A stretch of DNA of 38,890 nt from Gemmatimonadota bacterium (GTDB lineage Bacteria > Latescibacterota > UBA2968): contig JAPPIE010000165.1 in the NCBI GenBank assembly GCA_028874765.1, positions 1 to 38,890 on the forward strand, in the 5' to 3' direction. Position numbers and translations under genes: made by a program. Shown here in pieces: positions 1 to 38,890 of this stretch. Each line of letters starts with the position of its first letter. Within the stretch, counting starts at the first letter, position 1. The notes below the pieces were generated by a model that had not been told where the DNA came from, did no database searches, and saw only the letters and a program-made list of their open reading frames with translations.

Positions 1-53
1 TATTTCCCAATCCCGCTGCCCGCGCCAGTGACAATTGCAACTTTGCTACTCAT
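1..53 (-). CDS. Short-chain dehydrogenase/reductase, N-terminal fragment
   Basis: Only the first 17 codons lie in the window; the gene runs off the left edge. The visible peptide begins MSSKVAIVTGAGSGIGK and contains the TGxxxGIG glycine-rich NAD(P)-binding motif of classical short-chain dehydrogenases. An AGGAGA ribosome-binding site lies a few bases upstream of the ATG at 53, which supports the start. The gene is divergent from the secreted propeller gene at 278. The substrate cannot be inferred from this fragment. Confidence 0.65.
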   Translation of the reverse strand, partial: MSSKVAIVTGAGSGIGK

Positions 54-277
54 AGCCAAATCTCCTGATGAGTTGTGGTTTATATATAAACGCATGATAA
101 TACGCAAAACACATAAGTCAAAAAATTTATGTACAGCCAAATGTACAGGGATTTTAGCATCTTTCCTTAAGTTCGGGCATCATGATTGTTTTTATTTAGC
201 AAATTTCTGTCTGTCATGTTATCATGTCTTATAATATCTAATAAGAATACTAAAATTCTAACAAGAGGGAGGAAACC
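54..277. promoter_or_regulatory. AT-rich divergent intergenic region with candidate promoter and repeated TGTACA boxes
   Basis: This 224-base gap separates two divergent genes and should hold promoters for both. TATAAT at 230-235 is a candidate -10 box for the plus-strand gene, but no convincing -35 was seen. Two ATGTACAG boxes at 129-136 and 141-148, 12 bases apart on the same face, each contain the palindrome TGTACA and could be an operator. A GAGGGAGG ribosome-binding site lies just before the ATG at 278. No small gene is supported here. Confidence 0.35.
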
Positions 278-1486
278 ATGCGTCTATTAATCCTTGCAAT
301 TTTATCCATCGGCCTGCTATCTCAGCCGCTTCAGGCCAGGATTGGGTCACAATCAGGTAATCCAGACTTCGATGGAAGCGGTGTTGTCGATTTTTCCGAC
401 TTTTTGCTCTTTGTCGGCAATTTCGGAGCGCGTCAGGGCGATGAGAGGTATGAAGCCCAATTCGATCTGGATGGCGATGGCGAGGTTGCGTTTGGCGATT
501 TTCTAATATTCGTCGGACAATTTGGCAAAGAAGTGCCTAAGGCTATGGGCAAGATATACTGGACAGACTCCGGCACAGGTAACCCTACCCCTATGGAAGA
601 TGATAAAATCCAGAGTGCCAACCTCGACGGATCCAATGTTGAAACCCTCGTCACATACGAAAATTTCTTGCGGCTTCCAATGGGCATTGATTTGGATGTG
701 GCCGGGGGCAAGATGTACTGGACAGATACCACCAGAGATAGAATCCGGCGCGCCAACCTCGATGGCTCTGGCGTAGAAGATATTCTCAATACCAGAACAT
801 TCGGCGGGCAGTCACTCGCCGGCCCGGCCACCACCCCGCGCGATGTTGCCCTAGACCTGACAAGCGATCCCCCAAAGATGTACTGGGTAGATGCAGGCAC
901 GGCCAACGTCAATGACGGTAAAATCTGGCGCGCCAACCTCGATGGCTCCAGTCCCGAAGCCCTTGTCACCACCGGATTGATTACTCCACAGAGCATCGCT
1001 CTGGATACAACTGGGGGCAAAATGTACTGGACGGATTCCGGCACAGGTGGCCCCGACGCACCACAGGATGATAAAATCCAGCGCGCCAACCTCGACGGAT
1101 CCAATGTTGAAACCCTTCTCACCTACGAAAACTTCTTGCGGGTTCCAAGAGGCATTGCTCTGGATGTGACCGGGGGTAAAATGTATTGGACAGACATCAG
1201 TAGAGATAGAATCCGACGTGCCAACCTCGACGGCACCGAACCAGAAGATATCCTCAACACCAGAACATTCGGCGGGCAGTCACTCGCTGGCCCGGCCACC
1301 GCTCCGCGCGATATTGCTCTGGACCTGACAAGCGATCCCTCAAAGATGTACTGGGTAGATGCTGGCACCGGTAACGTCGATAACGGTAAAATCTGGCGTG
1401 CCAACCTCGACGGCTCCAGTCCCGAAGCCCTCGTCACCTCCGGATTGGTCAATCCACACGGCATCGCCCTGATGCTCGCGCCGTAG
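278..1486 (+). CDS. Secreted dockerin-like / six-bladed YWTD beta-propeller protein
   Basis: A 402-residue exported protein. Residues 1-20 form a signal peptide (MRLLILAILSIGLLSQPLQA). Two dockerin-like EF-hand calcium loops follow at about 30-41 (DFDGSGVVDFSD) and 63-74 (DLDGDGEVAFGD). The rest carries six LDL-receptor class B (YWTD) repeats starting near residues 92, 145, 200, 248, 301 and 356, read as K[IM]YW[TV]D. Six blades make one complete propeller, a fold that normally binds proteins or ligands and has no catalysis. Blades 1-3 and 4-6 are near copies with a period of 156 residues. A strong ribosome-binding site precedes the ATG, and a hairpin terminator follows the stop, so it is probably a single-gene unit. 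The ligand is unknown. Confidence 0.85.
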   Translation: MRLLILAILSIGLLSQPLQARIGSQSGNPDFDGSGVVDFSDFLLFVGNFGARQGDERYEAQFDLDGDGEVAFGDFLIFVGQFGKEVPKAMGKIYWTDSGTGNPTPMEDDKIQSANLDGSNVETLVTYENFLRLPMGIDLDVAGGKMYWTDTTRDRIRRANLDGSGVEDILNTRTFGGQSLAGPATTPRDVALDLTSDPPKMYWVDAGTANVNDGKIWRANLDGSSPEALVTTGLITPQSIALDTTGGKMYWTDSGTGGPDAPQDDKIQRANLDGSNVETLLTYENFLRVPRGIALDVTGGKMYWTDISRDRIRRANLDGTEPEDILNTRTFGGQSLAGPATAPRDIALDLTSDPSKMYWVDAGTGNVDNGKIWRANLDGSSPEALVTSGLVNPHGIALMLAP

Positions 1487-1498
1487 GCTATGAAAACT

Positions 1499-1533
1499 GC
1501 GAGTTCGCCCGGTGCTGGGCGAACTCGTTTCCC
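1499..1533 (+). terminator. Hairpin terminator after the propeller gene
   Basis: CGAGTTCGCCC at 1500-1510 pairs perfectly with GGGCGAACTCG at 1517-1527 around the loop GGTGCT. The stem has 11 base pairs and lies 13 bases after the stop codon. The following T-run is short (GTTTCCC), so intrinsic termination may be weak. Confidence 0.7.
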
Positions 1534-1656
1534 GTCTCACCCCGCCTCCTTCCCCTCCCACAATACATCCGCATTTTTTGGTTCTTGTTTGTCCAGGCAA
1601 GACGCATTATCTTGTCGCTCTATGTTATTTTTTATAGTCAATAGAAAGGATGGACA

Positions 1657-2712
1657 ATGGCGATTCTGTTTGCTCGGACAGAAAATCTGGAACGGTCATG
1701 GCCGTTTGTGCCAGAGGCACTGATGGCGCGGCTGAATGAAATAGATGAAGTGCGCGTGGTACAGGTAGAACGCGGATCACCTCTTTCGGAATTGACGGAT
1801 TTATCGCATATATCCGCCATCGCGCTATTCGGCGGACAGTTGACAAACTCGTGTTTGGCACGCGCGCCCGAATTGAAAGCCGTGGGGGGCGTGTTGGATA
1901 ATTGGGGCCATCGCTCTCTTCCGGTCGATGGCATGTTCGAACGCGACATCCCCATCATTGATGGCACGCGCGCGTGGGCGGCATCTGTCGCAGAAATCAC
2001 ACTCGCCCTGACATTAAATGCCCTGCGCATGATACCGCAATGGCACAAGCGCATGGCATCGGGGGAACGCCTGTGGAATTTTGAATACGTGCAATTTTGC
2101 GACAATCCAGATTTCGTCAACGGCACATTGGGAACAAAAACCGTCGGCGTCATGGGACTGGGACAAATCGGCGGACGGATGGCATCGTGGTGCAATACAC
2201 TCGGCTCGCGCGTGCTGGGCTACGATCCATTTATTCCAAAATCGCGATTGGATGAACTCGGCGTAGAAGGCGTGGAAATGGACACCCTCGTAGATGAATG
2301 CGAGATAGTCGTCGTCACCATACCACCAACGCCATCTGCCAGAAAAATCCTATCGCGGGAACGCATCTATCGATTGCGCAAAGGCAGCCTAATCGTAATC
2401 ACCACCCGCGCACATGCCGTCGATATGGACGCATTGCGGGAACGCATTATCGCCAACGAACTCGCCGGTGCATTTGACGTATATGACAACGAACCAGTGC
2501 CCACAGACGACTTATTGCGCAATCGGAACAATGTGGTACACACACCCCACATTGCCGGACGTACGCGAGACGCGAACTTGCAAGTCGCCGAAGTCATCGG
2601 CGATGATTTTGAACGAATCTTAAATGGTGAATCACCCCAGGCTCGGCTCTCCAAAGAAGCGATAGACGTACGAGGATCGCGCACAGATCTGCCAGCGATG
2701 CAGAACCAATAA
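1657..2712 (+). CDS. D-2-hydroxyacid dehydrogenase family protein
   Basis: A 351-residue cytosolic NAD(P)-dependent oxidoreductase expected to interconvert a 2-oxoacid and a D-2-hydroxyacid. The Rossmann motif GLGQIGGRM is near residue 168. The family's catalytic triad is visible: Arg in TTRAHAVD, Glu in DVYDNEP and His in TPHIAGRT near the C-terminus. The length is normal for the family. A GAAAGGA site precedes the ATG. The next gene starts 19 bases downstream with its own AGGAGG, so the two are probably co-transcribed. With the isomerase and sulfatase that follow, a role in sugar-acid catabolism is plausible, but the substrate is unknown. Confidence 0.88.
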   Translation: MAILFARTENLERSWPFVPEALMARLNEIDEVRVVQVERGSPLSELTDLSHISAIALFGGQLTNSCLARAPELKAVGGVLDNWGHRSLPVDGMFERDIPIIDGTRAWAASVAEITLALTLNALRMIPQWHKRMASGERLWNFEYVQFCDNPDFVNGTLGTKTVGVMGLGQIGGRMASWCNTLGSRVLGYDPFIPKSRLDELGVEGVEMDTLVDECEIVVVTIPPTPSARKILSRERIYRLRKGSLIVITTRAHAVDMDALRERIIANELAGAFDVYDNEPVPTDDLLRNRNNVVHTPHIAGRTRDANLQVAEVIGDDFERILNGESPQARLSKEAIDVRGSRTDLPAMQNQ

Positions 2713-2731
2713 ACCCCTTACAGGAGGAAAC

Positions 2732-3535
2732 ATGAAACTCGGACTCAACTCTGTTCTTTTTGGCGCGTGGGACATGGAAACCGCTTTTAAGTACACCGCC
2801 ATGGCAGGATACGACGGCATAGAAGTCTCGGCAATTGGCGGCATGAGCCAGCACCTCGTCCTCGACAACTGGCGCGAAACAGCCCGGGAAGCCAAGCGTC
2901 TGGGACGTGAATACGGCCTCGAACTCCTCGCCATGGAACAACCCAGGCAAGATCCCGACACCATGGAAAAAGCATTTCAAGCTGCAAACGAAGCCGGTAT
3001 CCCCGTCGTCAATTGCGGTCCGGGTGGAAAATCAGACGACGAAGAAACCTTCCAGCAAAGCATCGACTCCCTCGGCAACCTCGCCAACAGAGCCGAAACA
3101 TACGGCGTAACCCTCTGCGTCAAAGCCCATGTGGGTGCAGCCATCTACAACACCCCAACCACCCTGCGGGCGATGGAAGCCATCTCATCTCCCGCCTTTG
3201 GCATTGACATGGACCCCTCGCATATTCACCGCGCAAACGAAAATCCAGTTGAAGCCATCGCAGCCGTCGTCTCGCGCGTCAAACACGTCCACATCCGCGA
3301 CTGCAAAGGCCGAGAACGCGGTCCCGGTGACCCTGCAAACCAGGCCAATGGCCGCGGCGACATCGACCTCGTCGGTTATATCCGCGTCCTGCACGAAAAC
3401 GGTTACGACGGACCCGTCAATCTCGAAGTCATCGGCACAAGAGCACAAGGATACAGCCTGGAACAATGTTGCATCATCGGCGCGGAAACCCGCGGACACA
3501 TGCAAGCATCCTTGCAAGCATGTGGCGCGCGATAA
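2732..3535 (+). CDS. Sugar phosphate isomerase/epimerase-like TIM barrel
   Basis: A 267-residue protein of the xylose-isomerase-like TIM-barrel superfamily (AP endonuclease family 2 fold), which isomerises or epimerises sugars using a divalent metal. Supporting stretches are GYDGIEVSAIGG near the N-terminus, GIDMDPSHIHRANENP with likely metal-binding Asp and His, VKHVHIRDCKG, and the terminal GPVNLEVIGT strand with a conserved Glu. The start is set by an AGGAGG site 6 bases before the ATG. It sits between the dehydrogenase and a sulfatase in a likely catabolic operon. The exact reaction cannot be read from sequence. Confidence 0.85.
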   Translation: MKLGLNSVLFGAWDMETAFKYTAMAGYDGIEVSAIGGMSQHLVLDNWRETAREAKRLGREYGLELLAMEQPRQDPDTMEKAFQAANEAGIPVVNCGPGGKSDDEETFQQSIDSLGNLANRAETYGVTLCVKAHVGAAIYNTPTTLRAMEAISSPAFGIDMDPSHIHRANENPVEAIAAVVSRVKHVHIRDCKGRERGPGDPANQANGRGDIDLVGYIRVLHENGYDGPVNLEVIGTRAQGYSLEQCCIIGAETRGHMQASLQACGAR

Positions 3536-3549
3536 AGACGAATAGACCA

Positions 3550-3576
3550 ACGGGCAGGCACAGGGGCCTGCCCCTA
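3550..3576. repeat. GC-rich interspersed palindrome, copy 1
   Basis: This element begins ACGGGCAGGCAC and ends GCCCCTAC, and folds on itself (GGGGC/GCCCC and GGGCAGG/CCTGCCC pairings). It begins 15 bases after the isomerase stop. Close relatives lie at 4995-5023, 24141-24170 (opposite strand) and 38758-38786, all between genes. Confidence 0.75.
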
Positions 3577-3622
3577 CAACATTGCACGACAGCTCAAACC
3601 ACACACAGAAAGATCTCTCACT

Positions 3623-4984
3623 ATGCCCGATAAACCCAATATCCTCTGGATCTACGGCGAAGACCTCTATCCCAACCTCGCCTGCTATGGCACGCCAGCC
3701 GTGCAAACACCCAACATCGACAAACTCGCTTCGGAAGGCACACTATTTACAAATGCGTTTGTCACCTGCCCGGTATGTTCCCCAAGCAGATCGGCCATCA
3801 TCACCGGCCGCTATCAAACCAGTTTTGGCGCGCACAACCACCGCAGCAAGCGCGACACCCCATTGCCCGAACACATTCGCCTCATCACCGACTACTTCCG
3901 CGATGCGGGATATTACACCTGCAACAGCCCGGGACCGCCCTTTGACAAACCCGGCAAAACCGACTTCAACTTCCAGCGCAACGGCGTCTTTGACGGCATC
4001 GACTGGACTCAGCGCGCCGGGGACCAGCCCTTTTACGCCCAGAACAACATCACAGACACCCATCGCAACTTCACGCCCGACCCGCAAAACCCCGTCGATC
4101 CCGACGCCGTAGAGATCCCGCCTTATTATCCCGATCACCCCCTCATCAGAAAAGATTGGGCCATGTATCTCGAAAGTGCTCAGGTCTTTGACCGCAAAGT
4201 CGGCGAGGTACTCCAGCGCCTCGAAGACGAAGGGGTCGCCGACAACACCATCGTCTTCCTCATCGCCGATCACGGACGCGCGCATATCCGCGACAAACAA
4301 TTCCTCTACGACGGCGGCATTCGCATACCCTGCATTGTGCGCTGGCCCGGGCACATCGACGCAGGCGTCGTAAGCGACGAACTCGTCAGCGGCATAGACC
4401 TCGCACCCACCGCACTCTCGCTCGCGGGCTTAGACATTCCCCCGGAAATGGAGGGCAACATCTTCCTCGGTCCCGATGCAAAATCCCGCACCGAAGTCTT
4501 CTCAGCACGCGACCGATGTGACGGCACAGTAGATCGCATCCGCTGCGTACGCACCAAAAACTACAAATACATACGCAACTATCACCCCGACCGCCCCTAC
4601 ATGCAATTCAACCGCTACAAATACCAGCAATACCCCCTCTGGACACTCCTGCCCCTGCTCGGCAAAGAAGGCAAACTCACCGAAGCACAGGCAAAATTCC
4701 TCGCGCCCTATCGCCCTTACGAAGAACTCTACGACCTGCAAGCCGACCCCCACGAAGTCGAAAACCTCGCAGAGTCACCAGACCATCAGAACGCGCTCAA
4801 CGACCTTCGCGCGCGCCTCGACAACTGGATCGAAACCTACGGCGACCAGGGCGAAATCCCCGAAGATCCAGAGGTCATAGCAGCACAAGCAGAAGACATG
4901 TACGACAAACATCAAAGCGCACCGGACAGCCAACTATCGCCCGAAGAATACATAAAAGCATGGGAACAGAAATTGCTGGGATAA
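3623..4984 (+). CDS. Type I (formylglycine) sulfatase
   Basis: A 453-residue sulfate ester hydrolase of the alkaline-phosphatase superfamily. The N-terminus shows NILWIYGEDL with acidic calcium ligands. CSPSR near residues 52-56 is the C-x-P-S-R signature whose Cys is oxidised to formylglycine. TGRYQTSFGAH follows, then ADHGRAHIRDKQ with late metal and substrate residues and YDGGIRIPCIVRWPG. No signal peptide is visible, so it is either cytosolic or exported by a route not apparent here. No formylglycine-generating enzyme or anaerobic sulfatase maturase is present in the window. It lies in the plus-strand catabolic block; the substrate is probably a sulfated sugar, by inference only. The ribosome-binding site is weak. 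Confidence 0.92.
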   Translation: MPDKPNILWIYGEDLYPNLACYGTPAVQTPNIDKLASEGTLFTNAFVTCPVCSPSRSAIITGRYQTSFGAHNHRSKRDTPLPEHIRLITDYFRDAGYYTCNSPGPPFDKPGKTDFNFQRNGVFDGIDWTQRAGDQPFYAQNNITDTHRNFTPDPQNPVDPDAVEIPPYYPDHPLIRKDWAMYLESAQVFDRKVGEVLQRLEDEGVADNTIVFLIADHGRAHIRDKQFLYDGGIRIPCIVRWPGHIDAGVVSDELVSGIDLAPTALSLAGLDIPPEMEGNIFLGPDAKSRTEVFSARDRCDGTVDRIRCVRTKNYKYIRNYHPDRPYMQFNRYKYQQYPLWTLLPLLGKEGKLTEAQAKFLAPYRPYEELYDLQADPHEVENLAESPDHQNALNDLRARLDNWIETYGDQGEIPEDPEVIAAQAEDMYDKHQSAPDSQLSPEEYIKAWEQKLLG

Positions 4985-4994
4985 GGGCCAACTA

Positions 4995-5023
4995 ACGGGC
5001 GGGCACGGGGGCACCGCCCCTAC
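4995..5023. repeat. GC-rich interspersed palindrome, copy 2
   Basis: This copy begins ACGGGCGGGCAC and ends CGCCCCTAC. It starts 11 bases after the sulfatase stop, in the same orientation relative to the upstream gene as copy 1. The GGGGGC/GCCCC and GGGCGG/CCGCCC pairings allow alternative hairpins. Confidence 0.75.
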
Positions 5024-5042
5024 ATTGTGTAGATAAACGGCT

Positions 5043-5136
5043 AATGAACTGCTGGCGCAGTTGTACCTCGTTTCGTCTATTCGTCTATGAACTGGCCTGT
5101 GAAGCGGCCAGTTGTACCCCGCTCCGTCTATTCGCT
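5043..5136 (+). repeat. Imperfect tandem repeat of about 45-50 bases, each copy with a hairpin
   Basis: Copy 1 (5043-5086) and copy 2 (5087-5136) share ATGAACTG at the start, CAGTTGTACC in the middle and CGTCTATTCG near the end. Each has its own hairpin: AACTGC/GCAGTT at 5047-5062 and AACTGGCC/GGCCAGTT at 5090-5113. The stems differ in sequence but keep their pairing. The second copy ends just before the aminotransferase ATG. Confidence 0.7.
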
Positions 5137-5141
5137 TACTT

Positions 5142-6413
5142 ATGTTCTCTTCCCCACAAGAATCCGTCATCCGGCGCATGACCCGCCTATCCCTTGAGCA
5201 CAATGCCGTAAACCTCTCTCAAGGGATCACAGACGAACCCGTACTCTACGACCTCGCCTGGGCTGGCATCGCCGCCATTCTGGGCGGCTCAGATGAAGGC
5301 GCCGAGCAATTGCACGCACTCACCCTGCGCGACCTCCTCGCGCGCAACGAGGAGAACGATAACCGTTCCCTCAAAGACCTCTGCGCCATCCTCCAACCCC
5401 AGCACGACCGCTACAACCAGTATTCCTTCCCCTACGGATTGCCCGAACTTCGGAAAGCCATTGCAGACTACACCCGGCGATTCTACGCCTTTCGTCCCAA
5501 CCCCGAAACGCAAATCACCGTCACCGCAGGCGCGACCGAAGGACTCTCCTCAACACTTCGCGCCCTGTGCAATCCCGGCGATGGCGTCATCGTCTTACAA
5601 CCCTTTCACGAAATGTATCCCAACCAGGCCAGCCTGTTTGGGCTGCACTGCGAATATGTCACCCTGCGCGAAAAAAGCGGTGGCTGGGCACTCGACAAAG
5701 ACGAATGGACCGCCGCGGCAAAACGCACGCGCGCACTCATCCTCAACACGCCACACAACCCCACGGGCAAAGTCTTCTCCGAATCAGAACTCGCCTTCAT
5801 CGCAGACTTCTGTTGCAAACACGACCTATTTTTAATCACCGACGAAATCTACGAACACATCCTCTACGGCGATTGCGTCCACATCTGCCCTGCAACACTC
5901 GCCGGCATGGCCGAGCGCACCATCGTCGTCAACGCCATCACCAAAACCGCCAACGCCAGCGGCTGGCGCGTCGGCTGGGTCATATCGCCCGAACAACACA
6001 CCCCGAAAATTCGCGCTGTTCACGACACCCTCGTCGTCCAGGCCCCCACCCCATTGCAAAAAGGCGCCGAGCACCTGTTGCAATTGCCCGACGCCATCTT
6101 CAAAAATATTCATAAACCATTCTTACAAAAACGCAACCTGCTCCTCAAAGCCCTCCAATCCACCGGATTCAAAATCACCCCACCCGACGGCTCCTACTAC
6201 CTCTTTGCCGATTACCGCTCCGTCCCCACCTTATGCGGCATGAATCCAACCGATGCCGCCCTGTACATGACCCGGAAAATCGGCGTCACCCCCGTGCCCG
6301 GCGACAACTTCTACGCAACGGGCAACGACGGCGACCGGTACTTGCGATTTGCCTTCTGCCGCACCCTCGATAGCTTGAACGAAGCAGCAGAACGGCTGAA
6401 AAAGCTGACCTGA
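5142..6413 (+). CDS. Class I/II PLP-dependent aminotransferase
   Basis: A 423-residue fold-type I aminotransferase. It shows LNTPHNPTGK (the Asn-Pro that contacts the cofactor), ITDEIYEHILYGD, and AITKTANASGWRVGW containing the Schiff-base Lys. The ATG at 5142 is preferred to a TTG at 5112 because the intervening codons lie in the tandem repeat, although neither has a clear ribosome-binding site. Between the NLSQG motif and SFPYGLPELRKA there are about 70 residues, roughly twice the usual spacing, so it carries an N-terminal insertion. Its stop lies two bases from the stop of the convergent oxidoreductase gene. The amino donor is unknown. Confidence 0.88.
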   Translation: MFSSPQESVIRRMTRLSLEHNAVNLSQGITDEPVLYDLAWAGIAAILGGSDEGAEQLHALTLRDLLARNEENDNRSLKDLCAILQPQHDRYNQYSFPYGLPELRKAIADYTRRFYAFRPNPETQITVTAGATEGLSSTLRALCNPGDGVIVLQPFHEMYPNQASLFGLHCEYVTLREKSGGWALDKDEWTAAAKRTRALILNTPHNPTGKVFSESELAFIADFCCKHDLFLITDEIYEHILYGDCVHICPATLAGMAERTIVVNAITKTANASGWRVGWVISPEQHTPKIRAVHDTLVVQAPTPLQKGAEHLLQLPDAIFKNIHKPFLQKRNLLLKALQSTGFKITPPDGSYYLFADYRSVPTLCGMNPTDAALYMTRKIGVTPVPGDNFYATGNDGDRYLRFAFCRTLDSLNEAAERLKKLT

Positions 6414-6415
6414 CT

Positions 6416-7501
6416 TTATCGCCGCTCGTATTCAAATGGGAACGCCACAGGCTCACCATCATTTGCCCACGATCTCGCCATCGCCACGTCAATCTCCCGG
6501 TCCTTGCGACCGTTATAAGCCCCATATTCAGGCTCGGTATCGTTGCGAACGGCATTTGCGATACTCATCAACTCTGACGCGACAGTAATTTCGCCATCAC
6601 TGAGCGGATAATTTTGCAACGGATTTTCCCACACCACCTCCGGCGTTGTATCCGCCACAAGAGCGGCGAGGGTCTCAAACCCATCGACATCGTTGGTTTT
6701 GCGGGTGATCGTGATTTTGCGCTGCTCATCGGCAGTGTCATTCAGAATGACCGCTTCATCGCGGAAGCACATCCCACGCTCGGCGTAGAACTTCGTGCCG
6801 TTGAAACCGCGAAGCGGCGAACCATAAGACAAACTGCTAAAATGGAATACCCCGACCGCGCCATCGGCAAATTCGATGACGCCTTGCTGCCAATCCTCTG
6901 AGTCGCGTGTCGGCTGACCCCGCCGCCAGATGTGCTCCTGCACTGCAAAGCTCTTTCGAACACCGAACACGCGCAGAGGTTCGTTATCAAACCCGACGTA
7001 ACTGCGAATCAAGCCAATCCCGTGATACCCGTGTCCGCGAAATTCGTTGTAGGCAACATTGATTTTACCGAATACACCCGCCAGAATCATCTCGCGTTTA
7101 ATCCGTTCCGATGGCACGCGATAATAGTTTTCATTGACCTCAATCTTCGTCCCATTTTGCTTTGCGGACTCCATCATCTCATCCGCCCAGCCGAGGTCTG
7201 TGTCAATCGGCGTCTCGGTGCAGTAACTCACGCCGTGTTCAGAGCACAACAGCCCCGGGATATGATTATTGCTCGGGGTAATAACGATGGAGCAGATATC
7301 TGGCTTCTCTTTTTCCAGCATCTCAGCGGTGTCTGTATATGCAGCAACGTTATACTTTGCGCCCTGCGCCTTGACAGAATCTTCGCTTACATCGCAAACA
7401 GCGACCAGTTCAAGGTCGTCCTTCAATTTAGCGATGAGCGGAAGATACACATTTGCCCCTCGATTCCCCGTGCCGATATGTGCAATTTTGAGCTTGTCCA
7501 T
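6416..7501 (-). CDS. Gfo/Idh/MocA family oxidoreductase-like protein
   Basis: A 361-residue protein with an N-terminal Rossmann fold (KIAHIGTGNRGANVYLPLI) and the usual alpha/beta C-terminal dimerisation domain. The ATG at 7501 is chosen because GGAGG lies just upstream and the Rossmann strand follows directly; 15 codons further upstream are open but lack a site. The family motif EKP, which carries a catalytic Lys, reads ETP here (YCTETPIDTD). A GHGYHGIG segment occupies the later active-site region. It is downstream of the SGNH hydrolase by 41 bases and probably in the same transcript. A sugar-related oxidation is likely but unproven. Confidence 0.85.
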   Translation of the reverse strand: MDKLKIAHIGTGNRGANVYLPLIAKLKDDLELVAVCDVSEDSVKAQGAKYNVAAYTDTAEMLEKEKPDICSIVITPSNNHIPGLLCSEHGVSYCTETPIDTDLGWADEMMESAKQNGTKIEVNENYYRVPSERIKREMILAGVFGKINVAYNEFRGHGYHGIGLIRSYVGFDNEPLRVFGVRKSFAVQEHIWRRGQPTRDSEDWQQGVIEFADGAVGVFHFSSLSYGSPLRGFNGTKFYAERGMCFRDEAVILNDTADEQRKITITRKTNDVDGFETLAALVADTTPEVVWENPLQNYPLSDGEITVASELMSIANAVRNDTEPEYGAYNGRKDREIDVAMARSWANDGEPVAFPFEYERR

Positions 7502-7542
7502 TGATATGCCTCCAATTGAAGAAAGCCGATATGGTATGCCTC

Positions 7543-8190
7543 TCACGCCTCACACAGCATCTTAAACAACGCATCCGCAATAATAAAATGCCCTGTCCGA
7601 TTGGGATGCACAGGCTCTGGACAAAAAGTTTCTGAACCTCTATATTTCAAATGCGCCTGGAAAAGATCGTGCAAACGCAACAGCTTTGTCCCGTACTTCT
7701 CGCTCATCTTCTCCACAATGCCGATATACTCCGGAATCAACGCCATAACCTCGCTCTGGAATGTCTGTCCGGATGTATCCGTGGAAATATAAAATGGCGT
7801 AATCAGCACAATAGGACACCCAATCTCCCGTTGTGTCGCATCCAAAATCGCATCGTACAATTCTTCAAATCGCGCGGGCGGAACCGCATCCTCCGCCTCT
7901 CGCAAAACGCTGTGCAAATCATTAATCCCGATCTTAATCGACAACTTATCCGGCGCGTGATCAATCACGTCTTCTCCCCAGCGCTCGTGCAAATGCGTCA
8001 CGCGATTGCCGCCTATTCCCCTATTGATATACGCGATCTTTCGCTCGGGAAACTGCGCCGTCACAATCTCTGTAAACGCCCGCACATACCCATTGCCCAG
8101 CGGCGCCTCAGCCGCACGCCGACCACAATCCGTAATACTATCGCCAATAAACAACATCGTCTCGCCATCTTGAACCCAAAAATCGGACAT
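7543..8190 (-). CDS. SGNH/GDSL-family hydrolase
   Basis: A 215-residue esterase-like protein. Block I is FIGDSITDCG with the nucleophilic Ser, block II is NRGIGGNRV with the oxyanion Gly, block III is IKIGINDLH with the oxyanion Asn, and block V ends in VHPNRTGH with the catalytic His. Family members deacetylate carbohydrates or hydrolyse other esters. No signal peptide is evident. A GGAGA site lies upstream of the ATG at 8190. Only 17 bases separate this start from the divergent modA start, so the promoters must overlap the two genes or each other. Confidence 0.9.
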   Translation of the reverse strand: MSDFWVQDGETMLFIGDSITDCGRRAAEAPLGNGYVRAFTEIVTAQFPERKIAYINRGIGGNRVTHLHERWGEDVIDHAPDKLSIKIGINDLHSVLREAEDAVPPARFEELYDAILDATQREIGCPIVLITPFYISTDTSGQTFQSEVMALIPEYIGIVEKMSEKYGTKLLRLHDLFQAHLKYRGSETFCPEPVHPNRTGHFIIADALFKMLCEA

Positions 8191-8207
8191 ACTATTCTCC
8201 TTATCCC

Positions 8208-8981
8208 ATGAAAAAACTATTCATCTACATCTTCATCACAACCAGCCTCTCAACGCGCGGAATCGCCCTTGCCGAACCCGTCACCGTATATGCCGCAGCC
8301 AGCTTGACGAGCGCACTGCAGGACCTCTCCAAAACCGCAGAAAAACAGGGCATATCGTTGCGAATGTCTTTTGCCGGTTCTTCGATCCTCGCCAAACAGA
8401 TAGCCCTGGGGGCGCCTGCGGATATATATTTCTCAGCTAATGTAAAATGGATGGATTTTTTAGCAACGGAAAAATTGCTCGAACCCAATACCCGAATCAA
8501 CCTGCTGGGCAACGCGCTCGTAATCATCTCCCCTAAAAATGAAAAATTCAATATCGAACCCCACGCAGACTTTGACTTCCCCAACGCATTCGATGGACAA
8601 TTAGCCCTGGGCGACCCCTCTCATGTGCCTGCGGGCATCTACGCTGTAGAAGCCCTGAAAAAATTGGGCTGGTGGCCCCTGCTCAAAAACCGCATCGCCC
8701 CGGCAATGGACGTGCGCGGCGCACTCACACTGGTCGCCCGCGGAGAATGTGCAGCCGGCATTGTCTATGCCACAGACGCGACAATCAGCGCTGGTGTCGA
8801 AATAATAGCCACACTGCCCGATTCCCTATTGAGCACACCCATTGTATATCCAATCGCCATCGTAAAAGGCCGACACACACCAAAAGTCGAAGCCGCCATG
8901 CACTTCTTTCAATCAGACACAGCGGCTGCGATCTTTCAGCGATATGGATTCCGCGTATTGGCTTCAGGAGATAAAAAATAA
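8208..8981 (+). CDS. modA: Molybdate ABC transporter substrate-binding protein
   Basis: A 257-residue periplasmic protein with a signal peptide (residues 1-22, ending near GIALA). The mature part starts PVTVYAAASLTSAL, a typical ModA N-terminus, followed by the oxyanion-binding AGSSILAKQI and PADIYFSAN. The later GDPSHVPAGIYA motif is strongly typical of ModA. It should bind molybdate or tungstate for import. No modB permease or modC ATPase gene is present in this window, so the gene stands alone. No good ribosome-binding site is seen before the ATG, which lies 17 bases from the divergent hydrolase start. Confidence 0.9.
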   Translation: MKKLFIYIFITTSLSTRGIALAEPVTVYAAASLTSALQDLSKTAEKQGISLRMSFAGSSILAKQIALGAPADIYFSANVKWMDFLATEKLLEPNTRINLLGNALVIISPKNEKFNIEPHADFDFPNAFDGQLALGDPSHVPAGIYAVEALKKLGWWPLLKNRIAPAMDVRGALTLVARGECAAGIVYATDATISAGVEIIATLPDSLLSTPIVYPIAIVKGRHTPKVEAAMHFFQSDTAAAIFQRYGFRVLASGDKK

Positions 8982-9039
8982 ATCTTTTTTGGGGTATGAC
9001 CTTGAATATCGAACTACGTGACAATTTTGGAGGCCTGGC

Positions 9040-9306
9040 GTGAACACTGTGAATAATACGGAACCTCGCATCAAAGCCATCGAGATCACCGAGGAATTGA
9101 TCATCGCTGATTTGGTGGATGGTCGGACAATCAGTGTACCGCTCGTTTGGTCCTGGCGACTTGCAGATGCAACGCCTGCTCAGCGTGAAAACTATGAATT
9201 TATCGGCGACGGTCAGGGTGTTCACTGGCCGGATATTGACGAAGACATCAGTGCAGAAGGCATGTTGATGGGCGCACCTGCACGACCCGCCAAACAGCGT
9301 GTGTAA
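9040..9306 (+). CDS. DUF2442 domain protein
   Basis: An 88-residue protein matching the DUF2442 pattern: RTISVPLVWSWRLADATPAQ, then GQGVHWPDIDEDIS, then EGML.G near the end. It starts at a GTG with a TTTTGGAGG site upstream. DUF2442 genes often travel with DUF4160 in toxin-antitoxin-like pairs, but no partner gene was found beside this one. It is followed by a terminator. The last 12 codons, the stop and that terminator are duplicated at 15071-15162. Confidence 0.85.
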   Translation: MNTVNNTEPRIKAIEITEELIIADLVDGRTISVPLVWSWRLADATPAQRENYEFIGDGQGVHWPDIDEDISAEGMLMGAPARPAKQRV

Positions 9307-9333
9307 AGTCCGAGATACTGAGAATTATTTTTA

Positions 9334-9359
9334 GGGGACCGTGATAGGTCGCCTTTTTT
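9334..9359 (+). terminator. Intrinsic terminator after the DUF2442 gene
   Basis: GGGGACC (9334-9340) pairs with GGTCGCC (9347-9353), with one mismatch, around a six-base loop, followed by six T. It is 28 bases after the stop. On the opposite strand no U-rich tail follows, so it acts in the plus direction. Confidence 0.75.
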
Positions 9360-9387
9360 GTAGAGATTTATTCTTTACCAACCGCAA

Positions 9388-10479
9388 TTAAAAATTAAAC
9401 GTGAGCGCAGCGCGAAGCCCTTTTGTAGATGTGGGTGCAACGCTCAGATTGAGGCGTTGAGGCGGCACCTCGACCCATTTATCGGTTTTTATTGTAGCAC
9501 CAATGAGAGTGGAGAGAACACAAATAGGTATAGATATGTATCCTAAAACATATAGTAATGCCAGGCCCTCCGTAGAGTCAGGGTAGTCAAGATCAAGACG
9601 TGCATATACGGCCCAGAAAATCGCAGCTCCAACACCAAGGCCAATAGCCATTCCTTTCCCCGTGTTTCTATGCTGTCCAATATTCACTTCGAAATTGGAG
9701 ATTGAAGACACGGGCACTTGAAAAAATGTGCCTCCTCTTGAGATAACGAGTGTGTCCGGTGTCATTTTGACTAGTCTGCCAACCACCTGACTCTTCCAGA
9801 TTGAAGAGGCCTGGACACGCACTTTGGTATTGTATTTATTTTTCAAGTATCTTTGGACCTGTTTTGCATTTTTCCATGCATCGATGCTCTGCGCGTGTTG
9901 CGAAATAACGAGGGTATCAATGTCCTTATAGGCTATTGTTTTCCAAATGCTCAATGCGCGCTCCTCGTGCACTCTAATCTCAATATGCACAGAGTCATGC
10001 CCGGTAATTATTCCAGTTACAGTCTCTTCCACACCTTCCGATGTGTAGATAACATGGGCATACCAACCTTTCCTAATCTTTGAAAGATCAATCTGCCCAC
10101 CTGACATGATCGTGATGGCCTTCAACTCTTCCTCTTTTTTTCTCTCTCCAATAAACCGATTCACCTCATTCATCTGCTTTAGTGTGGTTGATTCTTCACT
10201 CATAATCACGGACAGCACTTTGGCGTATGCAATGGTTTTCTTGGTCCAGTGTCCACTGCGAATTGTGAACGAAGTTTCATCAACCGCATCAATCCACCCC
10301 CTCTCCGTTTTTTCCTGGCCGTTGCGGTCGCGATAGGTGACTTGCACATAGGCATCTCGGACCAATGTATTGGCATTGCCCTCCGCGCCTTGCAGATATG
10401 TGGCTGCGTGGGCGAGCGGGGGAGTTATCGCGTTGAGTAGAAGAGCTACAGTTACAAAGATAACGGTTATTTTTTTCAT
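9388..10479 (-). CDS. Envelope protein with three SH3/Sm-like modules (family A, copy 1)
   Basis: A 363-residue exported protein of unknown function, with a signal peptide at 1-25. It contains three short beta-rich modules, at about 41-93, 130-192 and 217-266. Each has the pattern YVxVxY, then GxI, then a hydrophobic strand and a final IxxL-type strand, resembling an SH3 or Sm-like barrel. Module 2 begins GGQIDLSKIRKGWY. Two hydrophobic segments follow at about 275-293 and 306-330, then the tail KWVEVPPQRLNL...GLRAALTFNF ending in Phe. Similar third modules and tails occur in uncharacterised proteins of Gemmatimonadota-like bacteria, from memory. It is the last gene of a likely five-gene minus-strand operon. 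Confidence 0.75.
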   Translation of the reverse strand: MKKITVIFVTVALLLNAITPPLAHAATYLQGAEGNANTLVRDAYVQVTYRDRNGQEKTERGWIDAVDETSFTIRSGHWTKKTIAYAKVLSVIMSEESTTLKQMNEVNRFIGERKKEEELKAITIMSGGQIDLSKIRKGWYAHVIYTSEGVEETVTGIITGHDSVHIEIRVHEERALSIWKTIAYKDIDTLVISQHAQSIDAWKNAKQVQRYLKNKYNTKVRVQASSIWKSQVVGRLVKMTPDTLVISRGGTFFQVPVSSISNFEVNIGQHRNTGKGMAIGLGVGAAIFWAVYARLDLDYPDSTEGLALLYVLGYISIPICVLSTLIGATIKTDKWVEVPPQRLNLSVAPTSTKGLRAALTFNF

Positions 10480-10515
10480 AAATTTATCCTGCTCTCCGAA
10501 TCAGCGAACCGCACT

Positions 10516-11520
10516 CTAAAAATTGAAAGCAACGCTGAGGATATGCACTCGGGGATCCTCAATGCGATAATTGAAGGACCTGCGCGCGTAATCCACCTTC
10601 ACACCTCGACCACCTGTGGTCTTAAACTGCAAGCCACCTCCCCATGTGATGGGATTTGCAGAACTCCAGGACCCTCTGGATCTTCGTCCTCCTCGCAGTG
10701 AGACACCCAGAGAGTAGCCCTCTGCCTGGTACAAATACGTATATTCCATGCCCATATTCAATTCAACAGCCTCGTCAAAATTGATCTCAGTATTCACATC
10801 CAAGACCAGATCCAGCGTATGTGGCAAGGGCCTCATCCCCGTCAGCGAAACCACATCAATGAGCACCCCCATGCGGATGATCTCTGGAAGCTCCAATACC
10901 TCTGGCTTGCCTAACCCACCTGCACTCAAGTTATGCACACTCAACGCCATCACCAGATTCTGAAGCCCCATGGAATATGCGCCTACATCAAAAACAAAAA
11001 AATTGTGAACATATTTCGGGGTTGTGTCTGGATATTCACGAAAAATACCGTCTTCAAGATATAGCTCACCTGCGTTGGAATAGTCGTGATGCACAAACTC
11101 GACAGTGGCTCCCGCTGCAATTCGACGGGTAATATTGAACGCATAAGCCCCAGAAATGGCATATTCGTTCTCATTCTCATTATTGTTATCGAGATTCACA
11201 GCAGAAAGCCCGAATGTCCCTTTGCCCGACACATTTGCTGCAAAGCCAGCTACGTAGTTCCTGGAACCACTAATCCAATCCACGTACGTGAGATACGCTT
11301 CCCGACCTTCCATAAAAGCCAGTCCTGAGGGATTATAAAAAATAGCTTGTCCGCTTCCGATCAATCCCACACCCGCCTCACTCAAAGCAGCGGTGCGACC
11401 ACTGTTAGGACGAAATAAAACGTCGTACCCCGTTGACCTGATAACCGTCTGTGCGCCCCCCTCGCCTGCCATGAGCCATATACACAGTGTGCATAGCCCA
11501 ATTAGAGTATATCGTCTCAT
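10516..11520 (-). CDS. PorV/PorQ-like outer-membrane beta-barrel protein (family B, copy 1)
   Basis: A 334-residue predicted outer-membrane barrel. The signal peptide starts MRRYTLIGLCTLCIW. The hallmark GLIGSGQAIFYNPSGLAFM resembles the N-terminal motif of PorV/PorQ and related FadL-like barrels. Alternating beta strands continue to the terminal HILSVAFNF, a typical Bam signal. The ATG at 11520 is chosen over one 12 codons upstream because the two paralogues start at the same MRR. PorV takes part in type IX secretion in Bacteroidota, but no other T9SS gene is visible, so no such role is claimed. It follows a family C gene by 49 bases. Confidence 0.82.
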   Translation of the reverse strand: MRRYTLIGLCTLCIWLMAGEGGAQTVIRSTGYDVLFRPNSGRTAALSEAGVGLIGSGQAIFYNPSGLAFMEGREAYLTYVDWISGSRNYVAGFAANVSGKGTFGLSAVNLDNNNENENEYAISGAYAFNITRRIAAGATVEFVHHDYSNAGELYLEDGIFREYPDTTPKYVHNFFVFDVGAYSMGLQNLVMALSVHNLSAGGLGKPEVLELPEIIRMGVLIDVVSLTGMRPLPHTLDLVLDVNTEINFDEAVELNMGMEYTYLYQAEGYSLGVSLRGGRRSRGSWSSANPITWGGGLQFKTTGGRGVKVDYARRSFNYRIEDPRVHILSVAFNF

Positions 11521-11569
11521 GATTACATATTCTCTGATTGAAGTAACAGTATTCATCCTGCGACAATCC

Positions 11570-12790
11570 CTAAAACTCTAAAAGCGGTCCAATAGCCACC
11601 GACATGCCCGAAATAAAAGGATCTGGAAAATACCCCACCAAAAAATCTTTTCGCACACTGGCTTGCAAACTGACGCGCGAATGGACAGGCATCAGAAAAG
11701 CAACTCCCGCAGACCAGCATAAAAAATTTCTGGGAGATTCCACCGGCTCCCTCCCGTAATTAAAAAAGGAAGTCCTGTACGCTATTCCGCCTGCAAGATC
11801 CGCCAGCATGACACCTCGCGTATTTTTGTAAACGACTCGTTGGTAGGCCAGCAACACCGAAACCAATCGATAGGTGACACCATCTCTATGCCGAATGGAT
11901 TCGCTCCTGGGAGCGAGAGGGAATCGCTCTGCGAGTTCGGCCTGGGTATATCTTCCGAATATCTGAATTTTCCGATAGGCACCTCTCAGGGCAAGTCGCC
12001 AACGTCTCGCGTCACCAAATAAAAGAGACACTGACACAGGTAGTCCTTTTTTACCTATCGATCCACCAAAGTAGAGATCCAGAAATTCTGTTCTAACGCC
12101 CGTAAAATAGCCAGTTTCAAACAACAGCCTTATCCCAAGCCCGTTCTTTGTTCGCACAGAAAGCGAATCCATTGGCTGTCTGAGTTTGTCTATCCCGCGG
12201 TCAGCGTCTAAAATTGTTATCTTTTGAACGCGGGCCAAAGCGATCTGTTCTTCCAAAAACCGTTCGCCAACAATCAAATACTCCGCATCAACAGCTCTGA
12301 CATATCCTTTTACTTTCTTTACACCTTCCCACTCTCCTGATACTGGATCGCCCTTCCCATAGATAACCTCGACAAAATCACCGACTTCAACCCTGCTGCT
12401 ATCAATCTCACCGACTTCTAAAACAATCTCCTTCTGCAATGTCCGTGATCCGAAAGGCGAGTCAATCCCTTTGGCGCTATCCATCTCGCGATCAGTGTCT
12501 GGAATCGTCAGCTTTTGAATGCGCTCTAATAGAATCTCCTTCTTCCAAAACCGCTCGCCAATAGTCAAAGTTTCCAAATCAATAGCTTTGATATATCCTT
12601 TTACTGTATCCAGTTTCTCCCACTCTCCTGACACCGGGTCCCGCTCTCCCTTCCCGTAAATGACCTCGACATAGGCACCGGGTTTAACCGTACTGCTATC
12701 AACCTCACCAGCTTCAAAGACCACCCCTGCCAGCGAGGTCTCTGACATGCACACGCCCAAAACCAAAACGATTGTAGCTATTCGTGCCAT
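11570..12790 (-). CDS. Envelope protein: two SH3/Sm-like modules plus C-terminal beta-barrel (family C, copy 1)
   Basis: A 406-residue exported protein. The signal peptide is about residues 1-21. Module 1 (about 28-96) and module 2 (about 125-193) are duplicates, each with EVGEIDSS or EAGEVDSS, then YVEVIYGKG, then PVSGEWE, then KGY, then a closing strand. The rest (about 217-406) consists of amphipathic strands ending GPLLEF and looks like a small outer-membrane barrel. AAGGAGGAC precedes the ATG. It sits between two PorV/PorQ-like genes. No function is known. Confidence 0.75.
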   Translation of the reverse strand: MARIATIVLVLGVCMSETSLAGVVFEAGEVDSSTVKPGAYVEVIYGKGERDPVSGEWEKLDTVKGYIKAIDLETLTIGERFWKKEILLERIQKLTIPDTDREMDSAKGIDSPFGSRTLQKEIVLEVGEIDSSRVEVGDFVEVIYGKGDPVSGEWEGVKKVKGYVRAVDAEYLIVGERFLEEQIALARVQKITILDADRGIDKLRQPMDSLSVRTKNGLGIRLLFETGYFTGVRTEFLDLYFGGSIGKKGLPVSVSLLFGDARRWRLALRGAYRKIQIFGRYTQAELAERFPLAPRSESIRHRDGVTYRLVSVLLAYQRVVYKNTRGVMLADLAGGIAYRTSFFNYGREPVESPRNFLCWSAGVAFLMPVHSRVSLQASVRKDFLVGYFPDPFISGMSVAIGPLLEF

Positions 12791-12822
12791 GAGTCCTCCT
12801 TTCCGAATCAGTGATCCACACT

Positions 12823-13788
12823 CTAAAAATCAAAAGCAACACTGAGAATATGCACCCGTTCATAAAAAAGAGATTCAAAGGACTTGCTTGTGTAATCCAC
12901 CTTCAAACCTATACCCTGGGTCTTAAACAACACGCCAATACCCAGAGTGTTGGGATCTATGATGCTCCCGGGTCTTTTTTTTCGTCCTGCTCGCAACGAA
13001 AATCCCAACATATCGCCTATAGCGGTCTGGTACGTATAGGTATATTCAAATCCTATATCTGTGTAGAAACCATCCTCAGAATCATTTGGATTATTCACAT
13101 CTACGACCAGATCCAGAGTATGAGACAAGAGATCGAAATTCATCAGCGCAATCAAATCGAGAAGCACACCCAGCCGCACATTCTTCGGAAGTCCCCACCG
13201 CTCTGGCTCACCTAACCCGCTCGTGCTCAAGTTCTCAACGCCCATCGCGATCACCGTATTCCGAAATCCCGTAGCAAAATACGTGCCCAAATCAAAGGCA
13301 AAGACATTTTGCGTACGCTCTGGAAAGCTCTGATGAATCAACTTGAGGGTGGTCCCCAATGCAATCCGGTCAGTGATCAGGCCCCCATAAGCCCCAGAAA
13401 TAGCATACTCGCTGATTTCTAGCGTGGTATTCTCGGACTCGATAGGACCGGTATCGTGATTCTCAACAGAAAGTCCCAATGTCCCTATACGCGGCACATT
13501 TGCTGAAATGCCAGCCACATAATACTTGATACTACTAATCCAATCTACATACGTAAAATACGCTTCCCGACCTTCCATAAAAGCCAGTCCCGCTGGATTG
13601 TACAAAATAGCCTGTCCACTCCCGATCAATCCCACACCAGCCTCACCCAGAGCTACCGTGCGGGCATTTTTGGGATACTGCAAAAAAGTGAACCCCGTCC
13701 CCGTTACCCCATCGGATTCCTGGGCAAATCCCTCGCCTGCTATCACCCAAATCAGTGTGCATAACCCAATTAGCGTATATCGTCTCAT
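12823..13788 (-). CDS. PorV/PorQ-like outer-membrane beta-barrel protein (family B, copy 2)
   Basis: A 321-residue paralogue of the barrel at 10516-11520, with the same signal peptide start (MRRYTLIGLCTLIWV) and the motif GLIGSGQAILYNPAGLAFM. Later strands include GDMLGFSLRAGR and the terminal HILSVAFDF. The ATG at 13788 is preferred to a TTG two codons upstream. A GGGAAGGGTAAGG stretch acts as ribosome-binding site. It follows a family C gene by 54 bases and precedes another by 32, repeating the C-B order. Confidence 0.82.
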   Translation of the reverse strand: MRRYTLIGLCTLIWVIAGEGFAQESDGVTGTGFTFLQYPKNARTVALGEAGVGLIGSGQAILYNPAGLAFMEGREAYFTYVDWISSIKYYVAGISANVPRIGTLGLSVENHDTGPIESENTTLEISEYAISGAYGGLITDRIALGTTLKLIHQSFPERTQNVFAFDLGTYFATGFRNTVIAMGVENLSTSGLGEPERWGLPKNVRLGVLLDLIALMNFDLLSHTLDLVVDVNNPNDSEDGFYTDIGFEYTYTYQTAIGDMLGFSLRAGRKKRPGSIIDPNTLGIGVLFKTQGIGLKVDYTSKSFESLFYERVHILSVAFDF

Positions 13789-13842
13789 GGTCAAACCTTA
13801 CCCTTCCCAATTGAACTGGTGGTATTTATCCTGCAACAATCC

Positions 13843-15027
13843 TTAAAACTCTAAAATCGGTCCAATAGCCAATGATATTCCCGACTTAAAAGGCGTGATG
13901 GATGCGTTCGGCTTTGGCTTGTATAAATTCGCTCGCACCGCAGCCTGCACGCCAATACTCCGATGGAAAGGCAGTATGAACGCAAGCCCAGAAGAAATGT
14001 GCGTACTGGACGCGGGAAAACAAACCCCGTCGCAGTACCTGAAGTCGTCATTTGTGAGCGACTTACCCATCGCAATCTCCGCCACTACCATACCTGCCGT
14101 GCTTCTTAGAATCACAAATTGATAGTTCAGCAGCAGCGATGACATCCAGAGGCGAGAGTGTTTGGGAAAGGGACCTCTTGCATCTGCTTCTACGACCTGG
14201 CGGACATATTTTATTCCCAACCGTCCACGCCTCTCACCCGTAAGAAAACGACCAAAATAACAGGATACAGACCACGGCTGTCTCGTTTGTGTGTCGAAGC
14301 CCGCAGCATACGCCCCTCCTCCGGGGTTAGATATCCAGGAAACATCATAGGGATAGACGCCCCCATTCCAGCCAATTTCAATATTCAATCCCACACCGCG
14401 CCTGCTCTTTATTCTTGAATCTCTTCTCCCTTCAATATCCCGTTGGTGTTTTGCAACAGCGAGTGTATCGATGTCACTGTATGCTATTTTCCAGTTCTTC
14501 CAAAAACTTTCCCGACTCTGGATTACAATACGATCTGAGTCCTTGCCGACAATCTTTCCAATGGCAGTTCCTCTATCCCCGTCTGATGTATAAACGACCT
14601 GCGCATACCATCCCGTCGCGATCTTTGACGTGTCAATCTCCCCGCGTGCCATAATCGCAACAGCCTTCTGATCAAAACGTTGTATCGCAGTCTGCGCTGT
14701 CTCTAACACTGACTTTTTTATTTCGCGAGCAACTTCTAAAATCGTCAGCTTTTGAACGCGCTCCAATGCGATCTCCTTCTTCCAAAACTGTTCCCCTATA
14801 ATCAACCGCTCTGCATAAACAGCTTGAATATATCCCCTTGCCGTATCCAGTCTCTCCCACTCTCCTGACACTGGATCTCGTTCTCCTCTCCCATAGACAA
14901 TCTCGACATAGGAACCGGGCTTAACCGCGCTGCTGTCAATCTCACCGGCTTCAAAGGCTACCCCTGCCAGTAGTGTCTCTGGCATACATACGCTTAACAT
15001 CCAAACGATTGCTATCATTCGTACCAT
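13843..15027 (-). CDS. Mosaic envelope protein: family C module, family A module, family C beta-barrel
   Basis: A 394-residue exported protein with a signal peptide at 1-21. Residues 27-97 are a family C module (YVEIVYGRGERDPVSGEWE). Residues 126-193 are a family A module (ARGEIDTSKIATGWYAQVVY, then KIAYSDIDTLAVAKHQRDI). From about 205 it returns to the family C barrel, ending SGISLAIGPILEF. This suggests replacement of the second family C module by one from family A. The ATG at 15027 is supported by AGGCGGA; upstream in-frame codons fall in a duplicated DUF2442 scrap and are rejected. Confidence 0.75.
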   Translation of the reverse strand: MVRMIAIVWMLSVCMPETLLAGVAFEAGEIDSSAVKPGSYVEIVYGRGERDPVSGEWERLDTARGYIQAVYAERLIIGEQFWKKEIALERVQKLTILEVAREIKKSVLETAQTAIQRFDQKAVAIMARGEIDTSKIATGWYAQVVYTSDGDRGTAIGKIVGKDSDRIVIQSRESFWKNWKIAYSDIDTLAVAKHQRDIEGRRDSRIKSRRGVGLNIEIGWNGGVYPYDVSWISNPGGGAYAAGFDTQTRQPWSVSCYFGRFLTGERRGRLGIKYVRQVVEADARGPFPKHSRLWMSSLLLNYQFVILRSTAGMVVAEIAMGKSLTNDDFRYCDGVCFPASSTHISSGLAFILPFHRSIGVQAAVRANLYKPKPNASITPFKSGISLAIGPILEF

Positions 15028-15070
15028 AATTTCCGCCTGTTGAAATAAGTGAACGCAGCCGTTAGTTCGA

Positions 15071-15109
15071 GTGGGCGTACCCGCACGACCCGCCAAACAG
15101 CGTGTGTAA
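15071..15109 (+). pseudogene. Remnant of a second DUF2442 gene (last 12 codons and stop)
   Basis: Read in the plus frame this gives VGVPARPAKQRV and a stop, against MGAPARPAKQRV at the end of the intact gene at 9040-9306. Similarity continues past the stop through the terminator and ends near 15178. Upstream of 15071 the similarity stops abruptly, so the body of the gene is lost. Confidence 0.75.
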
Positions 15110-15138
15110 AGTGCGAGATACTAAGGCACTATTTTCAG

Positions 15139-15162
15139 GCGACCCTCAGAGTCGCTTTTTTT
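15139..15162 (+). terminator. Duplicated intrinsic terminator
   Basis: GCGAC (15139-15143) pairs with GTCGC (15151-15155) around a seven-base loop, followed by seven T. It corresponds in place to the terminator at 9334-9359, with stem changes that keep the pairing. It now follows only a gene remnant. Confidence 0.65.
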
Positions 15163-15214
15163 GTGGATTTATTCTTAAACCATTCCATCTATTTGAGCAG
15201 ATTTTGGGAGCCAT

Positions 15215-16105
15215 TTAAAACCGCAACGTAGCCACCGCCGACAAATTGCCCTCGCGATCAGGCGCGATCCCGACAGAGAAACTCCGAGACCCAAACGAAT
15301 CTCGTGATCTTTCGGACATCATAACGGCTCCAGCGAGCGGCAACCCAAGAATGGAAGCGATCATCCCTTCTACGATATACTCACTTGATGATGACGCTGC
15401 GAGCGCGCTAATCACGCCACTTGCCGCTGCTCCCATTAGACTACCCATTAGTGTCTTACCGAAACTATCATAAGGATCCGCAATACTTACCCCAATAGGG
15501 ACGCCGACTGTATAGCCAATTCCGCCTACAAACAGCGCGCTATACAGTGTACCAAAGCTACATCCAGTATCATCATAACCACAATCTTCTGCCCTTATAA
15601 AAACGATGGCCCCTCCTAAAAATCCCAGGAGGCCACCACTCAGAGTACCAAAAGACAACTTTTTGGCGACACGATTATTAGATGAAGATTGTTCTATGAA
15701 GGAATCTTCGACGCGCTGAAGTTGGCGCAGGTGATCGTACACTAACAACACCTCAATCCTCGCCCTCAGAATGCGTTTGCGTAAGCCTCCGCGATAAATC
15801 GTCAACTCGGTCTCATCCATCGCGCGGACAAATCCCTCTGCTGTATCGGTCTTGCCATCCTCCTTGCGATAGGTCACACGCACATAGCGATCTTTGGCAA
15901 CAATCACCTTGCGTGCCTCTTCACCCTCATAGCTTTCCACATCGCCAGTCCAGACTAATGACGCATTGCCACTCTGACCGTCCCAAGAAAACGGCTGAGC
16001 AGAATTGAAAAATGACCGCGAATGGGGGGCAAAGCTGGGCACCTGGCCCTGCACAGTTGAAAAACTCGCCATAAATAAACCGAGCGTCATACACAATATC
16101 CTCAT
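15215..16105 (-). CDS. Envelope protein: one SH3/Sm-like module plus glycine-rich membrane domain (family D)
   Basis: A 296-residue exported protein with a signal peptide near 1-20. After a variable linker, a single module spans about 72-124 (DRYVRVTYR, then GFVRAMDETELTIY, then ARIEVLLVY). The C-terminal part (about 148-296) is rich in Gly and hydrophobic residues, with GGIGYTVGVPIGVSIADPYD and an ending AVATLRF. Cys175 and Cys182 form a DC-x6-C pair also found in the chimeric gene at 19545. AGGAGGG precedes the ATG at 16105, so the 11 open codons upstream are excluded. Function is unknown. Confidence 0.75.
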   Translation of the reverse strand: MRILCMTLGLFMASFSTVQGQVPSFAPHSRSFFNSAQPFSWDGQSGNASLVWTGDVESYEGEEARKVIVAKDRYVRVTYRKEDGKTDTAEGFVRAMDETELTIYRGGLRKRILRARIEVLLVYDHLRQLQRVEDSFIEQSSSNNRVAKKLSFGTLSGGLLGFLGGAIVFIRAEDCGYDDTGCSFGTLYSALFVGGIGYTVGVPIGVSIADPYDSFGKTLMGSLMGAAASGVISALAASSSSEYIVEGMIASILGLPLAGAVMMSERSRDSFGSRSFSVGIAPDREGNLSAVATLRF

Positions 16106-16210
16106 AAAAGTACCCTCCTCAATCTTGATTCGTAACACCAGTTACGAGTAGATCCATTTTCAGACCATTCACAAGCGAGCACTGTATCTTGCAAGCTACT
16201 TTCGGCACAG

Positions 16211-16628
16211 TCAATTTGATGATACGACTTTGCCAAAGGCATTGGCAAAAATCAGAAAATCTCCAAATCCGATCCTGCCATCCCCGTCCAGATCAAACTG
16301 CGCGTCATACCCCTCATCGTCCTCACCGAACCCGAACTGCTCGCAAAGAAGGTCTGAATCTGGCGAATGGTCACTTTCATCGAATCCACCACCTCCTGGC
16401 GAAAGGGACGGTCATTCGGCAAAAAGTAGATCATTCGAACAGTGAGGGGTTCGCCTGCGTTTAAATTAAACGTTTGTTTTGGCGCAGCATATAAACTATC
16501 GCGCGCACGCTGGTCAAGCGGCAGACAGAAATGCACATCTGTGGATGGCGGCGAAGCATATCCAACAGACGATAGACAGAGCAAAGCAAACACGCGCTCA
16601 GGCTGAGTGTATTGCAATATATTCTCAT
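16211..16628 (-). pseudogene. Frameshifted remnant: exported metalloprotease-like N-terminus joined to a dockerin half
   Basis: One frame gives a signal-like region, then LTVRMIYFLPNDRP, then VDSMKVTIRQIQTFFA, which recalls the start of large secreted metalloprotease-like proteins of this type of bacterium (from memory). After TTTGC the sense moves to another frame, giving EQFGFGEDDEGY, then FDLDGDGRIGFGDFLIF and a stop at 16211. That second piece matches the second dockerin loop of the 278-1486 protein. A further frame change lies near the ATG at 16628, which has an AAGGTGA site. The interior of the original gene appears deleted. The exact ends are uncertain. Confidence 0.6.
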
Positions 16629-16637
16629 GAATTCACC

Positions 16638-16787
16638 TTATCTGTATTTAACTTGCACATAGGCATCTCGAATCAGCATATTGGCATTGACCTGTGTGCC
16701 CTGTAGATATGTGGCTGCGTGTACGAGCGTTGGCATCATCGCATTGAGCAGGACTGCCAAAACCGTAACCATAGTGACTATTTTCAT
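16638..16787 (-). pseudogene. Truncated family A paralogue (signal peptide and first strand only)
   Basis: The 49 residues from the ATG at 16787 read MKIVTMVTVLAVLLNAMMP, then AATYLQGTQVNAN, then IRDAYVQVKYR and a stop. This matches the first 50 residues of the gene at 9388-10479. The stop falls where the intact copies continue (YRDRNGQ). The next coding remnant starts 10 bases downstream, so this is probably a deletion junction. Confidence 0.75.
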
Positions 16788-16884
16788 CGGCCTCTCCTTT
16801 ATGTGCAGGTCAGGTATAGAAACGAACCGTTGCCCGAGCTTGTCAAAGGGCGTTTCCAAGAGCAGATAAGCCTATGATTTTGAC

Positions 16885-17736
16885 CTAAAAAACGAATGCT
16901 ATACTGACAATGTGCTGGTCTGGGTAAGCCATGGAAGTCAAGGGCGCGTAATCCACCCTTATACTACGACCACCTTCCGTCTCTAACTTCAGCCCAATCC
17001 CCCAGGTCGTATCACCTACACCTATGCCATATATTGATTGCACTCCTCCGCGCAGCGCGATTTCCAACGCATAGCTTGATAACAGGTATCTGTACTGATA
17101 CTCAATGCCCAGATTCGCCCAAGAACCTCTGTCATCATTGATATAATCGTTCACATCTACAGCAAGGTCCAGATAGTGCGACAAAGACTCCGGCTCCAAC
17201 AACGACATCAAGTCGAAGAACAACCCGGCACGGAGTTTAACATGTCCAAAACCTGTCCGCCTCACATTCTCCATGCCTGCTGCAACAATTGTATTCCGCA
17301 ACCCGGTCACGAAATATGTACCCAGATCAAGGTTTAAGTCGTCGGCCCTGAACCTTCCCGAATGAAACAGACGGAGAGTAGCTCCCACCGCAAATCGGTC
17401 ACTGATCATGACCCCATAGCCGCTGGAGATGGTATAGTCACTTGAATAATAACCGTAATTGATCGCGGAAAGTCCGAAAGTTCCTATGCCTGTGTTCCTC
17501 GCAACACCAGCTATGTATTGAGTATAATCTCTATCTACGAATGTGAAATGTGCCTCCCAGCCATCCATAAAGGCCAATCCTGCTGGATTGTAATGAATGG
17601 CCTGCCCGCTCCCAATTAAGCCTATGCCCGCACCAGCCAGAGCTTCTGTCCGAGCATTCAGCCCCCGGGCGAATCCCTCACCTGCCATCAGTCCTATGAA
17701 CAGTATGTATAGCCCGATCAGAAAATATCGTCTCAT
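16885..17736 (-). CDS. PorV/PorQ-like outer-membrane beta-barrel protein (family B, copy 3)
   Basis: A 283-residue, shorter paralogue of the barrels at 10516 and 12823. The signal peptide is MRRYFLIGLYILFIGLMA. The motif GLIGSGQAIHYNPAGLAFM is kept. The terminal strand is QHIVSIAFVF. The segment between the signal peptide and the motif is about 15-20 residues shorter than in the other copies. AAGGTGA precedes the ATG. It follows the family A gene at 17819 by 82 bases. Confidence 0.82.
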   Translation of the reverse strand: MRRYFLIGLYILFIGLMAGEGFARGLNARTEALAGAGIGLIGSGQAIHYNPAGLAFMDGWEAHFTFVDRDYTQYIAGVARNTGIGTFGLSAINYGYYSSDYTISSGYGVMISDRFAVGATLRLFHSGRFRADDLNLDLGTYFVTGLRNTIVAAGMENVRRTGFGHVKLRAGLFFDLMSLLEPESLSHYLDLAVDVNDYINDDRGSWANLGIEYQYRYLLSSYALEIALRGGVQSIYGIGVGDTTWGIGLKLETEGGRSIRVDYAPLTSMAYPDQHIVSIAFVF

Positions 17737-17818
17737 AATTATTCACCTTTCGCGATTGGTATTTGTCAAAAGAGCGGAAAAAAGGAGAAACGCCCCTTGA
17801 AATACGGGGTAGCGGCCA

Positions 17819-19246
17819 TCAAAAATTAAACGTGAGCGCGGCGCGAAGCCCTTTTGTGGATATGGGTGCAACGCTCAGGTTGAAGCGTTGAGGCGGCACC
17901 TCAACCCATTTGTCGGATTTGGTCATCGCGCCACTGAAAGTGAAAATAACGAGGATAAGTCCACCTATAACCATCCCACCTAATGCAATTGCAAGAGCAT
18001 CGAGAGAATCATCAGGAGTAGTTTCGTCAATGTGTTCCGCATGTCGGAAGAAGACCGCGACTGTAGCAGATCCCAGTCCCACTCCTGCTAACAGGCCTTT
18101 GCCTATATTTCTATGCTGTCCAATGCTGACTTCAAGATTGGAGATCGACGACAGGGGCACTTGAAAAAAAGTACGCCCTTCTTGAATAACAAGTGTGTCT
18201 TCTGTTACTTCGACGAGCTTGCCAACTATCCGTCTTTTTGAAACGGAAGGTGCTTTGAAACGCACTTTGGTATTGTATTTCGCGCCACTTTCTCGATACC
18301 TTTCGATATCTCGCCACTGTTTGGCAACAACGAGTGTATCAATGTCATCATAAGCGATTGTAATGGTGGTCATCCGATCCCGTCTATCTTTTATTATTTC
18401 TATCCTATCCTTGATCACCTGGCGGACCGATATGCGAAATACATCTTTATCTAAAATCCATCCGGCTATAGTTTTTTTCTTTTCATCTTCGGATGTATAA
18501 ATGACCTGGGCATACCACCCTTTCAGGATTCTTGAAGGATCAATCTGTCCGCGTGACATAACCGAGACAGTCTTTTCGCGTAATTTTTGTATAGCCTGTC
18601 CTGCATTCTTCCACCCCGCAATGTCTTGCTGATATTTCGCAACAGCGAGTATATCAATATCACTGTATGCTATTTTCCTGTATCTCCCAGATCTATACTT
18701 AGCCTCTTGGATCATAAGATGATCTGAATCTTTGTCGGTAATCTTTCCAACTGCGACTTTTTTCTTTTTATCTTCGGATGTATAGACGACATGGGCATAC
18801 AGCCCCTTTGCGATTTTTGACAAATCAATCTGTCCGCGAGGCATGACTTTGACAGTCTCTGCCCATTGTATGGCCTGTTGTGTATTGCCCGTAGTCCGAA
18901 TAAACCGGTTCACCTCATTCATCTGCTTTGCTGGCACAGTTGATTCGTCACTCATGATCACAGACACAACTTTATCGTAGGCAACGATCTTCTTGTCTCT
19001 GAATCCTCCTTCTCGGATTGTGAACGAAGTTTCGCCAATCGCATCAATCCATCCCCTCGCCGTTTTTTTTGGGCCGTTGAGGTCGCGATAAATGACTTGC
19101 ACATAGGCATCTCGGACCAACGTATTGGCATTGATCTCTGCCAGATCTACGGCTGCGTGTGCGAGCGTGGGAGCCATCGCATTGAGCAAGAGGGCTGTAG
19201 TGACCAGGATGGCGATGGCTCTAATCGCGTTGTATTCGACCTGCAT
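17819..19246 (-). CDS. Envelope protein with four SH3/Sm-like modules (family A, copy 3)
   Basis: A 475-residue exported protein, the longest of its family here. The signal peptide ends near residue 31. Modules lie at about 46-99, 139-204, 233-309 and 324-376. The second and third are duplicates that start RGQIDLSKIAKGLY and RGQIDPSRILKGWY, and the third has a long charged insertion. Two hydrophobic segments (about 383-400 and 416-441) are followed by KWVEVPPQRFNL and GLRAALTFNF. AAGGAGA precedes the ATG. Function is unknown; a cell-envelope location is inferred from the signal peptide and terminal Phe. Confidence 0.75.
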   Translation of the reverse strand: MQVEYNAIRAIAILVTTALLLNAMAPTLAHAAVDLAEINANTLVRDAYVQVIYRDLNGPKKTARGWIDAIGETSFTIREGGFRDKKIVAYDKVVSVIMSDESTVPAKQMNEVNRFIRTTGNTQQAIQWAETVKVMPRGQIDLSKIAKGLYAHVVYTSEDKKKKVAVGKITDKDSDHLMIQEAKYRSGRYRKIAYSDIDILAVAKYQQDIAGWKNAGQAIQKLREKTVSVMSRGQIDPSRILKGWYAQVIYTSEDEKKKTIAGWILDKDVFRISVRQVIKDRIEIIKDRRDRMTTITIAYDDIDTLVVAKQWRDIERYRESGAKYNTKVRFKAPSVSKRRIVGKLVEVTEDTLVIQEGRTFFQVPLSSISNLEVSIGQHRNIGKGLLAGVGLGSATVAVFFRHAEHIDETTPDDSLDALAIALGGMVIGGLILVIFTFSGAMTKSDKWVEVPPQRFNLSVAPISTKGLRAALTFNF

Positions 19247-19318
19247 GGATTTCTCCTTTTGTTCCGTACAAAAAAAATCGCATTTCGTTCCTCATCTACG
19301 CAAGGCGCAGTGTGACGA

Positions 19319-19372
19319 GTTGACAACTGACTGTTTCGACACCCCAAAAAAGGGGTGTCGGGCATTGTCAAC
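19319..19372. repeat. Nested palindrome in the intergenic region
   Basis: CGACACCCC (19337-19345) and GGGGTGTCG (19352-19360) pair perfectly around six A. Outside them, GTTGACAA (19319-19326) and TTGTCAAC (19365-19372) also pair. A further TGTCAACAGTC at 19366-19376 has its inverted copy GACTGTTGACA at 19493-19503. No T-run follows on either strand, so a simple terminator is unlikely. The 298-base gap 19247-19544 otherwise shows no gene. Confidence 0.65.
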
Positions 19373-19544
19373 AGTCACGCAGGAATAGAAATGCGGGAAT
19401 GTCCTACCTATTTACCGAGACATGGGGGATCAGTCCATATCTATAAATCGGCTATTGTATTCAGCAGATACCCGACATAACGGCACCTGCTTGACTGTTG
19501 ACAAAAGTAAAATATATCATTCCCGCGGTTTTTCAAATATTTTT

Positions 19545-20342
19545 TCAATAACGAAGCGTAGCAACAGCGAATACGCTACCTTTGAGACCGGGCAGCAGAC
19601 CGATAGAGACACGACGATCCTCTAACGGTTTGCGGAACAACTCGGACATGATCGCCGCGCCAATAAGGGGACTGATAACAAGGGCCGGCCAGAGGTCTTC
19701 TGCGATTTTTTCGTCCATCTTGAGCACCGCAAGACTTACTGTACTTCCTATCAGGCTGCCAGCCAATGAATAGGTAAATCGATCATGTGGGTCACATAAG
19801 CTCACGCCGACGGGCACACCGACAACCCAGCCAATCCCGCCACCGATTGCAATTGGTGGAACAAAACATCCCAGATCTTCAGATTGGCAGTCATCCATCG
19901 CAGCAGCGATTCCGGTCCCCACAATGCCGGATAAGAACCCAACAAGAGCACCGCAGCCCAACTTTTTGGTCATTCGCGAATACCCATTCTCTTTTCTCAC
20001 AGAGGGCGAATCAGTCGTCTCTTTAAGCCTGTCTATTTCACGGTCAGACTCTGCAATGGTCAGCTTTTGAATGCGCTCAAAGACTATCTGCTCCTTCCAA
20101 AAACCACGTCTAATAGTCAAACTCTCAGCATCAACAGCTTTGATATATCCCCGTACAGTGTCCAGCCTCTCCCACTTCCCTGAGACTTGATCCCGTTCAC
20201 CAGTTCCATAGATGACCTCGGCATAGACACCGACTTTAACCTTACTGCTATCAATCTCACCGGCTTCAAGGACCATCTCCGCTGGCGACACCTCTGGCAT
20301 ACACATGCTCAAAATCAGAACGATCACTGCTGTTCGTGCCAT
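19545..20342 (-). CDS. Chimeric envelope protein: family C module plus family D membrane domain
   Basis: A 265-residue exported protein. The signal peptide and module (about 28-97, EAGEIDSSKVKVGVYAEVIY, then SGKWERLDTVRGYIKAV) belong to family C. Residues from about 128 belong to family D: GIGWVVGVPVGVSLCDPHD, the DC-x6-C pair at 152 and 159, and a terminal AVATLRY. The junction lies near residues 105-128. AGGAGA precedes the ATG. Its 5' flank resembles that of the gene at 13843, which supports a duplicated family C front end. It likely follows the gene at 20395 in one operon (52-base gap). Confidence 0.75.
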   Translation of the reverse strand: MARTAVIVLILSMCMPEVSPAEMVLEAGEIDSSKVKVGVYAEVIYGTGERDQVSGKWERLDTVRGYIKAVDAESLTIRRGFWKEQIVFERIQKLTIAESDREIDRLKETTDSPSVRKENGYSRMTKKLGCGALVGFLSGIVGTGIAAAMDDCQSEDLGCFVPPIAIGGGIGWVVGVPVGVSLCDPHDRFTYSLAGSLIGSTVSLAVLKMDEKIAEDLWPALVISPLIGAAIMSELFRKPLEDRRVSIGLLPGLKGSVFAVATLRY

Positions 20343-20394
20343 AAATTTCTCCTGTCAAAATATGCGAACATAGTCGTTAGCTCGATCCCTGACG

Positions 20395-21603
20395 TCAAAA
20401 ATTAAACGTAAGCGCAGCGCGAAGCCCTTTTGTGGATGTGGGTACAAGGCTCAGATTGAGGCGTTGAGGCGACACCTCAACCCATTTGTCGGATTTTGAT
20501 ATAGCGCCAAGTATTGTACCAGTTAGGGTGGATAGGACAGCAGCGGGAAAACCCATCACCATTAACTCGAAGGAAGCCCAGTCCCGCTCGGTGCCACCAT
20601 CCAAATATATCTCGTCATCGGCTCTGTATATTTTCCAAAAAGCTATTGCAAGAATGCCAAGTCCTATACTAAGACCAGTTTTAGCACCTTTGTCGGTGTT
20701 TCTATATCGTCCAATACTCACTTCGAAATTGGAGACCGAAGACACGGGCACCTGATAAAATGTGCGTCCACCCTGGATAAAGAGCGTGTCAAAATTCACT
20801 TTAACCAGTCGTTGTCGCCGTCCAGGAGCATAAGTCTGCAAGGGACCTTCGATAATGAGGGTGTCTTGCATCGCCGCGACAAGTCTGCCGGTTATCCGCC
20901 TTTTTGAAACTGAAGGTATTTTGAAACGCACTTTGGCTTTGTACTTTGCACCGAGTTCTCGATATCGTTCAATGTCTCGCATATTTTTGGCAATTCTGAG
21001 TGTATCGATGCCATTGTAGGCTATTTTCCAGTATTGCTGGTTATTCAGGATTATGATATCGTTTGCCATTTTATTGACAATACGCCCGGTTGCGTTTCCC
21101 TTTTCCCCTTTCGATGTATAAACGACATGAACATACCAATTCCAGGGAATTTGCGAGGAATCAATCTGCCCGCGAACCATGACTGTGACTGGCTTCTGAT
21201 TGAGTTTCTGTATGGCGGCCTGTTTTCTATCTTGTTTTGCTTGCTCTACCACTCGTTTTCTCATAAACCGATCCACTTCATTGATTTGTTTTATCGGTGT
21301 GGTAGATTCGCCGCTCATGATCACTGACAGGACTCTGTCGTAAGCAATGGTATCCTTGCCGAAAAGTGCTCTGCTTCGAATTTTAAATGTGGTCTCATCA
21401 ATAGCGTAAACCCACCCCTTCTTCAATTTCTGTTCTCCATTGCTATCGTAATAGGTGACTTGCACATAAGCATCTTGGACCAACGTATTGGCATTAACCT
21501 CTGCACCTTGCAGGTATATGGCTGCATACACGAGCGTGGGAGCCATCGCATTGATCAGGATTGCCATGACCATAACAATAGAAAGAGACCTAAAAATAGG
21601 CAT
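20395..21603 (-). CDS. Envelope protein with SH3/Sm-like modules (family A, copy 4)
   Basis: A 402-residue exported protein with a signal peptide ending near residue 28. Modules lie at about 43-96, 144-204 and 221-297. The last contains an internal extra hairpin: GRLVAAMQDTLIIEG is echoed by QRLVKVNFDTLFIQGG. Hydrophobic segments follow at about 307-325 and 346-368, then KWVEVSPQRLNL and GLRAALTFNF. The ATG at 21603 is chosen for its signal peptide and the GGGGGAA site; it overlaps the upstream barrel gene by 14 bases. Confidence 0.75.
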   Translation of the reverse strand: MPIFRSLSIVMVMAILINAMAPTLVYAAIYLQGAEVNANTLVQDAYVQVTYYDSNGEQKLKKGWVYAIDETTFKIRSRALFGKDTIAYDRVLSVIMSGESTTPIKQINEVDRFMRKRVVEQAKQDRKQAAIQKLNQKPVTVMVRGQIDSSQIPWNWYVHVVYTSKGEKGNATGRIVNKMANDIIILNNQQYWKIAYNGIDTLRIAKNMRDIERYRELGAKYKAKVRFKIPSVSKRRITGRLVAAMQDTLIIEGPLQTYAPGRRQRLVKVNFDTLFIQGGRTFYQVPVSSVSNFEVSIGRYRNTDKGAKTGLSIGLGILAIAFWKIYRADDEIYLDGGTERDWASFELMVMGFPAAVLSTLTGTILGAISKSDKWVEVSPQRLNLSLVPTSTKGLRAALTFNF

Positions 21604-22117
21604 GTATTCCCCCGCCTGCATAAACGCCAGCGAGACCTTTAGATTGAGAGCCGATTTTTTCCCGACCAAACCCCTGACCGATTTCCACGTTCAAACCCAG
21701 AGGAATCCCCCCAAGCGAAAACACAATCTCGCCTCCAAAAGCGAGTCCAGTTCCCAGCGTCGTGGTTTTGACAGTCTCCTGGCGGAGATCCTCCTCTTTT
21801 TTTTCTTGCCAGCCACCTTCGAGCGTGAAATGAAGTCGGGCAATATTCCACCGGCTTTGATGCTCGAATATCGCATACGAAACGCCAGCGCCCAACATAT
21901 GGTCGCTATACTGACCATTGAGAATAAAACGCCCAACGGCTTGAAGATATACCGGTGCCAGTCCGTTATAGCGAAAACTAATCCCACCAAATGTGGGTGT
22001 CGCGCCCTGAAGACCAATACCATAACTCCTGGTGAGATCAGTCTTTTTCGCCTGAACTGAAAAACTGAAGGATACAATCGAAAAGACACAGACCAGGTAA
22101 GAAATTGAGCGTGTCAT
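21590..22117 (-). CDS. Small outer-membrane beta-barrel-like protein
   Basis: A 175-residue exported protein not related at sequence level to its neighbours as far as can be seen. The signal peptide is about 1-23 (ending SVQA). Short amphipathic strands rich in Gly and aromatic residues follow (ISFRYNGLAPVYLQAVGRF, ARLHFTLEGGW, VFSLGGIPLGLNVEIGQGF), and it ends in Phe (GGGIHAYF). This suggests an eight-stranded barrel. AGGAGA precedes the ATG. It is first in the likely operon with the genes at 20395 and 19545. Function is unknown. Confidence 0.7.
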   Translation of the reverse strand: MTRSISYLVCVFSIVSFSFSVQAKKTDLTRSYGIGLQGATPTFGGISFRYNGLAPVYLQAVGRFILNGQYSDHMLGAGVSYAIFEHQSRWNIARLHFTLEGGWQEKKEEDLRQETVKTTTLGTGLAFGGEIVFSLGGIPLGLNVEIGQGFGREKIGSQSKGLAGVYAGGGIHAYF

Positions 22118-22162
22118 TATTTTCTCCTTTTTTTAATGTCTGTCGTGCATGATACACTACAT

Positions 22163-23167
22163 CTACACCTGCTGAAGGCCATCATTTTTCGGCGTCGCAT
22201 CAGCCCCCTTGCCCCGCGGTCCGATCAGCAGCAGCGTTAAACCCACCTGCATCCAGAAAAGCCTCCGAATCCGCCGAACAATGCCCACAGCCAAACCCAT
22301 CTTTGGATCCAAACCCATCAAATGAAACAAAAACACATGCCCGCCTTCAAAAACGCCCATCCCGAGCGGAACAAAAAAGAACGCCGCGTTAATCACGACC
22401 ATCAGCGCGTGGAACAGATACACCCAAACAAACGGCATCGGTTCGCCGAGCACATAAAGAATCACATAAATCTCCAGCGTCCCCATGCTCCAGCCCAACA
22501 GATGTAAGCCCAACAACCCCACCAAACGCCACCTATTCAACCGATAAAACTGCGCCAAATTCTCGTCAATCTCCACCGCGCGATCGCGGAACCGCTCCAA
22601 AAACCTGAGCCGCAACCACAGCATCAAATTCAAAAACCGCGCAAAGGGACTTCGGCGCTGCCTGAAAACCGTCCAGACAACCCCCAGAACAGACAGCACC
22701 AGAACAGCGATCAGAGCACCCCGCACCTCAGCCGGCCACGAAAACCGCTGCAAACCTATCACAACACCACCGATCACAAAAATTACCCCGCCAATCATCT
22801 CGCCCGTCTTATTGACCACCAGCGATGACACCCCGCGAGAAACGCACATCTTATCTCTCAGCACAATCGCCTTGCCGACCTCCTTGCCAACCTGCGATGC
22901 CGGCGCCACATTGCCCACTGCCTCGCCAGCCAACTGCACCCACAGCAACAGCCGCAACCGCGGCCTCTTCTCCCCGCGATCAAAGCACGCCCGCCATATC
23001 CACGCATGATGAACAAATACCATTAGCGACAGACCGATCACAGGCACATAGCCCCAGCCCATCATCAAAACATGCTGCCACACCTCTGGGGTACTGAGCT
23101 GGTACAAAAGCACACCCAGACTGGCAAACCCTATCAGACAAAGTACAATATGCGTTCCCTGTTTCAT
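22163..23167 (-). CDS. LPG-synthase-type (UPF0104) polytopic membrane protein
   Basis: A 334-residue membrane protein of the lysylphosphatidylglycerol synthase TM-region / UPF0104 family. It has about eight hydrophobic helices and the typical motifs GEAVGNVAPASQVGKEVGKA near residue 80 and PLGMGVFEGGHVF near residue 270. The real start is the ATG at 23167 with AGGAGA upstream; an open frame extending to 23671 overlaps the next gene out of frame and is excluded. No catalytic FPG_synthase C-terminal domain is present, so it is the membrane part only. It lies 26 bases after a CDP-alcohol phosphatidyltransferase gene, which suggests a lipid-modification or lipid-transport role. Confidence 0.85.
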   Translation of the reverse strand: MKQGTHIVLCLIGFASLGVLLYQLSTPEVWQHVLMMGWGYVPVIGLSLMVFVHHAWIWRACFDRGEKRPRLRLLLWVQLAGEAVGNVAPASQVGKEVGKAIVLRDKMCVSRGVSSLVVNKTGEMIGGVIFVIGGVVIGLQRFSWPAEVRGALIAVLVLSVLGVVWTVFRQRRSPFARFLNLMLWLRLRFLERFRDRAVEIDENLAQFYRLNRWRLVGLLGLHLLGWSMGTLEIYVILYVLGEPMPFVWVYLFHALMVVINAAFFFVPLGMGVFEGGHVFLFHLMGLDPKMGLAVGIVRRIRRLFWMQVGLTLLLIGPRGKGADATPKNDGLQQV

Positions 23168-23193
23168 GTCATTCTCCTGAAAAAACGAATACC

Positions 23194-23841
23194 TTACACA
23201 ACAACCCGTTTGGCAGCCGTAACCACTGGAATCGCCCGAATAACACAAAGCGCGACCGTCAGATATGTCGCCGCCACAGCAACCAGTTCGAGATAGGGTA
23301 AAAATGCGGGCGCCAAACCCGACATCTCCTGTGCCGCATTCAGGCTGAACAACAGCACAAACGCGACCACCTTGGACGTTCCATATGTCGCCCGGCTCAC
23401 GCGCGAGGCAACCAGCGCGAACCCAATCCGCGACTTCATCATCGTTGACTCGCCAAACGCCGTAAACCCTTTGGTCAGGGCACAACTGCGAATCGCATCT
23501 GTCACAAACCCCCTGCTGAGCACCACAATCGGCACCCAAAGCGGAATGACATGCAACCACGCAAACACCACCCACCACACATTCTCCGCAATCCGATCCC
23601 CCACAATATCCAGCAACCCCCCGACCTTGCTCTCGCACCCCAATCGCCGCGCGAGATACCCATCCAGCCAATCCATCACCAGCGCGACAAAAGCGAGCGG
23701 CACCGCAACCCAGGCCAGCATCGCATCTCCAGACACGGCAAAAGCCGTCGCCAGAAACAGCAAAACCACTCTGCCCGCAGTAATCAAATTGGCAACCTGC
23801 CCTGGAAACGCAGTCGCAAACGTCGATGTAAGCGTTGACAT
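23194..23841 (-). CDS. CDP-alcohol phosphatidyltransferase family protein
   Basis: A 215-residue integral membrane enzyme that should transfer a phosphatidyl or related group from a CDP-lipid to an alcohol. The signature D-x2-D-G-x2-A-R-x8-G-x3-D-x3-D is complete: DWLDGYLARRL, then GGLLDIVGD, near residues 57-80. Hydrophobic helices lie on either side. GGAGG precedes the ATG at 23841. The acceptor alcohol cannot be told from sequence; phosphatidylglycerol or inositol phosphate types are possible. It is the first gene of a two-gene unit with the UPF0104 protein. Confidence 0.88.
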   Translation of the reverse strand: MSTLTSTFATAFPGQVANLITAGRVVLLFLATAFAVSGDAMLAWVAVPLAFVALVMDWLDGYLARRLGCESKVGGLLDIVGDRIAENVWWVVFAWLHVIPLWVPIVVLSRGFVTDAIRSCALTKGFTAFGESTMMKSRIGFALVASRVSRATYGTSKVVAFVLLFSLNAAQEMSGLAPAFLPYLELVAVAATYLTVALCVIRAIPVVTAAKRVVV

Positions 23842-23977
23842 TTCAGCCTCCTTCTAAAAGATTCACATCTCAAACTTCGCGGTCACAACACGTCATATGC
23901 AAATCCCGTGCCAAAACCATTTTATCCCCGAAAAAGGCCATTTTCCCTGTTATCCACCCTAAAAATTGCCCAATCAG

Positions 23978-24017
23978 TGCAAACTAAATATTGCACCTGC
24001 AAACTGAGTATTGCACA
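23978..24017. promoter_or_regulatory. Tandem 20-base dyad repeat, candidate operator
   Basis: Two head-to-tail copies, 23978-23997 and 23998-24017, differ at only three or four positions. Each has TGCAA at one end and TTGCA near the other, separated by eight bases, so each copy is itself a dyad. They lie about 136-176 bases upstream of the phosphatidyltransferase start. This fits a repressor or activator site. The gap 23842-24177 otherwise holds the terminator and palindromes listed separately, and no gene. Confidence 0.5.
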
Positions 24018-24025
24018 GCAGGCAC

Positions 24026-24059
24026 AAAAAAATCCGGAGACACAATGTGTATCTCCGGA
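24026..24059 (-). terminator. Intrinsic terminator for the response-regulator operon
   Basis: TCCGGAGA (24033-24040) pairs with TCTCCGGA (24052-24059); an ACA/TGT inner stem continues after one mismatch. On the minus strand the hairpin is followed by a run of seven T. It is about 120 bases downstream of the response-regulator stop, beyond two palindromic repeats. Confidence 0.85.
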
Positions 24060-24104
24060 CCTGTCAAATAGATTGTAAATTTTATCAGCAGTTTATCGAC
24101 GCAA

Positions 24105-24130
24105 GGACAACCACAGGGGGTTGTCCCTAC
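24105..24130. repeat. Palindrome related to the interspersed GC-rich element
   Basis: GGACAACC (24105-24112) pairs with GGTTGTCC around a short G-rich loop, ending in CCCTAC like the GC-rich elements. It is only ten bases from the copy at 24141-24170 and may be a diverged member of the same family. Confidence 0.55.
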
Positions 24131-24140
24131 ATAGTTCAGT

Positions 24141-24170
24141 TGTAGGGGCGGTGCCCCTGTGCCCGCCCGT
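24141..24170. repeat. GC-rich interspersed palindrome, copy 3 (opposite strand)
   Basis: Reads TGTAGGGGCGG and ends GCCCGCCCGT on the plus strand, the reverse complement of the copies at 4995 and 38758. It starts eight bases downstream of the response-regulator stop codon, so its orientation relative to the upstream gene matches copies 1 and 2. Confidence 0.75.
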
Positions 24171-24177
24171 ATTCGTC

Positions 24178-25569
24178 CTAACGATAAATCCCAGGATCGA
24201 TCCCGTGCTCCTTCAACTTTTGTTGCAGCGCCTGTCGTTTCATGCCAATGGCCGGTGCTGTACGGCTAATATTGCCGTTGTAGTATTCCAAAGCAGACCG
24301 AATAAACGCAACCTCAAAAGACTGCACAACCTCCTGCTTTGCATCTTGAAAAAACACCCCATCCCGCCAGACAGACTCGGCACTATCCACAGACGCAACG
24401 CCCCGAACCTCCTGTGGAAGCAAATCGCGGCTCAACTCAGACCCATCCGAAAAAATAACCGCCCGCTCGACCACATGCATCAACTCCCGTATATTGCCCG
24501 GCCATGCATACACCATCAACATCTTCATCACATCCGGCGGCACATCTGTCATCGCCTTGCCGTGCTGATCATTAAAACGCGCCAAAAAATGTTGAACGAG
24601 CAGCGGAATATCCTCGCGCCGATCCCGCAGCGGCGGCAAAAAAATATCCACCACCTTCAAGCGATAAAAGAGATCCTCCCGAAACCGCCCCTCTGCAATC
24701 TCCACCGGCAAATCCTTATTCGTCGCGCTGATAATCCGAACATCCACCGTCACCGTCTCCGAACCGCCCAGCCGCTCAAACTGTTTCTCTTCCAGCACGC
24801 GCAACAACTTCGCCTGCGTCTCGATATGCATATCGCCGATCTCGTCCAAAAACAGCGTCCCCCCATCCGCAAGCTCAAACTTCCCCTGCCGCCGCGCAGT
24901 CGCCCCGGTAAACGCGCCCCTCTCATGCCCGAACAACTCGCTCTCGATCAACTCCGTCGGAAGTGCCGCCGCATTCACCGCGACAAAAGGCCGCGCCTGT
25001 CGCCCGCTCTGCTCGTGAATCGCCCGCGCGACCAACTCCTTTCCCGTACCGCTCTCCCCGCCAATCAGCACCCCTGCATCGGTCATCGCCACCTTCCCGA
25101 TCAAATCATAGACCCCCTCCATCGCGCGGCTGCGACCAATCAGCAACCCGAATCCCGACTGCTGCCGAATCTCGTTGCGAAGCGTCTCATTCTCCCGCCG
25201 CAACCGCACCGTCTCCAGAACATTCTCCACCAAACAGCGCAACTCATCCACATCGTAGGGCTTGCTCAAATAATCGTACGCCCCCGCCTTCATCGCCTCC
25301 ACAGCAACCCGCTCCGACCCATACGCCGTAATCACAATAACAGGCCGCACATCCCCCTGATCTGCTAATCGCTTCACCAGCGTCAACCCATCCATCTTTG
25401 GCATCTGGATATCGCAAATCAACAAATCGGGATTGTCCTGCGCCACAGCCGCCAACGCCGCCGCACCATCCTCTGCCTCGACAATCTCACACCCCAGCGC
25501 CGCGAGTGCCCGCTTCAACCCGTACCGCGCCGCAGGATCATCATCCACAATCAGAATTTTATGCTGCAT
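24178..25569 (-). CDS. Sigma-54-dependent NtrC-family response regulator
   Basis: A 463-residue transcription activator. An N-terminal receiver domain has the acidic pocket VDDD, the phospho-acceptor Asp53 in LLICDIQMPKMDG and Lys in YLSKPYD. The central AAA+ domain has Walker A GGESGTGKE, the sigma-54 contact loop GAFTGA, Walker B TLFLDEIG and an arginine-finger region (RFREDLFYRL). The C-terminal Fis-type helix-turn-helix ends ISRTAPAIGMKRQALQQKLK. The ATG at 25569 is preferred over one three codons upstream because AAGGA would lie too close to the latter. It follows the sensor kinase by 85 bases and is its likely partner. It should activate sigma-54 promoters, but its targets are unknown. 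Confidence 0.93.
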   Translation of the reverse strand: MQHKILIVDDDPAARYGLKRALAALGCEIVEAEDGAAALAAVAQDNPDLLICDIQMPKMDGLTLVKRLADQGDVRPVIVITAYGSERVAVEAMKAGAYDYLSKPYDVDELRCLVENVLETVRLRRENETLRNEIRQQSGFGLLIGRSRAMEGVYDLIGKVAMTDAGVLIGGESGTGKELVARAIHEQSGRQARPFVAVNAAALPTELIESELFGHERGAFTGATARRQGKFELADGGTLFLDEIGDMHIETQAKLLRVLEEKQFERLGGSETVTVDVRIISATNKDLPVEIAEGRFREDLFYRLKVVDIFLPPLRDRREDIPLLVQHFLARFNDQHGKAMTDVPPDVMKMLMVYAWPGNIRELMHVVERAVIFSDGSELSRDLLPQEVRGVASVDSAESVWRDGVFFQDAKQEVVQSFEVAFIRSALEYYNGNISRTAPAIGMKRQALQQKLKEHGIDPGIYR

Positions 25570-25626
25570 AGTCTTCATCCTTCACACATCTTGGCTGTCA
25601 GCGGTCAGCCCTCCAACATCTCTTTT

Positions 25627-25658
25627 ATCTGCGTCCATCTGCGTCATCTGCGGATCAC
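25627..25658. repeat. ATCTGCG short tandem repeat touching the kinase stop codon
   Basis: Three ATCTGCG units in succession end in GGATCAC, whose TCA is the complement of the kinase TGA stop. The same arrangement occurs at 32511-32544 at the stop of the macroglobulin gene. Confidence 0.75.
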
Positions 25659-27757
25659 ACTGCATCATCCCCCCCGGGAAGTTGAACCGCAAACACCGCC
25701 CCTGCCCCATCCGCATTTGCCACCTCAATCGCACCTCCCATCCGCTCCACATCGCGCTTCACAATCGCAAGCCCCAACCCCGTGCCCGAAGCCTTTGTCG
25801 TAAAAAACGGCTCAAAAATGCGATCCTGATTCTCCGCTGAAATCCCCGGCCCCGTATCTGACACCCGCACCTCCACACCGCCGTGCAATTGCCGCGCCTG
25901 CACCGTCAACCGCCGCTCTATCTGATCGCCATCCACAGCCTGAATACCGTTCAAAATCAAATTGAAAAATACTTCCTTCAGATCCTCTGGATCGCCCTTC
26001 ACCGCGAGACCGTCATCCACCTCAAAACAGATCTCCACATTCTGTCGCTCCGCCTCGTGGAACAAAATCAACACCACATCTTCCAGCACAGCCTTCAGGT
26101 CCAACACCTGAGCCCCATCGTCCTGCTTGGGCTGAGCAAATCTGAGCAAGCGATCCACCACGCGGTTTAGCCGATCAATCTCGCGCAACACCACAGACAA
26201 ATCGCCCGCCTTTGTCTGATCACCCTGCAAATCCTCCCGCAGCACAGTCGCAATCGCCTTGATCGAACTCAGGGGATTCTTCACCTCGTGCGCGATACTC
26301 GCCGAAAGCAACCCCAACGCCGAAAGCCGTTCCGCCTCGTACATCTGCCGCTCCAATTGCAACCGTTGCTCCACCAGACGCGTATTTTCAATCGCCAGTG
26401 CAATCTGATTGCAAAGCGTACCCAGCAAATCCCATTCTTCAGAAGAAAAAGATCCCCCGCGCTTCTTCTCGCCCAGACAGAGCAAACCAACCGGCTTTTC
26501 CTCTTGCAACACCGGAATACACAGCTCAACCCCTTGCTTTGCGAGTATTGCAGTAAGTGCCGGATGGTGCAAATCGCCCACATCCAGCGGTCGGCTGTGG
26601 ACCAACAACCAGCCGACCACCGCTTCAATCTGCGTCCCGTCCCCATCCCCAAACGGTGTGACAGGCGGCTCAAACCCCGGTAAACCACTGCTTGCGATCA
26701 CCTGCACCTGACTCACCTCCCCATCCTCGTACTCAAACACCACCAGCGAAACAGCATGCACCTTCAATACAGTTCCAACGGCATCCACCACCGACTCCAA
26801 CCGCCTCTCCAGCGCGTGCGGCACATTCAGCGTTTGACTCAACGCACCCAGCAAATGCTGGTACTCATATCGCGCCCTGAAAAACAGGCGATTGATTATC
26901 CCCTGCAACCTGTTCTTAATCGGCTGAAACAGAAAAATCAGCAGCGAAATCAAAATAGCCTCAACCACCTCTACCCTGAACCCACTGTCCAGACGCCCAA
27001 GCACCTCTGCAACGCGCCGGATCACCAGCAAATAAACCGTCAGCACAATCCCCGTCAGCGCGGAATAAAACAACGCGGGATTCACCACAATCTGGAAAAA
27101 GCTGTACCGATAAATAAAATAGCCCAGAATATACGCTGGCGCGATAGGCGAAAGAAAAAGCACCAACGCGAGCACCGGTCCCACAACATTACTTTGAAGC
27201 AACCCAATCGGATACGCAAAAACCGTCAAAACCGCGATACCCGTCAGCGCAAACGCCATCAACCGACAAAACACCTTATGCACCTCTGTCTCCGACCGCA
27301 TCGCAAATCCCCGGCAGAGATACGCTGAAAACAGAAGCATAGCAATAGCATACAGGCTAAAACTCACGCGCTTGATCGGCGCTTGAGACATGCCAATCAA
27401 AAAAATGATCACCCCCGGCACAAAAGTGATCGGAATGAGATACCGCCGCAACCCACGCGCCACCTTGTGTTCATCCGCAAAAGCCAGCACTGTTCCCAGC
27501 AGCGCAGACGGCAAAAAATCCAGCCCAAAACGCGCCAGATGCGCCGCATAATTCACCGCACCGGCATCCGGCGCAGCCTGCGCGATCAAAATGCGCAGCG
27601 CGTCCCCAGTGTACCAGAGCGCCCCCGCCGAAATCAACAACAACAGCGGCAGTGGCGTACCCCTCCGCTTTATCGCCGAGACAAAAATGCCCCAGAGCAA
27701 CCCGGCGGCAATCGCCGCGCCGACCAGCCAGATCGTCTCGTATAACGACAGGTCCAT
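25655..27757 (-). CDS. Membrane sensor histidine kinase with multi-TM N-terminus and GAF domain
   Basis: A 700-residue kinase. About eight hydrophobic helices occupy roughly residues 5-285 (7TM-type sensor region). A GAF-like domain follows at about 310-460. The dimerisation domain has ASIAHEVKNPLSSIKA with the phospho-acceptor His490, and the ATPase domain has the N box FFNLILNGIQAV, VSDTGPGIS and the ending FFTTKASGTGLGLAIVK. ATG at 27757 is used; a TTG directly before it is discounted. The start shares one base with the sulfatase stop (TGATG), so translation is probably coupled. It should phosphorylate the NtrC-type regulator downstream. The signal is unknown; the multi-helix region is the likely sensor. 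Confidence 0.92.
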   Translation of the reverse strand: MDLSLYETIWLVGAAIAAGLLWGIFVSAIKRRGTPLPLLLLISAGALWYTGDALRILIAQAAPDAGAVNYAAHLARFGLDFLPSALLGTVLAFADEHKVARGLRRYLIPITFVPGVIIFLIGMSQAPIKRVSFSLYAIAMLLFSAYLCRGFAMRSETEVHKVFCRLMAFALTGIAVLTVFAYPIGLLQSNVVGPVLALVLFLSPIAPAYILGYFIYRYSFFQIVVNPALFYSALTGIVLTVYLLVIRRVAEVLGRLDSGFRVEVVEAILISLLIFLFQPIKNRLQGIINRLFFRARYEYQHLLGALSQTLNVPHALERRLESVVDAVGTVLKVHAVSLVVFEYEDGEVSQVQVIASSGLPGFEPPVTPFGDGDGTQIEAVVGWLLVHSRPLDVGDLHHPALTAILAKQGVELCIPVLQEEKPVGLLCLGEKKRGGSFSSEEWDLLGTLCNQIALAIENTRLVEQRLQLERQMYEAERLSALGLLSASIAHEVKNPLSSIKAIATVLREDLQGDQTKAGDLSVVLREIDRLNRVVDRLLRFAQPKQDDGAQVLDLKAVLEDVVLILFHEAERQNVEICFEVDDGLAVKGDPEDLKEVFFNLILNGIQAVDGDQIERRLTVQARQLHGGVEVRVSDTGPGISAENQDRIFEPFFTTKASGTGLGLAIVKRDVERMGGAIEVANADGAGAVFAVQLPGGDDAV

Positions 27758-29145
27758 CAATACCCCTTCGCCAAATCCGCTCGGCTTTGCGCCTCGGCAT
27801 CTTCGGGATCACGTCTCAATTCCCTCGCCAACAAATCGTGCAATTGCGCGATGCGATCTGCCTGCGCGGGATCATTTGCCAGATTGTTAAATTCCCCGGC
27901 ATCCTCTTCCAAATTGTACAACTCGCGTTCGGGTCCATGTACCTCGTCAAACCGCGCGTGATACACGTACTTCCACGGACCCTGCCGAACCATCATCATA
28001 CCCGACGCAATATTGTGTGCGTAGTATTCGCTCACCGCAATATCCCGCCACTCGCTATTCCCATCGTCCAGATAATCGAGCAACGACTCGCCATCCCAGT
28101 CATCTGACCGTTCCGCCCCACCGATCTCCGCTATCGTCTGCGCCAGATCCACCAGCGAACACACACCCGTCCGCCGTTGCCCACCTGCCCAGCGTTTTGG
28201 ATAAGACACGATCAGCGGCGTCCGCGAAGCGTGTTCATACATATTATTTTTCCACCACAATCCGTGATCGCCCTTGTTCTCGCCGTGATCCGTACAGTAA
28301 ATCACAATCGTATTATCCGCCACTTCGGAATCATTGAGTGCGGCGAGCAACTTGCCGATCTCATCGTCCAGCCAATTCACAAAACCCCAATAAAGCTCGC
28401 GCCCCAACTTCGTCTGCTCGGGCGTCGCCTTTGTCACGCCAAATCCGGCTCGCAAATGCTTGTAATTGGTCGGCAACGTCTCCAAAAAACCCTCGGGGAT
28501 CTCGGACATGGGCACCCTGTCTTTGTAAGGCGCGTAATATTCTTCTGGAATAGTCAATGGAAAATGCGGCGCCAAATAACCAGCCAGCAAAAAGAATGGC
28601 TTATCATCCGCCGATCGATTCTGCAAAAACGCACTGCACTCCGCCGTCACCTTGCGGTCCTTTTCCAAAACGGGCGATGTATCACTCGTCTTAAAAGCCG
28701 CCACCCGCCCTTCCCAACCGAAACCCGATTCACTCAGATCATCAAACGCGCGCCTCCCGCCCTTCCCACTCCTGTCCCCTTGATTCGCACCGGGATAAAC
28801 ATCGCGAAAACCATAGCGATGCGCACCCGCAAAATGCATCTTGCCCCCCAGCCAGCACTCATAGCCCACCGCATTCAGCGCGTGAGGCAGCGAAGGATAA
28901 TCGTCAGAAGGCAACTGACAATCATTGGTCCACACCCCACAGCGGCTCACGTATTGCACCGCTGTAAAACTCGCACGCGCAGGCGCGCAAAGCGGTGACG
29001 TCGTATAAGCCGCATCAAACACAATACCCTCTTCTGCCAACCGATCCATATGCGGCGTTTGCACAATAGAATCGCCATAACACCCCATCACTGCCGGGTC
29101 GTGCTCATCGGACATAATCACCAGAATATTGGGACGGTCAGACAT
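27757..29145 (-). CDS. Type I sulfatase, choline-sulfatase-like
   Basis: A 462-residue sulfatase. NILVIMSDEHDP supplies N-terminal metal ligands, and CAPAR near residue 52 is the C-x-P-x-R formylglycine signature. DHGENKGDHGLWWKNNMYE carries later metal and substrate residues, and RTPLIVSYP follows. The start has good ribosome-binding context (AGGAGAT). No signal peptide is seen. The gene lies 37 bases after the kinase-like APH gene and its stop overlaps the sensor kinase start. A link between the sulfatase substrate and the sensor signal is therefore plausible but untested. The specific sulfated substrate is unknown. Confidence 0.92.
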   Translation of the reverse strand: MSDRPNILVIMSDEHDPAVMGCYGDSIVQTPHMDRLAEEGIVFDAAYTTSPLCAPARASFTAVQYVSRCGVWTNDCQLPSDDYPSLPHALNAVGYECWLGGKMHFAGAHRYGFRDVYPGANQGDRSGKGGRRAFDDLSESGFGWEGRVAAFKTSDTSPVLEKDRKVTAECSAFLQNRSADDKPFFLLAGYLAPHFPLTIPEEYYAPYKDRVPMSEIPEGFLETLPTNYKHLRAGFGVTKATPEQTKLGRELYWGFVNWLDDEIGKLLAALNDSEVADNTIVIYCTDHGENKGDHGLWWKNNMYEHASRTPLIVSYPKRWAGGQRRTGVCSLVDLAQTIAEIGGAERSDDWDGESLLDYLDDGNSEWRDIAVSEYYAHNIASGMMMVRQGPWKYVYHARFDEVHGPERELYNLEEDAGEFNNLANDPAQADRIAQLHDLLARELRRDPEDAEAQSRADLAKGY

Positions 29146-29182
29146 AAAATCTCCTTACGGTTAGTGTGATATAACACATCAT

Positions 29183-30094
29183 CTAAAGCAACTGATCCAA
29201 CGTCTGGGCGCGATTAATACTTGTACGCCAAAATTCTTCGGGCGTATCCGCACTCCACCTCGCCCAGATTAGAGCCAAAACCAGCCCCCATTTGATAATA
29301 CGCTCGCGAGGGATATCCAATTCTTCCGCCATAATCTCCACACGGCGAACATCAATTTCGCCCCTGTCGCATCCATCACAGGAAGCATCGGGATAATTCG
29401 CCAAAAAAGCACCGACCTCATAGCCCGGATCGCCAAAATAACCTTTGGGATCAATGACGAGATAGGGATCGCGCTCAGCACTTAAAATATTCCAGTGGTG
29501 CAAATCCCCGTGCAGAACAACCGTTTCTGTACTCGTATTCATCAACTCATCGTAAAGCGTTTCGGCGCGCACAACCCATTTTTCGGGCAACGGCCCGGTG
29601 CTGCCATTGTATTTTTTACGCAACTTGTCAAAACCATCTATTTCATACGCCGTCGGTCGAAAACTGTGAACTTTCGGAACGGGTTGCCAGAACTTTTTCA
29701 TCAGCCGAGCGGCAATGCGCGTATTCTCCTCGTCATCCGGACAAACACCCAGAGGCACACCTGGACGGATGCGCTCGAGCATCAGCACACCTAACGCCTC
29801 GTCAAAATCGAGCAACTTGACCGTACCATTACCATTGCAAAGTTGCAGCGCGTGGCACTCTTGCTGCGAGTTTTCCGCCAGTTGCACAGGCGAGCCAATT
29901 TTCAAAATAACCTCTGTGCCCTTCGCATCCGTCGCCGGCGCGATATAGCTATAGGACATCTCGGCATAATCTTCTGTCATGGGATCTTCAATGCGAAGAT
30001 TCCACCGTTTTGCACACGCAGCGACGATATCTGGCAACCGTTCGATCCATTCAGCCCATTTTGGATTGGACGATAGAGTTTCTGGAATGTACAT
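29183..30094 (-). CDS. APH(6)/hydroxyurea phosphotransferase-family small-molecule kinase
   Basis: A 303-residue kinase-fold protein. The catalytic loop VVLHGDLHHWNIL (Brenner motif with the catalytic Asp) is followed by the metal-binding VIDPKGYFGDPGYE, both typical of the APH_6_hur family that includes streptomycin 6-phosphotransferases. Family membership does not prove antibiotic resistance; many members have unknown metabolic substrates. The ATG at 30094 is chosen over an upstream one because it has AGGCAGGTGA and gives a normal N-terminus. It lies 28 bases after pbpC and 37 bases before a sulfatase. Confidence 0.85.
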   Translation of the reverse strand: MYIPETLSSNPKWAEWIERLPDIVAACAKRWNLRIEDPMTEDYAEMSYSYIAPATDAKGTEVILKIGSPVQLAENSQQECHALQLCNGNGTVKLLDFDEALGVLMLERIRPGVPLGVCPDDEENTRIAARLMKKFWQPVPKVHSFRPTAYEIDGFDKLRKKYNGSTGPLPEKWVVRAETLYDELMNTSTETVVLHGDLHHWNILSAERDPYLVIDPKGYFGDPGYEVGAFLANYPDASCDGCDRGEIDVRRVEIMAEELDIPRERIIKWGLVLALIWARWSADTPEEFWRTSINRAQTLDQLL

Positions 30095-30122
30095 AGATTT
30101 TTCACCTGCCTCTAAATACCCT

Positions 30123-32408
30123 TCATCCCTGTCTGGATGAGACGTAAAATCGCGTTTGATCGCGGTGGCCGATCTCGTCAATCACTTCAAGAGTGTGTTG
30201 GCCCGTCGGCAAGGCGACAGATTTGACGTGCCGCGTATTCGTCTCACCCAAATAGCGATGGTTGAGATACCAGTATAACTTGCGGTTTTTATCGCGATGT
30301 GTCACCCGCAAAACGACATTCTGCACGGTCCCGTCAAAATCTCGGGGCAAATAAAGACGCGCATTCCGCGTTGGATACACAATATGTACAGGTGCGCGAT
30401 CTGCTTGCGCCGCACAATCCGCGCGATGCGGTGGCAAATCCCCCGCGCTTTGACCGCGTTGCCGCAAGTGGTGAACAACATCTGGCGGATACACCAGCCG
30501 CGCAACGCGACGGTGTTCGCCCGGCTGCCAACAAAGAGAGCATACCCGCTGTGTACTGTCGGCATTCACCGTTATAACCCGATGATACGGACAAATCTTC
30601 AAAAGTGCGCGGGGTGCCTCCACAGAAACTCGCTCAGGACAATGCGGCGCAGCGCGATACCCCGTATCTGCACAGACATCGCGCCGGATCAAATCGGCCT
30701 GGGGTGGCGCGAACCACCGTTGGTCGGGATCGCGGGGCAAACTATTAAACAAATCGAAAAACAAAGGCGCAGCACAACGCGCGCCCGTGAGTTCAGACAC
30801 GCCTTCACCTGCGAAATTACCCACCCACACGGCAATCGTCCACTGTGGCGACACCCCCACGGCCCACGCATCGCGATGTCCATAACTCGTACCCGTTTTC
30901 CAGGCAATGGGCCACTGGTTTTGAAACTGATGCCAGTAAAATTCTATCCCGGGCCGCGAGAGATCGCGCAACGTATTTAGCACCAGATAACACGCACCGC
31001 GACTGAGCAAAGGCGGAGGCTCAGACGGGCGATCCGCCGGATTTATATGAAGGGGCTGAAACACACCCCCATTGCCCAAACCGCGAAAAAGCACTGCCAT
31101 ATCCCACCCCGTCACCTCGGCACCGCCGAGAACGAGGGGCAAACCGTAATCATTCGACGTTCGGAACAACGTCGTCAAACCAGCCGCGCGGAGCCGTTCG
31201 TAAAACGCCACCACGCCATACTCATAAAGCAAGCGCACCGCAGGCACATTCGCCGACAAAATCAAAGCATCGTGCGCCGGGACAAGCCCCTGAAAGGTGC
31301 GATCGGCATTGTGTGGCGAAAACGAGCCGTAATACGTCGGAACATCCCGAATTTTGCTCTGCGGCAAAATCAGCCCCGCATCCATACTGAGCGCGTAGAG
31401 AAAGGGCTTGAGCAACGAACCCGACGACCGGGGTGCGCGAATCCCATCGACATAACTATCTGTAAAATTTTCCGACCCGACATAAGCGCGAACAGCACCC
31501 GTTTTCGTATCCGCAATCAGCGCAAAACCATTGTGAATCCCCCGCTGCCGCAACCTGCTGACGTGACGCGCAACGAGAGCTTCTGCCCGAACCTGAATAT
31601 CCCGATCAATCGTAGTCGAATAAACAAACGACATCTGGCGATCTACAATGTACCGCGCCAGATGAGGAGCCAGCATGGGAAACGGATGCGACTTGCTCGG
31701 CACAGATTCTTTTTTTGCCAGATACAGCGTCTCCGTATCAAAATACCTCGCCCTGTGCAGTGCGGTGAGCAACGCATCGCGCTTCTTTTTTAACAAATCG
31801 GGATTTGTCTGAGGCGAAATTTTTCCCGGCGCATTGGGCAAAACCGCGAGCAATGCCGCCTCTGCCCAGGTAAGTTGATCCGGCGACTTACGAAAAAATC
31901 GCAACGCCGCCGCTCGATAGCCCACCACATTCCCGCCATAAGGCGCGTGATCCAGATAAAGTTGCAAAATCTCTTCTTTTGAATACCGCATCTCCATCTT
32001 CAGCGCCTGAAGCATCTCCAGTGTCTTGTTAAAATAAGTGCGCGATTTGGGGTGCATCAGCCGCGCCACTTGCATCGTCAACGTACTTGCACCACTCACA
32101 GTTCTGCCCTGTTGCAAATTCTGATACAATGCACGCACCACAGACACGGGATTGACGCCAAAGTGATAGTCAAAGTATCGGTCTTCAAAATAGAGCACAC
32201 TCGTTTTGAGCTTCTGCGAAACGCGCGCACCCTTCTGAGGCGGAAAATGCCACTGCTGGCGATTATTGAGAAAAGCACGCAAAATGCGCCCATCTTTATC
32301 CAGCACAACCGCGCTATAATCCGCTAAAAAATGCGGCACCGGAACGGCAAAGTACAAAAGCACTATTCCCGCAAAGATACCGATTAAAATTTTGTATCGG
32401 CGTCTCAT
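30123..32408 (-). CDS. pbpC: Penicillin-binding protein 1C
   Basis: A 761-residue bifunctional peptidoglycan synthase of the PBP1C type. A signal-anchor helix is at about 7-28. The glycosyltransferase (GT51) domain has EDRYFDYHFGVN with the catalytic Glu, then GASTLTMQVARL. The transpeptidase domain has SLLK with Ser331 and Lys334 and the KTGTS motif; a PBP1C-type C-terminal domain follows with paired cysteines (VCADTGYRA, CSLCWQPGE). It follows an alpha-2-macroglobulin gene by 132 bases, the same pairing as pbpC-yfhM in Escherichia coli. It is expected to repair the wall after protease or physical damage. Length is normal. Confidence 0.93.
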   Translation of the reverse strand: MRRRYKILIGIFAGIVLLYFAVPVPHFLADYSAVVLDKDGRILRAFLNNRQQWHFPPQKGARVSQKLKTSVLYFEDRYFDYHFGVNPVSVVRALYQNLQQGRTVSGASTLTMQVARLMHPKSRTYFNKTLEMLQALKMEMRYSKEEILQLYLDHAPYGGNVVGYRAAALRFFRKSPDQLTWAEAALLAVLPNAPGKISPQTNPDLLKKKRDALLTALHRARYFDTETLYLAKKESVPSKSHPFPMLAPHLARYIVDRQMSFVYSTTIDRDIQVRAEALVARHVSRLRQRGIHNGFALIADTKTGAVRAYVGSENFTDSYVDGIRAPRSSGSLLKPFLYALSMDAGLILPQSKIRDVPTYYGSFSPHNADRTFQGLVPAHDALILSANVPAVRLLYEYGVVAFYERLRAAGLTTLFRTSNDYGLPLVLGGAEVTGWDMAVLFRGLGNGGVFQPLHINPADRPSEPPPLLSRGACYLVLNTLRDLSRPGIEFYWHQFQNQWPIAWKTGTSYGHRDAWAVGVSPQWTIAVWVGNFAGEGVSELTGARCAAPLFFDLFNSLPRDPDQRWFAPPQADLIRRDVCADTGYRAAPHCPERVSVEAPRALLKICPYHRVITVNADSTQRVCSLCWQPGEHRRVARLVYPPDVVHHLRQRGQSAGDLPPHRADCAAQADRAPVHIVYPTRNARLYLPRDFDGTVQNVVLRVTHRDKNRKLYWYLNHRYLGETNTRHVKSVALPTGQHTLEVIDEIGHRDQTRFYVSSRQG

Positions 32409-32510
32409 GATCAGGTTATCAGGATAGAAGGATGAACAGGATATCGGTCAGTCACCAGCCTCTCACCAGTGGTCAGTTATCCCTCCTCATTTCTCTTGCT
32501 ATCCGCCTTT

Positions 32511-32544
32511 CATCTGCGTACATCTGCGTACATCTGCGGATCAC
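32511..32544. repeat. ATCTGCG short tandem repeat touching the macroglobulin stop codon
   Basis: CATCTGCGTA occurs twice, followed by CATCTGCGGA and TCAC. TCA at 32541-32543 is the complement of the TGA stop. It matches the repeat at 25627-25658. The rest of the gap 32409-32510 shows short AT-rich text and no gene. Confidence 0.75.
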
Positions 32545-35500
32545 TTCACCACAATAGTTCTACCCGGCACAACCGCCTTAATTTTATTATTGTACATCGC
32601 CTCGACAAGTGTGGGCGGCAGGGTAAATGTGCCCGCGGTAACAGCATTGAGCTTCACGACAAAATTCTGCGTTTTACTCTCAGGCGCGATGTCAAAAAAA
32701 TATGTTACGCGATCGTCGCGCATATCAAAATATGCCTCACTGCCCAAACCCAAATTAGACGTCCATCCCGGCATTAGCGCGCCCGACAAGCGCGTATTTT
32801 CAATTTCCCAACCCGAAGGCAACAACTGAGTCAATGCAATCTCGCGGATATGTGCGACAGATGTATTTTTTACGCTGAAATGTCCCCAGAAAGTCGCCCC
32901 CTGTTTGAGCGTATCCGGATATACGGGAAAGCCGTCGTCATCGCGCCAGCGCACGTCGAGTTCCAAACTGTGGGATTCGGCCACTGCATCGGCCACGAGC
33001 GGAACGCCCGACCATTCGAGTGTCGCAAACGCCCGCGTCACCGTACTCTCGGGGTTGAGCTGGACGCGAACAGATTGGCCAAACCCAGATTCGATATCGA
33101 CATTGTAAAACCGCGAACCCGAATCAAACGGCACGACCTCCCCACCGGGCAATGTCACCGAACCCGTCAAACGCAACGGTTGATCCCCCTCAGTCGCCCG
33201 GATATGCTTACCCAGTGCCAGCAGCGCGAAACCGCTCGTCTGTGTCGAATACCACCTGTCCGATGATAGTGCCAGCGCGATTTCATCAACCAGAGGATCG
33301 GCTTCTCCCCAGCGTTGAAAATCAATCATCGCCCCCAAAATCATCGCGCGATCTCTCAGCGCAGACCCAAAAGTATGTTCCCAACGCTCGGCCCGGTTTG
33401 CAAGCGTTCCCGCATTCCTGAGAATCTCATTGGCTATCGCAGAACTACCCGCACGGCGGTATGCCGATGCCAGCAGCCATTTCTCCACATCCGCCATATC
33501 CCGCAAACTGCTTTCCTTCAGTAAATTCATCGCCCCCAGCGCGGGCTGATTAGCCAGCGCGAGCAAATAAACGCGATAGGTTCGGATCATGAGATCATCG
33601 CGCGTGGTCAAAGCGCGAGATTGCTCGTATTGCACCCAGCTTTCAAACAAATCGTCTGGCACATGATAACCGAGGGCATTGGCCTCAATCAAAAAATGTC
33701 CGGCATACAGCGTACCCCATATCGAGGGCTTAGACCGCCCCGGCCAATAACTGAGCGCACCCGACGGCAGTTGAAATCGGCGCAACCGCCGAATCGCAGC
33801 ATTGATGTGATCGTCAATCTCCCGCGCAATCTCATTCGATTTACCCGATACGATGAGAATGTCCTTGAGATACAACTGCGGAAATGCCGCCGACACCACT
33901 TGCTCCACACAACCGTAGGGATATCGCACCAGCCACAGCAGGCGGTTGCCGAGCTTCATATTCGGACGCGTGTGCAGGGTGAGACGTGCGCGATTGGAAC
34001 CGGGAATGCCCCGATCCGGAACGGGAAGTACAACTGCTTGTCCCGGTCGTATCTCCCGCGTCTCATCGGCGCTGATGCGCGGCGACGATGGTGAAATAGT
34101 TAGATCCGTCGTATGCGTGGCAATTACATCGCCCGCAGTAGCAGTAATCGCAACGCGCGCATCGCCAATAGCATTGGGCACCACACACATAAATAGTATA
34201 TCTTCTTCATCAGCTTCTCGAAACGCAATCGTATCTCGCGCCTGCCCATCGACATTGAGCAACCCCTCTGTACTGATCGCCACCTCAACAGATCCCAAAC
34301 TATCTCTCATAGCAAATACAGTAGCTGGTACAGCAATGCGGTCTCCGGGGCGCAACACGCGCGGCAAAGTGGGCAAAACCATCAAATCCGTTTTCACGGG
34401 CACTGTTTTTTCCACGCTGCCATAAGCATTGCCCCGCGCTGCCACAGCCATGATGCGCACCGAACCGACGTAATTGGGCAGGGTAAAAGAAACCACAGCG
34501 CGACCCTGATCGTCAGTCGCAACCGGACCTTCAAAAAGCGACACAGACTTAAACCGCTGTTTTTGCTCCTCGGGTAGCCTATCGCGCCGATAAGCAGCCA
34601 GAGCGGCATCGCCGCCTATCGCAAAAGTCTTAAACACATCGCCGATATTGACACCTATAACCTGCCCAAACAGATCGGAGATATGCAGCCCCAAACGCAA
34701 CTTACCGAAAAACGCGCGCCAGGGATCGGGCGTGGAAAACTGCGTGATATCCAGCAAACCCTCATCCACAACAGCCAGCGTCAACTGCGCGGGTTTTCCA
34801 TCGCCCGTTTGCACGACAACCTCAAAAGAATCTTCGGGTTTGAGTTCATCGGGCGCAGTCAGTGTGAGGTCAAGCCGCGTATCTGGATCAGCCACGCGCA
34901 AAGGCACAACCCCATACATCCGCAACGGGCGATCATTTGCCGTCTGTCTATGCGGCTGAATAACGGATATCGTCACATACGCATTCGGCGCCATGTCTGC
35001 TGTAATGGGAATCTCGACTTGTGTGGTATTCCTCGTCCGCGGAGTATGCCACCGCGAATGCACCACATTTCCACCACGCGACACCGTCACCAGCACAGAC
35101 GACGTATCGGGCACGGGAAAAGACACCACAGCTTTTTCACCCGGCGCGTAATTTTCGCGGTCTGTCTTGAGCACCAGTGCGCCAGCAACTCGACCACTTG
35201 CGGGCAAACTGCCCCAGGGATATGCGCGAATAAAAAGCGACGCCTTATGCCCATTCGCATCCGCTACCTCAACTAAATACTCTCCTTGTTTCTCAGGTGT
35301 AAACGCAACCGGCACCGGGCGATCACGAGAAATAATCGATGTCTCGAAAATCTTCTCTGTACTAAAATCCCGCTTAAAACGCAGGCGGAACTGATCCCTC
35401 GAATCGTATTCCCACCACCAGTAATTCTCATTGTGAAAAATGCGATACATCAACGTACGTCCAGGCACAGCCTCCCCATCGGGCGTCACCGCAACAACGG

Positions 35501-38018
35501 GCACCTCAAGAGAGGCATTGACGCGCGTAAAACCGTAATCCAGGTCCGGCTTTCGCAACCCCACATAAACATCAAACGGATCGACGTGTACCATACGCGC
35601 TGTGCTATTGGGTCGCCCGCCTTTCTCGAGCACGCGTGCGCGAAGGTTCGCGGACAGGCGCGAAGGCGCTTCGTTCAAAGAAGGAAGCCCCCACGACACA
35701 GCGGCTTTGCCCTCCTCATCCAGAGCACCCGTAAAAATATTAGTTGTAATCGGCTTGAAATTCACCGCCTGATTGACAAACGAAAAACCCTTAAAATTGG
35801 GAAATACAGGCGGAGAACTGCGCAGCGTAATATCGACGCTGGCTTTTAAGCCCGCCGCTGGATTGCCAAATAAATACGCACTCCTCAGATCTGCTTTCAA
35901 CACGCGATCCCGCTCTGCAAGTTGCGGATCGAGAAAGACCTTGAGACGAAAAGGCACAATGGTTTCGACCTTGACCCTGTGATTGAACTTGCGGCTACCC
36001 ACATCAATTTTAGCGCGCCAGTTGCCCGTTGGCGCGTCAGCCGAAGTCGATAAATCAAAAGTGTAAAATCCATCTTTCCCCTCGCGATTGGTCTGCGTGA
36101 GCACGCGCTGTCCCAATGGATTGAAAAACGCGAGCGAAATCGGATGCCCATCGGGAAACGTGTGGTTGTGATTTCGCACAATCGCCGACAAATGAATATC
36201 ATCGCCGGGCCGATAAACCCCGCGCTCCGCGTAAAAAAACGCCCGAATACCATCGGGTGCGGGGTCTCGTCCCCCCGTATCAAAAGTCGATAAATTCCAC
36301 GCCATATCCCCCGGTTTAATAAAACTGCGCTGCCCATCTTTCTCGGCTTCGATATAAAAAACATCCGATTTCACGGGACTAAAATCCGCCAGGCCATTCC
36401 GATCCGTAACTTTCTGTTCCATAATCTGATTTTGATATGTGCGCAGGGTTATCGTGACTCCGGGTAATGGGCGCGCATCTTCCAGATGGGTGGCATAAAC
36501 GAGATGCCGATCATGCGTCTTTTGATGCGTAAGACCGATATCGCTGACAACCACAGGTTTATAGATGCGCCCGTGCTGATAGACATAACCGCGCGAATAG
36601 GGATTGTTATAATAATCAGTTCCGCGGTATCGCCTGCGTTGTTGACGCGCCTCTGCCGCTTCTACGGGATCTCCGTAGAGCATATCCTCTGCCGCAAACG
36701 TGAGACCGATCAAATAAAGCCCCTTCTCCTCTTTGGAAATCAGATTGTCCAAATCGAGTTCGTGCTGCAACCACACATTTTTTTGGTTGCCGATATTCAG
36801 TTTTTTATCCACCACATTTACCCCCACGCGACGCATATAACCACCTCGCGTGCGATCCCGCGATCCATCCACCTTTTGATCTTGCAAGAACTGTCCCAGG
36901 TTCGATTCAAAAACCTTCTCTATTTTCAGGTGAACGCGCAACACATTGACCGTCTGAAACCGGATTTTTCGATTGCCAGAAGAGGGTAAAAACACACCGT
37001 CCCGTGCAAAACGCATGCGGGGCTTGATATCGTCAAAAACCACCGTCTCCGTATGCGGTTGTGCCAGCGCAACGCCCCAGCGACTGCGAACCCCCGAATG
37101 TACTGTCAACACATAACGCTGTCCGTGCTGAAAATCGCCCACAACACTCACTGTTTTGCCAATCGCGTTGAGCTGAAGCTGTTGCGGTGGATCGGCAGTG
37201 ATCAACCCCGCGATATCCTGACCAAAATCGAGATCATCTGAAAAAATTATGCTAACGCTCGGACGATCCCGATCCGCATGTTTTTCAATCTCGACAACGG
37301 AAAGTGCCGACAAAGGAGGAAGTGACCATGTATTGTCGTAGTCTTGCGAGAGATCCAGATCAGCCCGGTCAATATGCATCGCGAGTTCCTGGGACTCTCC
37401 TGTGCGCGTGATCTCGGCACTCGTAAAATCGTGCGTCTTGCCATCTGATAACACGCGCCAATGGAGTGCAAGCTGCTGATCTCCCAAACGCAACACCACC
37501 GCATCGCTCACAGCCGAAGAATCCGCGCGTTCGTTAAAGCTAATCTGACCACTAAAAACGAGACGTTGCGGATCATTCGCATCGGGCAACTCAAAATCTG
37601 CCTCGAGTGCGACGAGTTCCCGGCCCGCGACCTCAAACTGGATGACGAGTGGCTTCAGATCTTTGTGCTGGGGAAACAAATCGGCCATGCTGAGCTCACC
37701 GCTATAAGCTGTACGCAATGTCAGCGGTGCGTTTGGCTTAAAAACAAGCGTACGCACGTCTTCCCATGTCGCCAAACCGTCAATAGAAGGAACAAATCGA
37801 AACACGCGCGTTCGCAACACCTGCCCAACCTGACTTTTGCCAACAACAGGCGACACAAAGCGCACGCGAATCGGATCAGTCGATGCGAGCACACCGCCGC
37901 TCACATGGCTCACCATACGCGCGGTCTCCAAAGGATAGGATAGCGACGCGTCTTCGGGCGACTTTTTGCTACACGCAAACAGCGTCAGCAACACGAAGAG
38001 AGAGATACGGTATAACAT
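32541..38018 (-). CDS. yfhM: Bacterial alpha-2-macroglobulin lipoprotein
   Basis: A 1825-residue protease trap anchored to the membrane. The signal peptide ends in LFAC, so Cys16 is the lipidated residue, and Ser at +2 favours the outer membrane. Macroglobulin-type beta domains cover the N-terminal two thirds, with MG2-like segments near YRPGDDIHLSAIVRN. The bait region is probably between about residues 900 and 1150. The thioester motif CVEQ has Cys1370 and Gln1373. A helical thioester domain follows and then a receptor-binding-like domain ending VVPGRTIVVK. AGGAGGTGA precedes the ATG at 38018, so 16 upstream codons are excluded. It pairs with pbpC. It is longer than the Escherichia coli protein (about 1650 residues). 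Confidence 0.92.
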   Translation of the reverse strand: MLYRISLFVLLTLFACSKKSPEDASLSYPLETARMVSHVSGGVLASTDPIRVRFVSPVVGKSQVGQVLRTRVFRFVPSIDGLATWEDVRTLVFKPNAPLTLRTAYSGELSMADLFPQHKDLKPLVIQFEVAGRELVALEADFELPDANDPQRLVFSGQISFNERADSSAVSDAVVLRLGDQQLALHWRVLSDGKTHDFTSAEITRTGESQELAMHIDRADLDLSQDYDNTWSLPPLSALSVVEIEKHADRDRPSVSIIFSDDLDFGQDIAGLITADPPQQLQLNAIGKTVSVVGDFQHGQRYVLTVHSGVRSRWGVALAQPHTETVVFDDIKPRMRFARDGVFLPSSGNRKIRFQTVNVLRVHLKIEKVFESNLGQFLQDQKVDGSRDRTRGGYMRRVGVNVVDKKLNIGNQKNVWLQHELDLDNLISKEEKGLYLIGLTFAAEDMLYGDPVEAAEARQQRRRYRGTDYYNNPYSRGYVYQHGRIYKPVVVSDIGLTHQKTHDRHLVYATHLEDARPLPGVTITLRTYQNQIMEQKVTDRNGLADFSPVKSDVFYIEAEKDGQRSFIKPGDMAWNLSTFDTGGRDPAPDGIRAFFYAERGVYRPGDDIHLSAIVRNHNHTFPDGHPISLAFFNPLGQRVLTQTNREGKDGFYTFDLSTSADAPTGNWRAKIDVGSRKFNHRVKVETIVPFRLKVFLDPQLAERDRVLKADLRSAYLFGNPAAGLKASVDITLRSSPPVFPNFKGFSFVNQAVNFKPITTNIFTGALDEEGKAAVSWGLPSLNEAPSRLSANLRARVLEKGGRPNSTARMVHVDPFDVYVGLRKPDLDYGFTRVNASLEVPVVAVTPDGEAVPGRTLMYRIFHNENYWWWEYDSRDQFRLRFKRDFSTEKIFETSIISRDRPVPVAFTPEKQGEYLVEVADANGHKASLFIRAYPWGSLPASGRVAGALVLKTDRENYAPGEKAVVSFPVPDTSSVLVTVSRGGNVVHSRWHTPRTRNTTQVEIPITADMAPNAYVTISVIQPHRQTANDRPLRMYGVVPLRVADPDTRLDLTLTAPDELKPEDSFEVVVQTGDGKPAQLTLAVVDEGLLDITQFSTPDPWRAFFGKLRLGLHISDLFGQVIGVNIGDVFKTFAIGGDAALAAYRRDRLPEEQKQRFKSVSLFEGPVATDDQGRAVVSFTLPNYVGSVRIMAVAARGNAYGSVEKTVPVKTDLMVLPTLPRVLRPGDRIAVPATVFAMRDSLGSVEVAISTEGLLNVDGQARDTIAFREADEEDILFMCVVPNAIGDARVAITATAGDVIATHTTDLTISPSSPRISADETREIRPGQAVVLPVPDRGIPGSNRARLTLHTRPNMKLGNRLLWLVRYPYGCVEQVVSAAFPQLYLKDILIVSGKSNEIAREIDDHINAAIRRLRRFQLPSGALSYWPGRSKPSIWGTLYAGHFLIEANALGYHVPDDLFESWVQYEQSRALTTRDDLMIRTYRVYLLALANQPALGAMNLLKESSLRDMADVEKWLLASAYRRAGSSAIANEILRNAGTLANRAERWEHTFGSALRDRAMILGAMIDFQRWGEADPLVDEIALALSSDRWYSTQTSGFALLALGKHIRATEGDQPLRLTGSVTLPGGEVVPFDSGSRFYNVDIESGFGQSVRVQLNPESTVTRAFATLEWSGVPLVADAVAESHSLELDVRWRDDDGFPVYPDTLKQGATFWGHFSVKNTSVAHIREIALTQLLPSGWEIENTRLSGALMPGWTSNLGLGSEAYFDMRDDRVTYFFDIAPESKTQNFVVKLNAVTAGTFTLPPTLVEAMYNNKIKAVVPGRTIVVK

Positions 38019-38062
38019 ATTCACCTCCTGCCCTCCCTGGGAAAACATCGTAGCAGACATCC

Positions 38063-38740
38063 TCACCCTCTCCCATCAGCCGCATCGGCAATCCACGTCA
38101 AATAAGATCTGTGTCCATGCGACACGGAAAATGAAATAGACAAATCTCCTAACCGTTTTTTCAGTGACCTCAAGCGGCCTTTTACAGTCACCACAAACAG
38201 CACAGTACCTTCATCCCGATCCGATGACAAAAAATACTGCGAAAAAACATCCACCCGCGCGGCCAACCGCTCGGCAACAAGCGCGTGCCCAACGCGATTT
38301 GCCTCCGCTTCAGATGGCATGGGAAGAGCCAGAATACAAGGCGCATTTCGCAACCCACCTTGAACTGCGACATCGCGATCCTTTTTCCCCAGACGCCGCG
38401 CCGCATCGAGCTTTCGCACAACCGTATGCACCACAAAAAACACCAGACAAAGCATCACCCCGATAGCAACGTGCTTCATCAGCCCGCTAAAAAACGCGCC
38501 CTGCTCCCGATCCTCCGCCTGAAAAAACGCATGCTGAAAACGCCCATCCGACTCCACAGCCAACCTTCTCGCAATAGCGCGCACCTGTGCATTCGCCAAA
38601 GGTGGCAACGGCTTCACGCGCTCAGAGCCATACAGAGAGCGAACCATCTCCCGCGCAATACGCGAAGCATCCTCTTCCTCGGCCCCTGCGGAAACAACAA
38701 AACAGAATCCAAACAGAATAACGATCCAGACTTTTAACAT
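38063..38740 (-). CDS. Membrane-anchored protein with possible CutA-like C-terminal domain
   Basis: A 225-residue protein with a signal peptide (about 1-20, ending SAGA), a hydrophilic domain, and one membrane helix at about 87-110 (HVAIGVMLCLVFFVVHTVV). The C-terminal part contains SEAEANRVGHALVAERLAAR, which recalls the N-terminal helix of CutA1 proteins, then TVLFVVTVKGRLRSLKKRL. The similarity is a visual one and weak; an unrelated ferredoxin-like domain is possible. AAAGGA precedes the ATG. It is 44 bases upstream of the macroglobulin gene and likely co-transcribed, so an envelope role is probable. Function unknown. Confidence 0.6.
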   Translation of the reverse strand: MLKVWIVILFGFCFVVSAGAEEEDASRIAREMVRSLYGSERVKPLPPLANAQVRAIARRLAVESDGRFQHAFFQAEDREQGAFFSGLMKHVAIGVMLCLVFFVVHTVVRKLDAARRLGKKDRDVAVQGGLRNAPCILALPMPSEAEANRVGHALVAERLAARVDVFSQYFLSSDRDEGTVLFVVTVKGRLRSLKKRLGDLSISFSVSHGHRSYLTWIADAADGRG

Positions 38741-38757
38741 ACTATCGGTATCCTTTC

Positions 38758-38786
38758 ACGGGCGGGCACAGGGGCACCGCCCCTAC
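38758..38786. repeat. GC-rich interspersed palindrome, copy 4
   Basis: Begins ACGGGCGGGCAC and ends CGCCCCTAC, almost identical to copy 2 at 4995-5023. It lies between the gene at 38063 and the stop of the next minus-strand gene. Confidence 0.75.
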
Positions 38787-38835
38787 ACTCTTTCGTCTCA
38801 CATCTTGTATCTTTGTGTCTTCGTGTGAAACCCTC

Positions 38836-38890
38836 TCACCCCTCACGTATCACAACGAGTTCTGGCGTCTTGCCCTCGCCTAATTCCTCT
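38836..38890 (-). CDS. C-terminal end of an unidentified protein
   Basis: The minus strand reads open from the right edge to a TGA at 38836, giving 17 residues that end GEGKTPELVVIREG. This is too short to identify. It is proposed because of the clean frame, gene-like composition and position upstream in a minus-strand series; it may be a coincidence. Confidence 0.35.
   Translation of the reverse strand, partial: EELGEGKTPELVVIREG

Follow-up and report, generated by a model that had tools for sequence, protein, structure and literature searches.

Opa, Msp2/p44, and Pmp are families of outer-membrane or surface proteins that undergo recombination. Eight-stranded outer-membrane barrels place an N-terminal extension in the periplasm, and several bacterial SH3-like domains bind the cell wall. 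Among the chief means proposed for sponge symbionts to escape digestion are eukaryotic-like repeat proteins. Type B clients of the type IX secretion system (T9SS) associate with PorP-like barrels (PMC9143113). A literature search for a described system with the layout reported below found nothing relevant.

The window, a stretch of 38,890 nucleotides (contig JAPPIE010000165.1, assembly GCA_028874765.1) from an uncultured member of the Latescibacterota, contains an array of seven intact genes for exported proteins and one truncated copy, with three PorV-family barrel genes between them (Table 1). A preliminary description, made from the sequence alone, had located all eight of these module genes correctly, including the fragment, which comprises 49 codons with a stop within the first module and at whose matching position the complete genome G008 has an intact gene. 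Its range of 9388–22117 also took in gene K, which proved to be a single-copy conserved flank gene lacking a module; the start of J and gene K overlap by 14 bases. As judged from the sequence by eye, the module proteins all open with a hydrophobic signal sequence of the Sec type in which no lipobox is obvious, and six of the seven end, as had been described for most, in Phe, gene I ending in Tyr. The scar at 15072–15176 is a copy of the DUF2442 gene's 3′ end together with sequence downstream of that gene. An overlooked open reading frame (16252–16617) corresponds to the collapsed WD40 gene remnant.

Table 1. Features of the array and its edges (module types a, b, g, d; anchor types T1–T3)
Feature	Position	Strand	Description
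DUF2442 gene	9040..9306	+	Array edge opposite K; duplicated along with the array in some relatives
A	9388..10479	-	Signal sequence, modules a-g-d, anchor T1
B	10516..11520	-	PorV/PorQ-family barrel, 64.5 bits, under cut-off
C	11570..12790	-	Signal sequence, modules b-b, T3 barrel (predicted); mosaic relative to G003 counterpart
D	12823..13788	-	PorV/PorQ-family barrel, 119.9 bits (cut-off 90)
E	13843..15027	-	Signal sequence, modules b-g, predicted 8-strand outer-membrane barrel T3 at the C-terminus; AlphaFold model
DUF2442 3′-end copy	15072..15176	+	Duplication scar within array; 84% to 9269-9375
F	15215..16105	-	Exported, single a-like module, anchor T2
WD40 remnant	16211..16628	-	Collapsed secreted-WD40 gene; N-terminal part fused to tail FDLDGDGRIGFGDFLIFANAFGKVVSSN
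Truncated a-type copy	16638..16787	-	Signal sequence plus first part of module a, ended by a stop
G	16885..17736	-	PorV-family barrel, short form (283 aa), 38.1 bits, under cut-off
H	17819..19246	-	Signal sequence, modules a-g-g-d, anchor T1; AlphaFold model
I	19545..20342	-	Signal sequence, one module (b), anchor T2 with hydrophobic segments rich in glycine and tail ATLRY
J	20395..21603	-	Signal sequence, modules a-g-d (d partly duplicated), anchor T1
K	21590..22117	-	Conserved flank gene for a small, barrel-like exported protein; no module; one array edge

The shared module spans about 65–75 residues, is present one to four times per protein (once in F and I, twice in C and E, three times in A and J, four times in H), and is found on three C-terminal types in the window; types a and b lead, and types g and d are internal. 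The earlier claim that one module is common to these proteins is borne out by BLAST between members with differing C-termini (E ∼1e-4 to 1e-44), and matches to a module profile, searched against 4.9 Mb, are confined to the array in the window and to contig C55 of the same assembly. Structure prediction, which had been proposed as a check on a common fold, supports an SH3-like assignment: in AlphaFold models of H and E (whole models of modest confidence, mean pLDDT 59–62, pTM 0.27 and 0.35), the six modules have one SH3-like five-strand fold (pLDDT about 60–88), a small barrel with a one-turn helix ahead of the last strand, and Foldseek matches the modules to tandem Tudor. In Pfam, the d module of H scores above the cut-off of PF17384 (the RimP C-domain). 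We rejected a RimP identity, as the C-terminal SH3 model alone matches, within exported multi-module proteins that have no RimP N-terminal domain.

Six anchor types (T1–T6) occur across the relatives, three of them in the window. T1 and T2 look like helical hairpins in the models, T4 and T5 are barrel-like, T6 is left unassigned, and the T3 C-terminus resembles an eight-strand outer-membrane barrel, with eight long strands in the low-confidence models of C and E; the best Foldseek hit for T3 is the OprF N-domain (TMt 0.62, E 1.1e-3), the hits reaching E values of about 1e-3 only. The module proteins would presumably belong to the outer membrane, and the modules of T3 members should, from these models, point into the periplasm and not towards host or phage. 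Because the array modules are probably periplasmic, a simple adhesin reading is weak, and the adhesion option raised in the preliminary description found no support for the modules themselves.

The same topology bears on a periplasmic scaffold, in which the SH3-like modules would bind peptidoglycan or the tails of other envelope proteins and tie outer-membrane barrels to these, their variety tracking partners and not an outside enemy. Such a scaffold fits the predicted T3 barrel, which would put the N-terminal modules in the periplasm, the cell-wall binding known for several bacterial SH3-like domains, and the position of barrels directly behind module genes. However, none of the known SH3b families that bind the cell wall was matched in a Pfam scan of the modules, and the entire set can be lost (G010, below); we regard the scaffold as possible but rather doubtful.

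The three interleaved barrels, initially called PorV/PorQ-like, match the NCBIfam family PorV_fam (NF033709; scores in Table 1), D alone exceeding the cut-off of 90 bits. They are mutually 39–51% identical (B and G being 51% and 42% identical to D), a D-type profile weakly matches PorV 6h3i, and against the T9SS PorV equivalog (NF033710, cut-off 250 bits) the three score 20.1, 39.1, and 14.2 bits. Each barrel gene of the arrays directly follows a module or anchor gene, in most cases one of type T3, T4, or T5, and a barrel co-directional with the preceding module gene probably works with the protein of that gene. Module genes are frequently without a barrel, and in four genomes with modules (G001, G002, G004, and G006) the array-type barrel is absent; the barrels do not, as had been asked, always co-occur, and we rejected an obligatory barrel partner.

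These pairings could alternatively reflect export or anchoring along a route like type IX, with the module proteins as cargo and the PorV-family barrels as carriers, in the manner of SprB-type proteins with PorP/SprF-type barrels. The relation of the barrels to the PorV/PorQ family, their placement behind module or anchor genes, an SprA translocon encoded in the genome (PF14349, 98 bits, C450:20900–22372), and the association of type B clients with PorP-like barrels (PMC9143113) all fit this route. Against it, in Pfam and NCBIfam no module protein showed a T9SS sorting domain at its C-terminal end (Por_Secre_tail reaches E 0.16 at most, mid-protein in H), the module proteins have their own membrane anchors, and the four genomes named above carry modules with no array barrel. 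We consider the route improbable, and since no T9SS C-terminal signal was found on the module proteins, the suggestion of an export apparatus is unsupported.

In one Latescibacterota genus, whose members are uncultured and in several cases come from sponges, the array site is fixed, lying between HK-NtrC-CDPOH-LPGsyn-K and DUF2442-ModA-GDSL-MocA, and every array has the same flanks. Gene K is found at 90–95% in eight of nine same-genus relatives, G009 being without it. Array content ranges across relatives from empty to about 12 kb, and reaches about 32 kb in G008, a complete one-contig genome whose array led us to reject an assembly artefact; G001 has one collapsed array gene and G006 one gene. 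The site is empty in G010, where gene K adjoins a deletion scar in which the first bases of J are fused to the last bases of a T1 gene. In another family the array lies next to the LPG synthase in three genomes, and the site and the protein family persist over order-level distance. Unlinked neighbours in other genomes, named beforehand as an outcome that would count against a common system, were not what we found, the genes being linked at the same site genus-wide and beside LPG synthase in that second family; by sequence, restriction to these lineages agrees with the earlier option of a lineage-specific envelope family. Contig C55 is 99% identical in one flank and carries a different array gene, one flank alone being present in a second copy; C55 may reflect either strain variation or a duplication. 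In other genomes the arrays additionally contain secreted WD40 or LRR proteins, of which the window retains the collapsed WD40 remnant.

Sixteen module/anchor combinations were found, with the leading types a and b paired with six anchor types. In 39 of 59 module genes, against 3 of 15 barrels, the nearest relative of the N-terminal part is not that of the C-terminal part, a contrast that is indicative only because the barrel control differs in copy number and divergence. Segment exchange between paralogues is evident from these discordant ends, from AU tests, in which the trees of N- and C-terminal ends reject each other, and from a mosaic relationship between C and its G003 counterpart, with a divergent tract at about 11681–12180, within C's barrel; dS is uneven between neighbours. 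No recombinase or reverse transcriptase/retroelement was found among the Pfam-scanned genes of the window, and the relatives' arrays were scanned in part. Of the proposed "diversifying surface system", the diversifying locus stands on the re-pairing, AU tests, and mosaic tract, but surface exposure is doubtful, the modules being probably periplasmic.

A recombination hot spot might also simply generate copies of redundant envelope proteins that then decay, leaving a largely neutral graveyard of paralogues with no selection for variety. Fragments and frameshifted copies are indeed common, G010 does without the array, and dN/dS of the array genes is slightly above that of the flanks. Yet most copies retain their reading frame and signal sequence, site and family endure over order-level distance, and dN/dS values of 0.15–0.44 imply that the array genes are maintained by purifying selection, so that neutral decay appears unlikely. 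Accelerated amino-acid change was rejected on the same values, which are below 1; positive selection was not seen.

At the level of sequence, the anatomy of the array, its fixed site, the re-pairing, the fragments, the empty scarred site, and the lineage restriction are established, and we are confident in describing the evolution of the locus as birth-and-death with domain shuffling. Each gene would yield a Sec-exported envelope protein in which between one and four SH3-like modules (types a, b, g, d) precede an interchangeable membrane anchor, some module genes being followed by a co-directional PorV-family barrel as probable partner. Copies would arise through tandem duplication, within-gene recombination would re-pair N-terminal modules with anchors, and deletion between copies would remove them while the site itself stays fixed, presumably all through homologous (unequal) recombination. 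The purpose may be variation of the symbiont envelope, whether to recognise the host, to escape phage, or to bind different envelope partners. The whole statement, that modular envelope proteins are encoded at a birth-and-death, domain-shuffling locus with this purpose, we hold to be slightly on the probable side; envelope variation specifically under host or phage selection is plausible at a little less than even chances. That the fixed site, in a sponge-associated lineage, continually re-pairs SH3-like binding modules, outer-membrane anchors, and partner barrels beside secreted WD40/LRR proteins, such that close strains show sponge or phage different envelopes, is more speculative still.

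Gene duplication, recombination, and loss at one site suggest a way to vary the cell envelope. One recombining site here combines secreted WD40/LRR proteins with a modular envelope family unrecognised by curated libraries; G010 adds a natural deletion and C55 a possible variant at strain level, which together make it a testable hypothesis that symbionts vary their envelope via one shuffling locus. SH3-like modules on interchangeable membrane anchors constitute a protein family that merits a name and a profile.

Like Opa, Msp2/p44, and Pmp, the array comprises paralogous exported proteins that differ through recombination, gain, and loss; in contrast to these families, it re-pairs whole modules and anchors at one fixed site, and neither silent cassettes nor expression-site switching was observed in it. 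The predicted T3 of C and E falls, by its best Foldseek hits (E about 1e-3 only), with the OmpA/OmpX/Ail/OprF-type eight-strand barrels, although T3 proteins have an N-terminal SH3-like tandem instead of a C-terminal OmpA domain. The modules share with the RimP C-domain (PF17384), bL19, and the Spindlin tandem Tudor the five-strand fold and the one-turn helix before the last strand, but are exported, repeated one to four times, and fused to membrane anchors, outside any RimP N-domain, ribosome, or chromatin context. B, D, and G are homologous over their length to the PorV/PorQ family (NF033709), D above its cut-off, whereas all fall far under the T9SS PorV and PorQ equivalog cut-offs and sit in a multigene array behind module genes. 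An exported-protein gene directly followed by an outer-membrane barrel gene recalls the T9SS type B client with its adjacent PorP/SprF-type barrel (PMC9143113); by comparison the array has no type A or B C-terminal signal, its barrels are PorV-type and not PorP/SprF-type, and many of its module genes have no barrel. Finally, although the SH3-module proteins lie outside the listed eukaryotic-like classes, the WD40 and LRR proteins in the relatives' arrays resemble the eukaryotic-like repeat proteins described from sponge symbionts (PMC9531527, PMC12993501).

Every gene in the array between 9388 and 21603 is on the minus strand, with intergenic gaps mostly of 20-190 bases (298 between I and H) and a GC content of ~46-49% versus ~50-58% in the surroundings. 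The window is a single contig from a draft genome of 4.9 Mb. Alignment of 16 copies of the module carried by genes A, C, E, F, H, I, and J sorts them into four types: a (NANTLVRDAYVQV), b (GEIDSSTVKPGAYVEVIYGxGERDPVSGEW), g (GQIDLSKIxKGWYAHVVYTS), and d (YNTKVRVxAPSIxKxxVVGRLVKMTQDTLVIQxG..FFQVPxSSISNLEVSIG). Array genes that differ in their C termini share significant BLAST similarity, and a module profile matched its own genome solely in this array and on a second contig, C55. The preliminary description proposed one shared SH3/Sm-like beta module, and AlphaFold models agree: the four modules of H and both of E have the same order of five strands with a one-turn helix preceding the last, a predicted arrangement that is an SH3-like hallmark. 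Foldseek matched the modules to tandem Tudor (Spindlin) and SPT5 chains, PF17384 (RimP C-terminal SH3) exceeds its cut-off on the d module of H, and the top PDB sequence match, bL19, is weak (E 0.0014). The common fold is well supported by these models, which are of modest confidence for whole proteins.

Coordinates of array features and companion genes
Feature	Position	Strand
Intact module genes (n = 7; transcription order J, I, H, F, E, C, A)	9388-21603	-
Truncated module-gene copy	16638-16787	-
Barrel genes G, D, B (n = 3)	within 9388-21603	-
WD40 gene remnant	16211-16628	-
Secreted WD40 genes in relatives' arrays	L132:7972-10437, L096:1550-6394, L122:1-3723	
AlbA_2/RecG-like/Fic-like gene	L131:9290-10756, G008:1245749-1247227, G004:C97:30887-32344	

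Each module protein begins, as read from the sequence, with a Sec-type signal without an obvious lipobox, and ends in one of several anchors. T1 (A, H, J) consists of a helical hairpin and a conserved tail that ends in ALTFNF; T2 (F, I) combines three to four hydrophobic segments rich in glycine with a tail that ends in ATLRF/Y; T3 (C, E) has eight long strands in the predicted model, with structural matches at E about 1e-3 to the OprF N-domain, Opa60, OmpA, Ail, and OmpX; T4, T5, and T6 are present in relatives. Both termini of an eight-strand barrel face the periplasm, which probably places the modules of C and E on that side of the membrane. This likely placement weakens the reading, which we infer from the setting, that the array would serve envelope variation towards sponge or phage; a periplasmic scaffold is a serious rival.

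Among the PorV-family barrels, D lies above the PorV_fam cut-off and B and G below it. Each of the 18 array barrels, whole or fragmentary, that were examined has a module or anchor gene immediately before it on its own strand, so a barrel implies an array gene in front. The reverse does not hold: array-type barrels are present in the window's genome, G003, G005, G007, G008, and G009 and absent from G001, G002, G004, G006, and G010, and the expectation that barrels always accompany modules fails in G001, G002, G004, and G006. SprA is encoded in the window's genome; no T9SS signal was found on the module proteins.

The array genes are linked in other genomes of the genus too, between flanks that stay the same: sulfatase, HK, NtrC, CDPOH, LPG synthase, and the exported protein K on one side, and DUF2442, ModA, GDSL, and MocA on the other. 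At the protein level most of these flank genes are ~89-98% identical in G001-G008 and less so in G009. The content between them varies, from about 10 to 12 kb in G002, G004, and the window to a single gene in G006, a single collapsed gene (159 aa) in G001, and an empty site in G010, where 56 bases separate the end of K from ModA. This junction joins the opening bases of J with the closing bases of a T1 gene, a deletion scar which shows that the site once held an array. In the complete genome G008, ~12 kb lie between ModA and K and a further ~20 kb between CDPOH and NtrC; this genome also has a duplicated LPG synthase tail and a second site at 3.73 Mb. Modules occur in 9/10 same-genus relatives, 0/4 other genera of the family, 5/6 genomes in the rest of the order, and a few in the class. 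The site is old, since G016-G018, from another family of the order, carry a g-g-d-T1 gene directly behind LPG synthase.

In the window, the listed LPG synthase-like ORF (22163-23671) overlaps the CDP-alcohol phosphatidyltransferase gene (23194-23841) by ~480 bases; its Pfam match begins at residue 179, and its first ~155 codons probably lie outside the protein. A penicillin-binding protein 1C-like gene (30123-32408) adjoins a bacterial alpha-2-macroglobulin gene (32541-38066), a known pairing.

Contig C55 (L114, 5792 bases) is 99% identical in DNA to 5148-8987 of the window (the MocA-GDSL-ModA flank) and carries a different a-g-d-T1 gene adjoining ModA, between ModA and DUF2442; no second copy of the array's other flank was found in the assembly. 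C55 either comes from a co-assembled strain whose array differs or is a partial duplication. A short dispersed repeat (4988-5134, also near 24104-24170 and 38758-38787) occurs on dozens of the genome's contigs; its copy at 4986-5147 is absent from C55, an empty site of the repeat.

Architectures in the genus (a non-exhaustive listing, with d counted separately where one classification merged it with T1) comprise a-g-d-T1, a-g-g-d-T1, a-a-g-d-T1, a-T1, and a-a-T1; a-T2, a-a-T2, a-b-T2, and b-T2; b-T3, b-b-T3, and b-g-T3; a-b-T4, b-b-T4, and a-b-b-T4; and b-T5 and b-T6. N- and C-terminal parts have different nearest relatives in 39/59 genes, as do the halves of 3/15 array barrels, and in the a...T1 class (25 genes) the end trees reject one another (AU p = 7e-7 and 2e-5). 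Compared with its G003 counterpart, C is ~97% identical across the modules, drops to 61-81% in a 500-base tract of the T3 barrel, and returns to ~90% beyond. Against one single genome, adjacent E, D, C, and B give dS values of 0.15, 0.08, 0.29, and 0.38, and the 3' end of DUF2442 is copied within the array. At the level of sequence, the array anatomy, its fixed site, and the re-pairing of modules with anchors are established, and recombination, gain, and loss contribute more to the variety than rapid point change does. Chimeras, fragments, and scars, with no recombinase seen in the window, point to unequal homologous recombination between paralogues, which would drive array change. A neutral graveyard is another serious rival to the envelope-variation reading. 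The dN/dS ratios (0.15-0.44 for array orthologues versus 0.07-0.29 for flanks) show that the array genes are maintained and give no sign of positive selection.

An AlbA_2/RecG-like gene whose C-terminal domain is Fic-like, absent from the window, lies beside ModA and DUF2442 in several relatives. Window positions 278-1486 encode LDL-receptor class B beta-propeller repeats with a weak dockerin match, and this DNA has many copies at 70-80% elsewhere in the genome. Relatives' arrays also contain secreted WD40 proteins (about 800-1600 aa, up to 17 repeats, with a dockerin-like FDLDGDGMIGFGDFLIFANAFGK tail), of which the window holds only a gene remnant. An LRR protein is likewise encoded in relatives' arrays, and G008 has an FN3/He_PIG protein at its second site. 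The close GTDB relatives of the window's genome are Latescibacterota MAGs, and the jk18x names on the records of two relatives follow the naming of Ircinia sponge MAGs (PMC9531527). WD40/LRR-type proteins belong to the class discussed as eukaryotic-like proteins of sponge symbionts (PMC12993501, PMC9531527).
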